Virus record (IMG/VR): IMGVR_UViG_3300032092_000040
Span: 1 to 54,778 of that record
Source of the DNA: a virus
DNA length: 54,778 nucleotides
Direction: 5' to 3' (one strand)
Part shown: piece after piece, positions 1 to 54,778 of the stretch
How the letters are laid out: every line of letters starts with the position of its first letter
Position numbering within the stretch: the first letter of the stretch is position 1
Made by a program: the position numbers and the translations under genes
The notes under the pieces: generated by a model
The model's database searches: none
Told to the model about the DNA's origin: nothing
Seen by the model: the letters and a program-made list of their open reading frames with translations, nothing else

Positions 1-101
1 GAAACTTTGTGGGAACTGAACTGAATCCCGAATACATTCAGTTGGCAGAGAACAGAATCAAAGAAGAGATCCCATCAACTCTTGCATCTCTGATGCAATG
101 A
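1..101 (+). CDS. DNA methyltransferase, C-terminal fragment (partial at window edge)
   Basis: The open frame from position 3 to the TGA at 99-101 encodes about 32 residues beginning NFVGTELNPEYIQLAENRI. The pattern F-(V/I)-G-x-E-L-N-P-E-Y-(I/V)-x-L-A-x-x-R-I is the characteristic C-terminal segment of N6-adenine/N4-cytosine DNA methyltransferases, where it forms part of the SAM-binding fold in circularly permuted enzymes. The rest of the gene, including the catalytic (D/N)PPY motif, lies outside the window, so target and activity cannot be judged. The gp43 promoter -35 box (82-87) lies inside its last codons. The family call is fairly secure from this short but distinctive motif. Confidence 0.7.
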   Translation, partial: NFVGTELNPEYIQLAENRIKEEIPSTLASLMQ

Positions 102-109
102 GATATACT
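82..109 (+). promoter_or_regulatory. Sigma70-like promoter of DNA polymerase, predicted leaderless
   Basis: TTGCAT (82-87), a 16-bp spacer and TATACT (104-109). The -10 box ends 7 nt before the ATG at 117, so the expected start site falls on or next to the A of the ATG. No purine-rich ribosome binding site precedes the ATG. The sequence TATACTTACCT(C/A)C-ATGA is shared with the helicase promoter at 11842. Confidence 0.7.
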
Positions 110-116
110 TACCTCC

Positions 117-2654
117 ATGAAGAAGTTCTACACGAATGTTGCCATTCGCGGCAATCGCATTCTGCATCGCGGCTATGAGAATGGGGTTCCCTTTGCCGAG
201 GAGCAGTCTTTTCAACCAACCCTGTTTGTATTAGGAAAGAAGGGGTCTGCATGGCACACGCTTGATGGCAAGAGTGTTGAGCCTATAGTATTCGATGACA
301 TCGACTCAGCGCGGGAGTTTGTGGAGAAGTACAGGGATGTCCATGCATATCCCATCTACGGGAACACAGACTATCTCTATCAATTCATCGGTGACGAATA
401 CAAGTCCGAGATCAACTATGACATGCAATTGATGCGGATTGCCTACCTCGACATCGAAACTGAGTCGGAAGAAGGCTTTCCCAACATCGATACTGCAAAC
501 GAGCGCATCAATGTCATCACGCTGATCGTTGGCGAGAAAAAGTACACCTACGCATTGGGGAGTGTCGATCTTACGAAGATGCCGACAGATTTCCATGTGA
601 ATGTGTATGACAACGAAGAGCAGATGCTTGGTGACTTCATGCTCACATGGCAGACTCTTGGGATTGACATCATCACAGGATGGAATGTTCAGTTCTTCGA
701 CATTCCATATCTTGTGAACAGAATGACTCGTCTGTTTGGTGAGAAGTTTGCCAAGAAGTTTTCTCCTTGGGGCAAACTCAAGGAGCGCAAAGTTGAGATC
801 ATGGGTAAGGAAAGTATTTCTTATGAGATCGTGGGCATCAACACGCTCGACTACTTTGATCTCTACAAGAAGTTCACCTATGTGACGCGAGAGTCCTACA
901 AGTTGGGTCACATCACCTCTGTTGAACTTGGAGAGACGAAGGTTGCGTATGTAGAGTACGACAACTTCTCTGATTTCTACAAGAACGATTTCACCAAGTT
1001 CGTTCAATACAACATTCAGGATACCATTCTTGTTCAGAAACTTGAGGCAAAACTCAGGCTTCTTGAACTTGCAGTATCGTTGGCTTACTCTGCAAAGGTA
1101 AATCTCAATGATGTTTTCTCACAGGTCAGAACGTGGGAGCAGATCATTTATCACCATTTGCATGGCAAGAACATAGTCATTCCCCCGAAGAAGAAAGGAA
1201 AGAAAGATGCGTCATTTGAAGGTGCGTATGTCAAAGATCCGCAAGTTGGACAGCATAAATGGGTTGTCTCATTCGACCTCGACTCACTATATCCCCATCT
1301 CATCATGCAGTACAACCTATCTCCCGAGACTAAGACAGCAGATGGGATTCGAAGGATGGTTACGCCCGATTCCTTCATCAAGGGTTCGCCTCTTGCCATA
1401 TCGGAGCGAGAGAAAGCCGTCCGCAGAGGAGTCTGTCTTGCTGCCAATGGTACGACTTATCGAAGGGATGTTCGGGGATTTCTTCCTGAACTCATGGGGA
1501 GAATGTACGAGGAGCGGAAGAACTATAAAAATCTCATGCTCGACGCAAAGGCTTCTCTCAAACGACTTCCTGTGGATGCGTCTGAGGAATGCAGAGAGAG
1601 TTTACGACTCTCCATATCGAAGTACCACAACTTCCAACTCGTTCGCAAGATCCAACTCAATTCCGCCTTCGGTGCCATTGGAAACGAATGGTTTCGGTAC
1701 TATGATGAGGCGATTGCTGAGGCAATCACGCTATCGGGGCAGTTGTCGGTGCAGTGGGTCGAAAAAGATCTGAATCAGTATCTCAACAAGGCAAACGGCA
1801 CAGAAGATGTCGATTATGTGATTGCAATCGACACAGACTCCGTCTATCTAAATCTTGGTCCGCTTGTGTCCAAGGTAATGCCAAACGAGAAGGACGAACA
1901 GAAGATCACGCAGTTCATTGACAAGGCATCCAATGAGGCAATTCAGAAGGTCATCAATAAGTCTTATGATCGTCTTGCTGAATACACAAATGCGTATGAG
2001 AACAAGATGCGTATGAAGCGGGAATCCATTGCTTCATCGGGAATTTGGACTGCGAAGAAGCGATACATGCTAAATGTTCGCATGGGCGAAGAGAATGTTT
2101 ATCTAAAGGTTCCCGAACTCAAGATCATGGGTATTGAGACTGCTCGTTCTTCCACACCAGAGGTTGTCCGCAATGCCCTCAAGGAAGCCATCTCAATCGT
2201 TATGAATAAGGACGAGCATCATGTGCATGAGTTTGTTTCGACCTTTAGGAATGTTTTTAAGAGCCTTCCGCCAGAGAAGATCGCATTCCCAAGAAGTTGC
2301 AATGGGCTGAAGGAGTATGGTGATTCAAGTACGATCTACAAGAAGGGAACGCCAATCGCAACAAAGGGTTCCCTGCTATTCAACTACAACCTCAAGAAGA
2401 ACAAGTTGGGCGGGAAGTATCAGGAGATACGCGAGGGTGACAAGATAAAGTTCTTGTATCTCAAGACACCCAATCCATTACATGAGAAGGTAATCGCATT
2501 CACATCAAAGATTCCAGATGAGTTCAACCTTGATGGGTTCGTAGATTACGATTTGCAGTTTGAGAAGACATTCCTTGAGCCTATTAGAAACATTCTTGGC
2601 GTTCTTGGGTGGAAGGAAGAGCCTGTTCACACATTGGAAGGATTGTTTAGATAA
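117..2654 (+). CDS. 43: Family B DNA polymerase (T4 gp43-like)
   Basis: Replicative DNA polymerase with 3'-5' proofreading, 845 aa (T4 gp43 is 898 aa). Exo I is LDIETE with D112 and E114, Exo II lies around TGWNVQFFDIP (188-197), and Exo III is YNIQDT. Polymerase motif A is FDLDSLYP (about residues 385-392), the motif B region is KIQLNSAFGAIGN, and motif C is AIDTDS (about 569-574), with the catalytic DTD but I replacing the usual G of YGDTDS. The C terminus (VDYDLQFEKTFLEPI) is typical of T4-like polymerases and precedes the clamp-binding tail. The start is the only ATG placed correctly after the promoter; there is no Shine-Dalgarno, consistent with a leaderless mRNA. Its stop overlaps the next ATG (TAATG). 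The gene appears intact. Confidence 0.97.
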   Translation: MKKFYTNVAIRGNRILHRGYENGVPFAEEQSFQPTLFVLGKKGSAWHTLDGKSVEPIVFDDIDSAREFVEKYRDVHAYPIYGNTDYLYQFIGDEYKSEINYDMQLMRIAYLDIETESEEGFPNIDTANERINVITLIVGEKKYTYALGSVDLTKMPTDFHVNVYDNEEQMLGDFMLTWQTLGIDIITGWNVQFFDIPYLVNRMTRLFGEKFAKKFSPWGKLKERKVEIMGKESISYEIVGINTLDYFDLYKKFTYVTRESYKLGHITSVELGETKVAYVEYDNFSDFYKNDFTKFVQYNIQDTILVQKLEAKLRLLELAVSLAYSAKVNLNDVFSQVRTWEQIIYHHLHGKNIVIPPKKKGKKDASFEGAYVKDPQVGQHKWVVSFDLDSLYPHLIMQYNLSPETKTADGIRRMVTPDSFIKGSPLAISEREKAVRRGVCLAANGTTYRRDVRGFLPELMGRMYEERKNYKNLMLDAKASLKRLPVDASEECRESLRLSISKYHNFQLVRKIQLNSAFGAIGNEWFRYYDEAIAEAITLSGQLSVQWVEKDLNQYLNKANGTEDVDYVIAIDTDSVYLNLGPLVSKVMPNEKDEQKITQFIDKASNEAIQKVINKSYDRLAEYTNAYENKMRMKRESIASSGIWTAKKRYMLNVRMGEENVYLKVPELKIMGIETARSSTPEVVRNALKEAISIVMNKDEHHVHEFVSTFRNVFKSLPPEKIAFPRSCNGLKEYGDSSTIYKKGTPIATKGSLLFNYNLKKNKLGGKYQEIREGDKIKFLYLKTPNPLHEKVIAFTSKIPDEFNLDGFVDYDLQFEKTFLEPIRNILGVLGWKEEPVHTLEGLFR

Positions 2655-3331
2655 TGGCTTATCTGATAGCAAACATACCCCCTATTGAAGTATTTGTCCG
2701 TAAGGAATTTCTATACGATTTTCTTACAGATCAAAGTGGAAAATCTCTTGGCAAAGACGAGTATGAATCGGCACATTGGCTGACAGTCAAGTCGATTCCA
2801 AATCAGGCACTCTATTTTGAATCATTGATTCATGACTATGGAGCGGTGTATGACAAGTTGCCTCTTCATGCTTTTGTGTGGAGAAAAGATGTTGATGCGA
2901 GAAAACTATATCCCTTGGATTGGTTGCAACTTTGGGATTGTATGTCATACAATATTTCTGTGATTCGTAAGGAGCGTCTGCGAAACGCAAGATGTGAAGT
3001 TATGATGAAAGACAAGTCTCGCGCACCTGGCTACTATCTGTTTACAGTAGACCCATGTGCATCTGATCCAAACGAAGTAGATGTTGGATGGTCTGAGACT
3101 CCGAATGAACACAAATCTTTCAACATCATAAAGTTGGACAATGGTCAGTTTGCAGCACAGCCCAACAATAGAATCATATGGAGACATCAATCACAAACTC
3201 CATCATCTGATCTCAAGATTCCATACTTTAAATTTTCTACGCGCAAGTGGTTCTGCGAGAACCAAGATCGTTGGAGTGCATCGGGTGCAACAAATTTTAA
3301 CTACGACACAAATACTGACGAAGAGTATTGA
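2654..3331 (+). CDS. Conserved T4-like hypothetical protein
   Basis: A 225-aa soluble protein translationally coupled to the polymerase (TAATG overlap). I recognise the pattern NIPPIEVFVRKEFLYD near the N terminus, then LPLHAFVW, LDWLQLWDCMSYNI, EVMMKDK...PGYYLFTVD, HKSFNIIKLDNGQFAAQPNNRI and a Trp-rich C terminus, as a hypothetical family conserved in marine T4-like phages. No catalytic motif, signal peptide or membrane segment is visible. Placement between gp43 and UvsX suggests a role in replication or the early programme, but no function can be assigned. It ends 53 bp before the next gene, and a fresh promoter overlaps its stop. Confidence 0.85.
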   Translation: MAYLIANIPPIEVFVRKEFLYDFLTDQSGKSLGKDEYESAHWLTVKSIPNQALYFESLIHDYGAVYDKLPLHAFVWRKDVDARKLYPLDWLQLWDCMSYNISVIRKERLRNARCEVMMKDKSRAPGYYLFTVDPCASDPNEVDVGWSETPNEHKSFNIIKLDNGQFAAQPNNRIIWRHQSQTPSSDLKIPYFKFSTRKWFCENQDRWSASGATNFNYDTNTDEEY

Positions 3332-3355
3332 CAGTGTGTATACCTATAGTACAAT
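3328..3355 (+). promoter_or_regulatory. Sigma70-like promoter for the Sm-like/uvsX operon
   Basis: TTGACA (3328-3333), 16-bp spacer, TACAAT (3350-3355). The -35 box begins at the stop codon of the preceding gene. A leader of about 20 nt follows, with a good ribosome binding site (AAGGAG) before the ATG at 3385, so this promoter is conventional, unlike those of gp43 and gp41. Confidence 0.75.
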
Positions 3356-3384
3356 GAAGTGAAGCCTAACATAAGGAGAATATC

Positions 3385-3690
3385 ATGGCTACAAAATTGG
3401 TTAGATTGGTTACGGGTGAAAATCTTCTCGCAAGCGTTACCGACAATGGAAGCACACTCACGCTGAAGAAGCCAGCGATGCTTGTGATGATTAACAAGGG
3501 AGAAGTCGGTCTTGTTCCTTGGATTCCATTTGCTAAGGAAGAAAGCGTTACGATTGCAACAGACAAGGTTCTGTACTGCGTCGATCCAGAAGAGAATACA
3601 GCAAACGAATATAGCACAGGCTTTGGCTCAGGTCTTGTCATGCCAACTGGTGGCGTGAAGCCCGTTTCGCTCAAACTCTCTGGAGAATAA
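3385..3690 (+). CDS. Sm-like small protein of T4-like phages
   Basis: A 101-aa protein beginning with a beta-rich stretch KLVRLVTGENLLASV, followed by LKKPAMLVM and GLVPWIPFAKEESVTI-TDKVLYCVDP. The motif order G-E-x-(L/V)-(I/L)-A-x-V, K-P-x-x-(V/L), (L/V)-x-P-W-(I)-P and the final V-x-P matches the small beta-barrel proteins annotated as Sm-like in marine T4-like phages. Family members are suspected to be RNA-binding by fold only, and no RNA partner is known. It has a strong ribosome binding site and lies 3 nt before the TTG start of uvsX, so the two are co-transcribed. Confidence 0.7.
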   Translation: MATKLVRLVTGENLLASVTDNGSTLTLKKPAMLVMINKGEVGLVPWIPFAKEESVTIATDKVLYCVDPEENTANEYSTGFGSGLVMPTGGVKPVSLKLSGE

Positions 3691-3693
3691 ACC

Positions 3694-4719
3694 TTGAATT
3701 TCTTAAAGCAGATTGTGAAAGAGTCTGGCAATAAGTTTGCCAGCATCGTTGAGGATGGAATCGACGGAGCAGATGTCGCGGGATTTGTTGACACTGGTTC
3801 GTATGCTTTCAATGCGCTTCTTTCTGGTTCCTTGTACGGAGGAGTAGCGGACAACAAGATCATTGCCCTTGCGGGTGAATCTGCCACGGGAAAGACTTAC
3901 TTTACCCTTGGGATTGTAGCGCAGTTCCTCAAGAACAATCCCGAGGGTATGGTTCTCTACTTCGACTCAGAACAAGCGGTCACATCCGACATGTTCGAAG
4001 GTCGCGGTGTTGACTCCAAGAGAGTCGCTGTGTTTCCAGTTGCCACCATTGAGGAATTCAAGACTCAATGCGTGTCGATTGTTGACAAGATCCTTGAGAT
4101 GGACGAGTCTGAGCGCAAGCCCATGATGATCGTTCTTGATTCTCTTGGAATGTTGTCAACCGAGAAGGAAATGAACGATTCGGCAGAGGGCAAGAATGTC
4201 AGAGACATGACACGGGCGCAGGGAGTGAAGGCGACATTCCGAGTCCTCACGATGAAGTTGGGCAAGGCAAGGATTCCCCTTGTGATGACGAACCACACAT
4301 ATGATGTTGTGGGCGCGTATGTCCCAACGAAGGAGATGGGTGGTGGTAGCGGTCTGAAGTATGCCGCATCCACCATCGTCTACCTTTCTAAGAAGAAGGA
4401 AAAGAATGCGGATGGCGATGTCATCGGAAACATCATTCATTGCAAGTTGTATAAGTCTCGTCTGACCAAAGAGAATCAGATGGTCGATGTTCAGTTGAAC
4501 TACGACAGTGGTCTGAATCGATACTATGGTCTTGTGGAGATTGCATTGACTCATGGCATCTTCAAGAAGGTATCGACTCGCATCGAACTTCCCGATGGCA
4601 CAACGGCATTTGAGAAGAACATTAATGAGAATCCCGAGAAGTACTTCACGACAGATGTGATGAAGCGTCTTGAGGAAGCGGTTGCAAAGGAGTTCAAGTA
4701 TGGAACAGCAAGTTCATAA
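3694..4719 (+). CDS. uvsX: UvsX RecA-like recombinase
   Basis: Strand-exchange ATPase that forms filaments on ssDNA for recombination-dependent replication and repair; 341 aa, similar to marine phage UvsX and shorter than T4 UvsX (391 aa). Walker A is GESATGKT at residues 61-68, Walker B is MMIVLDS (about 144-150), and the RecA-type [12 protein letters not shown] and [13 protein letters not shown] segments are present. The start is TTG at 3694 with GGAG just upstream; no ATG gives the complete N terminus. The last 20 nt overlap the first gene of the sugar island, whose ribosome binding site (AAGGAG) lies inside uvsX. Confidence 0.95.
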
Positions 4720-5365
4720 GTTGGCAGTGGTTATTCCCTATAGGGATAGAGAAGAGAATTTAAAAATTCTTCTCCCCGAACTAAACGAATATCTTGACAA
4801 GCAAAACATAGTTCGAAAGATCTATGTTATTGAACAAGAATCTGGTAAGACATTTCATCGTGGTCTTATGCGGAACATTGGTTTTCTTGAAGCCGATTCG
4901 GACTGTGATTATTTTGTATTCCATGATGTTGATATGGTTCCAAAGACAACAGATTATTCATACGAACCAAATCCAACGCATCTTGCAGTCGCTGCGAGTC
5001 AATTCAACTATGGTCTTCCATATGAGGGATATTTTGGTGGTGTTGTTATGTTCACCAGAGAAGATTTCACAAAGATAAATGGGTATAGCAATGAGTATGT
5101 TGGGTGGGGTGGGGAAGACGACGATCTTCTTTACAGATGCCATCTTGCAAAATTGAAGGTTCAGCGCAAGTCGCCTGGAATATTCAAGTCTCTTGACCAC
5201 CCAAGAGGTATTAACAATGTTGCGTATGATGGCAACATAAAGCGTATACAAGCAATGTGGCGTGGTGAAATTGATTGGAAATCGGAAGGTCTTAATACAT
5301 CAAAGTATTCTGTGGTTGACAGAAATGAAACCGCAGATAGAACAATCATAAAGGTGAGCATATGA
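4700..5365 (+). CDS. GT7-like beta-1,4-galactosyltransferase family protein
   Basis: Predicted 221-aa cytosolic glycosyltransferase. [14 protein letters not shown] (8-21), [27 protein letters not shown] with the metal-binding DVD at 76-78, [14 protein letters not shown], and [16 protein letters not shown] ending at 143 reproduce in order the hallmark motifs of family GT7, the animal beta-1,4-galactosyltransferases that use UDP-Gal or UDP-GalNAc. There is no membrane anchor. The start was set at 4700 because AAGGAG lies 8 nt upstream; a longer version from 4670 lies wholly inside uvsX. First gene of the sugar island; its stop overlaps the next start. The fold is nearly certain, but donor and acceptor are inferred only. 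Confidence 0.88.
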
Positions 5366-6042
5366 AAATAACAGCACATTCTCTTCACTGGCAAAACGTG
5401 GATCCCCGAGTTGTTGATGCACAAAAGAAAGTATTTGATAGATTTGAATTGCCAATAAATTACACAAAAGCAAATTATCCCCACGGTGCGTGGATGGATC
5501 AGATTTGCAGAGGTTTGGACTCTGATGTTTTTATTTTCTTTGATGCAGATTGTGTTCCTCTCGACAGAGAAATTGTTGATGAGTCTGTAGCATATGCTGT
5601 TGAAAACAACACATTTGTTGGTCTTGCACAAGCATCAAATCACATTCCACCATTCACACATATCTTTGCGGCTCCATCATTCTTTGTAATAACAAAGGCT
5701 TGTTACGAACAACTTGGTCAACCTTCTTTTTCCGAAACAAAGCGATCTGATGTTGCTCAAGAAGTGAGTTATATTGCTGAAGAAAAAAGAAAGAGATATA
5801 AGTGTCTCTACCCAACTAGATTTGATAGTGTACCTGTGGAGGGGGTGTGGAGACTTTCTAATTATGGCTTGTATGGTATAGGCACTCTATTTCAAGATAG
5901 AGTGTATCATTTGTATCAGGGTAGATTTAATCATAATGTTGAATTGTTTGTTCGTAGATGTGAACAAATATGCAACGGAAAATTTGATATGCAGGGAATG
6001 CATGATTCTTTGAAGAATTTTAGTGGAAGGATAGTTCCTTGA
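5362..6042 (+). CDS. Putative GT-A glycosyltransferase
   Basis: A 226-aa protein with the metal/nucleotide-sugar motif FIFFDADCVPLD (DAD at 61-63) after an alternating beta-alpha N terminus, as in GT-A enzymes. It lacks the GT7 signatures of its neighbour and I cannot assign a CAZy family. No signal peptide or membrane segment is visible. The ATG overlaps the preceding stop (ATGA), with GGTGAG as a modest ribosome binding site. Function is inferred from the DxD motif and the position between two other glycosyltransferase genes; donor and acceptor are unknown. Confidence 0.65.
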   Translation: MKITAHSLHWQNVDPRVVDAQKKVFDRFELPINYTKANYPHGAWMDQICRGLDSDVFIFFDADCVPLDREIVDESVAYAVENNTFVGLAQASNHIPPFTHIFAAPSFFVITKACYEQLGQPSFSETKRSDVAQEVSYIAEEKRKRYKCLYPTRFDSVPVEGVWRLSNYGLYGIGTLFQDRVYHLYQGRFNHNVELFVRRCEQICNGKFDMQGMHDSLKNFSGRIVP

Positions 6043-6989
6043 AAGTGTTGTTTCATGAGAATCAACTCTGTCTGCGAGGGACCAGTGTTGCTTTATTTGA
6101 CTACGCGCGTTTTAACGAAGACCTGTTAGGAAACAATAGTTTTATTGCTTTCGATGCAAATTCTAGATTCAATGATGAGCAAGCAATTGAAAAGTTTGTT
6201 CGTAGATTTCCCGACAAGGTCTACTCTTATAGTAGTAGAGAACAATTCAAATCACTTTGCGATCATCTTGATGTCGATTGCTGCTACATGATTAAGAGTG
6301 GGGAGTTTGATGGTTTATTGTCAAATAAAAGAAATCTAATCCATGCAGTTTTTCAAGCATATCAGCCGCATGGAGATGTTTATGCTTATGTCTCACAATG
6401 GTTATCTGAGAAGATGACGGGCGGAAAGGCTCCGTTTGTTCCGCACATAGTCAGTCTTCCCGACCCAGTAGAAAACATGAGGGAAAAACTAGGAATTCCC
6501 ACAGAAGCATTTGTGTTCGGTAGATATGGTGGAGAGGATCAGTTCGATATTCCTTTTGTCAAGGAAGCCATAGTTGAGTTCGTTGATGCCAACGAGACTG
6601 CTTGGTTCGTGTTTTTCAACACAAATCCGTTCACAGAACACCCAAGAATAAAGTTTTACAAGGGGTTTTCTGACATGCAGTTGAAGGCAAATGTGGTTGA
6701 CTCTTGCGATGCCATGATTCATGCGCGGTCAATGGGAGAGTCGTTCGGTCTTGCAATATGTGAATTCCTCTATGGAAACAGACCAGTTCTTGCGTGGAAT
6801 GGCGGTAATGATAAGCATCATCTTGACATTCTTCAAGACGCCGATATGCTGTACGCAGACAAGAAGGATCTCTTGAACAAGATGGATTCCCTTATGCGTT
6901 CAGAGAAAAAAACATATAGGCATTTGGTTGACAAGTTCAGCCCAAAAACCGTGATGGAAAAATTCAATAAAGTGTTTCTGGAGGTATAA
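6039..6989 (+). CDS. GT-B glycosyltransferase (GT4-like)
   Basis: A 316-aa protein. The N-terminal half has the GT-B acceptor-domain pattern (VLFHENQLCLRGTSVALFDYA). The C-terminal half has FGRYGGEDQFD, reminiscent of the start of the GT4 donor domain, then DAMIHARSMGESFGLAICEFL with the paired glutamates (E234, E242) of the retaining E-x7-E motif, and GNRPVLAWNGG. It probably transfers a sugar from a nucleotide donor with retained configuration. The start is TTG overlapping the previous stop (TTGA), preceded by GGAAGG. The family-level call is good; the substrate is unknown. Confidence 0.78.
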   Translation: MKVLFHENQLCLRGTSVALFDYARFNEDLLGNNSFIAFDANSRFNDEQAIEKFVRRFPDKVYSYSSREQFKSLCDHLDVDCCYMIKSGEFDGLLSNKRNLIHAVFQAYQPHGDVYAYVSQWLSEKMTGGKAPFVPHIVSLPDPVENMREKLGIPTEAFVFGRYGGEDQFDIPFVKEAIVEFVDANETAWFVFFNTNPFTEHPRIKFYKGFSDMQLKANVVDSCDAMIHARSMGESFGLAICEFLYGNRPVLAWNGGNDKHHLDILQDADMLYADKKDLLNKMDSLMRSEKKTYRHLVDKFSPKTVMEKFNKVFLEV

Positions 6990-7597
6990 TGATAAGCAAT
7001 AGAATGGGCGTGATAAATCATCTAATATCTAAGTTTGGGTATTCAAGTTATCTTGAGATTGGTGTTCGGTATGGAGAATGTATTCGTGCAATAAACTGTC
7101 AATTGAAACATGGAGTTGATCCTACACCAGCATGTCCTGAAGTAACTTATTCGATTACAAGCGATGAGTTTTTTGCCAATCATTGTAATAGAACATATGA
7201 TATTATTTTCATCGATGGACACCATGATTCTGAATATGTCTGTAGAGATCTAAACAATGCACTCAAGGTTTTGAATCCGAATGGCACCATCTTTATGCAT
7301 GATTGCTATCCTGGCGAAAAACAATTTTCTGTAAAGATGAAAGATATGTCTCCTGGTATGATGACATGGAATGGCGATGGCTTTAAGGTTGTCCATGCTG
7401 TTGTTGAAAAATATTGTGACGAATTGACCACTTGTGTAGTCGATATTGATCATGGTGTGGGTGTTATCAGAAAGAATAAGAATGCACCCATGGAAATTGT
7501 CTATGATGATGGCTATGATTTTGAAACTCTAAAGGCATTTCCCGAAGAAGAAATAAACTTGATTTCAGTTCAAGATTTTCTTGAGATATTTTCTTGA
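6989..7597 (+). CDS. SAM-dependent methyltransferase (class I)
   Basis: A 202-aa protein with motif I YLEIGVRYGE (21-30) and, further on, YDIIFIDGHHDSEYVCRDLNNAL and LNPNGTIFMHDCYP, the pattern of small class I methyltransferases found in capsule/LPS and glycan clusters (Methyltransf_24 type). It probably O-methylates a sugar or a small glycan substrate. GGAG precedes the ATG, which follows the upstream gene with a one-base overlap. The AT-rich composition matches the island rather than the replication genes. The exact substrate cannot be told. Confidence 0.78.
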   Translation: MISNRMGVINHLISKFGYSSYLEIGVRYGECIRAINCQLKHGVDPTPACPEVTYSITSDEFFANHCNRTYDIIFIDGHHDSEYVCRDLNNALKVLNPNGTIFMHDCYPGEKQFSVKMKDMSPGMMTWNGDGFKVVHAVVEKYCDELTTCVVDIDHGVGVIRKNKNAPMEIVYDDGYDFETLKAFPEEEINLISVQDFLEIFS

Positions 7598-7612
7598 CTG
7601 AGGAGATTATAA

Positions 7613-8365
7613 ATGAAGTTTGATGATTTTGAATGCTATGTTGTGCATTACACACCTCTCGTAGAGCGTAAGAAATTTTTGCTGCGTCAATTTGATAAAG
7701 AAGGAATTATTGCTACTTTCGTTGAAAATTTTGATAGAGAACAACTATCATATCAGCAGGTTTATGACAATTTTAAGATGAATCTATGGGAGTATCAACG
7801 CAGGAGTCCAACTGGATATTCTCCTTACTTGTATCCTATGAAGCCAGCGGATGTGTCGAATTGCATGAAGCACAAAGAGGCTTTCAGGCGATTTTTGACA
7901 GAATCTAAAAAAGAGTACATGTTCTTGATGGAAGATGATGTTATTTTATGTGAGAATTTTGTTTCTATTTTGAATGAATATTTGCGATGTATTCCTTCAG
8001 ACTGGTCTGCGGCTTTCATAGGGCAGGGTGCAGGGAAACACATTTCTTCTGCGGAATTACGAGAGGGTGTATATTGGTATCACAAAGATCACCCAGCCGA
8101 TAGATGTGCGGACTCAGTTCTTTTGAAGCGAAGTTCTGTACAAGAAATCTATAATGGAATGGTTTCACACGGAATTGCGTTTCCACCCGATCATGAACTA
8201 TCGTTCTGGTTTAGGTGTTATGGAATGAAGGTATATTGGCTTGAGCCACCAATAGTGGCTCAAGGATCGCAGACTGGATATTTTGAGAGTTATCAAGATG
8301 CTTTGTCCGGAAAGTACGAAGATAAATCTATCAGAGTTCGTTCGGACATGGGAGAACTCCTGTGA
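7613..8365 (+). CDS. GT25-family glycosyltransferase
   Basis: A 250-aa protein. It begins with the GT25 opening CYVVHYTPLVERKKFLLRQF, has the DxD-like MEDDVIL (EDD at 107-109), and ends with an H/D-rich region including FPPDHELSFWFR. GT25 contains bacterial LPS beta-galactosyltransferases and also the animal collagen galactosyltransferases (COLGALT). The best-known donor in the family is UDP-Gal. It has its own ribosome binding site (GAGGAG) and a 15-nt gap from the previous gene. Its presence upstream of two collagen-like fibre genes is noteworthy (see findings). Acceptor unknown. Confidence 0.75.
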   Translation: MKFDDFECYVVHYTPLVERKKFLLRQFDKEGIIATFVENFDREQLSYQQVYDNFKMNLWEYQRRSPTGYSPYLYPMKPADVSNCMKHKEAFRRFLTESKKEYMFLMEDDVILCENFVSILNEYLRCIPSDWSAAFIGQGAGKHISSAELREGVYWYHKDHPADRCADSVLLKRSSVQEIYNGMVSHGIAFPPDHELSFWFRCYGMKVYWLEPPIVAQGSQTGYFESYQDALSGKYEDKSIRVRSDMGELL

Positions 8366-9357
8366 ATGTTCTACTAGTTGATGTTGAACGAAGATATCAG
8401 TATCTCTATGAAAATTTTTTTCCATCCACTTGGAAGATAGACTACAACAACATCGGTAGGCAGACTTACGATCTTGTTCTCATGGATTGTGATGTTTGCA
8501 AACTAGATGATGAAATTGCGTGGAGTCATTGGGTTAGATTGAGTGATGGTGGTGTTCCCAAAAAAGAATTGAAAGATGAGTATCTTCAGCCTAGAACTTG
8601 GGGGTCTTCAGAAAAATACTCATCGTTGTATAAGTCTATTTTTGATCAGTTGAAACTCATAAGTTATGGAAAACTAGTAATAATAGATGTTGGTGATCGC
8701 GCATTTGCGATGAGTGGGCTAAACTGGTTGCAGAAAAATGAATGCGGTGTTGATTTGATTTTGAAGCGAGAATACAGAAGAACTCATATCTGGGATTATA
8801 TGGCAAAAGTAAAGCCGTTTCCGTTTTTGACTTTTGACGGAAAGGCTTGTAATGTTTTGTATGGATCCCCACCGAAGCACAACGATATTACTGGAAAGGG
8901 GTGTTTCTTTATAGGGGATCCACTTCTTAGAGTTGAACTTGGATTGCCCGATGAGTGGGTTAATCGATATGACATGCTTATAGCAATGGAACGATTAAAC
9001 TGTATCAATTGGTATAAAGAGAGGCTACAAAAAGAAGAGTATTTGTCTTTGTTCAAAAAGCACAGATCGTTTTTGCATCTGAATGGTACAGGACATCTTT
9101 GTAGTCGTCTCTTCGAAGGATTTGGTATGGGGTGTCTTTGTGTCATGCAGGAGACAGATTTAGTATTCCCGATGGGAAATCCAATTCACCCTTCGTTAAT
9201 ATTCAAGGTTCCTGAGCAAGCAAAGATAATAATTGAACGGATAGATTGCGATGATGATTATTATAATATGTGCATGGAATATCAAATGAATATGATAACC
9301 TCCTGTTTTAATCGGGACAAAGTTGGGGAGTACATATTGGGGTGTTTAAATGTATGA
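8362..9357 (+). CDS. Putative glycosyltransferase (GT-B-like C terminus)
   Basis: A 331-aa protein starting with GTG that overlaps the previous stop (GTGA). The C-terminal part around residues 235-262 reads HLNGTGHLCSRLFEGFGMGCLCV, resembling the donor-binding segment of GT-B enzymes (small-G-x-x-x-R-x-F-E-x-x-x-x-G). The N-terminal half shows Rossmann-like strands (NVLLVDV, YDLVLMDCDV, KLVIIDVGDRA) but no motif I can name. Its position amid glycosyltransferases supports the call, but this is the least certain enzyme of the island. It overlaps the mutase start by 8 nt. Confidence 0.5.
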   Translation: MNVLLVDVERRYQYLYENFFPSTWKIDYNNIGRQTYDLVLMDCDVCKLDDEIAWSHWVRLSDGGVPKKELKDEYLQPRTWGSSEKYSSLYKSIFDQLKLISYGKLVIIDVGDRAFAMSGLNWLQKNECGVDLILKREYRRTHIWDYMAKVKPFPFLTFDGKACNVLYGSPPKHNDITGKGCFFIGDPLLRVELGLPDEWVNRYDMLIAMERLNCINWYKERLQKEEYLSLFKKHRSFLHLNGTGHLCSRLFEGFGMGCLCVMQETDLVFPMGNPIHPSLIFKVPEQAKIIIERIDCDDDYYNMCMEYQMNMITSCFNRDKVGEYILGCLNV

Positions 9358-10438
9358 TTATTTGATAGTCGGTGCTGGTATCTTTGGTTCAGTATTCGCG
9401 CGGGAAATGACTGATCGCGGTGCCAAGTGTCTAGTCATCGATAAAAGAAACCATATTGGTGGAAACTGTTTCACCCGCAATGAGGGGGGGATTCATGTTC
9501 ATGAATATGGACCCCATATATTTCATACTGACAGCAAGCGTATTTGGGATTACATGAATCGATGGTCGGAGTTCAATCACTTCGTTCTGCGTCCCAAGGT
9601 ACTCCACGATGGATCTCTCTATTCATTTCCTATCAACATGATGACTCTTTACCAACTATGGGGAACTAAGACACCACAGGAGGCAGAACGCAAGTTGAAT
9701 GAAGTGCGAGTCGATATTCAAAACCCACAGAATCTAAAAGAATGGATATTGACTCAAGTTGGGGAGGAGATATACAAGAAGTTCATCTGCGGCTATACAA
9801 CCAAGCAATGGAACAGAGATCCCAAGGATCTTCCTTCGTTTATCATTAAGCGTCTTCCGATTCGACTGACCTATGATGACAATTATTTCAATGACAGATA
9901 TCAAGGTATACCCGTAAATGGATACACAGCCATTTTCGAAAGACTACTTGACGGCATTCCTATTGAGTTGGGAGTCGATTATCTCAAGGAACGAGACAGG
10001 TGGAATTCGGTTGCAAAAAAGATTGTGTATACCGGAGCAATTGATGAGTTCTTTGACTATGATTTGGGGACTCTTGAGTGGCGTAGTCTTCGCTTTGAAC
10101 ATGAGACTTTGCACATTCCTGACTATCAAGGGGTGGCAATAGTGAACTATACTAATGTAGACATTCCTTTTACACGCATATGTGAACACAAACACTTCAA
10201 CTTCGGCAAGCAAAACTATACGATCATCACCCGAGAGTATCCACAGGATTGGGATACATCTAAAGAAAAATTCTACCCAATCAATGACGAAAAGAACAAC
10301 ACCTTGTTCCGCCGTTATCAGGAGAGGATAAATAATGATAAGTATATCTTTGGTGGTCGTCTAGCAGACTACAAATACTATGACATGCATCAAGTTGTTG
10401 GATCAGCACTAGCAAAAAGTGAAAGAGAACTGTTATGA
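9350..10438 (+). CDS. glf: UDP-galactopyranose mutase
   Basis: Flavoenzyme interconverting UDP-galactopyranose and UDP-galactofuranose, the donor for Galf-containing glycans. 362 aa, close to the usual 365-390. The N-terminal FAD motif is VGAGIFG (G8, G10, G13), followed by IDKRNHIGGNC and the family signature YGPHIFHT. YSFPINMMTLYQLWG, FICGYTTKQW, RYQGIPVNGYT and the C-terminal GRLADYKYYDMHQVVGSAL are all diagnostic of Glf. The gene is intact. It overlaps both neighbours by a few bases, so it is co-translated with the transferases. It makes Galf the most likely sugar handled by the island. Confidence 0.96.
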   Translation: MYDYLIVGAGIFGSVFAREMTDRGAKCLVIDKRNHIGGNCFTRNEGGIHVHEYGPHIFHTDSKRIWDYMNRWSEFNHFVLRPKVLHDGSLYSFPINMMTLYQLWGTKTPQEAERKLNEVRVDIQNPQNLKEWILTQVGEEIYKKFICGYTTKQWNRDPKDLPSFIIKRLPIRLTYDDNYFNDRYQGIPVNGYTAIFERLLDGIPIELGVDYLKERDRWNSVAKKIVYTGAIDEFFDYDLGTLEWRSLRFEHETLHIPDYQGVAIVNYTNVDIPFTRICEHKHFNFGKQNYTIITREYPQDWDTSKEKFYPINDEKNNTLFRRYQERINNDKYIFGGRLADYKYYDMHQVVGSALAKSERELL

Positions 10439-11169
10439 ACTTAATAAAGTATGAAAACAAAGATGGAATATTTTATCTATTCCCAAATGATGCTATTTCA
10501 CAACATATGATGCGTGGCGATTGTTGGGAGGAACATTTCAGGGTTGTTGTAGAAAGTTTACTTAACAGAAACAGTATTTCTATCGACTGTGGTGCTAATT
10601 TTGGATACAACTCTGTTGTTATGGGAAAACTGCTTGATTCTGATGGTAAACTTATTTGTTTTGAACCACAAAAACTAGTTTATGATCAACTTGTAAAAAA
10701 TTTGAATGCCAACGGCATAATGAACTGCGATACTTATTGTCGGTGTGTTGGTGAAAGATCTGGAGATGTTGTTCAGTTAAATCAAGTTGATTACAATGCA
10801 TCTTGGGTAAATATCGGGGATACATCGGTTGGTTTTGGTGGGGAGACTACAGAAACTATTTCGATTGATGATTTAAATTTGCCGAGTGTTGGATTCATTA
10901 AAATAGATGTGCAGGGATATGAACTCCATGTTTTGCGTGGTGCAAGAAAAACTCTAGAAAAAAACCTACCCCCAATCTTCATAGAATTAGAAGCACACCA
11001 ATTGATAAAATTTGGATTTACAGTAAATGATGTTGTTAGTTTTTTGAAAACTCTAGGATATTTTGTATTTCAAATAGTTTTGCCATCATATAAAGATGAT
11101 TATATTTGTGTTCGGGATCCTAAATCCATAGAAAAGTTAGCATTGAGTCTAGTACTTAAGGAAGTGTAA
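10435..11169 (+). CDS. FkbM-family methyltransferase (first copy)
   Basis: A 244-aa SAM-dependent O-methyltransferase. Motif I is SIDCGANFGYNSV (DCGANFG at 51-57), then LICFEPQKLVYDQLVKNL, and FIKIDVQGYELHVLRGA, the KIDVQG(Y/A)E signature of FkbM enzymes. FkbM enzymes methylate hydroxyls on sugars or macrolides, so a sugar hydroxyl is the natural guess here. The ATG overlaps the glf stop (ATGA). Strongly AT-rich compared with the replication genes. Paralogous in family to the next gene, but not a recent duplicate. Confidence 0.88.
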   Translation: MNLIKYENKDGIFYLFPNDAISQHMMRGDCWEEHFRVVVESLLNRNSISIDCGANFGYNSVVMGKLLDSDGKLICFEPQKLVYDQLVKNLNANGIMNCDTYCRCVGERSGDVVQLNQVDYNASWVNIGDTSVGFGGETTETISIDDLNLPSVGFIKIDVQGYELHVLRGARKTLEKNLPPIFIELEAHQLIKFGFTVNDVVSFLKTLGYFVFQIVLPSYKDDYICVRDPKSIEKLALSLVLKEV

Positions 11170-11823
11170 ATGCCATATCCCCTTATAAAATATTCTATTT
11201 GTGAACTTGTCAATATACTTGATGTTAAAACCGTTCTTGATATAGGATGCAATCAGGGACACTGGGCGGAAATTGTCACCAACTGTGTTCCTAAAACCAA
11301 TATTGTTTGTGTTGATGGAAATTGCAATCACAAAAATGCTATTGATAGTAAAGGGTTTCGCTTTGTCTGTGCTTGTTTATCAGATAAAGAAAAAGAGGTT
11401 AGTTTTTATAGCAACCCCCATGGAGATTCTTTTTCTACGGGGAGATCATATTATCTAGAAACTACGCAGCATTTTAATGCTGACTGTTATGAAACAATAG
11501 TCACACAAACGCTAGACAAAATATTTTCTGATGATATTTTTGACATGATAAAAATGGATATTCAGGGGGCAGAGTTAGATGCATTAATAGGCGGAAAGAC
11601 TTTGATTTCCAAATCTAAATGTTTAGTTTTGGAAACTGCAACTGGACTATATGATTACAATAAAGGATCTCCAACCCAAGATATGGTGGTTGAGTGGTTG
11701 AAGCATAATTCGTTTACACCAATTTGTTCTATAGACGATCTCCCCTATAATGGTGTTGTTGCACACCAAGATGTTCTATTTGTTGCAAACGATTATTTAA
11801 ACTTGTTTGATAAGCAACCTTGA
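11170..11823 (+). CDS. FkbM-family methyltransferase (second copy)
   Basis: A 217-aa methyltransferase. Motif I is TVLDIGCNQGHW (G26 to G30), the second acidic loop is IVCVDGN, and the FkbM signature is MIKMDIQGAELDALIGG. It starts immediately after the stop of the first copy (0-nt gap) with AAGGAAG as ribosome binding site. Last gene of the sugar island; the gp41 promoter overlaps its stop codon. AT-rich like its neighbour. It likely methylates a different sugar position, but this is inference. Confidence 0.85.
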   Translation: MPYPLIKYSICELVNILDVKTVLDIGCNQGHWAEIVTNCVPKTNIVCVDGNCNHKNAIDSKGFRFVCACLSDKEKEVSFYSNPHGDSFSTGRSYYLETTQHFNADCYETIVTQTLDKIFSDDIFDMIKMDIQGAELDALIGGKTLISKSKCLVLETATGLYDYNKGSPTQDMVVEWLKHNSFTPICSIDDLPYNGVVAHQDVLFVANDYLNLFDKQP

Positions 11824-11847
11824 CATCACCTGATCCGACACTATACT
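11820..11847 (+). promoter_or_regulatory. Sigma70-like promoter of gp41 helicase, predicted leaderless
   Basis: TTGACA (11820-11825), 16-bp spacer, TATACT (11842-11847), then 7 nt to the ATG at 11855. The start site should fall at the ATG. No Shine-Dalgarno is present. The block from the -10 box into the first codon is almost identical to that of the polymerase gene. Confidence 0.78.
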
Positions 11848-11854
11848 TACCTAC

Positions 11855-13249
11855 ATGATTGAACTGACCATCCTGCGTGAACTCACACGCAACGACCAGT
11901 ACTTCCGAAAAGTCCTCCCCTTCCTCAAGGAGGACTATTTCGCTGATAGGGACACCAAGATTATCTTCAGAATGGTGTCTGACTATCTCGACAAGTACAA
12001 CTCCATGCCCACTCGCGGTGCCTTGGAAATCATTCTTGATGCCAAGACGAATGTCGAACCAGAGGTGATGAAGCAATGCATTCAGAACCTTGACAAGATG
12101 TTCGATGACAGCAAGAGTCCTGATCTTGAGTGGCTTATTGACCACACAGAAAAGTTCTGCAAGGACAAGGCAATCTACAATGCCATCCTTGAGTCGATCC
12201 ACATCATCGATGGAAAGTCCAAAGACAAGGATGTTGGATCTTTGCCCAAGATGCTTTCTGATGCGCTTGCCGTTTCATTCGACACGAACATCGGTCACGA
12301 CTACATCGAAGACTACGGAAAGCGATACGAGTTCTACCACAGGGTGGAGAACAAGATTCCATTCGATATTGAGCAGTTCAACACCATCACGAACGGTGGT
12401 GTTCCCCGCAAGACCCTCAACATCATCATGGCGGGTACGGGTGTGGGTAAGTCCTTGTTCATGTGTCACCATGCATCGGCTTGCCTGACACAGAACCTTG
12501 ATGTCCTCTACATCACTTGTGAGATGGCAGAGGAACGAATTGCAGAACGCATCGATGCCAACCTTATGGATCTTCCGATGGAGGATCTGAAGAAACTTCC
12601 TGCCGATCTGTACAACAAGAAGATGCAGCAGATTCGGAAGAAGTACACGGGTAGGCTCATCATCAAGGAGTATCCTACGGCAACTGCCAATGCGAACCAT
12701 TTCCGTGCATTGCTGAACGACTTGAAGATGAAGAAGAACTTTCAGCCAGACATCATCTTCATCGACTATCTGAACATCTGTGCCTCTGCTCGACTGAAGA
12801 TGAATGCATCGGTAAACTCCTATACATTCGTCAAGGCAATCGCTGAGGAACTTCGTGGTCTTGCAGTTGAGTTTGAGGTTCCGATCTTCTCAGCGACTCA
12901 GGTCAACCGAGGTGGATTCAACAATACCGATGTGGGGCTTGAGAATACATCCGAATCGTTCGGACTTCCCGCGACTGCCGATCTCATGTTTGCCCTGATC
13001 TCCACCGAGGAACTTGAGGAGCAGGGTCAGGTCATGGTCAAGCAGTTGAAGAATCGCTACAACGATATCTCTCGTAGCAAGAAGTTTGTTGTTGGGATCG
13101 ATAGATCGAAGATGAAGTTGTTTGATGTAGATAGCCCAATCGTCGGGGACGAGGGCTTTGGGAAGAGTGAAGATGGTGTTAAGAACAACGGAAAGGGAAA
13201 CGGAGTACCTTCCGCAAACGATAAATATGATGACTGGAATTTCGACTAA
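11855..13249 (+). CDS. 41: Replicative DNA helicase (T4 gp41-like, DnaB family)
   Basis: Hexameric 5'-3' helicase, 464 aa (T4 gp41 is 475). An N-terminal helical domain, including TILRELTRNDQYFRKVLPFL, is followed by the RecA-like core. Walker A is AGTGVGKS (about 193-200), Walker B is DIIFIDYLNI (about 300-309), and the DnaB segments SATQVNRGGF and ESFGLPATADLMFAL follow. Its C terminus overlaps the primase start (TAATG), so helicase and primase are translationally coupled, as expected for the primosome. The mRNA is predicted to be leaderless. Confidence 0.96.
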   Translation: MIELTILRELTRNDQYFRKVLPFLKEDYFADRDTKIIFRMVSDYLDKYNSMPTRGALEIILDAKTNVEPEVMKQCIQNLDKMFDDSKSPDLEWLIDHTEKFCKDKAIYNAILESIHIIDGKSKDKDVGSLPKMLSDALAVSFDTNIGHDYIEDYGKRYEFYHRVENKIPFDIEQFNTITNGGVPRKTLNIIMAGTGVGKSLFMCHHASACLTQNLDVLYITCEMAEERIAERIDANLMDLPMEDLKKLPADLYNKKMQQIRKKYTGRLIIKEYPTATANANHFRALLNDLKMKKNFQPDIIFIDYLNICASARLKMNASVNSYTFVKAIAEELRGLAVEFEVPIFSATQVNRGGFNNTDVGLENTSESFGLPATADLMFALISTEELEEQGQVMVKQLKNRYNDISRSKKFVVGIDRSKMKLFDVDSPIVGDEGFGKSEDGVKNNGKGNGVPSANDKYDDWNFD

Positions 13250-14307
13250 TGTCACTTTTCATCGACAAGAAGTACATAAATCTTCTCTCACCGCGTCTTG
13301 ATAGATTCGCTTGGAAGAAGCAGGATCTAGCCAATTTTCGTTGTCCTCTTTGCGGAGACTCAAAGAAGAACAAGGCAAAGGCGCGTGGATATTTCTACCA
13401 AAAGCAAAATGACATGTTTTTCAGATGTCATAACTGTGGTGCAAGTCACACGATGTATAAGTTTCTTGAACTCTTTGCACCAGCGATGTGCAAAGAGTAC
13501 TCCCTTGAACGGTGGAGAAACGGTGAGATGGGGCATTCAAACTACACCAAACCAAAGGAGGAAGAGATGTTCGGGCTTTTCAAGAAGCCTTTTGAAGCAA
13601 AGGAAGGCACACCACTCGACAAACTGAAGAAAGTTTCTGATCTTCCAGACAATCATGTCTGTAGGCAGTTTGTAGAGTTGAGGCAGATACCAAGAAAGCA
13701 TTGGGACATACTCTACTATTCAAGTGACTTTGCAAAATGGGCAAAACTTGTAGATCCTGAAGCAGCAGTTGAATCTGTTCCAAGACTTGTCATTCCAATC
13801 TTTGACAAGCATGGCAGCATGGTTGCTGCTCAAGGAAGAGCATTGTCGATTGTTGATGATCGGAATGCACGAAGAACAGCACGATACATCACTCTCAAGG
13901 GAGACAAGACCATTGAGAAGTTGTGGTATGGGATGGAACGTCTAGACTCCGATGGAGATGTCTATGTCTTCGAAGGTCCACTCGACTCACTCTTTATTCC
14001 AAATGCTGTGGCAATGATTGGAATCAATGATGGTTCAAATATTCCAAAGCCTTTGTTAGGAAGAAGATTGATATTCGCACTAGATAATGAGCCTAGAAAC
14101 ATCGCTGTTGTTTCTCAGTTGAAGAAACACATCGACCTTGGGCATGAAGTTGTGGTGTGGGATAGTGGAATCACACAAAAAGATATAAACGACATGGTTG
14201 TCGCTGGCATGAGCGTGTCTAGCATACAGAAAGCCATGAAGAGCAGCATATGCAGTGGCGCAGAAGCCAAATTGAGGTTTTCCCGATGGAAGAAAGTGAC
14301 AACCTAA
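13249..14307 (+). CDS. 61: DNA primase (T4 gp61-like)
   Basis: Primer-synthesising primase, 352 aa (T4 gp61 is 342). An N-terminal zinc ribbon is formed by C32, C35, C60 and C63 (RCPLCGDS...FRCHNCGA). The Toprim-like core includes VYVFEGPLDSLFIP, with the conserved E-G-x-x-D-S acidic motif, and RLIFALDNEP, with the D-N-E metal motif. Coupled to the helicase by a one-base overlap. The 3' end overlaps the next small gene by 22 nt. Confidence 0.93.
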   Translation: MSLFIDKKYINLLSPRLDRFAWKKQDLANFRCPLCGDSKKNKAKARGYFYQKQNDMFFRCHNCGASHTMYKFLELFAPAMCKEYSLERWRNGEMGHSNYTKPKEEEMFGLFKKPFEAKEGTPLDKLKKVSDLPDNHVCRQFVELRQIPRKHWDILYYSSDFAKWAKLVDPEAAVESVPRLVIPIFDKHGSMVAAQGRALSIVDDRNARRTARYITLKGDKTIEKLWYGMERLDSDGDVYVFEGPLDSLFIPNAVAMIGINDGSNIPKPLLGRRLIFALDNEPRNIAVVSQLKKHIDLGHEVVVWDSGITQKDINDMVVAGMSVSSIQKAMKSSICSGAEAKLRFSRWKKVTT

Positions 14308-14507
14308 ACGACGATGAACGAGAAGAAGCCGAAATGCTGACACAAGCATTTCTTCAGTTCACACATCATTTTCAGGAATACATCAAAGAAATAAATCCTG
14401 AACTTTGGAAACGAGCAGTTGATTACGCAAAGACATTTACTGATGTAGAAGGAGTGGAGTTTACATATGTTGATCTTTCAGGGAATACAGCAGAACAAGC
14501 CGAATGA
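14286..14507 (+). CDS. Small acidic protein, unknown function
   Basis: A 73-aa acidic protein (MEESDNLNDDEREEAEMLTQ...) mostly predicted helical, with FLQFTHHFQEYIKEINPELWKRAV in the middle. I do not recognise it. The ATG at 14286 was preferred over one 36 nt upstream because the upstream residues lie wholly inside the primase reading region and are basic, unlike the rest. It overlaps primase at its start and ThyX by 41 nt at its end, so it is part of this translationally coupled operon. Confidence 0.6.
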   Translation: MEESDNLNDDEREEAEMLTQAFLQFTHHFQEYIKEINPELWKRAVDYAKTFTDVEGVEFTYVDLSGNTAEQAE

Positions 14508-15165
14508 TCCGAAAAAGATAAATGTTCTCGACAAGGGTTTCGTCAGATACATTGATCATATGGGGAATGACCTCATGGTGGTTAATGCTGCCCGTGTGTC
14601 TTTTGCAAAAGAAGTTTCTAAATTCCGTGAGAAGGAAGATGGAAATCTAATCAATTATCTTGCAAGAAATAAACATTGGACTCCATTCGCACATCCACAG
14701 ATCTGTCTTCACATCAAAGCACCAATCTCCATTCGAACACAACTTTTCAAACACAAGGTTGGATTCGTGGAGAATGAGGTTTCTCGTCGCTATGTCAAAG
14801 AAGAACCTGAGTACTACACACCGTTTTGGCGTGGTGCGCCCACCAATGGTGCCAAGCAAGGTAGTTCAGAATTTATGACTGGTACCACGATGCAGGACGA
14901 ATCGTACAAGAATCTCTGTGATGATGCCCTTGACACCTACAAGGAACTCCTAGCCGCTGGTGTGGCACCAGAACAGGCTAGATTTGCTCTTCCTCAATCC
15001 ATGTACACAGAATGGTGGTGGACGGGTTCTCTTGCAGGATACGCAAGAGTTTGTTCATTACGATCCGATGATCATGCACAATGGGAAGTTAGGGAATACG
15101 CAGCAGCCATTGCTAAACTCATCGAACCTCTGTTCCCGTATTCGTGGAAGGCAATCTACAAGTAA
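14467..15165 (+). CDS. thyX: Flavin-dependent thymidylate synthase ThyX
   Basis: Converts dUMP to dTMP using methylene-tetrahydrofolate, FAD and NADPH; supplies phage DNA synthesis in place of T4's ThyA-type enzyme. 232 aa. Family features are VVNAARVSF, NYLARNKHWTPFAHPQ, and the signature KHKVGFVENEVSRRYV (95-110). The signature departs from textbook RHRX7S by K for R and one extra residue before the Ser, a form I recall from other phage ThyX proteins. LPQSMYTEWWWTGSL and a C-terminal LFPYSW also fit. GGAG sits 8 nt before the ATG. Last gene of the leftmost replication block. Confidence 0.93.
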   Translation: MLIFQGIQQNKPNDPKKINVLDKGFVRYIDHMGNDLMVVNAARVSFAKEVSKFREKEDGNLINYLARNKHWTPFAHPQICLHIKAPISIRTQLFKHKVGFVENEVSRRYVKEEPEYYTPFWRGAPTNGAKQGSSEFMTGTTMQDESYKNLCDDALDTYKELLAAGVAPEQARFALPQSMYTEWWWTGSLAGYARVCSLRSDDHAQWEVREYAAAIAKLIEPLFPYSWKAIYK

Positions 15166-15167
15166 AC

Positions 15168-15175
15168 CTAAATAC
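15168..15175 (+). promoter_or_regulatory. Candidate late promoter (CTAAATAC)
   Basis: CTAAATAC lies 29 nt before the collagen-like gene and just after the thyX stop. It differs from the T4 late consensus TATAAATA at the first two bases and the last base. The same CTAAATA core precedes the genes starting at 23930 (+), 47488 (-) and 53877 (-). T4 late promoters consist of this box alone without a -35 element. Confidence 0.5.
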
Positions 15176-15204
15176 AGGTGTATTGTAGATGAGGATTCCA
15201 CAGG

Positions 15205-16800
15205 ATGGTTGACAACTTTAGCGGCTTCATTGGCTCAGGAAGCATCTCTAAGGGAAACCTTGGTGATGTTTTCTCGTTGAAGTCGAACCTAAAGGATGTC
15301 CCCCGTGGAATAAACTTCAGTGTGGTTTCGGAATCCGAAGTCATACACCCATTCATCTACCGAAAAGGCGAAGGCAATCATAGAATTTGTCTCTTCAATG
15401 AAGATGTCGGACATGTTGTTCTTGTCGGAGATCCGCTCAAGATAGACATGATGTTCTCACTTGTGGAGAGAAGCATTCCAAAGGAGATACCCCTTGAGAA
15501 AACTCGGAAAGAAAAGCCTAAAGCGATTACGGAACAAAGTAAAGCAATTGGTGGAATACCGGGTCCAAAAGGGGAAAAAGGTGAGCGCGGAGAGCGAGGC
15601 TATACTGGCTTTCCTGGAGAAAGAGGTGCAGTTGGGGCGCAGGGACAGCAGGGGGAGAAGGGAGAACGCGGCGAGAAAGGCGAAAAGGGAGATATTGGCG
15701 AACCTGGTCCAAGAGGTGAACGGGGAGAGCAAGGAATCCAAGGAGATCGCGGAGAGCAAGGATCAAAAGGCGACCAAGGTCAAAAAGGTGAAAAAGGCGA
15801 CCAAGGAGCGCAAGGAGAAATCGGTCTTCAAGGACCGCAAGGAATCCAAGGAGAGCGTGGAGAGCAAGGAGCAAGAGGCGAGCGCGGAATCAAAGGTCAA
15901 AAAGGAGAAAGGGGTCCGCAGGGACTCCAAGGTTCAAAGGGCGAGAAAGGCGAGAGGGGCGAGGTAGGATCGCAAGGACCGAAGGGTGATCGTGGTGAAC
16001 AGGGAATCCAAGGTCCAAAGGGAGATAAGGGTGAGAAGGGAGATGCTGGTGAGGACGCCATCATCGATGTTCAGTATCCACTTGTCTACGACAAGACCAA
16101 GAAGATAGTCACGCTCGACAGCAAGAACCTTCTTGATAAGATGGAGAAGATCTTTGCTCCTCTTGCAAACAAGAACTTCGATCTCTCCAAACTTGATTGG
16201 CTTGCTGCATCGGGTGGTGGTGTCGGTGTAAAGTTGAATGGCAAGTACATTCGATCCACCATCAATGACATAGACTTCCGTGGAAGTGGAGTCAGCGTCA
16301 CACAGGCTGGTGGCGGTGTCATTGTCAACATCACTGGTGGCGGTGGTGGATCAGGTACGGTTCGATTCTACGAGCAGGACAATGCTCCAACGGGAATGTC
16401 CGCTGGAGACATGTGGTTCGATACCGATGCTGGTGTTCTGTACCATGCCGTGACTGATGACTCAGGAATCATTTGGGTTGATTTCATCGGCACTGGTGCA
16501 TTGAACGCAGTTTATAACACAACTGCCGTCACGGGAAATACCTATTATGCCACGGGAAATGATTATTACATTGGTGTTAGTTACAATGGTCCTGTGACCG
16601 TCATACTTCCCTACAACATCGTCAATGGCAAGGAAATGGTTGTGAAGGACGAGAGCGGTCATGCTGGCGATGGAGTCCACAGGCAGATCACCATACAGGG
16701 ATCCTGTGGTGCAATGATAGACAACAAGAGCAGTGCTGTGCTGAACCTGAACAACGGAGCCATTCAGATGATCTACAGGAATGGATGGAGAATCATATGA
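15205..16800 (+). CDS. Collagen-like phage fibre protein (charged Gly-X-Y)
   Basis: A 531-aa structural protein in three parts. An N-terminal domain (1-116) has no recognisable family. It is followed by 56 uninterrupted Gly-X-Y triplets (about 117-284), rich in GEK, GER, GEQ, GIQ and GPK. The globular C-terminal region has a Gly-rich linker and DNAPTGMSAGDMWFDTDAG, then a beta-rich tip ending NGAIQMIYRNGWRII, a common phage fibre ending. The triplets should form a triple-helical stalk and the C terminus is probably the trimerisation/receptor end. Lys and Arg dominate the Y position, unlike the Thr-rich collagen gene at 18274. The stop overlaps the next start (ATGA). Confidence 0.85.
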   Translation: MVDNFSGFIGSGSISKGNLGDVFSLKSNLKDVPRGINFSVVSESEVIHPFIYRKGEGNHRICLFNEDVGHVVLVGDPLKIDMMFSLVERSIPKEIPLEKTRKEKPKAITEQSKAIGGIPGPKGEKGERGERGYTGFPGERGAVGAQGQQGEKGERGEKGEKGDIGEPGPRGERGEQGIQGDRGEQGSKGDQGQKGEKGDQGAQGEIGLQGPQGIQGERGEQGARGERGIKGQKGERGPQGLQGSKGEKGERGEVGSQGPKGDRGEQGIQGPKGDKGEKGDAGEDAIIDVQYPLVYDKTKKIVTLDSKNLLDKMEKIFAPLANKNFDLSKLDWLAASGGGVGVKLNGKYIRSTINDIDFRGSGVSVTQAGGGVIVNITGGGGGSGTVRFYEQDNAPTGMSAGDMWFDTDAGVLYHAVTDDSGIIWVDFIGTGALNAVYNTTAVTGNTYYATGNDYYIGVSYNGPVTVILPYNIVNGKEMVVKDESGHAGDGVHRQITIQGSCGAMIDNKSSAVLNLNNGAIQMIYRNGWRII

Positions 16801-18032
16801 GTTATCTTTTCAACAACGAGGTTGGGTTTGTTGGCAATGCTGTGGATGGTTTCAACCGCCTCAAGGTTTCCCAACCATACACTTTGTTCGACAGTCAGCA
16901 CAGATATCAGATGAACGACAAGTGGGATACATTCGGTGTCACTGGTGGGACTGCGACATTTGCCATAAACGAGAGTGCCGTCCACATGGTAGTAGGAGTT
17001 ACGGCAGGAAGCAAGGTAACTCGGGAAACCAAGAGAGTATTTGCATATCAGCCAGGAAAGTCCCTTTTGATAATCAACACGTTCACAATGAATACGCCAA
17101 AGGATGGGCTGTTGCAGCGAGTTGGATATTTTGGAATCTCTGGTGGTGCTACATTCGGTGTTCCCGCAAACGGAGTCTATCTGCAACAAGATGGATTGAC
17201 CCTATCCATATGCCTTGCAAGTCAGTCGTTGAATACAATCACGAAGATCGAACAGTCTTCATGGAACGGAGATAAGTTCGATGGAAGTGGTGCTTCTGGA
17301 AGAACATTCGATGTCACCAAGGGAAACATCTTCTGGACTGACATAGAATGGCTTGGTGTTGGAGATGTCAGGACTGGCTTCTTTGTGGATGGCAGACCAG
17401 TCATAGCGCATACATTTCACAATGACAATGTTCACCCAACGACATACATGACAACAGCAGTTCTTCCATGTCGATATGAACTTGAGAATAAGACTGCCCA
17501 AGCAAGTGGAAGCACAATGCATCAGATATGCTCAACGGTCATGAGCGAAGGTGGATATGAAGGATTCAGCAGAAGATACAATATCACTAAATCCGGTTCA
17601 ACTCTAGCCACACTCACCACAGCAGGAGTTCAATATCCCATTGTTGCACTTCGATTGAATTCACAAAGATTGGATAGTGTCATTATTCCATCCAACATAT
17701 CTGCTGTTATTGAGCCAGGACAAAACAACAAGCCGCAAACTGTGCAATATAGAATTCTGTTGAATCCAACCCTAACAGGAAATACATGGACAACTCATTT
17801 CAACGGAAATGTCGATTACAACATAACTGCCACAGCAGTCTCCGGTGGAACCGACATCATCGGTGGCTACATCAGTAGCAGTGGATCATTGGATATTTCC
17901 AACATCAATGACTTCAACTTCCAACTCGGAAGAACACAGACGGGGATCAGCGATACTTTTGTATTGACTATGACTCCACTAGTGGATGGAACTCAAATTA
18001 CCGCAGATATGTCATGGTTTGAACTAGTCTAA
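16797..18032 (+). CDS. Virion structural protein, lectin-like beta-sandwich candidate
   Basis: A 411-aa protein starting MSYLFNNEVGFVGNAVDGFNRLKV. Its length, Gly/Ser/Thr/Asn-rich beta pattern and position in a fibre operon point to a tail or fibre component. The middle contains WTDIEWLGVGDVRTGFFVDGRPVIAHTFHND, a strand-turn-strand pattern seen in LamG/ConA-like sandwiches; this fold is inference. The start at 16797 was chosen over 16785 because it gives an ATGA overlap with the upstream stop and a GGAG ribosome binding site. No enzyme motif was seen. Confidence 0.7.
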   Translation: MSYLFNNEVGFVGNAVDGFNRLKVSQPYTLFDSQHRYQMNDKWDTFGVTGGTATFAINESAVHMVVGVTAGSKVTRETKRVFAYQPGKSLLIINTFTMNTPKDGLLQRVGYFGISGGATFGVPANGVYLQQDGLTLSICLASQSLNTITKIEQSSWNGDKFDGSGASGRTFDVTKGNIFWTDIEWLGVGDVRTGFFVDGRPVIAHTFHNDNVHPTTYMTTAVLPCRYELENKTAQASGSTMHQICSTVMSEGGYEGFSRRYNITKSGSTLATLTTAGVQYPIVALRLNSQRLDSVIIPSNISAVIEPGQNNKPQTVQYRILLNPTLTGNTWTTHFNGNVDYNITATAVSGGTDIIGGYISSSGSLDISNINDFNFQLGRTQTGISDTFVLTMTPLVDGTQITADMSWFELV

Positions 18033-18033
18033 A

Positions 18034-18243
18034 ATGTCTATAAATTTCCCAAACAGCCCCTCTCTCAATCAGACCTATGTGTTCGGAAACATCACATGGG
18101 TTTGGAATGGTTCTGCTTGGGATAAAGTTTCAACCGCCACGGGATATCTTGGGGCAACTGGACCGCAAGGACCAACGGGTGCTACAGGAGCAACTGGTGC
18201 CACAGGATCAATGCCATCTTTGATTGATGGTGGTGTCTTCTAG
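18034..18243 (+). CDS. Small collagen-like fibre-associated protein
   Basis: A 69-aa protein. The first part, NFPNSPSLNQTYVFGNITWVWNGSAWDKV, is the short beta module (P-x-x-G/N-x-x-Y...W-x-W-N/D-G-x-x-W) common at phage fibre and baseplate-associated proteins. It is followed by about eight Gly-X-Y triplets ([20 protein letters not shown]) and a short tail. It is one nucleotide from the previous stop. It may act as an adaptor pairing with the long GAT-repeat protein next to it, or be a truncated collagen fibre; the sequence does not decide. Confidence 0.7.
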   Translation: MSINFPNSPSLNQTYVFGNITWVWNGSAWDKVSTATGYLGATGPQGPTGATGATGATGSMPSLIDGGVF

Positions 18244-18247
18244 AAGA

Positions 18248-18255
18248 AATAAATA
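18248..18255 (+). promoter_or_regulatory. Candidate late promoter (AATAAATA)
   Basis: AATAAATA differs from TATAAATA only at the first base. It sits 18 nt before the ATG of the GAT-repeat fibre gene, directly after the stop of the preceding gene, with a ribosome binding site (AAGGGA) between. Confidence 0.5.
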
Positions 18256-18264
18256 TGTAAATAA

Positions 18265-20451
<2,187 letters not shown>

Positions 20452-20461
20452 AGGAGAAACA

Positions 20462-21958
20462 ATGGGCGTTAATATTAAGGGTGGAAATAATACTGCTGGT
20501 CTTGCAAATGTGAGTTCAACATATGAATTGCAAGTGGTAACTCCTCAGACTGAGGAGAACGCAGGATTTGTCCAGTTGAGTACGGAAGTGGATTCCGGTG
20601 ATGTATTGGGAACGCGCACCGTGATTCCTCCTGAATGCTCCGATGACTATCGTCTTCGTGTCGGTATTGATCAGACAATGTTCAATACAACCTTTGAAGG
20701 TGCCACCATTCTCACGACCACATGGTCGCAGTCGCTCTCATCGATGACAACTGCACAAAGCAACGGATTTATGTTGCTAAACAATGGATCATCGACCACA
20801 TCAGGACAGGCTGCTTATATTCGTTCACACAGACATTTCTCAACATTCGGAACCTATCCCACCTATGTGGACATGTGGATTCGCGAAACGGCTCCCACTG
20901 CCGCGAACGTCATCAGCGAATGGGGATTGTTGTATCTTACCGCACAAGCCACAGCGCAACCCATTGACGGTATTTTCTTCCGTCGTACTTCTGGTGGTAC
21001 TTTAAAGGCAATCGTTACTAATAACTCTACAGATGTTGCTGATGTCACCATCACCACGACAAATGTTCCTGCGCGTGACGGTGTTGGTACATTCGATCCA
21101 ACCGAATCCAATCACTATCTGCTTGTATTCCACAATGACATAGTCCGCTTCTGGATCAACGATGTGCTTGTTGCTGAAATTCCATGTCCTGCTGCACAGG
21201 CACAGTTCTCTGCATCATCTGGTAATCCTGTTGGATTCCGTGTGGTCAACACTGGTACGGCATCTCCTGCTCGCCAACTTTCGGTTGGTTATGTGAATGT
21301 TGGATTTGGTGATCAGAATACAAACAAGCCTTGGTCGCATGTTCTGTGTGGTTTGGGTAACGGATCATATCAGTTCGCAAATGGTAATACGCCAGGACCA
21401 ACAGTAACCCGCGCTGGTGCAACATTTGGACACCCTGCAAGCGGAACTGCTCGTGCTGCTGGTACATGGACTGCAACAACTGCTCCTGCTGTCAATAACC
21501 TTGGTGGTCTATGGACATCTCCTGCGATATCCACACTTACTTCAGATGCTGACTATCCAGTGTTTGCATTTCAGAATCCAGCAGGAACTGCCACACTTCC
21601 TGGAAAAACTTTATACATCACAGGTATTCGTGTTGGAGAAGCATATGTTTCTACTGCACCTGCAACTAACCCCATTTTACTATCGTATATCGTCATGGTT
21701 GGCAGCAGTGCGGTTGCCACAAGTACAGCAGATGCTGCATCAACCGTTTCGGGAAAATCCATCACGGTGGGCGGACATGGATTTTTAGCAACTGAAGCAA
21801 CAGGAAGTTATAAGCCTGGATTCGAAGTGCAATTTAATTCGCCATTGATGGTTCCATCAGGACACTACTTCCACTTTGTAGTGCGTCCATTCGGAACAGT
21901 GACAGCCAACACTCTTGTAGTCACAAGCAGCCTTGCAGTAAACGGATATTTTGAATAA
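20462..21958 (+). CDS. Tail/fibre structural protein, tandem paralogue A
   Basis: A 498-aa protein, MGVNIKGGNNTAGLANV..., strongly similar along its whole length to the 501-aa product starting at 22260. Shared segments include DDYR(L/V)RVG, FGTYP-YVDMWI, ISEWGLLYL, DGIFFRR, FWINDVLV, NTPGPTVTRA, NNLGGLWTSPAIST and GKS--(V/I)GGHGFLA. The central region (strand-rich, FWINDVLVAEIPCP) resembles LamG/ConA-like sandwiches; this is inferred. It has a strong AAAGGAG ribosome binding site. No enzyme motif was found. Likely a virion-surface or fibre component. Confidence 0.75.
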   Translation: MGVNIKGGNNTAGLANVSSTYELQVVTPQTEENAGFVQLSTEVDSGDVLGTRTVIPPECSDDYRLRVGIDQTMFNTTFEGATILTTTWSQSLSSMTTAQSNGFMLLNNGSSTTSGQAAYIRSHRHFSTFGTYPTYVDMWIRETAPTAANVISEWGLLYLTAQATAQPIDGIFFRRTSGGTLKAIVTNNSTDVADVTITTTNVPARDGVGTFDPTESNHYLLVFHNDIVRFWINDVLVAEIPCPAAQAQFSASSGNPVGFRVVNTGTASPARQLSVGYVNVGFGDQNTNKPWSHVLCGLGNGSYQFANGNTPGPTVTRAGATFGHPASGTARAAGTWTATTAPAVNNLGGLWTSPAISTLTSDADYPVFAFQNPAGTATLPGKTLYITGIRVGEAYVSTAPATNPILLSYIVMVGSSAVATSTADAASTVSGKSITVGGHGFLATEATGSYKPGFEVQFNSPLMVPSGHYFHFVVRPFGTVTANTLVVTSSLAVNGYFE

Positions 21959-22242
21959 TGGCACTCATACAAATTGTACAAACTCCCCATGGTGTTCCTG
22001 CGCTATACTGGAAAATTGCTACCGTTACTTTTAACACAAACGGATCTTGCGCCATAAGACTAGATGGATATTATGATGAAACTGCCCGTGGGCGAGAGTG
22101 TGAAGTGTTACGACAGATTACATACACAGTGCAACCCACAGATATGCCAACAGTTTTCCCATCGGGATTTACCATTGCTGATGCATATGCGTATGTAAAG
22201 ACCCAAGTTGAGTTTTCTTTTGCTGCTATTGATGTACTCTGA
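21958..22242 (+). CDS. Small structural-operon protein, unknown
   Basis: A 94-aa beta-rich protein (MALIQIVQTPHGVPALYWKIATVTF...), including GRECEVLRQITYTV and ADAYAYVKTQVEFSFAAIDVL. I do not recognise a family. It overlaps the preceding stop by one base (TAATG) and sits between the two paralogues. It may be a chaperone or minor fibre component. No signal peptide or membrane segment. Confidence 0.65.
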   Translation: MALIQIVQTPHGVPALYWKIATVTFNTNGSCAIRLDGYYDETARGRECEVLRQITYTVQPTDMPTVFPSGFTIADAYAYVKTQVEFSFAAIDVL

Positions 22243-22259
22243 TTGGAAGGAACTATAAG

Positions 22260-23765
22260 ATGGGCGTAAAGATTACAGGTGGAAACAGTTCGGTTGACTT
22301 GATGGATATAGATGCATATCACCAACTCAAGGTGGTGACACCACAGACTGGAATAAGTGCTGGATTTGCCAAATTGAGTACAGAAAAAGATGCGGGAAGC
22401 ATTCTTGGTTCGCGGAGTTTAAAAGGCTTTGATTCTTCTGATGATTATCGCGTTCGTGTGGGGTATGACCAAACTATCTTCAATGCAACATTTGAAGGAA
22501 CCACCCCGCTCACCACACAGTTCTATGCTTTTGCAACAACCACAGGCTCTGTACAGGCTAACGGAGTTCTCACAGTCAATTCTGCTGCGATTGCTGCGAT
22601 GATAACAAGCGGTGCTGCGGCTTATGTCAGAACATGGAGAACTTTTCCTACATTCGGAACCTATCCTCTCTATGTGGATATGTGGATTTCCGAAGGTGGT
22701 CCTCTAGCGGTGAATGCAATAAGCGAATGGGGATTGTTATATCTTATCAATCAAGCCACACAACAACCGCTTGATGGAATCTTTTTCAGACGCATTTCGG
22801 GTGGTCAACTGAAGGGCATCATCACAAGCAACACAATTGATATTACAGAAATAACATTAGACACACGCAATGTTCCTTCCCGAGATGGTTACGGCTCGTA
22901 TGAGCCAGAAGAAATGAACCACTACCTCATCACGGTTGACAACAATATTGTGAACTTCTGGATCAATGATGTACTCGTAGGAAGCATTCGGTGTCCATCA
23001 TCGCAGTCACAGTTTGCCAATGCGTCGAGTTTGCCTGTCGGATTCCGAGTGGTGAATATAGCAGTTCCATCGGCTGTTCGACAAATCAATGTGGGGTGTA
23101 TGAATGTTGGCTTTGGCGATCAGAACACAGATAAGCCTTGGTCAGATACAATGGTAGGAAGTGGTGCTGGAGCATACCAACTACAGATTGGAAACACGCC
23201 AGGACCAACGGTGACTCGCGCTTCTGCTTCCACGGGACACCCCGCAAGTGCAACCGCTCGTACCGCTGGTACATGGACTGCCACATCTGCTCCAGCATTG
23301 AACAACTTGGGTGGGTTGTGGACATCTCCTGCCATCTCCACTCTGGCATCTGATGCAGATTATCCAGTATTTGCATTTCAGAATCCAACAGCATTAGTTA
23401 CGCGACCAGGCAAAACTCTATACATCACGGGTGTTCGCATTGGAGATACTGTTCCATCAGTTGCAGCCTCAACCAACCCTATTTTCATATCATACATTGT
23501 CACTGTCGGCTCAAGTGCTGCCGCAACCAACACGGGAGATGCGGCAACAACTGTATCGGGAAAATCCATTGTAATCGGTGGTCATGGATTTTTGGCAACT
23601 GAAGCGGCTGGTAGTATGAAACCGGGATTTAGTATGTCATTTGAATCTCCGCTCATGGTTCCTACGGGTCACTTCATTAATTTGATAGTGCGTCCGTTTG
23701 GAACCGTGACTGGCAACACGATGGTGTTGCGCGGAAGCGTTTTTTTCAATGGATATTTTGAGTGA
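22260..23765 (+). CDS. Tail/fibre structural protein, tandem paralogue B
   Basis: A 501-aa paralogue of the product at 20462, diverged mostly in the first 120 residues and at scattered surface-like positions. The first residues differ only slightly (MGVKITGGNSSVDLMDI versus MGVNIKGGNNTAGLANV), so the duplication includes the N-terminal attachment region. The pair may form a heteromer or be alternative receptor-contact subunits. The ATG is preceded by AAGGAA. A gap of 164 bp with promoter-like sequences follows. Confidence 0.75.
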   Translation: MGVKITGGNSSVDLMDIDAYHQLKVVTPQTGISAGFAKLSTEKDAGSILGSRSLKGFDSSDDYRVRVGYDQTIFNATFEGTTPLTTQFYAFATTTGSVQANGVLTVNSAAIAAMITSGAAAYVRTWRTFPTFGTYPLYVDMWISEGGPLAVNAISEWGLLYLINQATQQPLDGIFFRRISGGQLKGIITSNTIDITEITLDTRNVPSRDGYGSYEPEEMNHYLITVDNNIVNFWINDVLVGSIRCPSSQSQFANASSLPVGFRVVNIAVPSAVRQINVGCMNVGFGDQNTDKPWSDTMVGSGAGAYQLQIGNTPGPTVTRASASTGHPASATARTAGTWTATSAPALNNLGGLWTSPAISTLASDADYPVFAFQNPTALVTRPGKTLYITGVRIGDTVPSVAASTNPIFISYIVTVGSSAAATNTGDAATTVSGKSIVIGGHGFLATEAAGSMKPGFSMSFESPLMVPTGHFINLIVRPFGTVTGNTMVLRGSVFFNGYFE

Positions 23766-23843
23766 CACAACACCACAAAAATCAAACACAATAAGCGTTT
23801 GAAGTATCCTAAAAACAATCTATAAAACAATATTTTAGTATGC

Positions 23844-23871
23844 TTGAATCCAAATAGATTCGGTGTACGAT
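23844..23871 (+). promoter_or_regulatory. Possible sigma70-like promoter for ribonucleotide reductase
   Basis: TTGAAT (23844-23849), 16-bp spacer, TACGAT (23866-23871). Both boxes are imperfect, but the spacer matches the phage's other early promoters. It would let the reductase be made early although it lies among late structural genes. Confidence 0.4.
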
Positions 23872-23886
23872 ATCCATCGCTCGACG

Positions 23887-23893
23887 CTAAATA
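23887..23893 (+). promoter_or_regulatory. Candidate late promoter (CTAAATA)
   Basis: CTAAATA lies 36 nt before the reductase ATG, downstream of the weak sigma70-like promoter. An AAGGAG ribosome binding site follows. A dual early/late arrangement is possible. Confidence 0.4.
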
Positions 23894-23929
23894 GACAGCA
23901 CAACAAAAACACAAGGAGTACAGTTTCAC

Positions 23930-25861
23930 ATGAGTTCTTTCCAAATGCTTCCTACCCCATATCAACACTTCATTTTCATCTCACGATATTCAAGATGGCT
24001 AGAAAAGGAGGGTAGGCGAGAGACATGGGAAGAGACTGTGGAACGCTACTTCAAGTTCTTTGATGAACACCTTGCGAACAATAGGAAATACAATCTTGAT
24101 CCTGCACTTCGTCAGGAACTCAAGACTGCTGTCCTCAACCTTGAGATCATGCCTTCCATGCGTTCTCTTATGACCGCAGGAGAGGCACTTAAGCGAGACA
24201 ATACCGCTGGCTACAACTGTTCATATGTTGCCATAAACCGTGTCCGTGCATTCGATGAAATTCTCTACATATTGATGTGCGGCACAGGCGTAGGCTTTTC
24301 TGTGGAGAGGCAATATGTCGAGAAACTTCCTACAATCGCTGAAGCATTCACTGATTCGGATACCACGATTGTGGTACAGGATTCGAAGGCGGGTTGGGCA
24401 AAGGCTTTCAGGGAACTCGTCTCTCTTCTTATTGGAGGTCAAGTACCCCAATGGGATTTGTCAAAGGTTCGCCCTGCGGGAGCAAGACTTAAAACTTTTG
24501 GAGGTCGTGCGAGCGGACCAAAGCCATTGGAAGATCTGTTTAGATTCACCGTTGACACCTTTAGACGAGCCTCAGGACGAAAACTTACTAGTATCGAATG
24601 CCATGATATCGTCTGTAAGATTGCGGAGATTGTCGTTGTCGGAGGAGTCCGACGTTCTGCTCTCATCTCCCTTTCAAATCTCACAGATGAGCGAATGAGG
24701 GATGCAAAGACAGGTGCATGGTGGAATGATAATCCACAACGCGCACTTGCAAACAACTCAGTTGCATACAAGGAGAAGCCAGAGATCGGCGTGTTCATGG
24801 ACGAGTGGGTTTCACTCTACAAGTCCAAGAGCGGAGAGCGCGGAATCTTCAATCGTGCAGCAGCACAGAAGACTGTGGCAAAGTTGGGTGATCGCCGCGA
24901 TCCGAACTATGAGTTTGGAACGAATCCATGCAGTGAAATCATTCTTCGTGATTGCGAATTCTGCAACCTCACTGAAGTTGTTGTTCGTCCCGAAGACACG
25001 CTTGAGTCATTGCGTCGCAAGGTCGAACTTGCATCTATTCTTGGAACATGGCAAGCATCGCTCACCCATTTCCCATATCTTTCATCATCATGGCAGAAGA
25101 ACTGCGAGGAAGAGGCACTCCTTGGTGTGTCGCTCACAGGCATTCTCGACAACAAGATGATGCGTGGCGAAGAAGGTTCCTTGGAAAACATTCTCACAAC
25201 ATTGCGGAATCAAGCACAAGAGACAAACAAGACATGGGCAGCAAACATTGGAATCAATCCTGCTGCGGCAATCACTTGTGTCAAGCCAAGTGGAACTGTT
25301 TCGCAGTTGACCGATTCGGCATCAGGTATTCATCCTCGTCACAGTGAGTACTACATTCGTACTGTTCGTGCGGATCGCAAGGATCCACTATGTCAGATGA
25401 TGATCGACATGGGATTCCCCGCAGAGCCTTGCGTGATGAAGCCAGACCACACAATGGTCTTCTCGTTCCCGATGAAGGCAGAGGGTTCTATCACCCGCAA
25501 TGATCTTACTGCAATTCAACATCTTCAGTTGTGGCTTGAGTATCAGCGTCACTGGTGTGAACACAAGCCATCGATCACCATCACCGTGCGTGAGCATGAG
25601 TGGATGGATGTTGGGGCATTCGTGTATAAGCACTTCGATGAGATCAGTGGCATTTCCTTCTTACCGCACTCTGACCACAACTATAGACAAGCCCCCTACC
25701 AAGACTGCACCAAGATTGCATATACTGCTTTGCTTGTAGAAATGCCTAAAAATGTAGATTGGTCACTGCTGAAGAATTATGAAAAGACCGACACTACAGC
25801 AAGTTCGCAGACCTTTGCTTGCTCTGGTGACAAGTGTGAAATTGTTGATCTTACCACTTGA
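23930..25861 (+). CDS. Adenosylcobalamin-dependent ribonucleoside-triphosphate reductase (class II, monomeric type)
   Basis: Reduces ribonucleotides to deoxyribonucleotides using coenzyme B12; 643 aa (L. leichmannii enzyme 739 aa). C97 (GYNCSYV) is one redox partner and MCGTGVGFSVE follows. The active-site loop is NPCSEI (N332, C334, E336), and C345 (FCNLTEV) is the second redox cysteine. The LLGVSLTGILDN, VKPSGTVSQL and SGIHPRHSEYYIRTV segments are typical. The C-terminal swinging pair is CSGDKC, with the five-residue spacing of RTPR. All catalytic residues are present. T4 has class I NrdAB instead; class II works without oxygen but needs cobalamin from host or environment. The gene sits between structural genes. 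Confidence 0.93.
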   Translation: MSSFQMLPTPYQHFIFISRYSRWLEKEGRRETWEETVERYFKFFDEHLANNRKYNLDPALRQELKTAVLNLEIMPSMRSLMTAGEALKRDNTAGYNCSYVAINRVRAFDEILYILMCGTGVGFSVERQYVEKLPTIAEAFTDSDTTIVVQDSKAGWAKAFRELVSLLIGGQVPQWDLSKVRPAGARLKTFGGRASGPKPLEDLFRFTVDTFRRASGRKLTSIECHDIVCKIAEIVVVGGVRRSALISLSNLTDERMRDAKTGAWWNDNPQRALANNSVAYKEKPEIGVFMDEWVSLYKSKSGERGIFNRAAAQKTVAKLGDRRDPNYEFGTNPCSEIILRDCEFCNLTEVVVRPEDTLESLRRKVELASILGTWQASLTHFPYLSSSWQKNCEEEALLGVSLTGILDNKMMRGEEGSLENILTTLRNQAQETNKTWAANIGINPAAAITCVKPSGTVSQLTDSASGIHPRHSEYYIRTVRADRKDPLCQMMIDMGFPAEPCVMKPDHTMVFSFPMKAEGSITRNDLTAIQHLQLWLEYQRHWCEHKPSITITVREHEWMDVGAFVYKHFDEISGISFLPHSDHNYRQAPYQDCTKIAYTALLVEMPKNVDWSLLKNYEKTDTTASSQTFACSGDKCEIVDLTT

Positions 25862-25884
25862 CATTGACATAAGTATGATACAAT
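25858..25884 (+). promoter_or_regulatory. Sigma70-like promoter of the PEP-CTERM gene
   Basis: TTGACA (25858-25863), 15-bp spacer, TACAAT (25879-25884). A second TTGACA (25864-25869) is too close to pair with this -10. The transcript would begin with an imperfect inverted repeat: ATATCA, the 10-bp palindrome CACCATGGTG, then TGATAT. AAGGAG then precedes the ATG at 25936. Confidence 0.65.
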
Positions 25885-25935
25885 GTTCATATCAGACACC
25901 ATGGTGGTGACTGTGATATCTAAAAAGGAGACAGA

Positions 25936-26601
25936 ATGAGAAACTTTATCGTTGGTTTGGTTGCAGCCGTGTCGTGTGGCTCAGTAGCAAATGCAGATTT
26001 CATTGTAGTAAACAATCCAGTTGTTGACACGGTTGGCTTCTACTCCGATGCATATGATTCAAAGGGTGCATACACTTATGCACAAAGTGGAGCGCAAGGT
26101 TTTGATCTTGAGGATTCGTACACAACTTCTTCATTGAAGTGGTGGGGTTCATCCAACGGATTCAATGATCAAGGTATTGAGAACTTTAGCGGATTTCAAG
26201 TTGTTGTGTGGAATTCTGATTTTAGTGGTCAGGCATTTACCACTAACATCGATATCAACAGTATCTCTGTTGTTGATACTGGCGAATTCAACTTCTTTGG
26301 TCAGCCAGTTTATGAATTCTATGTGCCATTTGTTGCACAACTCGCCGCTGGTTCATACTATATGAACATTGGTGCGATTCTCAATGATGCAGCGGGAGAT
26401 CAGTTTGTTTGGTCACAAGGTCAGAATGTTCAAGACTTCTGGTTCACCGATGATAATGGACAGTATAATTGGGGAGATTGGCGACAACTTCCTACATTCA
26501 TTGGCAACACAGCGGGTGGAGCATTTGTGCTTTCTGCTCCTGCTCCTGGAGCAATTGCTCTTCTTGGCATGGCTGGCTTGATTGGTCGCCGTCGCCGCTA
26601 A
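25936..26601 (+). CDS. Secreted PEP-CTERM-type protein (phage moron)
   Basis: A 221-aa precursor. A signal peptide (basic MR, hydrophobic IVGLVAAVSCGS, likely cleavage after ANA at about 20) is followed by a beta-rich Asp/Gly/Trp/Phe domain (about 21-200). The C-terminal 20 residues have the tripartite PEP-CTERM plan: PAPG motif, hydrophobic segment AIALLGMAGLIG, then RRRR. Such tails are recognised by exosortase in Gram-negative bacteria, and the PAPG variant is frequent in Planctomycetota. The passenger domain is not one I recognise. It has its own promoter and terminator, so it is a stand-alone expression unit between phage operons. It may alter the host surface or biofilm matrix, or exclude other phages. 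Confidence 0.8.
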   Translation: MRNFIVGLVAAVSCGSVANADFIVVNNPVVDTVGFYSDAYDSKGAYTYAQSGAQGFDLEDSYTTSSLKWWGSSNGFNDQGIENFSGFQVVVWNSDFSGQAFTTNIDINSISVVDTGEFNFFGQPVYEFYVPFVAQLAAGSYYMNIGAILNDAAGDQFVWSQGQNVQDFWFTDDNGQYNWGDWRQLPTFIGNTAGGAFVLSAPAPGAIALLGMAGLIGRRRR

Positions 26602-26641
26602 ATACATTTAGTACCCCGCTTGAGATAGCATCTCTTGCCCG

Positions 26642-26670
26642 ACAACCCCCGAAAGGGGGTTGTTTCTTTT
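26642..26670 (+). terminator. Rho-independent terminator after the PEP-CTERM gene
   Basis: A 9-bp stem ACAACCCCC/GGGGGTTGT with a GAAA tetraloop, followed by TTCTTTT. Its stem and T tract are nearly the same as those of the terminator at 28634. Confidence 0.9.
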
Positions 26671-26699
26671 AGATGGCATTAAATGTAAAAAATCATTAT

Positions 26700-26707
26700 T
26701 ATAAATA
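26700..26707 (+). promoter_or_regulatory. T4-type late promoter (TATAAATA)
   Basis: A perfect match to the T4 late consensus, 43 nt upstream of the ATG at 26751. A perfect 12-bp palindrome, TATACCGGTATA (26717-26728), follows in the predicted leader just after the likely start site and could be an operator or RNA hairpin. Confidence 0.7.
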
Positions 26708-26750
26708 ACTTTTGACTATACCGGTATAATCAAACCAAGGAGAAATAAAG

Positions 26751-28607
26751 ATGGCAACTTATCGATGGGTTGGATCTGGAAATACTGGATCTACTTCAGC
26801 AAATATATTCAATTGGAATCATGCATCAAACTGGCGAATAAAAACTCAAATTACCCCCAATACATTTCTGTGGACCGGTACAACATTATGTCCCGGTTCT
26901 GTTGATAGAGTATTTTTCGGCTATAGTGATGGACTACTACCGGGAAATACAGCGTATATCGAAAAGGTAAAATCTCCATGTTTATTTGGCGGATTTATTG
27001 GAAATGCTGCCGGTGGCACATGGACCAATTCAGCAAATCCAACGGGAACCACGCTCAACAGTTCACTATACGAAATCGTTTTCTCAAATCAGGGAAATGT
27101 GAACGCGGCTGACGATAATTTTATTCATCTATACTCAGAAACCGAATATAATTTCGATGAAATGCCTTTTGGTGGTGGTCTAACAGCATCGATATCTTGC
27201 ATCGAAAATCTTCAGTGGATTAAGAAATATTATCCAAATATGGGTGTTGATGTTTCTTTCACTGGTGGAAGTTTTACAGCAACAATTCCTACTGGATACA
27301 ACTCGACTTGGGACAAACTAACCCTTAAATCATTGGTAAATAATTACTACAATTGGGGTTATAGCAATAAAGTTGGAACCATCAATGTTAAGTATGTTCC
27401 CAGTTATTCAACATTCGGTGCGTCTGGTGAGATTGCAGCGTTCAATACTTTAACTGTATCCTCGCAAAAGGATGTATACATTTCTGGTGGAGCATTTCAT
27501 TCAATTACAACATATAAGCATTTGGATGGTCCATCAGGCTTGCAAGCACCAGGCAATAATCAATATCCTAGATATCCATCATTCACATTTGATGATTTAA
27601 CTGTCGAGACATTTGACCTCAATGGTTGGGGTAAGAATCTTTTGACCAGTACCGTAAGATTTGCTGATCTTATTATAAACAATGAAGAAACAGCAAAGAA
27701 CTGGACACCACTAGGACTTCAAAATAATGGAAAGGGATATACTGTAAAAAGTCCTCCAATTACTCATGTTCTTGGTAGCGGATCTATAACATCGGTTCTA
27801 TCTTCCATTTATCCAGGAAATACTGGCAATATCAATAATAGAAAATCAACTATTGTTTTTAAACGAGATCATGCGCCGATGTATGATACGAGCAAGGCTG
27901 GGGCAACTTATGCTGATCGTTCTGTAAAGCATTGGAATGAACTAAGCCTTGCACATGAGCAGTTGTATTGGGCCAATCAACAAGAATTTTCTGTTCCATA
28001 CTTTACCACAATACAAGGATTGCTTGGACAGTTTGTTACACCATTGTTAAATCCCGGTGTATCTGATCCTATAAGTGGATCTGCGCTGAATCCCTATACA
28101 ACACAACTTCTTCTTGGAGAAATTCAAGGAACCACATCAGTCGATGTTGGTCAAATCATAATGAAGAATCGTGTGGATAAATCGGACTATCATGTATGTG
28201 TGCTAAAGATGGAAGGTCTAGTCAATGTAAATGAAGTATATCTTGGAAATTACACTATGATGGAATGCGTTGATAGAGGCGCACCATCATCTGGTTCCAA
28301 AATTAATATTGGTGAACTACGGCTTGCACCACTATCCACATTGAATCTTCGGGGTTCACGGGACTTCTATAATTTTGGGTCAAGAGGAGCAACTGGTGTT
28401 TCTGGTGGAATCATGGCAGCACAGCCAGGAGATTATATCGATGAGGGAAATCACCTATCAAATCCTGTTGGGAAAATAGTGTATCCACAGAACGGAAGTA
28501 TAAGACTGTTCAATGTGAACACAGCCAAGGCTGGTTCGATTCAAATATCATCATCATTGGCTGTTTCTGAAGTTGCTCAGATAGCAAATACCAATAAGAA
28601 GGGATAA
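26751..28607 (+). CDS. Virion structural/adhesin-like protein
   Basis: A 618-aa beta-rich protein. The N terminus (YRWVGSGNTGS...IFNWNHASNWR) has the W-V-G...W-x-x-x-x-N-W pattern seen at the start of many repetitive surface proteins and fibres. The body is rich in N, G, S, T, Y, with alternating short strands compatible with a beta-solenoid. No catalytic motif or signal peptide, so it is probably assembled in the virion rather than secreted. It has AAGGAG and its own late promoter, with terminators on both sides. Last gene of the rightward fibre arm. Confidence 0.65.
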   Translation: MATYRWVGSGNTGSTSANIFNWNHASNWRIKTQITPNTFLWTGTTLCPGSVDRVFFGYSDGLLPGNTAYIEKVKSPCLFGGFIGNAAGGTWTNSANPTGTTLNSSLYEIVFSNQGNVNAADDNFIHLYSETEYNFDEMPFGGGLTASISCIENLQWIKKYYPNMGVDVSFTGGSFTATIPTGYNSTWDKLTLKSLVNNYYNWGYSNKVGTINVKYVPSYSTFGASGEIAAFNTLTVSSQKDVYISGGAFHSITTYKHLDGPSGLQAPGNNQYPRYPSFTFDDLTVETFDLNGWGKNLLTSTVRFADLIINNEETAKNWTPLGLQNNGKGYTVKSPPITHVLGSGSITSVLSSIYPGNTGNINNRKSTIVFKRDHAPMYDTSKAGATYADRSVKHWNELSLAHEQLYWANQQEFSVPYFTTIQGLLGQFVTPLLNPGVSDPISGSALNPYTTQLLLGEIQGTTSVDVGQIIMKNRVDKSDYHVCVLKMEGLVNVNEVYLGNYTMMECVDRGAPSSGSKINIGELRLAPLSTLNLRGSRDFYNFGSRGATGVSGGIMAAQPGDYIDEGNHLSNPVGKIVYPQNGSIRLFNVNTAKAGSIQISSSLAVSEVAQIANTNKKG

Positions 28608-28633
28608 AATCCCAACAACATCTCAAACAACGA

Positions 28634-28666
28634 ACAACCCCCGATCTCTCGGGGGTTGTTTCTTTT
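28634..28666 (+). terminator. Rho-independent terminator, end of rightward fibre arm
   Basis: An 11-bp stem ACAACCCCCGA/TCGGGGGTTGT with a TCTC loop and TTCTTTT tract, 26 nt after the stop at 28607. Confidence 0.92.
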
Positions 28667-28710
28667 CATAAATACTGTCGAGTGGGTTATGATTTGACAC
28701 CCACATGTGC

Positions 28711-28740
28711 AAACCCCCCGCTCTTCACACGGGGGGTTTT
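28711..28740. terminator. Terminator between convergent fibre arms, probably bidirectional
   Basis: A 10-bp stem AAACCCCCCG/CGGGGGGTTT with a 9-nt loop. It has a T run on the + strand and lies 4 nt past the stop of the leftward 1728-aa gene. The A-rich flank gives the minus transcript only a short T tract, so leftward termination is plausible but weaker. Confidence 0.8.
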
Positions 28741-28743
28741 GCT

Positions 28744-30192
28744 TTAAACTGGTATTCTATACTTGATATGAAGTATAGGAAGATGCGAGACATTTTCTAT
28801 CTTTATATTACTACCCTGTTCTTCAGGCACTATTGCTCGACTTAACTCAAGGTATTGGTATTCAGTAGATCCGTTTGTTTTGGTGTTTGAAGCCGTATCG
28901 CCTTCAATACCATCTGCAACCGAAAGAACCTGATAGATTCCATTATTGGATGTGGAGTTACTAATCCTTATATAAGAACCAGCAGTGATGCCTATGTTTG
29001 GTGTAGCACCAAACAATCTTGTTCCGCCAACAGGTACTTTGTATGCAAGAAGATTTTTAGTACCAACTGAAACAGGATTTAAGAATCTGAAATTGATTGT
29101 TGCTGGTGGTAACACAGTTCCATCTAGATCAATTCCCGATGGTGGTATGGTGTAGTGTGGTGTTGTTTGGTCAACTAGATTTCGTTGATATGCCTGATTA
29201 AATGATCCTATTGAACCATTATGTTCATATCTCGGTGATGTCGAATCAAAAATGGAACTAGTTCCACTTACAGCAATACCTTGAAGAACAATCTTGTTTC
29301 CATTTTCTATCAAACCTACAAACTTTCTTGTCTTATTTGTGCATGTGATTATGTTTGGATTTGTACCAGACGCATTTGATTTGGTTGCACTTGTAAACTC
29401 GCTGTATGAATTTATGCTACAAGTTATACCCAAGGGCAGTGCTTGTAGTTTACTAATCTTTTCTGCTACTGTGGGTATCCCTGTGACCAGATCAACGTAA
29501 GAAAGACCTGTAGCACCATTCGATAATGAAAGCCCATCCATTTCTGTTTGAGCAAAATTGATATAAACATGATGAGGTGATTTGCGGAATGAGATCTGAT
29601 TACTTGGAGTTAGTTGTGAAGTTATTGGTGATTCTTTGCTATTGAATGCAATGTATGCAAACTCTTTATAGAAATTTTCATAATGCTGCCCCTCAACGTT
29701 GACATTTGACGGAAAATCTGCATTTATCCATTCTTGTTGAGTCATGGATTGTGGTGCAACATACTTGTACTCACCCAAAAATGCGTTTGGTATAGTCTTG
29801 CCGTGCATGATCACGGCAAAGGTATTTCCATTAGCAGTTCGGACTGATGTTTGAAACTTTGTTGCAAGGTTCTTTACGTCAATTGAATTTACAGCACCGA
29901 TAGTTGTATTCAATGTTATATCAACTGTTCCGCCTGTAACATAAACACCACCCTGATTTAGCGTTGTTGTACTATTTCCAGATGTTTCATTGCTTCTACT
30001 AGGACCAATACTCGGATCATCCGCTGGGTCTGTAATATCTTGAATTCTTTCTAAGTAGTTTGGTATCTGAAGAACCGAAGAGTAGAAAGAATCTTTTCCG
30101 TGTGTTACCCCATTGAACGTATCTTTGCTTGCCCAACTAATATCCTTTTTGATATCGGTTGTGGTAAGACTTATGGTGATAGGGTGGTTAGA
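28744..30192 (-). repeat. Shared fibre C-terminal module, copy 1
   Basis: About 1.45 kb encoding about 480 aa from NHPITISL to the stop. It recurs in direct orientation at about 33945-35383 and 38675-40127, with long identical stretches at DNA level, for example around GTAAGAAAGACCTGTAGCAC. Confidence 0.9.
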
Positions 30193-33100
30193 GATCGGTG
30201 TTGGATTTGTTATGTCTCCACCACCACCTTCCTCTTCTCCCTGCAACAAGGGAAGTGTTTCTGGAGTTAGAACTTCACCAAACTCAGATCTGCTTGCATC
30301 ATAATCGAAGTTAGTATATGAGAATACTACAGTTTCTCTAAATCCTCTTTGATTTGGATTGTAACCAGGATCTGTAGGTTGTGGATTTAGTTTTCCTGTT
30401 CCTAAAGTTGGATCCCAACCAGTTCCAAGAGCGACCTTAGAATCAAAAATTGTTTTTGGCGTTCCCGCAGTCTCCCCTTCTGCAAAATAGAAGAACATGA
30501 ATGGGTTTTCTGCCTGTCTATCAGCATTGTTTATGAGGGAACTGGGTCTGGTGCCATTTGGGTGTGGCAATCTACCATAGCGGAAATTTTCGTGGGGTAC
30601 ATTAGAATAAATCCACCCATAAGGAGCATCGCCGTTTGTTGTGTTTGCGGGAATAGTTTTGTGGAAAGTAAACCATTCGCCTCTTGTGCTACTATTTGGA
30701 TTTAATGTTCTTCGGCTTATTCCTGATGGTTGTGTTGCCAAGAAAGAAAGCATTGCATTCCGATATCTGCTAGAAAACACGGGGAACCCTATTTTTGATG
30801 TTGGTCCTACAATTTGATTTGGACCAGCATTACCATTTGCGTCTCTCTCAAAGGGATATCGTAAATCAGAAATTATAGTGCGTAATTCTTTGAGGTTGCG
30901 TGGATTCCCGTATAAGGGATGTCCAATTGGGCGTATTCTGGTTTTACCACGAATACCAGTTTTAACTGAGTTGGTGCCGCCATCATCTATCCACACAAAG
31001 AAGTCTAATGGTTCAATATATGTTCCAATTCGCGCATCTTTACCCGTGGCAGGATTTATATCAACTTTAGTTTTATACTGTTGAACATTGTCAACTAAAG
31101 CATGATCAAATGCCGCTACCTCTGTTTCTAGCGCAGTATTGTTGGTAGAATTTATAGTTGAATGGTTTGGAACAGCACTTATGTATCTAGTTACATGCCC
31201 ACCAAACGCAGGAGATGGGCTGCTGATGTTATAATCGATTCCATTTGCAAAATTACTATTATTGAAATTTTCAGTTCCGTGCATGTATGTGTTTCGCACA
31301 ATCAGATTTTCATGTAAACATGTAAAATCAAGTTGTTGTGTGGCTGTTTCTGTAAAGATTAAGCAATCTTCAAATGTGAGATCTTTTACATGTCTTGTGA
31401 TATAGTGTTGATATGTTTTACCATCAGCACAAGATCCGGGCCAATTTTTGCTGGGATCGTAGAAAAACAAAGGTATATTTCCATCAGATCTACCAGAAAT
31501 ATTCCACTGTGATGTAAACACGATATCTTTTAGTGGTCCAGACCCACCAAGTCCAAGTCTTGCGTTGATATCGGAATATCTCTTACTTCGTGGACTTGGA
31601 TTGTTAAATCTATAGAAAATAAAATTCTGAACTCCAATATGATCTTTTACAAAACTCAATGCTCCTTGCACCGTTTGGAAAATGTCTGAATGTACAGCAA
31701 ATAAAGGCGCACTGGTGGTGTTGACATAATTTCTAGAGACAAAGCAATCATATATCAATGGTTGGTATACTAGACTGCTTGGATATCTAAACACATCGGC
31801 TTCATATCTACTCAAATTACTATTGATAAATGAATCAATATCAATATCCGCTGGTTGTTCTATCACACTCAGTGTGCTATCCGTCACAAAAGAAGTTATT
31901 ACCTGATTTGTGGTCATGTTTCCTCTACTGTTAGCAAACTCAGGGTGTGCCCAGCAAAAGTCAAACGTATATCCAGCATTGGTTAGTGTGAACCCAAGAT
32001 TATTTGTGAGTTCCAAAGTTCTTTGTGTCGGTTGTATAAAAATTCTTGGGGTGGTGAGCGTAAGACCACCGCTATTTGGGTCATCAATTGGTATTTCTAG
32101 GCTAGCAACAGGTCTAAAATTATTACCCGCTAAAACATCTATAGAAGAATTCAACCCCTTTTTAATATTAGAGGGCCAGACTGCTCCAAGTATATCTTGT
32201 TCTCCTTTAATATCTGGCGCACCAACATAAGAAATATTATACGTCATACCAAGACTATCTGCCCACTTGATGAGTTCCTTAGTATCTCGTACAGTTCCAT
32301 CAACTGCTGTATCATCTATCCACAATCTTGGACTTACAATAGGTCCGCAATTGGCTTTTGCTGTTGTATTTGTGTATTCATAGGTATTAGCATTTACCGA
32401 TGATGTTCCAAGTACAGGATGATTTTGCCTTTCTTCTGGAATATTGGAAGTAATATTTTTACCCAAAACACCCTTTTTTACTTTCCATCTACTAAGTCTA
32501 ACTAATGTTTGTCCGTTACCGGGATCGGGGGGGTTTAGTCCTTCAAGTTCTGGACCAATGCCAAATATATACTCGCTATAGGGCCAGTCCCCCTCAATGT
32601 AGCAATTCTTATATCTCATTAAGTGAGTTGCAATATTACCTCTAAATGCTTTCTTTATAGGGTGATCACTCAGCGCATCATCTGTTGTTGGTCTTGTATT
32701 AAAATTTTGAAGATGGTAGCCTCTTAGTTTGGCTTTATATTTTGCAGCAGAAGTTCCTATGAAACCGCTTGGGTCTGTGATAGGTTCATTTTGAATTTCG
32801 GGATCCGTGGTGATTATTACCCAACGCATTTTAGAGAAAACTTTATACTCAATTGCATTGGAATCCTTGAATCCCATCTTATGACCAAGTGCTTTACTTT
32901 CAGGAGTTGTTAATTCCATCAGAAAAATCGTCCCGCCGCCAACCTCTCCCTCATTATCAATTGCAACTTCATTCGCTAGAGTATTACAAAATGCGTGCTT
33001 AAGACGCATAAGTTTTCTATAGGCAAAGTCAATAGACTTCATTGGCTGAGTTTTGGAACCAGAGCGAGTTAAATCGTCAACTCCAGTCTCGGCATTTACA

Positions 33101-33930
33101 TATACAGATCCAGTAAACAAAGAATTGTTAAAATTGCTAGAAAAATAGAATGAACGAATGCCGCTATCGTTTCTTCTTATAATTTTCATCTGTTCGGGGG
33201 TTTCCCAATATGGTGGAATAGAATTTACGGCAAATATATCTGTACTTGAGTTATTGTGCTTCCCTGCGATAATTCTGGGTTTTCCAAACTTTGGGTAGAC
33301 AACGGCTTGTAATTCATGATGCGGTGTAAAAGTTACATTATTTGGTGTTCTAAAACCGTCGCTATTTGTAAACAGGGTGTTTGTTTGACAAACATCACCG
33401 CTATCGATAAGACCAGATGAAGCATCAATTCTAATCCAATATGCAGTTACATCTTTGACTGGGTGGTGTGATGGTTCTCTTACAATCACTCTTTTCGAGG
33501 AACCATTGAGGAAAAATTCCACGCGATCTATATCACCGGCACCGTGAAATGCTATGACACCAACATCAAGATGTGTTGGATTATCGATGTTGTTGTTACC
33601 ACCAACTGTTTGATATGGAACCGTGACCCACCTACAAATAACATTCTTCTTTGCAAAAACATTGTCTGAAGTTGCAGGATAACTCTGTAACGTGTGTCCA
33701 ATTTCAATGCCTGTAGTTGGATCAATGAAAAACAAAGGGACTTCTGCTTGAAGCCCTTGTTCATTTCTATTCAGATCGGTTTGCCATATATTTACACTAG
33801 CAACCTGATCTGCTGTAGCAATACCCGCAGTATCTTGTGGCAGTAATGTTGTGGGAAATGGCTGTGTTAGAGTTGTAAAGGTATTTCTACCAGAATGTGC
33901 TTGAATTTTTGGTGGGTTGAATAATTGCAT
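28744..33930 (-). CDS. Giant tail fibre-like protein 1 (beta-helix plus shared C-terminal module)
   Basis: A 1728-aa protein. The N terminus MQLFNPPKI...FTTLTQPF is shared with fibre 2 (28-44% by eye) and probably attaches the subunit to the virion. About residues 270-310 contain SVYVNAETGVDDLTRSGSKTQPMKSID, the capping pattern (Y-V-x-x-x-G-x-D...G-S-x-x-x-P) that opens right-handed parallel beta-helices. A long beta-helical middle follows. The last 480 or so residues, from NHPITISLTTTDIKKDI to HLPILHIKYRIP, are nearly the same in fibres 1, 2 and 3. No glycan-hydrolase motif was recognised. The ribosome binding site AAGAG is weak. The first 67 nt zone around its start is duplicated at the next gene boundary. 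Confidence 0.75.
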   Translation of the reverse strand: MQLFNPPKIQAHSGRNTFTTLTQPFPTTLLPQDTAGIATADQVASVNIWQTDLNRNEQGLQAEVPLFFIDPTTGIEIGHTLQSYPATSDNVFAKKNVICRWVTVPYQTVGGNNNIDNPTHLDVGVIAFHGAGDIDRVEFFLNGSSKRVIVREPSHHPVKDVTAYWIRIDASSGLIDSGDVCQTNTLFTNSDGFRTPNNVTFTPHHELQAVVYPKFGKPRIIAGKHNNSSTDIFAVNSIPPYWETPEQMKIIRRNDSGIRSFYFSSNFNNSLFTGSVYVNAETGVDDLTRSGSKTQPMKSIDFAYRKLMRLKHAFCNTLANEVAIDNEGEVGGGTIFLMELTTPESKALGHKMGFKDSNAIEYKVFSKMRWVIITTDPEIQNEPITDPSGFIGTSAAKYKAKLRGYHLQNFNTRPTTDDALSDHPIKKAFRGNIATHLMRYKNCYIEGDWPYSEYIFGIGPELEGLNPPDPGNGQTLVRLSRWKVKKGVLGKNITSNIPEERQNHPVLGTSSVNANTYEYTNTTAKANCGPIVSPRLWIDDTAVDGTVRDTKELIKWADSLGMTYNISYVGAPDIKGEQDILGAVWPSNIKKGLNSSIDVLAGNNFRPVASLEIPIDDPNSGGLTLTTPRIFIQPTQRTLELTNNLGFTLTNAGYTFDFCWAHPEFANSRGNMTTNQVITSFVTDSTLSVIEQPADIDIDSFINSNLSRYEADVFRYPSSLVYQPLIYDCFVSRNYVNTTSAPLFAVHSDIFQTVQGALSFVKDHIGVQNFIFYRFNNPSPRSKRYSDINARLGLGGSGPLKDIVFTSQWNISGRSDGNIPLFFYDPSKNWPGSCADGKTYQHYITRHVKDLTFEDCLIFTETATQQLDFTCLHENLIVRNTYMHGTENFNNSNFANGIDYNISSPSPAFGGHVTRYISAVPNHSTINSTNNTALETEVAAFDHALVDNVQQYKTKVDINPATGKDARIGTYIEPLDFFVWIDDGGTNSVKTGIRGKTRIRPIGHPLYGNPRNLKELRTIISDLRYPFERDANGNAGPNQIVGPTSKIGFPVFSSRYRNAMLSFLATQPSGISRRTLNPNSSTRGEWFTFHKTIPANTTNGDAPYGWIYSNVPHENFRYGRLPHPNGTRPSSLINNADRQAENPFMFFYFAEGETAGTPKTIFDSKVALGTGWDPTLGTGKLNPQPTDPGYNPNQRGFRETVVFSYTNFDYDASRSEFGEVLTPETLPLLQGEEEGGGGDITNPTPISNHPITISLTTTDIKKDISWASKDTFNGVTHGKDSFYSSVLQIPNYLERIQDITDPADDPSIGPSRSNETSGNSTTTLNQGGVYVTGGTVDITLNTTIGAVNSIDVKNLATKFQTSVRTANGNTFAVIMHGKTIPNAFLGEYKYVAPQSMTQQEWINADFPSNVNVEGQHYENFYKEFAYIAFNSKESPITSQLTPSNQISFRKSPHHVYINFAQTEMDGLSLSNGATGLSYVDLVTGIPTVAEKISKLQALPLGITCSINSYSEFTSATKSNASGTNPNIITCTNKTRKFVGLIENGNKIVLQGIAVSGTSSIFDSTSPRYEHNGSIGSFNQAYQRNLVDQTTPHYTIPPSGIDLDGTVLPPATINFRFLNPVSVGTKNLLAYKVPVGGTRLFGATPNIGITAGSYIRISNSTSNNGIYQVLSVADGIEGDTASNTKTNGSTEYQYLELSRAIVPEEQGSNIKIENVSHLPILHIKYRIPV

Positions 33931-33944
33931 AATTTTCTACTCTT

Positions 33945-35383
33945 TTAATTTGGTATTCTATACTTGATATGAAGTATAGGAAGGTGTGATACATTTTCTA
34001 TCGTTATGTTTTTGCCAACAGCCTGTTCTTCAGGCACTATTGCTCGACTCAACTCAAGGTATTGGTATTCAGTAGACCCGCTTGTTTTAGTGTTTGAAGC
34101 AGTATCACCTTCAATACCATCTGCAACCGAAAGAACTTCATAGATTCCATTGTTGTTGGACGCGGAACCACTTATTCTTACATAAGATCCAGCAGTGATA
34201 CCTATGTTTGGTGCTTCACCAAACAATCTTGTACCACCAACAGGTACTTTGTATGCAAGAAGATTCTTGTTGCCTATTCCTATAGGATTCAAGAATCTAA
34301 AGTGTATTGTTTGTACTGGTCCTGTTGTTGGTGCTGGAATAACATAGTGTGGAGAAGTTGGATCATCTATTGCAATTCGTTGATAAGTTGTATTTACAGA
34401 TCCAATTCCACCATTATGTTCGTATCGGTTAGCACCGCTGAAAATAGAATTAAATCCACTTGCAGCAATTCCTTGAAGAACAATCTTATTTCCATTTTCC
34501 ACAACTCCAACGAATTTTCTTATCTTGTTATTGCAAGTCACATCCGATGGGTTTGTACCAGACGTATTTGATTTGTTTGCACTTGTAAACTCGCTGTATG
34601 AATTTATGCTACAAGTTATACCAGGGGACAGTGCTTGTAGTTTACTAATCTTTGTTGCTACTGCGGGTGTTCCTGTGACCAGATCAACGTAAGAAAGACC
34701 TGTAGCACCACTTGACAATGAAAGTCCATCCATTTCAGGTTGAGTAAAGAAAATATAAGTGTGGTGAGGCGATTTGCGGAATGAGATTTGATTGTTTGTT
34801 ATTTGTGAAACGACTGGCGATTCTTTGCTATTGAATGCAATGTACGCAAACTCTCTATAGAAATTTTGATAGTGAAGACCTTCTGGATCTATGTTATTTG
34901 GACTACCCAAAGCCTCCCACTCCTCCCTTGACAGGGATTGCGGTGCAACATATTTGTACTCACCAAACTGTGTACTTGGTATAGTCTTACCATGAAGAAT
35001 GACTGCAAAAGTATTTCCATTAGCAGTTCTAACTACAGACTGAAACTTTGTTGCAAGGTTCTTTACGTCAATTGAATTGACAGCACCAATAGTTGCATTC
35101 AACTGCACATCAACTGTTCCGCCTGTAATATAAACACCGCCTTGATTGGGTATCAGTACACTGTTTCCTGATGTTTCATTGCTTCTACTCGGTCCAATAC
35201 TCGGATCATTCGCTGGATCTGTAATATCTTCTATTTTCTCTAAGTAGTTTGGTATTTGTACTATGTCGGAATAGAAAGAATCTGCGCCGTGAGTTGTTGC
35301 ATTGAACGTATCTTTACTTGCCCAAGTAATATCCTTTTTAATATCGGTTGTGGTAAGACTGATAGTGATGGGGTGGTTAGAGA
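33945..35383 (-). repeat. Shared fibre C-terminal module, copy 2
   Basis: Second direct copy of the module. It differs from copies 1 and 3 by small substitutions and a few indels, for example a shorter loop before the final YRIPN. The 67 bp at 33917-33983 at the gene boundary are identical to 38647-38713. Confidence 0.9.
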
Positions 35384-38300
35384 TCGGTGCTGGATTTGTT
35401 ATAGTTCCTGTTTGATCTTCTTGAAATGTACTTCTGGGCAGAACTTCACCAAACTCGGATCTAGTTGCATCATAATCAAAGTTTGTGAATCTATATTGTA
35501 GATTGTTCTTGAATCCTCTTTGATTGGGATTTTCTTGCCAACCAAGTTTTTGTTTATTTAAAAATTGATTGTTTGGATCTATATTCAGTATTCGTGCATT
35601 TGTTTGAGATAGAGTTAGTCCAGTGCTTGGGTTTTTTGGAAGAATGAAGTTTTCGTAAGTTATTGCTGATGGCATCCACCCATAATTTGCCCCAACAAAA
35701 TCTCCCTCTAATGTATTTTGATACCAAATACCTCTTGTAGTACTATTTGGTTGGTTTTCAACCAATCCAATATTATTTGCTATTGCATGATCTTTATCTG
35801 TTGCTAGAACGGGGAAAAATATATTCGAATTTGTTCCTATTCGCTGATTTTCTCCAGCCTGACCATTTACTTTTTCAAATGGATAATTTAAATCTGAAAG
35901 GAGGGTTCTAGCCTCTCGCATATAGTTCGGTCTACTACCATCCGGTCTACCTCTAAAATCTATACTCACCTTTTTCAACCCATCTGGGCTTGCTGTACCA
36001 TCGCCAACAAATATAATCAGTTGTTTTTCATAGGGATCTAAAAGACTTTCATCGTTGTCAGACATACAGTATTGCTGAACATTGTCAAAAACAACCATGT
36101 CATAGTGGAGACAGTCATCGTTATTTAAATTGTTTCCCCCACTTGGATAATTCAAGGATGGTGCTGATGGAACGGCATCTTTATAACGATATACGCTACC
36201 TCCAAAGGTGCTTTGTCCGAGAAAACTGTTGTTAGGTATTGGTCGATTTGATACACCGGATACAATCTGTGTGTTGTAAAATAGAACATTTTCCTGAGGA
36301 CACGTTAGAACTATTTGTTGAGATCCATCTGGTGTCTTCAAAAGACAATCAGAAAACACTATATCTCTAACATATCTACCCCCGAAAAATTCATAAGTGA
36401 GTCCATCACCACCTTCGGTTATAGAATAGTTGTGCAATCTGTCTGCCAGCGCATTTATTATTCTTCCTGAAATAGACCATTGCCCTTCTTGTCTGACATC
36501 GACTAATGGTCCTTCTCCGGAAACTCCGTGTCTTGCATCTATATCGTAATATCTTTTGCTTCTTGGGCTTGGATTGTTGAATCTGTGAATTATTAGATTG
36601 TTTATACCAGCAACTTTTGATTTGAAAGAATAAAAACCACTATTAGTTTGAAATAAATCTGAGTGTATTCTAAAAAGGGGCGCATTAGAAGCATTAACAT
36701 AGTTGTGAGATCTAAATCCGTTTATGGTAAACAGTTGATAGTAAACTCCACTAGATCTAATGATATCTGCTTCCCATTGATCTAAAGTGGAGTTTACTAA
36801 GATATCAATCGAGAACTTTGCTGGTTCTTGCACATGCCTAATCACCGAGTTTGTTACAAATGCCTTTAGAGCAGTATTGTTCCATATCTGAGCATTTGGG
36901 CTTGATCCTTCTGGATCTGTCCACGGAAATTCAAATGTATATCCCATAGATGTTGTGAAGCCAACCCTATTTAATTGAGCCTTTACAAATATGGCTGGAA
37001 CACTACTAAGAGATAAACCACTTGGAACCGGAGTTATACCATCTGAAGCAAATACACCTTTCTTATCATCTGAAAATTGAACCGAAAGATTGCTTTTAAA
37101 ATCTGGTACTGGCACCATGGTGGTGGAATAGGTCATTCCATTTGCTTCAGCCCACTCATATATTTTGTACCTATTTCTCTCCCCACCATCAACTACTGTG
37201 TTGTTCAACCATTGATATGGTGGCACAAACCCCAATGCTGTTGATACCAATGATTCAAGTGATGTTCCATATTCATATGAACCTACTGATGTTTCATTGA
37301 ATGAGAGTGCTGGAAATTCTTGATCCGTTGCAGTTATAGTTGAGGTATTGAAATTTGTTGTTCCCGTTTTTACCTTCCATATTTTGTAATTATTCTGTAA
37401 TTTGGCATCTGGTGCCACGCCTTGATTTATCTGAGAATAATCTAGTTCCGGACCCATACCAAAAGCATATTCAGACCAGGGCCAGTCCATCTCCACAACG
37501 CAGTTGTTTAGTTTTATTAGTTGTACACAAATGCCTTTGCCCATATTTTCTTTTGTGAGTTTCCCTGTGCTTTGAAGATGACATCCTTTTATTTTGGCTC
37601 GTCTACCATCAGCAACTATTGGATCTCGTTCAATAGTCAACCAGCGCATTCTCGCAAAAGATTCATATTGTCGTAATCCCGTCCAAGAAACCGCACCCCA
37701 TTTGTGACCATTGTACAATTCTGGTCCTTCGCCAAGATCTTTGAGGTATATTGTTCCCCCACCAACATCTCCCTGATCTTTAATTTCTATCGTTGAAAAT
37801 GGGTTGTAGTGTTTGTGCTTGAAAGCCATCAATCTATTGATAGCAAATTCAATTGTTTTAAATGGTTGCTCAGATGAACCAGATCTAGAAATATCATCAA
37901 CACCATTTGAAGTTGCATCCACATAAACGGCTGTATTAAACAATGTGTTTGATGTGTTTGTTGAAAAATAGAAAGATCGTATTCCCGTATTTTCTGATGT
38001 TCCCACCATCAACCCAGTATCGGGATCTGTATATACAGCAGTTGCATTATATGCTAGGGTGTTTTTATCATTGTTGTGCTTTCCAACAAGTATTCTTGGT
38101 TTTCCATTTTTTGGATATATAACGGCTTGCAATTCGTGATGTGGTTTTATTTCTATTGATGTTGGCTTTGGCAAACCAGAGGTAGTCTCCCCCCTAGAAA
38201 CTATATCACCACTATCAATTGGGAACAAAGAAGAATCTAATCGCACCCAATAGGCACTCACATCCTGCTCTGGATTATATGTGACTTCTGTGACTGTTAT

Positions 38301-38660
38301 TGGATTTGATATCCCGTTGAGATAAAAAACAACTCTATCTATTCCACTATGATGAAACGCGATAACTCCAATATCAAGATATGATGGATTTCTTTCCCCG
38401 CCAATAGTTTGGTATGATGGTGTTAGCCATCTGCAAACTACATTTTTTTCCGAACCCGACAAACGAAGGGGATAGTGAATTGGATCTATATCACCAATCA
38501 TATCTGGCAATATACCATTTTCCGTCAATTTATCTGCTATGAGAGGCTCAGTGACTCCTCTCCAAACACCAGCATCATTTACCGCATATGGTTGTGATAT
38601 TGTGCTAAACTGATTGATAGAATTTGATGGAACTATCACGGGGGGCTTGAATAATTGCAT
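33945..38660 (-). CDS. Giant tail fibre-like protein 2 (beta-helix plus shared C-terminal module)
   Basis: A 1571-aa paralogue of fibre 1, matching it at the N terminus (MQLFKPPVI, YLDIGVIAFHHSGIDRVVFYLNG, HHELQAVIYPKNGKPRI), in the beta-helix entry (AVYVDATSNGVDDISRSGSSEQPFKTIE) and in the C-terminal 480 residues. The middle (about 600-1000) has drifted much more, as expected for receptor-contact regions. Its stop is 14 nt before the fibre 1 start, so the genes are one operon. The whole protein is beta-rich and low in Cys, with no signal peptide. Function as an adsorption fibre is inferred from size, architecture and context. Confidence 0.75.
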   Translation of the reverse strand: MQLFKPPVIVPSNSINQFSTISQPYAVNDAGVWRGVTEPLIADKLTENGILPDMIGDIDPIHYPLRLSGSEKNVVCRWLTPSYQTIGGERNPSYLDIGVIAFHHSGIDRVVFYLNGISNPITVTEVTYNPEQDVSAYWVRLDSSLFPIDSGDIVSRGETTSGLPKPTSIEIKPHHELQAVIYPKNGKPRILVGKHNNDKNTLAYNATAVYTDPDTGLMVGTSENTGIRSFYFSTNTSNTLFNTAVYVDATSNGVDDISRSGSSEQPFKTIEFAINRLMAFKHKHYNPFSTIEIKDQGDVGGGTIYLKDLGEGPELYNGHKWGAVSWTGLRQYESFARMRWLTIERDPIVADGRRAKIKGCHLQSTGKLTKENMGKGICVQLIKLNNCVVEMDWPWSEYAFGMGPELDYSQINQGVAPDAKLQNNYKIWKVKTGTTNFNTSTITATDQEFPALSFNETSVGSYEYGTSLESLVSTALGFVPPYQWLNNTVVDGGERNRYKIYEWAEANGMTYSTTMVPVPDFKSNLSVQFSDDKKGVFASDGITPVPSGLSLSSVPAIFVKAQLNRVGFTTSMGYTFEFPWTDPEGSSPNAQIWNNTALKAFVTNSVIRHVQEPAKFSIDILVNSTLDQWEADIIRSSGVYYQLFTINGFRSHNYVNASNAPLFRIHSDLFQTNSGFYSFKSKVAGINNLIIHRFNNPSPRSKRYYDIDARHGVSGEGPLVDVRQEGQWSISGRIINALADRLHNYSITEGGDGLTYEFFGGRYVRDIVFSDCLLKTPDGSQQIVLTCPQENVLFYNTQIVSGVSNRPIPNNSFLGQSTFGGSVYRYKDAVPSAPSLNYPSGGNNLNNDDCLHYDMVVFDNVQQYCMSDNDESLLDPYEKQLIIFVGDGTASPDGLKKVSIDFRGRPDGSRPNYMREARTLLSDLNYPFEKVNGQAGENQRIGTNSNIFFPVLATDKDHAIANNIGLVENQPNSTTRGIWYQNTLEGDFVGANYGWMPSAITYENFILPKNPSTGLTLSQTNARILNIDPNNQFLNKQKLGWQENPNQRGFKNNLQYRFTNFDYDATRSEFGEVLPRSTFQEDQTGTITNPAPISNHPITISLTTTDIKKDITWASKDTFNATTHGADSFYSDIVQIPNYLEKIEDITDPANDPSIGPSRSNETSGNSVLIPNQGGVYITGGTVDVQLNATIGAVNSIDVKNLATKFQSVVRTANGNTFAVILHGKTIPSTQFGEYKYVAPQSLSREEWEALGSPNNIDPEGLHYQNFYREFAYIAFNSKESPVVSQITNNQISFRKSPHHTYIFFTQPEMDGLSLSSGATGLSYVDLVTGTPAVATKISKLQALSPGITCSINSYSEFTSANKSNTSGTNPSDVTCNNKIRKFVGVVENGNKIVLQGIAASGFNSIFSGANRYEHNGGIGSVNTTYQRIAIDDPTSPHYVIPAPTTGPVQTIHFRFLNPIGIGNKNLLAYKVPVGGTRLFGEAPNIGITAGSYVRISGSASNNNGIYEVLSVADGIEGDTASNTKTSGSTEYQYLELSRAIVPEEQAVGKNITIENVSHLPILHIKYRIPN

Positions 38661-38674
38661 AATTTTCTACTCTT

Positions 38675-40127
38675 TTAATTTGGTATTCTATACTTGATAT
38701 GAAGTATAGGAAGATGCGAGACATTTTCTATCTTTATGTTTTTGCCAACAGCCTGTTCTTCAGGCACTATTGCTCGACTCAACTCAAGGTATTGGTACTC
38801 GGTTGAACCACCTGTCCTAGTATTTGAAGCAGTATCACCTTCAATACCATCAATGGTTGCAAGAACTTGATAGATTCCATTGTTGGAGGCGGAACCACTT
38901 ATTCTTACATAAGAACCAGCAGTGATACCTATGTTTGGTGAAGCACCAAACAATCTTGTACCACCATTTGGTACTACTTTGTATGCAAGTAAGTTTTTAC
39001 TACCTGTTGCTATTAAATTACTGAACCTTAAGTGAATTGTTGCTGGTGGTAAGATATTACCATCTAGATCAATTCCCGATGGTGGTATGGTGTAGTGTGG
39101 TGTTGTTTGGTCAACTGGATTTCGTTGGTATGCCTGATTAAATGATCCTATTGAACCATTGTGTTCATATCTTGGGGACGCCGAATTAAAAATGGAACTA
39201 GTTCCACTTACAGCAATACCTTGAAGAACAATCTTGTCATTTCCTATCAAACCTACAAACTTTCTTGTCTTATTTGTGCATGTGATTATGTTTGGATTTG
39301 TGCCAGATGTATTTGATTTGGTTGCACTTGTAAACTCGCTGTATGAATTTATGCTACAAGTTATACCCAAGGGCAGTGCTTGTAGTTTACTGATCTTTTC
39401 TAGTACAGCAGAAGTTCCTGTTACCAGATCAACGTAAGAAAGACCTGTAGCACCATTCGATAATGAAAGCCCATCCATTTCAGGTTGAGTGAAGGAAATA
39501 TAAGTGTGGTGGGGCGATTTGCGGAATGAGATCTGATTGTTCGTTATTTGTGAAACGACTGGTGATTCTTTGCTATTGAATGCAATGTATGCAAACTCTT
39601 TATAGAAATTATCATAGTGAAGACCTTCTGGATCTATATCACTTGGTCTGCCCAAATTTTCCCACTCTTCCCTTGGCATAGATTGTGGTGCAACATATTT
39701 GTACTCACCAAACTGTGTACTTGGTATGGTCTTGCCATGAAGAATGACTGCAAAGGTATTTCCATTAGCAGTTCGGACTGATGTTTGGAACTTTGTTGCA
39801 AGGTTCTTTACGTCGATTGAGTTTACAGCACCGATAGTTGTATTCAGCGTTATGTCAACCGTTCCACCTGTGACAAAGACACCACCTTGATTTGGCGTTG
39901 TTGTACTATTTCCTGATGTTTCGTTGCTTCTACTAGGACCAATACTCGGATCATTCGCTGGATCTGTAACATCCTCAATTCTTTCTAAGTAGTTTGGTAT
40001 TTGTACTATGTCGGAATAGAAAGAATCTACACCATGAGTTGTTGCATTGAACGTATCTTTACTTGCCCAACTAATATCCTTTTTAATATCGGTTGTGGTG
40101 AGACTTATGGTGATAGGATGATTAGAG
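38675..40127 (-). repeat. Shared fibre C-terminal module, copy 3
   Basis: Third direct copy, attached to an unrelated beta-helical N-terminal part. In several segments it is closer to copy 1 (for example the VDQTTPHYTIPPSGIDLDG stretch) and in others closer to copy 2 (GKTIPSTQFGEYKYVAPQS), a mosaic suggesting recombination among copies. Confidence 0.9.
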
Positions 40128-42646
40128 GTTGGTTGTGTGGTTGTGTTGGCAGTTTCTTCAGTTATAATTTGATCATAGTTGTATAGCCACCAATCGTATA
40201 AATTGTTGGTCATGAATTCAGCATATGAGTTTCCTTTAAAACTAGGACCAACCCAATCTATTCCAATTCCTGCTGTCGTTACTGTATCACTTTTATGATC
40301 AAATATTGTCGGCTTGACTCGGAAATCATATTTTCCAGTATTTTCAGCAGTTGGATCTATTAAGTAAGTTTGTAACGTAGACCCGTTCGCTGATTGGAAA
40401 TAAAATCCTGTGCTGAAAATTGAAGTGTCGTTGGTAAATGTTTTGTCCAACAACAATTTAGAATTTGTTGCTGAGTCGGTGTAATCAAAATCTGAAGTTA
40501 GACCAACAGCAGAAATTGATGCGGATATTTGACTGTCTGTTGATTTACACAGCCATATATTGTTGTATAAACATGTGACTCCATCTAAATTCTTGTTGTA
40601 AGCCCACCATCTATAAATTGCTTTGGAATCCGGAATCATCACCCCACCAACAGTTATGCCTGGTAACCAAGAATGATTCCATGCAGATCCCGAAAATTTT
40701 CCATTGTAAATGGCATAACCTAATCCAGATTGATAAAAATCATCGATGTATTCTTGTGGGGCATTTACTATGAACGGTGTACTTCCACCGCAAAATTCCG
40801 CTGTTGTTCCCAAAATGTACGAACCGCTTGACCCACTAGACAAAGAACTTGTCGGCAATAAATGATTTGTGCTTAACTCAGTTTTTACTAAGTTTTTTAC
40901 TACATGAAGTGGTCCTGTTAAAAAATTATTTCTTATAGCAAAGTTATTAAATTTCCACCACGGCATAGTCAAAGTTTCTTCTTTGTCTATCTCCACACTA
41001 CCGACGTTATTGAGTATCTTAAAATTGGCTAGATCTCCCCGCATACCACAATTTCTTTGTTCCACCTCATATATTTTCAAACCTCTATCGGAGAACAACA
41101 CATTATTTTTAATAGTAAAACCAGGATTGCCGCTTATTCCGTTATACTCTTGAATTGCCACACCGATATTGGTTGGGGTGTAGATAAAATTCTTTTCAAT
41201 ATTAATGTCGGCACACCTGTCATAGAATGCCATTCCATTCCCGTGTTGTGTTGCTATTGTAAAAATATTATTACCATAAACATTGTTTCCAGAACTACCA
41301 GACATGTAAATGCCGGTTTTAGTTCTCCACCCAACAACGGTGTTATATTTAATATTTACTCCGGTGCAGCCAGAGAAATGCAATCCTCTATAGAAAGATT
41401 TATAACATAGATTTCCTAAAACAAGAGAGTTGCTAAAGTTGCCATGGAAAGCAGCATTGTCTGCGTGGTGAAATGCATTATACTTAAATACTATATTTGA
41501 ACTTATTTTAAAATTGTCTGCATTAGAAGAGTAGCCGACATTCTCTTCACGGAATTCAAAAATATCAAATCCTATAAATTGAATATTTTTAACTCTACAG
41601 AGATTAATACCAATTCTTAAGACTGGAATTCGTGGGGCTATTGTGCTATCTGATCTCACATAAAAATATTTTTCTTCGCCATCAAGTTCAAAAGCATATT
41701 CGTAGGTATTTCCGAGCCAAGATTTATTGCCAATAAAAGCAATATTTCTTACGGGTGAGTATGATGGTTTATCTAGGATATTAATCTTGCGTTCGGCATA
41801 ACTAATGCCAACCACTTTATGGAATGACAAATTGTTATTTCCGCCTTGCATAACAAGCGTGGTATTGGTCCAGTCTGTGGAAATTCCCGAACCGTCTCTG
41901 GCAAAGACCAAATCCATCAATTGATTTGTTCCAACGCCAGTTATCCCATGTAAAATCCCATCAGTTGTTGAACCATACGGGACGAATCTGGAACCAGATA
42001 TGTTTACAGAGGGAAAAGTAAATGACTCTGGGTACGAAAGATATAATTCTGGGTATTCAGAACCAGTTTCACCTCTATTCAATAAACACGGAGACAGCGT
42101 TGATGGAGATGTTAAAGATACATTGTGTGGAAGATTATAATCATAATCATACAATGAAAAATCTATCTTTTTTAGATCGGTTGTAAATGGTAAATGTTCT
42201 GGTTTAAATTTGTATCGTTTTATTCCCGAGAATATACCATTAACTCCATATGACGTATCTAATACAAGATCAATGGATCCCTTAATTTTACAGCCATGCA
42301 ATTTTTCGGATACGACCACAATGTTTTTTTCTCTAAAGGTTTCATCACCAAAAAATAAAACTTTGTCTGTGGCAAATGCTAGAGCAGAGCCAGGAGTATT
42401 TGTGATATTGTCTAAATCATAGACACCTTCTTTTGCGATGATGTATCTTATCTCAGCATCAGCACCGGTAGAACCTATCATCGAATAGGCTTTTTGTGGC
42501 GTGTGATAGGGATTTGAACTGTCCCCATTCCCCGTAATATCACTGCCGTTTGGAGAAATGTAAATATATGTTCCTGGTGACTTTAGAATGTTTGCGATAA
42601 ACAAATCATAGTCTTCAAGAAAATTCAAGAAATTTTGATCCGACAT
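38675..42646 (-). CDS. Giant tail fibre-like protein 3 (pectate-lyase-like beta-helix plus shared C-terminal module)
   Basis: A 1323-aa protein with a different N terminus from fibres 1 and 2 (MSDQNFLNFLEDYDLFIANIL). It is followed at once by YIYISPNGSDITGNGDSSNPYHTPQKA, the beta-helix opening pattern. Repeated N-x-(I/V)-x-x-N segments (GVNIKYNTVVGW, GNNVYGNNIF, DINIEKNFIY, FTIKNNVLF) resemble NosD/pectate-lyase-like right-handed helices. The last 480 residues are the same module as in fibres 1 and 2. A swapped N-terminal/helix cassette on a common C terminus is the simplest reading. Polysaccharide binding or cleavage is possible, but I see no clear catalytic triad. Confidence 0.75.
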   Translation of the reverse strand: MSDQNFLNFLEDYDLFIANILKSPGTYIYISPNGSDITGNGDSSNPYHTPQKAYSMIGSTGADAEIRYIIAKEGVYDLDNITNTPGSALAFATDKVLFFGDETFREKNIVVVSEKLHGCKIKGSIDLVLDTSYGVNGIFSGIKRYKFKPEHLPFTTDLKKIDFSLYDYDYNLPHNVSLTSPSTLSPCLLNRGETGSEYPELYLSYPESFTFPSVNISGSRFVPYGSTTDGILHGITGVGTNQLMDLVFARDGSGISTDWTNTTLVMQGGNNNLSFHKVVGISYAERKINILDKPSYSPVRNIAFIGNKSWLGNTYEYAFELDGEEKYFYVRSDSTIAPRIPVLRIGINLCRVKNIQFIGFDIFEFREENVGYSSNADNFKISSNIVFKYNAFHHADNAAFHGNFSNSLVLGNLCYKSFYRGLHFSGCTGVNIKYNTVVGWRTKTGIYMSGSSGNNVYGNNIFTIATQHGNGMAFYDRCADINIEKNFIYTPTNIGVAIQEYNGISGNPGFTIKNNVLFSDRGLKIYEVEQRNCGMRGDLANFKILNNVGSVEIDKEETLTMPWWKFNNFAIRNNFLTGPLHVVKNLVKTELSTNHLLPTSSLSSGSSGSYILGTTAEFCGGSTPFIVNAPQEYIDDFYQSGLGYAIYNGKFSGSAWNHSWLPGITVGGVMIPDSKAIYRWWAYNKNLDGVTCLYNNIWLCKSTDSQISASISAVGLTSDFDYTDSATNSKLLLDKTFTNDTSIFSTGFYFQSANGSTLQTYLIDPTAENTGKYDFRVKPTIFDHKSDTVTTAGIGIDWVGPSFKGNSYAEFMTNNLYDWWLYNYDQIITEETANTTTQPTSNHPITISLTTTDIKKDISWASKDTFNATTHGVDSFYSDIVQIPNYLERIEDVTDPANDPSIGPSRSNETSGNSTTTPNQGGVFVTGGTVDITLNTTIGAVNSIDVKNLATKFQTSVRTANGNTFAVILHGKTIPSTQFGEYKYVAPQSMPREEWENLGRPSDIDPEGLHYDNFYKEFAYIAFNSKESPVVSQITNNQISFRKSPHHTYISFTQPEMDGLSLSNGATGLSYVDLVTGTSAVLEKISKLQALPLGITCSINSYSEFTSATKSNTSGTNPNIITCTNKTRKFVGLIGNDKIVLQGIAVSGTSSIFNSASPRYEHNGSIGSFNQAYQRNPVDQTTPHYTIPPSGIDLDGNILPPATIHLRFSNLIATGSKNLLAYKVVPNGGTRLFGASPNIGITAGSYVRISGSASNNGIYQVLATIDGIEGDTASNTRTGGSTEYQYLELSRAIVPEEQAVGKNIKIENVSHLPILHIKYRIPN

Positions 42647-42656
42647 TTAAAATCCC

Positions 42657-43067
42657 TTAATCCCAATCTCTCTTACTGGACACGGTTAGTTTAAGTTTTG
42701 CATCAGTTATCTGTGCGTTTGCTGGAAGCGATGACAAGTTAAAAGCCATTGCTGTTCTTGTCGGTGTTCTCGCTTGAATGACTGTGCCGAATCCGGGAAA
42801 TCCATCAGAACCATCTGATGGAGCATCATCTCCATCATTCCACGGATTCAATAGTCCGATTGGAATTTGTGTTGCTTCTTCAAGATTTCCACTGTTCGGC
42901 AATACTACAGTTCCAGCCCACCTATCATCTCCAAAGGCTGATGATGGATTGTGGTAATAGAAAGTATCAAACTCTGGTATGACTATGATCTCAGTATCAG
43001 TAAAATTTGTTTGAGATAATAGTCTTTTATTGCTAATGAATCGTTTGTTTATAAAGTCACTACGCAT
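42657..43067 (-). CDS. Structural-operon protein with DNRLRE-like C-terminal segment
   Basis: A 136-aa protein. The C terminus, TRTAMAFNLSSLPANAQITDAKLKLTVSSKRDWD, matches the strand pattern of DNRLRE-type modules (F-(D/N)-L-S-S-(I/L)-P-x-x-A-x-I-x-x-A-x-L-x-L-(T/S)-V). It ends where that domain would normally continue, so it may be only the first half or a truncated copy. It lies between fibre 3 and the repeat protein, with 10 nt to fibre 3 and 3 nt to the upstream gene. Likely a minor virion component. Confidence 0.65.
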   Translation of the reverse strand: MRSDFINKRFISNKRLLSQTNFTDTEIIVIPEFDTFYYHNPSSAFGDDRWAGTVVLPNSGNLEEATQIPIGLLNPWNDGDDAPSDGSDGFPGFGTVIQARTPTRTAMAFNLSSLPANAQITDAKLKLTVSSKRDWD

Positions 43068-43070
43068 GTA

Positions 43071-44645
43071 TTAGGTTCCTATGTAATAGAGAGTGGCACC
43101 ATTGATGGTTGACCATGCATGAATTCTATTCAAGTTGTCTGTTTCGATGAATATCTGATCTCCGTTGTACAATGGGAATCCCCCTTGCGAAGAAACTGCG
43201 GTTGAGAAGCCAATGAATATGGTTCCTGTATTGTTCAGATCACTTCGGAAATGTACACCGCTGCTTAGAGCCACAGATGAGAATATGGTTGATGTGCCAG
43301 CACCACCAGATGCTATAGCAACCTTATTTGCAGTTCCACCTGTTGGTTGTACTATTGCCTTGATATCAACTTTCAATCCGTTTGCTGTGACAAGACTGTT
43401 GGTAACAGATGTGCTGGTGAGTATGTCTTCTATGGTACCGATATTGGTATTAATTGTGCTAACTGCACTGTTTATGGCAACTGTGCTTGCATCTTGAGTC
43501 TGTAGATTGTTTCCAGTGAATTTCAGTGAGTTCAGTGCAGTGAGTGCCTCACCCGTCAATCCAACATAGTCTCCACAGGCTCCAAGCACACGCAGTGTGT
43601 TTGTTGCAATGTTTGAAAGGTGCGTGAGACCAGTTCCACCAATATTCACGGTTCCTGTCACTTCAACTGGAATTACACCGGTGCCAGTATAGCCATGAAT
43701 TTGTACTACTTGACTTGCGGCGGTAGCGTTTCCTAATGATATTCCGCTGATGGTCACACTTCCCAAACTTAGTCCGGTGACATTTGCCGTCACTCCTATA
43801 GAACCAGCCGCAAGATTCACAAACAAAGCACCAGTGCTGTCTACACTGAATGGGACTTTGGTGCTGTAGTTGTTGATGTTGGTAAGACCGTGCGAGAAGA
43901 CTGAAACGGGCCAGGCACCAGAAAGACCAACAACACGGACGGTGTCTTCTGCGTTCGTTGCTGTATCAGTTCTTAGGCTAATTCCATTGGCATAAGGTGA
44001 TGCACCAGTGGATGCCCGCATCAATCTAATTGGGAATCCAGAGGTTGAATCTGCAACGGGACTAGTTAATGACTCAACGGTAACGGTATTAAACACAGAC
44101 ACGCTATCAGAACCATAAGTCAATGAACGAATGTCGAGATCTGTTGCAGTAACTCCAACTGCCCATCCGCCAGAGTAGCCAACGATTCTCACAACATCTT
44201 GACCCGCAGCACCAGCCGTCGCTGGATCTCCCGCAGTCAATGCACGAATACCAAAGTTGGTTGCAGTTACTCCAACTGCCCAACCACCAGAATATCCAAC
44301 CACACGAACGACATCTTGAGTGATTGCGCCAGCAGTTGTGGGATCTCCCGCGGTCAATGATCGAATATCAAGATCTGTTGCGGTAACTGCATGAGTGTTT
44401 ACATTTACTGTTCCCGTTACAGTAACCGGTCCACCGACACTTGATACAGCAACTGAAGGAGTATTTACCACAGCAACGGGTAAACCGTTTGATGATGTAA
44501 CTCTGGTTCCACCTTCTGCAACACCACCGTAAGCAATCTTCATTACTTGAAAATGATTACCCTCTGCTGCGGAGTAGTCTGTTGCTATTACTGCTTCTCC
44601 AGAAAATCCTGATACTGCCACATTGTTGTCCGTGTCGTAAGCCAT
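43071..44645 (-). CDS. Virion structural protein with 39-aa repeats
   Basis: A 524-aa Ala/Gly/Thr/Val-rich protein with a strongly beta pattern. Residues about 88-205 contain a 39-residue repeat: VTATDLDIRSLTAGDP...QDVVRVVGYSGGWAVG in two full copies and a partial third. Looser versions (VRVVGLSGAWPV, VQIHGYTGTGVIPVEVTGTVN) follow to about residue 345. The tip (GGFPLYNGDQIFIETDNLNRIHAWS) is a separate domain. The repeat geometry suits a fibrous shaft. First gene of the leftward arm, with a good ribosome binding site (AAAGGAA) and a perfect late promoter. Function as virion protein is inferred. Confidence 0.75.
   Translation of the reverse strand: MAYDTDNNVAVSGFSGEAVIATDYSAAEGNHFQVMKIAYGGVAEGGTRVTSSNGLPVAVVNTPSVAVSSVGGPVTVTGTVNVNTHAVTATDLDIRSLTAGDPTTAGAITQDVVRVVGYSGGWAVGVTATNFGIRALTAGDPATAGAAGQDVVRIVGYSGGWAVGVTATDLDIRSLTYGSDSVSVFNTVTVESLTSPVADSTSGFPIRLMRASTGASPYANGISLRTDTATNAEDTVRVVGLSGAWPVSVFSHGLTNINNYSTKVPFSVDSTGALFVNLAAGSIGVTANVTGLSLGSVTISGISLGNATAASQVVQIHGYTGTGVIPVEVTGTVNIGGTGLTHLSNIATNTLRVLGACGDYVGLTGEALTALNSLKFTGNNLQTQDASTVAINSAVSTINTNIGTIEDILTSTSVTNSLVTANGLKVDIKAIVQPTGGTANKVAIASGGAGTSTIFSSVALSSGVHFRSDLNNTGTIFIGFSTAVSSQGGFPLYNGDQIFIETDNLNRIHAWSTINGATLYYIGT
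44150..44384 (-). repeat. 117-bp coding repeats (39 aa)
   Basis: Two full copies and the start of a third, encoding VTAT(D/N)(L/F)(D/G)IR(S/A)LTAGDP..., with identical WAVGV segments at each junction. Confidence 0.85.
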
Positions 44646-44678
44646 TTTGATTCCTTTTTATGATTCTGTGATCTTGAT

Positions 44679-44686
44679 TATTTATA
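44679..44686 (-). promoter_or_regulatory. T4-type late promoter of the leftward fibre arm (TATAAATA)
   Basis: A perfect TATAAATA on the minus strand, 34 nt before the ATG at 44645. It lies back to back with the sigma70-like promoter of gp33 (44691-44717), so an early/middle and a late promoter diverge from the same short region. Confidence 0.8.
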
Positions 44687-44690
44687 CTCC

Positions 44691-44717
44691 TTGACACCAC
44701 AATACATAGAGTATAAT
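44691..44717 (+). promoter_or_regulatory. Sigma70-like promoter of gp33, predicted leaderless
   Basis: TTGACA (44691-44696), 15-bp spacer, TATAAT (44712-44717), then exactly 7 nt to the ATG at 44725. No Shine-Dalgarno. Third example of the -10/7 nt/ATG geometry seen at gp43 and gp41. Confidence 0.78.
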
Positions 44718-44724
44718 CCTCATC

Positions 44725-44940
44725 ATGATTGACCCCACACAGATATCCAACCTCATCGAACGAATGGTTTCCAACAGAAAGATCTCCTACATGGAGGCTG
44801 TTTTGGAAATTTGCGAAGAGCATTCAGTTGATGCATCGCTTGTGGCAAAGCACTTGTCTCGTCCCATCATTGAAAACATTGAGAACGAAGCACGACAAGT
44901 GAATCTATTGCCGCGTAAGAAATCATTACCATTCGCTTGA
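44725..44940 (+). CDS. 33: Late-promoter transcription accessory protein (gp33-like)
   Basis: A 71-aa protein. The pattern KISYMEAVLEICEEHSVDASLVAKHLSRPIIENIENEARQVNLL...LPFA matches the short gp33 of marine T4-like phages, in order: Y-x-E-A-(I/V), a C-E pair, P-I-(I/K), E-A-x-x-(L/V)-N and a C-terminal L-P-(F/I). In T4, gp33 binds RNA polymerase and links the gp55 sigma factor and the sliding clamp at TATAAATA promoters. Its location next to gp32 also matches. No gp55 is present in this window. The mRNA is predicted to be leaderless. The gp32 promoter overlaps its stop. Confidence 0.82.
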   Translation: MIDPTQISNLIERMVSNRKISYMEAVLEICEEHSVDASLVAKHLSRPIIENIENEARQVNLLPRKKSLPFA

Positions 44941-44964
44941 CACACACCGCACACGCTGTATACT
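44937..44964 (+). promoter_or_regulatory. Sigma70-like promoter of gp32
   Basis: TTGACA (44937-44942), 16-bp spacer, TATACT (44959-44964). A leader of about 40 nt follows, with AAAGGAG before the ATG at 45012. The only early-type promoter here with a clear long leader; T4 gp32 autoregulates through its leader, so this one deserves a look for an unstructured A-rich target. Confidence 0.78.
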
Positions 44965-45011
44965 CAGCACATTGTCAGATACTCAGTACACCCAGTAAAA
45001 GGAGCAATACG

Positions 45012-45953
45012 ATGTCAGATTTCGCAAGTTTTAAGAAGAGTTCAAAGAACAACCTTGGCAAGATTGCCAAGGAACTAGAGAAAGTCACTAAAGGCGGGGG
45101 AGAGAATTCCTACAAGGATGATCGTCTCTGGCAGCCCGAAGTTGACAAGACGGGAAACGGGTATGCAGTCATCCGTTTCCTCCCCGCTCCTCCAAGTGAG
45201 GATCTTCCTTGGGTTCGTGTCTTCAGCCACGGATTCCAAGCAAAGGGTGGTTGGTACATTGAGAACTGCCCCACCACAATCGGACAGAAGTGTCCCGTTT
45301 GTGAAGCAAACAACGAGTTGTGGAACAGCGGAAACGACGATGACAAGAACATTGCGCGTGATCGGAAGCGCAAGTTGTCATACATCAGCAATGTCCTTGT
45401 GATTGAAGATCCTGTCAATCCTGCCAACAACGGTAAGATCTTCCTCTATCGCTATGGTAAGAAGATCTTTGATAAGATCAACGACAAGATGAATCCTCAG
45501 TACAAGGATGAGGATGTTGTGAATCCGTTCGACTTCTGGCAGGGAGCGAACTTCAAGATCAAGATTCGTAATGTCGATGGATACCGCAACTACGACAAGT
45601 CAGAGTTCTCTGCATCGTCACCTCTCCTCGACGGAGATGACAAGGCACTTGAGGCTCTGTGGCGCAAGGAATACTCATTGCTTGACTTCGTGAAGCCTGA
45701 TCAATTCAAGGCATACGGAGAACTCAAGACAAAGTTCCAATCCGTCATCAATGGTTCTCAGTCTCAGAAGGCAGAGGAAATGGATATTTCAGAGGAAGAA
45801 GAGGATGCTTCGGAGAAGAAGTTCACCCCGAAGTTCCCAACTGCTGAAGCGAAGGCACCTGGTCGGGAAACAAAGCCAAAGACTAGCAAGGTGAGTGAAG
45901 ATGATGACGAGGATGATGCCTTGTCATACTTCAAGAAGTTGGCAAATGAGTGA
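45012..45953 (+). CDS. 32: Single-stranded DNA-binding protein (T4 gp32-like)
   Basis: A 313-aa protein that coats ssDNA and organises replication, recombination and repair. It has a basic N-terminal cooperativity arm (FASFKKSSKNNLGKIAKEL). The OB-fold core includes DDRLWQPEVDKTGNGYAVIRFLP. Zinc ligands are H73, C86, C94 and C97, equivalent to T4 H64, C77, C87 and C90. It has a long acidic tail (SEEEEDASEK..., SEDDDEDDALSYFKKLANE) that recruits partners. The start was placed at the ATG with AAAGGAG at 45000-45006; an upstream in-frame ATG at 44937 would add 25 residues overlapping the promoter and is unlikely. Confidence 0.96.
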   Translation: MSDFASFKKSSKNNLGKIAKELEKVTKGGGENSYKDDRLWQPEVDKTGNGYAVIRFLPAPPSEDLPWVRVFSHGFQAKGGWYIENCPTTIGQKCPVCEANNELWNSGNDDDKNIARDRKRKLSYISNVLVIEDPVNPANNGKIFLYRYGKKIFDKINDKMNPQYKDEDVVNPFDFWQGANFKIKIRNVDGYRNYDKSEFSASSPLLDGDDKALEALWRKEYSLLDFVKPDQFKAYGELKTKFQSVINGSQSQKAEEMDISEEEEDASEKKFTPKFPTAEAKAPGRETKPKTSKVSEDDDEDDALSYFKKLANE

Positions 45954-45957
45954 GTTT

Positions 45958-46115
45958 TATACATATTGTTGTTCGCCCCAGTCTTCTCACTGAGTCGGCG
46001 TGGGGACAGTGCAAGCGTCTCATTACGCTATTCACTGCGCGTCGGGGAGTAACTTAACCCGCACAAGGAACTTCGCTACCGAACACCCCTCAGAAATGAG
46101 GGGTGTTTTATTTTC
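45958..46115 (+). ncRNA. Candidate structured small RNA between gp32 and the next gene
   Basis: A 188-bp gap without a credible gene holds, in order, a TATACATA box (45958-45965) and a CCCCA...TGGGG pairing (45976-46005). Next is a nested hairpin: CAGTG/CACTG (46007-46011 with 46033-46037) enclosing AGCG/CGCT (46014-46017 with 46026-46029). A CGGG/CCCG stem (46043-46061) and a strong terminator complete it. It could be a small RNA or simply the structured 3' untranslated region of gp32 mRNA. It does not fold as a tRNA. Confidence 0.4.
46083..46115 (+). terminator. Rho-independent terminator after gp32
   Basis: A 10-bp stem ACACCCCTCA/TGAGGGGTGT with a GAAA loop and a TTTATTTT tract. Confidence 0.93.
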
Positions 46116-46128
46116 AGAACACAGCAAG

Positions 46129-46136
46129 AATAAATA
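46129..46136 (+). promoter_or_regulatory. Candidate late promoter (AATAAATA), possibly leaderless
   Basis: AATAAATA ends 5 nt before the ATG at 46142. By T4 rules the start site would fall about 6 nt after the box, on the ATG itself. No ribosome binding site is present, so this may be a leaderless late transcript. Confidence 0.5.
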
Positions 46137-46141
46137 GTGGT

Positions 46142-46348
46142 ATGAAGAAGAGCAATAAAGCATTAATTGAATCTTTAAAAACAATCCTATCTTCCGATGA
46201 TGAGTTGAAGAAGGATAGGGTAAAGATGCTTATTGATATTGGATTTTTTGGTTTGAATGAAAAGGAAAAAGAATCTTTGTTCAATCCAAAACCCACAAAA
46301 AGGAAGAATGCAAATGGCACAAAAGAAGAAATTGACCGAGAAGCATGA
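46142..46348 (+). CDS. Small basic/acidic helical protein, unknown
   Basis: A 68-aa protein, MKKSNKALIESLKTILSSDDELKKDRVKML..., Lys/Glu-rich and predicted helical with a basic C-terminal tail. Not recognised. The ATG follows the AATAAATA box with no ribosome binding site; an upstream in-frame ATG at 46103 lies within the terminator and is unlikely. It overlaps the next gene by 35 nt. Confidence 0.55.
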   Translation: MKKSNKALIESLKTILSSDDELKKDRVKMLIDIGFFGLNEKEKESLFNPKPTKRKNANGTKEEIDREA

Positions 46349-46616
46349 GTCGGACTATCAGTTTGCTCGTCGTTGTGCCGATAGAATGAATCTTCCATGG
46401 CAAGCAATAGTTTCTAATCAGAAGTATGTTGACATCATCAGAGAAGCACGTTATACTAATATGAGTGTGAGTGAAACCGTGGCTTACTTCAAGGAAGTTA
46501 TTTCCGAGAAGAAAGATATTGAAAAGAAGACCAAGGTAAAGACACCTGGTCAAACCATGGATATATCAAAGAGGAGCAAGGATTTTCCAACTCCTCCCTG
46601 TGAAATGGATAGATGA
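46314..46616 (+). CDS. Small protein of unknown function
   Basis: A 100-aa protein, MAQKKKLTEKHESDYQFARRCADRMNLPWQAIV..., mostly charged and helical with a C-terminal Pro/Ser/Thr stretch (KDFPTPPCEMDR). The start was set at 46314 because AGGAAG lies 7 nt upstream; an in-frame ATG 57 nt upstream lies deep in the previous gene. The stop abuts the TTG start of the exonuclease, so it may be translated with it. No family recognised. Confidence 0.6.
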   Translation: MAQKKKLTEKHESDYQFARRCADRMNLPWQAIVSNQKYVDIIREARYTNMSVSETVAYFKEVISEKKDIEKKTKVKTPGQTMDISKRSKDFPTPPCEMDR

Positions 46617-47294
46617 TTGAAAACATACAACTACCAACCCGTACAACTAGACCTTCCCGATCTCCGTGTGCTTGAGAGCAAGCATGGGAGAGTCTACATC
46701 ACGCCTTCGGGAAAGCATCTGCCGTCTGTCACGACGGTCACTGGCTTCGAAGGCAAGGACGGGATAGAGATTTGGCGCAGGGCAAATCCACGCGAGGCAC
46801 AACGAGTCTGTGATCGTGGAAACACGATCCATTCCATGATGGAACATCTCCTCAAGAACGAGGATGTTGTTCTTTGCGAACATTCTGATGTCAATGAACT
46901 CTACGAAATGCTGAAGAGCCACGTCGAGACAAAGATCGACAATGTCTATGCACTTGAGCAACACATGTGGAGCGAGAGCGTAGGACTCGCTGGCAGAGTT
47001 GACTGCATCTGCGACTACGATGGGAAACTTTCAGTTGTGGACTTCAAGGGTTCGACTCGCGAAAAGCACACAAGTGGAATCAAGAATTACTTTCAGCAAG
47101 CCACGGCATACTCTTTGATGTTCCAAGAACTCACGGGTCGAAAGGTCGAGCAGATCGTGATTCTTGTGGCTTGCGAGACGGGTGTCCTACAAGAGTTCGT
47201 AAAAAAGCCCGTGGAATATGTCCCCGGGCTTCTTAGTTCTCTTCAGTTGTACAATCAGTGGTATCAGTTGAATCCGATTACTGTCGAATTGTGA
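46617..47294 (+). CDS. PD-(D/E)XK exonuclease (MGME1-like, marine T4-like phage type)
   Basis: A 225-aa nuclease. LPSVTTVTGFEGKDGIEIW near the N terminus, CDRGNTIHSMMEHLL (65-79), GLAGRVDCICDYDGKLSVVDFKGS (123-146) with D129, D142 and the DFK at 142-144, and YFQQATAYSLMFQELTG form the known order of the mitochondrial-exonuclease-like family. It is common in marine T4-like phages and degrades or trims DNA ends during recombination or host DNA breakdown. The start is TTG at 46617 directly after the previous stop; no ATG is available in this frame upstream. The 3' end overlaps a convergent small gene by 31 nt. Confidence 0.88.
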   Translation: MKTYNYQPVQLDLPDLRVLESKHGRVYITPSGKHLPSVTTVTGFEGKDGIEIWRRANPREAQRVCDRGNTIHSMMEHLLKNEDVVLCEHSDVNELYEMLKSHVETKIDNVYALEQHMWSESVGLAGRVDCICDYDGKLSVVDFKGSTREKHTSGIKNYFQQATAYSLMFQELTGRKVEQIVILVACETGVLQEFVKKPVEYVPGLLSSLQLYNQWYQLNPITVEL

Positions 47295-47488
47295 TTGATG
47301 TAACGAACCTTGAGTGGTAGGATCTCTCCTGGTGCCATGACAATGCGCGTGGTTGCGCTATCTCTCCACAATTTGACATCTGCGGTTACACCTGTTGTTA
47401 GAGCAGTTGCTGTACACATGATTGCATTTGCTCCACCTGTCCACCCACCTGTTGGGATGGTAAATGACTCTGAATATTGTCTGTCCAT
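47264..47488 (-). CDS. Small structural-type protein on the opposite strand
   Basis: A 74-aa beta-rich protein, MDRQYSESFTIPTGGWTGGANAIMCTATALTTGV..., including ATTRIVMAPGEILPLKVRYI. It is supported by a strong AGGAGG ribosome binding site and a CTAAATAT box upstream. The Gly/Thr-rich, strand-turn pattern and the MAPGEILPLKV stretch resemble small phage decoration or fibre-associated proteins, but I recognise no family. It converges on and overlaps the exonuclease end, an unusual lone leftward gene in a rightward block. Confidence 0.65.
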   Translation of the reverse strand: MDRQYSESFTIPTGGWTGGANAIMCTATALTTGVTADVKLWRDSATTRIVMAPGEILPLKVRYINHNSTVIGFN

Positions 47489-47503
47489 GGTAATCCTCCT
47501 GTC

Positions 47504-47511
47504 ATATTTAG
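47504..47511 (-). promoter_or_regulatory. Candidate late promoter (CTAAATAT), minus strand
   Basis: CTAAATAT lies 15 nt before the ATG at 47488, with GGAGG between. Same core as the boxes at 15168 and 53950. Confidence 0.5.
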
Positions 47512-47523
47512 CAAAACAGTGAT

Positions 47524-47551
47524 TTGGGAAATCTCAGAGTGGGTCTATACA
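47524..47551 (+). promoter_or_regulatory. Possible promoter for the small membrane protein
   Basis: TTGGGA (47524-47529), 16-bp spacer, TATACA (47546-47551). The -10 region also reads TATACATA, one base from the late consensus, so the class is unsure. A leader with AAAGGAG follows before the ATG at 47589. Confidence 0.4.
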
Positions 47552-47588
47552 TAGAGGTACATGGTTTCATTTTATAAAGGAGAACCAA

Positions 47589-47702
47589 ATGGCAGATTTT
47601 CTAGGTACGGCTTGGTGGAGCATTCTCATGTTTGTCGCTGGTGCTGCAATCGGCACCCCACTTTGGAATTGGGTTTCCAAGAAACTTCCTTGGAATAAGT
47701 GA
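47589..47702 (+). CDS. Small membrane protein (37 aa)
   Basis: ATG at 47589 with AAAGGAG 6-12 nt upstream, ending TGA at 47700-47702. The product has one hydrophobic segment (WWSILMFVAGAAIGTPLW) flanked by MADFLGTA and a basic tail, VSKKLPWNK. This looks like a single-pass inner-membrane micro-protein, as are common in T4-like phages. It has its own upstream promoter-like element and a strong terminator 28 nt downstream, so it is a monocistronic unit. No function can be assigned; a holin- or lysis-related or host-membrane role would be a guess. Confidence 0.7.
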   Translation: MADFLGTAWWSILMFVAGAAIGTPLWNWVSKKLPWNK

Positions 47703-47729
47703 CAGACAACCAAGTCTTCTCTAAAGAAC

Positions 47730-47757
47730 ACAGCGGCTTTTTGCCGCTGTTTTCCTT
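47730..47757 (+). terminator. Rho-independent terminator
   Basis: An 8-bp stem ACAGCGGC/GCCGCTGT with a 5-T loop, followed by TTTCCTTT, downstream of the 37-aa gene. Confidence 0.9.
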
Positions 47758-47789
47758 TATACATATTTTACGAAATCACGGAGATTCAA

Positions 47790-48308
47790 ATGAACCCATT
47801 CACTCGCAGAGACTCGCTTTCCGATATTGCCGCAAACACTCTTGACAAGAGCAAGAATCAGACTCTTGTCGAGGCACTATTGGAATCAACATACAACACA
47901 AACCACCGCTCTGCGTTGGATGACAGGGCATTGTTCTACGTCGAGAAGCCAGAGAACATGCAAGTTATCAATGCATTCATCAAAAGGTTTCTCACAGGTC
48001 AACATCTTGATCCAATGGATCGTTTGAATCGTCTATTCCTACAGTTGCAAACAATCGGTCTTCATGTGGATGATGGTGACATGAATTTCGGTGTCAAGGA
48101 TGCCACAAATGGCACATTCAATGTCTATCAGTATGGAAGACGCGCTAGTGATCACCCAATCTCTGGTGACGAATATATTGATGACGAAATCTTTCTTCGT
48201 TCCCGTATGCACGGTAAGTTGAAGATTCGAACATCTATGGTTCCTGGCGGACTCTACATGATCGATGCAGAACTCTACATGACATCTGAAAAGAAGAACC
48301 ACGACTAA
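47790..48308 (+). CDS. Hypothetical protein
   Basis: A 172-aa soluble protein. The N-terminal half is helical (SLSDIAANTLDKSKNQTLVEALLES...MQVINAFIKRFLTGQHLDPMDRLNRLFLQL) and the C-terminal half is strand-rich (NFGVKDATNGTFNVYQYG...LKIRTSMVPGGLYMIDAELYM). No recognisable motif. ACGGAG precedes the ATG, and a TATACATA box lies at 47758-47765. It begins a run of three co-directional conserved genes. Confidence 0.7.
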   Translation: MNPFTRRDSLSDIAANTLDKSKNQTLVEALLESTYNTNHRSALDDRALFYVEKPENMQVINAFIKRFLTGQHLDPMDRLNRLFLQLQTIGLHVDDGDMNFGVKDATNGTFNVYQYGRRASDHPISGDEYIDDEIFLRSRMHGKLKIRTSMVPGGLYMIDAELYMTSEKKNHD

Positions 48309-48315
48309 GTTTCTA

Positions 48316-48693
48316 ATGTCAGACAATCGTATTCGTGATGAAGACTTTTTGACCTTCGCACTTGAAAACTATGATAACCCACAATGCTCCTCTCTTGAGG
48401 AGTTCTATGAGGATATAGACAGAATCAAGTATCTGAAGAGATTAATGAATCGCGACGATGGGGACACGGCACAGCGAAACAGATTGATCATAAACCATCT
48501 CATTGTTATAACCAATGTGTTTGGAATAGAAATTGGAAACCGAATACTGTTTCACAGAATGGAAGAAAAGTTCCATTCAAGACTCAAGACATTCCTTTAT
48601 TATCTCAATGTGCTTCGCCACGAAATACCAGAGGCTGATCTTGCAGTAATACCAATGGAAGATTCTCTTTTGCAAGAACTGAGGAAGATATGA
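48316..48693 (+). CDS. Conserved T4-like hypothetical (small helical protein)
   Basis: A 125-aa helical protein. The motif order FALENYDNPQCSSLEEFYEDIDRIKYLKRLMNR, then RLIINHLIVITNVFGIEIGNRILFHRMEE, then LKTFLYYLNVL, matches a hypothetical family found across marine T4-like phages (Y-x-N-P-x-C, E-E-F-x-x-D-(L/I)-x-R-x-K-Y-(I/L)-K-R-L, L-I-(L/I)-N-H-L-(I/V)). No biochemical role is known to me. It starts 7 nt after the previous stop and overlaps the next gene by 4 nt (ATGA). Confidence 0.82.
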   Translation: MSDNRIRDEDFLTFALENYDNPQCSSLEEFYEDIDRIKYLKRLMNRDDGDTAQRNRLIINHLIVITNVFGIEIGNRILFHRMEEKFHSRLKTFLYYLNVLRHEIPEADLAVIPMEDSLLQELRKI

Positions 48694-49322
48694 AAGACAC
48701 TCCTGAAAACTTTAGCAAACACTTGGATGAAGAAGCCGAAAGACTAATTCTTGAGGCACTTGAGGATCAAGATAAGATGGACATCCTTGAGATTATGCTT
48801 GGAGAAGAAGTTGCAAATACTGCCTCTGCACCTGGTCTTGCCATGGTTTCAGACGGAGAACCCGTTTCTCCACGATACAAGCAACGCGAGTTTGGTAAGG
48901 GAATCTGGCGAAGGAAGAAAAAGAAAGAGCCAGTGTTCGAAACCTCAGATATAAAACTATCACTTGATATTGCAAACACATCATTGATGGAAACTCACTA
49001 TGTTGTGTATGGTGTAGATGACATCAATGTCGATCAAGTTCTCTCACTCATTCCATCAGAAGAACTTGAGATGCTTGCTGAAGGAGCAAAGCGCAAGATT
49101 GTCATTCGTGGTGGAAAGAAGAGAATCGTCTTCAAGTGTCCAGCGGGACAGAAACTTGCCAAGAAGGGTGGAAAGGCTTGTGTGAAGATGGGTGGAGCAG
49201 AGAAGGCTCGCCGTTCCAAGCAAGCCAAGAAAGCCGCACGAAAGTCCAAGAAGAGCAGAGCAGCAGCAAATCGCAAGAGAGCAAAGTCTATGAAAAAAAG
49301 AAAGTCGATGGTGCGAAGATGA
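48690..49322 (+). CDS. Protein with Lys/Arg-rich C-terminal tail, possible capsid/core or nucleic-acid-binding protein
   Basis: A 210-aa protein. The acidic N-terminal third is followed by a short beta region (SLDIANTSLMETHYVVYGVDDINVDQVLSLIPSEELEML). The C-terminal 80 residues begin RKIVIRGGKKRIVFKCPAGQKLAKKGGKACVKM, containing a CxxG...C pair, and end in a strongly basic run of KKAARKSKKSR and KKRKSMVRR. The R-(V/I)-V-x-x-(G)-K-K...K-C-P-x-G-x-K...C-V/V-K-M pattern recurs in phage proteins of unknown role. The basic tail suggests DNA or RNA binding or prohead-core packing; this is inference. Confidence 0.6.
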   Translation: MKDTPENFSKHLDEEAERLILEALEDQDKMDILEIMLGEEVANTASAPGLAMVSDGEPVSPRYKQREFGKGIWRRKKKKEPVFETSDIKLSLDIANTSLMETHYVVYGVDDINVDQVLSLIPSEELEMLAEGAKRKIVIRGGKKRIVFKCPAGQKLAKKGGKACVKMGGAEKARRSKQAKKAARKSKKSRAAANRKRAKSMKKRKSMVRR

Positions 49323-50188
49323 ATAGTGTTATGACTAGAATTGCAGCAATTCTTTCAATGGGAGTTATGATGATTGGTGCAAAATGCACCTCGACTCCAT
49401 CTATCATAAAACCAGAAACTCCTGTAGCCACAGTTGTGTATGATGATGTCAAGAAAGTTACAGAATCAAATGAGGTTGTAAAAGCAAATGCAGAAGAGAT
49501 TCAGCAGTCTGCTACTGCCATTACTCAATCTGCTATTGCTATAAAGGACAAGACCGAAGATCCTGTTGTTGCTGAAGAAGCAAGTAAGATTGTTATTGAA
49601 AGTAACAAGGTGGAGAATGCTTCCATCTCAATACAGAAAGAAGTTGATATCGTGCAGAAGGATCTTTCTGCCGAGAATGTTCAGCCACTTCTTGAGCAAA
49701 TTGAGCAACTTGAGAACACCAACAGCGATTGGAAGAAGAAGTACGATGATCTTGTTGCCGCATCGACCGCAGAGATTCAGAAGATTGTAAGAATCTTTTG
49801 GATGGTTGGTTTTGCAATGATTGTTGCGGGAATGATCGTAGCATACTTTCACAAGGTCATCGGTGGAATCATTCTCTGTGCAGGATTTGTTTCTGTTGGT
49901 CTTGCAGCAGCAAACCAATACTACTATCAAGAGATTGCCACAGTTGGTCTTGTAGTATTCATAATCGGATTCCTTGCATCTGCCATTTCAGTTGGCTACT
50001 TCATCTTCAGAAACAAGAAGACAGAAGAAGCAGTTGCAGACAATGTCAAGTTGCTTGAGGACATCAAGACCGAGATTCCCGAAGAGGCAAAGGTCAAGAT
50101 CTTTGGTGATGGTGGTCTTGCAACAAAAGTGCAGAAGCAATCGACGCAGAGACTCGTCAAGGAAATCCGCTCTAAGTTAGTCAAATAG
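49319..50188 (+). CDS. Membrane protein with N-terminal hydrophobic segment, coiled coil and C-terminal membrane domain
   Basis: A 289-aa protein. Residues 1-22 form a hydrophobic segment ending at C23 (GAKC), which is signal-like but not a canonical lipobox. About 40-165 are a heptad-patterned Ala/Glu/Lys/Gln-rich coiled coil. About 170-245 carry three hydrophobic segments (RIFWMVGFAMIVAGMIVAYF, GGIILCAGFVSVGLAAA, ATVGLVVFIIGFLASAISVGYF), followed by a charged cytosolic tail. Start at 49319 (ATGA overlap); an ORF starting at 49136 in this frame is the wrong start inside the upstream gene. The layout suits a lysis-related (holin/spanin-like) or superinfection-exclusion protein; function unproven. 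The end overlaps a convergent gene by 8 nt. Confidence 0.65.
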   Translation: MNSVMTRIAAILSMGVMMIGAKCTSTPSIIKPETPVATVVYDDVKKVTESNEVVKANAEEIQQSATAITQSAIAIKDKTEDPVVAEEASKIVIESNKVENASISIQKEVDIVQKDLSAENVQPLLEQIEQLENTNSDWKKKYDDLVAASTAEIQKIVRIFWMVGFAMIVAGMIVAYFHKVIGGIILCAGFVSVGLAAANQYYYQEIATVGLVVFIIGFLASAISVGYFIFRNKKTEEAVADNVKLLEDIKTEIPEEAKVKIFGDGGLATKVQKQSTQRLVKEIRSKLVK

Positions 50189-50756
50189 CGGAGAGAAGAA
50201 TCTCACCATGCATCTTCTTGCAGATGTAATAGGCATCTATCACATCCGATACGGGTGATGTGATGTCCTTCTTGTCTGGTGTCATGATTGACTTGAGATC
50301 TATGCCAGTTTCCTTGAGAAACGCTTCGTGCATAGCAGTCTTGTCTGCGTTGCCCTTACCACAACCAAACTTCTTCACCTCTGTGGGTGGAATGATGGTA
50401 ACGGGAATGCCCTCTTGAAATAGTTTGTACTTCAGTACACCTGTATTCTCAGCAATGTGAAACACTTTGCCTGTAGCGGAGTATGCATATCCTTCAAGAG
50501 CCACTTGCTTTACATCCTTTAGAATGTCTATTGCCCAATCAGCAATGCTCTGATACCGCTCCATATCTTCTTCCCATTCGGAGAACAACTCTCCATGAAT
50601 GTTTCCCATGAAGATCTTGGCATACTTCTTGGTATCGGTCAGAAAGTAGAAGCAGCAGTCATCGAACGTGAATTTGCCACCACCTTCAAAGACGCAAATG
50701 CAAGGACCACAAAGAGAGTAGTCGATTCCTGCGATCTTGTGGAGTGTATGAGTCAT
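50181..50756 (-). CDS. RuvC-like Holliday junction resolvase
   Basis: A 191-aa RuvC/RNase H-fold nuclease. Candidate catalytic acids are D12 (AGIDYS), E88 (VALEGYAY), D171 and D174 (SPVSDVIDAYY), the expected D-E-D-D pattern. The KTAMHEAF stretch fits the family helix. It would resolve branched DNA before packaging, a job done in T4 by the unrelated endonuclease VII. A CATAAATA box 8 nt upstream and no ribosome binding site suggest a nearly leaderless late mRNA. Divergent from the gene at 50783 with a 26-bp gap. Confidence 0.8.
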   Translation of the reverse strand: MTHTLHKIAGIDYSLCGPCICVFEGGGKFTFDDCCFYFLTDTKKYAKIFMGNIHGELFSEWEEDMERYQSIADWAIDILKDVKQVALEGYAYSATGKVFHIAENTGVLKYKLFQEGIPVTIIPPTEVKKFGCGKGNADKTAMHEAFLKETGIDLKSIMTPDKKDITSPVSDVIDAYYICKKMHGEILLSAI

Positions 50757-50764
50757 ATCATAGA

Positions 50765-50772
50765 TATTTATG
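50765..50772 (-). promoter_or_regulatory. Candidate late promoter (CATAAATA), minus strand
   Basis: CATAAATA ends 8 nt before the ATG of the RuvC-like gene, leaving a predicted leader of about 2 nt. The reverse-strand gene at 50783 uses the same region for its ribosome binding site (GAGGAG). Confidence 0.5.
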
Positions 50773-50782
50773 AGGAGATTTC

Positions 50783-51700
50783 ATGCCAACAAATACAGAC
50801 CTAGCAGATGTAAACGAAATCTATGTGGGGTATCTACTCGCCGGTGGTAAGTGGTGGGACGAAGCAGCAAAGACACAGTTCAATCGCAAGTCCCGCCAGA
50901 TCGGAACAGAGAATACCTCCATACAGATGGAAAGGGCAAAAGTCATGATGGAAGAGTTCTTGAAGTGGGCAAAGAGCCACAAATATTCTGGTAAAGTGTC
51001 GCAAGTATGGTGGACGGCACGACCAGGAGATTTATCCCGTGCGGTGGGACAAGAAGTAGACTCTCGCAAGAATCCTACAGACATACTTGCGAAGTTTACC
51101 TCCGGACCAGCACAGGGATTTCTTGGACTATCTGCAAAGTCTACATCTGGTTCGGGTGACATTAGTTTCAAAAATCCAGGCATAGGAACTGTGGAAGCAT
51201 CACTGAAAATTGATTTGAATAGAGTGTTGAGCGAAAGTGTTAACTCTGCCATCCGCAAGTTCAAACTACCGGAATCCATAAAGGAACGAAAGGAAGCCAT
51301 ACGAAAGTCAGCACGGATTCAGGCACAGACTCAAGAGATGGGTTCGGCGGTTCTAAGAAAAATACGGGACATCATGTACGGCAAACTAAACTCCATGTCC
51401 AACACCAAACTCCGAGACTACATTATAGAAAATTGGCTTGATGCTTCCAACGACTTGTATCCGCCGTATGTGAAAGTGACTGGAATGGGTAAGATCGGAA
51501 TGATGACCGCGAAGGTGGAAGACCCCCTAAAGAACGAAAAACTATCTGCCATCATGAACGGTCGGATAACGCTACAAAAAATAGGCAACGATAGTATCGG
51601 TGTAAGCGCAGGGGGAAAGAATATACTGAAGATGCGCGCAAAGTTTGAGTCAGAAAAACTTGCATCTTCCATCAAGTTTTCTGGTGATTCATGGAACTGA
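50783..51700 (+). CDS. Hypothetical protein, possible PD-(D/E)XK-type nuclease
   Basis: A 305-aa protein. Opening LADVNEIYVGYLLAGGKWWDEAAKTQF is followed by a basic region, then DILAKFTSGPAQGFLGLSAKSTSGSGDISFKNPG. The acidic residue before a strand and the (S/L)-A-K-S strand could be a degenerate E/D-x-K nuclease motif, but I cannot verify it. The central helical zone (SIKERKEAIRKSARIQ) is Lys/Arg-rich. It has a good GGAG ribosome binding site and stands alone between two leftward genes. Function unknown. Confidence 0.5.
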   Translation: MPTNTDLADVNEIYVGYLLAGGKWWDEAAKTQFNRKSRQIGTENTSIQMERAKVMMEEFLKWAKSHKYSGKVSQVWWTARPGDLSRAVGQEVDSRKNPTDILAKFTSGPAQGFLGLSAKSTSGSGDISFKNPGIGTVEASLKIDLNRVLSESVNSAIRKFKLPESIKERKEAIRKSARIQAQTQEMGSAVLRKIRDIMYGKLNSMSNTKLRDYIIENWLDASNDLYPPYVKVTGMGKIGMMTAKVEDPLKNEKLSAIMNGRITLQKIGNDSIGVSAGGKNILKMRAKFESEKLASSIKFSGDSWN

Positions 51701-51714
51701 TCAACAAATGTTCA

Positions 51715-52179
51715 TTACTTCTTTCTACGAAGTTTTCTTTTTGGGGATCTTGAACTTTTACGGCTCTTTGGATTCTTTATTTGAATCTTGATTCTTTCTG
51801 GTTCTCCACCACCAGCGGTGATGAGTTTATCGCCTGTTCCGCGCATTATTTCTCGCGTCATCTGCTTACGAATCTGCGACACAGTCCCTGCCTTTGCATT
51901 GACGGGTGTCTTTGCATAAGCATGGCAAACTTTTCCTGCACATCTTGCGGCAAACTGCCCCACACGTTTGGCAAAATCAAGAACATTTTCATCAAGTTCT
52001 TTTGGACCACCAACGATCTCTGCGCTTGGTATAGTTGCAATCGCAGTCTTCTTTGCATCGGACTGATTCACTGCTTGAATCACAACCTTGCGTGGAGTTC
52101 TTCCCTTTTCTCCAGGAAGCCTATATCGAACAAGGTATGTCTTTTCATTTGATGATTTTGGTTCTTTCTTTTCTGCCAT
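51715..52179 (-). CDS. Small basic protein, unknown (possible core/DNA-binding)
   Basis: A 154-aa protein. N-terminal KTYLVRYRLPGEKGRTPRKVVIQAVNQSDAKKTAIATIPSAEIVGGP is a short alpha/beta domain. It is followed by a Cys/Ala helical segment (FAARCAGKVCHAYAKTP) and a strongly basic tail, RKSSRSPKRKLRRKK. The KKVVIQAVNQSDAKK portion resembles the compact domain of some phage head-associated proteins, but no family is certain. It is 4 nt from the next upstream gene, so it is in an operon with the low-complexity genes to its right. Confidence 0.6.
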   Translation of the reverse strand: MAEKKEPKSSNEKTYLVRYRLPGEKGRTPRKVVIQAVNQSDAKKTAIATIPSAEIVGGPKELDENVLDFAKRVGQFAARCAGKVCHAYAKTPVNAKAGTVSQIRKQMTREIMRGTGDKLITAGGGEPERIKIQIKNPKSRKSSRSPKRKLRRKK

Positions 52180-52183
52180 ATGG

Positions 52184-52744
52184 TCATCCTAGCAATGGTC
52201 TATCACCATTGTTGAGTTTTGATAGGTCAATCTTTTGATTCGTTGCAGGGCGGAAGGAGTTGATGGTAGGCTCCGTTCTCTCTGGTTGTGCCATTGGCAT
52301 CCCTTGCGTTGGTTGGTTTCTGAATCTTTCTCTGCCGTTCAGAACACCCTCTAGAACTGAGCCACTCTTTGGTGCCTTCTGCTTGGGCTTTGGAGCGGTC
52401 GGCATTTCATTCACAACCTGTCTAGGCTGTGGTTCCTCTCGTCTTGCGGGATCATGTGTGCGTACTGAGATTGTTTCTCTTGGCACGTTGAACTTGCGCT
52501 CTATTGATTCTGAAAGTTTCTTGAAAGTAGTGTTCTCTGGTAGTTTCGATGCGCCAAGACGCTTGATATCGTCATTTGATGTAAACTTGTGTTTCATGGC
52601 TTCAAAGGTTTCCCTATCCTCAAAGATGTGCAATACAGAAGTGTTGTCTGTGTATAAAGTAAACAATGTATACTTCCCCGATAGATCGGGGTCATTGCTT
52701 TCCAAAAGAACGCGAGTGATGCTTGATGTTAAAGAGTCTGCCAT
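52184..52744 (-). CDS. Hypothetical protein with Pro/Gln/Arg-rich tail
   Basis: A 186-aa protein. The first 100 residues form a compact alpha/beta region (GKYTLFTLYTDNTSVLHIFEDRETFEAMKHKF...LSESIERKFNVPRETISVRT). The remainder is disordered (EEPQPRQVVNEMPTAPKPKQKAPK, RERFRNQPTQGMPMAQPERTEPTINS). AGGAGG-like GGAGG lies upstream, with a CATAAATA box beyond. No family recognised. A virion-associated role is suggested by the late box and the disordered tail but is unproven. Confidence 0.6.
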   Translation of the reverse strand: MADSLTSSITRVLLESNDPDLSGKYTLFTLYTDNTSVLHIFEDRETFEAMKHKFTSNDDIKRLGASKLPENTTFKKLSESIERKFNVPRETISVRTHDPARREEPQPRQVVNEMPTAPKPKQKAPKSGSVLEGVLNGRERFRNQPTQGMPMAQPERTEPTINSFRPATNQKIDLSKLNNGDRPLLG

Positions 52745-52763
52745 CTCAAATAAACCTCCGATT

Positions 52764-52771
52764 TATTTATG
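52764..52771 (-). promoter_or_regulatory. Candidate late promoter (CATAAATA), minus strand
   Basis: CATAAATA lies 19 nt before the ATG at 52744, followed by a GGAGG ribosome binding site. It overlaps the T-rich end of the terminator of the upstream gene. Confidence 0.55.
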
Positions 52772-52799
52772 AAACAACAAAGGAGAGGTTTCCCTCTCC
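52770..52799 (-). terminator. Rho-independent terminator, minus strand
   Basis: A 7-bp stem GGAGAGG/CCTCTCC with a GAAA tetraloop, followed on the minus strand by TTTGTTGTTT. It lies 32 nt after the stop of the 348-aa gene and directly precedes the CATAAATA box of the next gene. Confidence 0.8.
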
Positions 52800-52830
52800 C
52801 TTGTGTGCATGCCACCTTGTAGCCTAAGGT

Positions 52831-53877
52831 TTATTCGTCGCTGAGAAGAAGTGCGAGTTCGTCTGAGATCTCGCCAGTCTCTGCGAAATCAGCAAGGATT
52901 TCTGCAAGACCGTCTTCGCCATAGAGTTCGATTCCCTCTTCAAGGATCTCGTCAAGGATATCCCAATCTTCGGACATGGTATCAATACCACCTCCTAGAG
53001 TTGGTTTAGGTGCTTTTGGAGCAGTGGTTCCAGAGCCAGGTCTACGATTTGAGAGTTGGTTTCCTCTAGAACGTACACCACCCTTAGAAGCACCAGTCGA
53101 TGCAGATGGTCCACTGTTTTGCATTCTGTTTAGTTGGTATGAGAGTGCTTCACCAGATGCCCATTTACTTTCGTTTAGTTCTTCAAGAATATCCAATGCC
53201 TCTTGAACGTCAGCAACAGAAACTGTTGCTGGTCTTTTTGCTGCTGGCTTGGAAGATGATGAAGCAGATGAAGTTCTATTAGATGCTGATGACTTTCTGC
53301 TACGCATTTTATCCTTGCCGCTTGTTGATGCTGAAGGACCATCATATGACATTTGGCTAAGAATACGGGCAAGGTCTTCTGCATTCTTTGCCCCAAAGAC
53401 ACCCGATCCACCCCAAGAATTATCGTTTGATGAGGTTGAACGCTGTGCTGCTACAGAAGACGAAGACTTCTTAGCACCACCAGTTGATTGTGCAAAAGAG
53501 CCAGCCCTTGAACCACTAACAACACCAGCAGCGTCAGTAGCAAATGGAAGCGTAGACTTCTTTACACCAGCAGGAGTTGATCTTTGTGTAAAGTTTGCTG
53601 CCTTTCTTACTGATGCAACGCCAGCACCGTCAGCGACGCTAGGGGTTGGAGATGATTTTCCTTGCTGTGATGCGAGAAATGCTGCAAGTTCAGATGCATT
53701 CATTGCACCACCGATAGATGGATCTCCCCATTGAACTTGACCAGTTCGTGTGTTTGAAGTTGCTGCTGCTCTACCCCCACGAATTCGTGAAACACCACCC
53801 TTTGATGATGGTGCCGTGGAAGTTGCCTCTTGAATTGATTCAATGAGTGATGAGTATCCTTTGCGATTGATTGCCAT
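52831..53877 (-). CDS. Low-complexity Ser/Ala/Gly-rich protein, unknown
   Basis: A 348-aa protein that is mostly disordered. It has three loosely similar segments with D-P-S-I-G-G-A-M-N-A-S-E-L-A-A-F-L-A-S-Q, G-V-F-G-A-K-N-A-E-D-L-A-R-I-L-S-Q-M and A-L-D-I-L-E-E-L-N-E short helices separated by Ser/Lys/Thr linkers. The C terminus is acidic and helical (DEILEEGIELYGEDGLAEILADF, ELALLLSDE). Repeated short helices on disordered linkers suggest a scaffold or peptide-binding role. A CTAAATAT box lies upstream. No family recognised. Confidence 0.6.
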   Translation of the reverse strand: MAINRKGYSSLIESIQEATSTAPSSKGGVSRIRGGRAAATSNTRTGQVQWGDPSIGGAMNASELAAFLASQQGKSSPTPSVADGAGVASVRKAANFTQRSTPAGVKKSTLPFATDAAGVVSGSRAGSFAQSTGGAKKSSSSVAAQRSTSSNDNSWGGSGVFGAKNAEDLARILSQMSYDGPSASTSGKDKMRSRKSSASNRTSSASSSSKPAAKRPATVSVADVQEALDILEELNESKWASGEALSYQLNRMQNSGPSASTGASKGGVRSRGNQLSNRRPGSGTTAPKAPKPTLGGGIDTMSEDWDILDEILEEGIELYGEDGLAEILADFAETGEISDELALLLSDE

Positions 53878-53934
53878 TGTTCTTACCTTTCGTAGTTTCG
53901 AAACTGTGTGAATGTGCTGATAGGTTCTAGAATA

Positions 53935-54069
53935 TCAACACTTGTTTGAATATTTAGCATTTCTTAAAGTGCAACCCTCAAGGTTCTTCTTTCGGTTCAG
54001 TGTCTTGATGAACAACTGATGCTTGAGGTCACGGATTCTTGGTCTTGCTGGTGTCTTCACTTTTGCCAT
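53935..54069 (-). CDS. Small basic protein (44 aa)
   Basis: ATG at 54067-54069 with AAGGAG 8 nt upstream, stop at 53935-53937. The product (MAKVKTPARPRIRDLKHQLF then IKTLNRKKNLEG...) is strongly basic with two Cys near the end and no hydrophobic segment. Strong ribosome binding site, in line with its neighbours, supports a real gene. The CTAAATAT box for the 348-aa gene lies within its 3' end. No family recognised. Confidence 0.65.
   Translation of the reverse strand: MAKVKTPARPRIRDLKHQLFIKTLNRKKNLEGCTLRNAKYSNKC
53950..53957 (-). promoter_or_regulatory. Candidate late promoter (CTAAATAT), minus strand
   Basis: CTAAATAT lies inside the 3' end of the 44-aa gene, 72 nt before the start of the 348-aa gene at 53877. 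Same core as the box at 47504. Confidence 0.45.
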
Positions 54070-54083
54070 GATATAGTCTCCTT

Positions 54084-54778
54084 TTACTTGTATGTCTTGA
54101 GTTTACCAGTTCTCTTGAGATAGTTATAGCGTGGACGCATACCCTCTTGGTTGTTCTGTCCGAAGTCACCGCTACGAGCGCGGTTGCTGAATTCAGCCTG
54201 AGCCTGTTGACGCTTTCTCTTTTCAGGACCAGGTGCATTGAATACTTCTGCTCCTGCGGCTCTGCCACGGAACTTTCTAAATGCACGGTCGCGCTGATTG
54301 GCAAGTTGTCCTGCCTTCTGAGTGTACTTGCCACTCTTGCCAATGCGACTTCCACCAGCCCTGATTGCATCAGCAGATGCTCCACCACGTCTAGCCATGT
54401 TTGCGGCAACCTTGGCTTCTAGTTCTGCTGTTGCTCTTACGACTTTTGGATTCCTTGTGTTGTATGCCTTCTTCTTGAGACGCATCAACTTCTTGTAACC
54501 AGCCTCATCCAACTGCTCGGCTTCAGCAAGACCCTTTGCCTTCATAGCAGAGTGCTTGAGTCTTGCTCTTCCAAGAACTGCTGATGTTGCTCCACCAAAC
54601 TTTTCCTTGTCCTTGTAGAACTTCTTCTTGAAGGAACGCTGCATGAAGTCTGCGACTTCGCCTTTGATGGGCTTCCCCGAAACATTGTGCTTGCGAATGA
54701 TTCGCATACGCTTTGCACTGACTCCCTCTGCGAGGTCGAGTTCGGCTTCCTCATTCACACCCAACTCCTTCTCCTTCT
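54084..54778 (-). CDS. Basic protein of unknown function (partial or TTG start near window edge)
   Basis: The frame stays open to the window edge, so the N terminus may lie outside; a possible TTG start is at 54762-54764, behind AAGGAG-like sequence. At least 226 residues are visible, Lys/Arg/Ala-rich and helical: EGVSAKRMRIIRKHNVSGKPIKGEVADFMQRSF, GYKKLMRLKKKAYNTRNPKVVRATAELEAKVAANMARRGG and a C-terminal MRPRYNYLKRTGKLKTYK. It resembles basic head-core or packaging-associated proteins in composition only. The 44-aa gene follows 14 nt downstream, so they form one operon. Confidence 0.6.
   Translation of the reverse strand, partial: KEKELGVNEEAELDLAEGVSAKRMRIIRKHNVSGKPIKGEVADFMQRSFKKKFYKDKEKFGGATSAVLGRARLKHSAMKAKGLAEAEQLDEAGYKKLMRLKKKAYNTRNPKVVRATAELEAKVAANMARRGGASADAIRAGGSRIGKSGKYTQKAGQLANQRDRAFRKFRGRAAGAEVFNAPGPEKRKRQQAQAEFSNRARSGDFGQNNQEGMRPRYNYLKRTGKLKTYK

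Follow-up and report, generated by a model that had tools for sequence, protein, structure and literature searches.

Glycan islands are already known in Kyanoviridae (PMC7029224), cyanophage ACG-2014f providing another example, and pan-genome islands that differ between near-identical phages have also been described (PMC7468147). The host recognition cluster (HRC) of pelagimyophages and cyanomyophages is, like the locus analyzed here, a hypervariable island of T4-like aquatic phages in which LPS-type transferases and nucleotide-sugar genes abound. However, the HRC lies in the structural block, between VrlC and gp14, and is reported to diverge gradually (PMC7029224), whereas the slot described here is bounded by uvsX and gene 41 with exact edges, and its content changes as a whole. 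ACG-2014f (KJ019151) has a comparable cluster of about 12 adjoining sugar genes, with GMD, epimerases, GT11, GT6 and GT25 among them, but its neighbors are a tail fibre and auxiliary and photosynthesis genes, and it stands outside of the replication block.

Bacterial capsule and O-antigen loci share with the slot their conserved flanks, wholesale allelic replacement, constant presence and diverse content, but a flippase, a polymerase, an exporter and an initiating membrane transferase are all lacking from the slot. Chlorovirus PBCV-1 encodes, as here, soluble transferases and a methyltransferase domain, and the glycosylation of its capsid combines early expression with a conserved core and variable decorations (PMC5408694). 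The chlorovirus genes are scattered and their acceptor is Vp54, whereas the present genes form one cassette. The alpha/beta-glucosyltransferase modification of T4 likewise depends on transferases that a phage of this type encodes close to uvsX; unlike it, the locus described here encodes a many-enzyme pathway with methyltransferases and Glf, and the hydroxymethylase was not found in relatives.

The window, i.e. the whole 54,778-base virus record, is a fragment of a phage genome. Since its UvsX shares 64% identity with the UvsX of Pelagibacter phage HTVC008M, the phage is placed as an uncultured T4-like relative of Kyanoviridae. Positions 4700–11823, between uvsX and gene 41, hold nine intact ORFs on one strand (no internal stop), and neighboring ORFs either overlap from start to stop codon or lie no more than 15 bp apart. 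The tight arrangement and the placement of these genes are as given in the original prediction, and so are their TTG (6039) and GTG (8362) starts. The features of the region are the following:

3328–3355, + strand: candidate sigma70-like promoter (TTGACA-16-TACAAT) upstream of the small gene that precedes uvsX, from a pattern scan only
3694–4719, + strand: uvsX, RecA-like recombinase (Pfam RecA), left flank of the slot
4700–5365, + strand: gene 1, GT7 beta-1,4-galactosyltransferase (Pfam GT7N and GT7C, above cut-off)
5362–6042, + strand: gene 2, GT-A-fold glycosyltransferase (AlphaFold2 model, invariant DxD)
6039–6989, + strand: gene 3, probable GT-B (GT1/GT4-like) transferase, TTG start (Pfam Glycos_transf_1, below cut-off)
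6989–7597, + strand: gene 4, SAM-dependent methyltransferase (Pfam Methyltransf_24, 44 bits, above cut-off)
7613–8365, + strand: gene 5, GT25-like transferase (Pfam GT25, below cut-off; conserved EDD)
8362–9357, + strand: gene 6, possible GT-B-like transferase, GTG start (weak Pfam Glyco_trans_1_2)
9350–10438, + strand: gene 7, UDP-galactopyranose mutase, Glf (TIGR00031 equivalog, above cut-off)
10435–11169, + strand: gene 8, FkbM-family methyltransferase (Pfam and TIGR01444, above cut-offs)
11170–11823, + strand: gene 9, FkbM-family methyltransferase (Pfam and TIGR01444, above cut-offs)
11820–11847, + strand: predicted sigma70-like promoter of gene 41 (TTGACA-16-TATACT), right edge of the slot
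11855–13249, + strand: gene 41, DnaB-like replicative helicase (phrog_19), right flank of the slot

The enzyme names proposed earlier proved to be of unequal value: those of GT7, Glf, the two FkbM enzymes and the methyltransferase of gene 4 are strong, while those of GT25 and of the two GT-B-like enzymes are weak. A TTG-started ORF of 231 aa that begins within uvsX (at 4670) is also readable for gene 1, but the ATG at 4700 fits a 14-row alignment and is the likely start, in agreement with the coordinate proposed earlier. The assignment of gene 1 as a GT7 beta-1,4-galactosyltransferase is strongly indicated by its motifs DVD and GWGxEDDD and by the profile of 14 relatives, which matches animal B4GALT1 over its full length (E 2.8e-59), DVD and GWGGEDDD being aligned with their counterparts. 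The Tyr of the YFGGV motif, whose counterpart in the bovine enzyme (Tyr289) selects the UDP-Gal donor, is kept in the GT7 of the window and replaced by Ile in L012/L018, where a GalNAc enzyme is predicted. The search of phage records with this GT7 gave a lone match (25% identity). No bacterial donor is clear: bacterial genomes yielded a single gene with 50% identity, from a Halieaceae MAG, and genes with 36–38% identity in Elusimicrobia.

Although Pfam/NCBIfam searches assigned no family to gene 2, its AlphaFold2 model (pLDDT 83.6, best PDB Z 11.7, invariant DxD) confidently points to a GT-A fold, as had been proposed. Genes 3, 5 and 6 are probable transferases that score under curated cut-offs. 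Gene 5 reaches 22.7 bits against PF01755 (GT25), below the cut-off of 24 (17.5 for its L106 homolog); given this weak score, it can be called GT25-like only, with a match to the glucosyltransferase phrog_2835 and an invariant EDD. Gene 6 is possibly a GT-B-like transferase: no relative was found in viral contigs, and its structure model (pLDDT 41.6) is too poor for structural search. The identification of gene 7 as a UDP-galactopyranose mutase is strong (TIGR00031, 392 bits for a cut-off of 304), its product aligning end to end, active site included, with E. coli Glf (1i8t); in the rhizobial T4-like phage phiM9, glf is solitary, without an annotated sugar cluster alongside. Genes 8 and 9 score 87.0 and 51.3 bits against TIGR01444 (cut-off 37.7). 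The differences between the cassette and that of L106 are concentrated at third codon positions, as expected of purifying selection; the synonymous sites are saturated. With this bias, the preserved GT7 motifs and a full-length Glf, the genes are sound, and the degeneracy that had been raised as a ground for refutation was not found.

Within the replication gene block, the interval forms a fixed slot for swappable glycan-synthesis cassettes, and the nine genes are the allele present in this phage. Relatives whose UvsX proteins are 94–99% identical carry unrelated genes at the same site, and pairs with at least 97% uvsX DNA identity have a median of 9% of their slot genes in common; all these relatives are metagenome contigs, and several slots run off contig ends. 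In L084, where one contig spans both junctions, the DNA is 98.3% identical to position 5369, shows no identity inside and is 97.5% identical from 11818. The left break is found at 4703 in cassettes devoid of GT7 (directly after the first cassette start codon, as in L086–L088) and at 5365–5369 in cassettes that retain it. The right break in L084, L087 and L101 falls at the -35 box of TTGACA-16-TATACT, alignment resuming at 11818/11819, and this motif ends seven bases ahead of the gene-41 ATG. In G002, nearly all core proteins are 84–99% identical to those of the window, all nine cassette genes lack a counterpart in its slot, and the giant adhesins are only 28–38% identical. The cassette and the adhesins are the main fast-changing regions. 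As only two records (G001 and G002) could be compared over both, the coupling of cassette and adhesins is suggestive only.

The more distant L106 shares genes 1–6, so that alleles are patchily distributed, and slot gene families are still accumulating after 17 slots. Other alleles encode a GDP-mannose 4,6-dehydratase with its partner epimerase, GT10, GT15 and GT2 transferases, an RmlA-like nucleotidyltransferase, an RmlD-like reductase, a DegT aminotransferase, a cytidylyltransferase, a HAD phosphatase or a C-methyltransferase, and every cassette examined by family search has NDP-sugar, transferase and methyltransferase genes. A scan of the genes of the window, together with about 30 slot proteins chosen as representative, detected no recombinase or nuclease gene that would point to an integrase- or homing-endonuclease-driven island. 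Near-identical phages thus carry different sugar-gene sets at one spot, which indicates that the slot is kept filled and its contents are swapped; this architecture very likely holds as described. The Gal/Galf-containing, O-methylated glycan proposed earlier agrees with the multi-enzyme pathway, the UDP-Galf supply, the galactosyltransferase and the methyl caps, but for this allele only. A fixed Gal/Galf function of the locus is contradicted by relatives with 98% identical flanks that encode other sugar pathways there, which is what the original prediction had named as a refutation; these pathways count against such a fixed function and not against the genes of this phage.

On the UvsX tree, two changes explain the filled or empty state, and every scored member of the clade of the window is filled; slot filling is stable by clade, with changing content. 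The isolates HTVC008M, Melnitz and DSL-LC02 have no glycan cassette between uvsX and gene 41. A gene-41 promoter-like sequence (9/12 matches or better) is found in all 12 distinct filled slots versus one of 26 empty ones (Mann–Whitney p 7e-7, kinship ignored). In other lineages, homologs of slot genes are located between regA and a gene encoding a GT2-domain protein upstream of gene 43. Both addresses are readable in 18 contigs: uvsX-41 is filled and regA empty in 11 (G001, G003, G004, G006, G008, G009, G010, G017, L100, L106 and L108), regA is filled and uvsX-41 empty in seven (G005, G007, G013, G014, G015, G021 and G022), and none has both filled. This count leaves out G012 and G023, which could not be scored, and G019 and G020, which have weak slot homologs near regA but lack the GT2-domain flank. 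As exclusivity follows clades, it reflects few independent events. That these phages possess a serotype-like system, with exactly one cassette per genome at either address, recruited from an open pool of genes and exchanged as a unit, seems to us evenly balanced between right and wrong.

The following scheme can be proposed for the cassette, transcription being deduced from predicted promoters. Replacement would occur by homologous recombination during mixed infections, with crossovers in uvsX or GT7 at the left and in the gene-41 promoter at the right. The cassette genes would be transcribed within the uvsX unit, the candidate promoter at 3328–3355 also reading them, while the own promoter of gene 41 would keep the helicase undisturbed by swaps. 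Soluble enzymes would then make rare activated sugars, here UDP-Galf, which would be added singly, with O-methyl caps, to an acceptor exposed to the cytoplasm. Among 404 same-strand slot proteins, four have one hydrophobic segment and none more than one; multi-pass proteins such as a flippase, a polymerase or an ABC exporter are therefore missing by hydropathy, which argues against an exported capsule and implies that the acceptor should be reachable from the cytoplasm. The likeliest acceptor would be the outer core of host LPS/LOS, or a similar lipid-linked oligosaccharide, at the inner membrane face. Its remodeling early in infection would prevent adsorption by competing phages, or of the phage's own progeny onto debris. 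Which sugar set is suitable would vary with the surface type of the host; this would account for the slot and the adhesins being the main hypervariable regions among those compared.

Remodeling of a host envelope glycan is, tentatively, the best explanation of the cassette, although we would put it somewhat short of an even chance. GT7 enzymes extend an already present sugar, which suits an envelope oligosaccharide, and a coupling between cassette and adhesins would fit as well. Marine phage transferases have likewise been interpreted as changing the host O-chain against coinfection (PMC7029224). However, a lytic infection may be too brief for much change of the surface, and virion glycosylation accounts equally well for the same enzymes. 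The latter reading, slightly behind, is a possible one that we hold with less conviction: by analogy with chloroviruses, the swappable cassette would decorate virion proteins (of fibres or capsid, or collagen-like ones) while these are still unassembled in the cytoplasm. The absence of membrane and lipid-carrier enzymes, the collagen-like fibre genes just downstream and the chlorovirus precedent of soluble early methyl-capping enzymes (PMC5408694) are in keeping with it, as is the match of the gene 2 fold with a PBCV-1 capsid-glycan transferase (Z 9.8, among many other GT-A folds). No protein-priming sugar transferase was identified, however, and selection for such variety on virions is less clear. 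Collagen-type glycosylation with a lysyl hydroxylase was dropped, as PF13640 had no match in the five records searched.

It is very improbable that the cassette glycosylates modified bases of phage DNA. In T4, the beta-glucosyltransferase gene is adjacent to uvsX. DNA glycosylation by multiple transferases is known in other phages (Pyle et al. 2024, cited in PMC12619734). Nevertheless, dCMP hydroxymethylase of the thymidylate synthase family (PF00303) was found in none of 12 relatives (two of about 150 kb, although records may be incomplete, the window itself being a 54.8-kb fragment), which makes DNA an unlikely acceptor, in line with the earlier exclusion of T4-type glucosylation, and the window carries a ThyX-like gene.

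The original prediction had also considered the genes as an inserted, AT-rich and probably acquired island. The location and a GC content lower than that of the flanks (38.2% versus 45.4% and 46.6%) stand, but AT-richness was dropped as proof of acquisition, for which it is weak evidence: the unrelated adhesin block (26751–44645) is similarly AT-rich (39.0% GC) and the slot of G004 (52.7%) is near its flanks (54.6%). Replacement of whole cassettes in a permanently occupied slot fits better, and the supposed acquired Gal/Galf island is one allele of the cassette system. A single recent acquisition peculiar to this phage is least credible of all, since, despite the lower GC and the presence of Glf and GT7, it is already contradicted by L083–L088 and G001–G004, the nearest relatives having unrelated cassettes at identical junctions, the slot being filled across the clade and the more distant L106 sharing genes 1–6.

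We found in the open literature no account of a slot in the replication core that combines exact junctions, wholesale replacement, filling throughout a clade, a matching helicase promoter and a second, mutually exclusive address. Phage glycosyltransferases are usually catalogued as scattered auxiliary genes, whereas here a whole pathway acts like a bacterial capsule locus, and the helicase promoter may insulate replication genes from cassette swaps. Phages of this kind, near-isogenic and distinguished mainly by their glycan cassettes and adhesins, provide a clean comparative system, with which the long-standing question of whether LPS-type islands of lytic phages remodel the host surface or the virion becomes testable. 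If virions are the acceptor, closely related phages would constitute distinct glycan types. If the serotype-like system is real, phages that are near-identical elsewhere would make chemically different glycans on virions or infected cells.

Compared with the related metagenome contigs G001 and G002, the most variable parts of the window are the glycan slot, a swappable sugar-gene cassette, and the region encoding giant paralogous proteins, which is listed here with three other sets of genes:

15205-16800 and 18274-20451, + strand: two collagen-like (Gly-X-Y) tail-fibre-type proteins
20462-21958 and 22260-23765, + strand: tandem paralog pair, ~500 aa each
25936-26601, + strand: 221-aa protein with a signal peptide
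28744-42646, - strand: three giant paralogs, 1323-1728 aa

The giant paralogs, which have a C-terminal part common to all three and no match in a Pfam search, are likely adhesins or spikes. Family searches also gave no match for the tandem paralogs or the 221-aa protein; the latter has a G001 counterpart (74% identity), and relatives keep the tandem paralogs at 86-92%. The C-terminus of the 221-aa protein (SAPAPGAIALLGMAGLIGRRRR) resembles a PEP-CTERM/exosortase sorting signal, which would be unusual in a phage.

In the related contig L087, one slot protein (7947-9344) is a two-domain fusion, uridine-kinase/phosphoribulokinase with class II aldolase, and is probably a sugar-precursor enzyme of uncommon type. 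The uvsX gene of another relative, G015 (contig 20684-21694), contains a single in-frame TGA that could reflect a sequencing error, recoding or a true break.

The genes of the collagen-like proteins adjoin replication genes, and their products are possible glycan acceptors.
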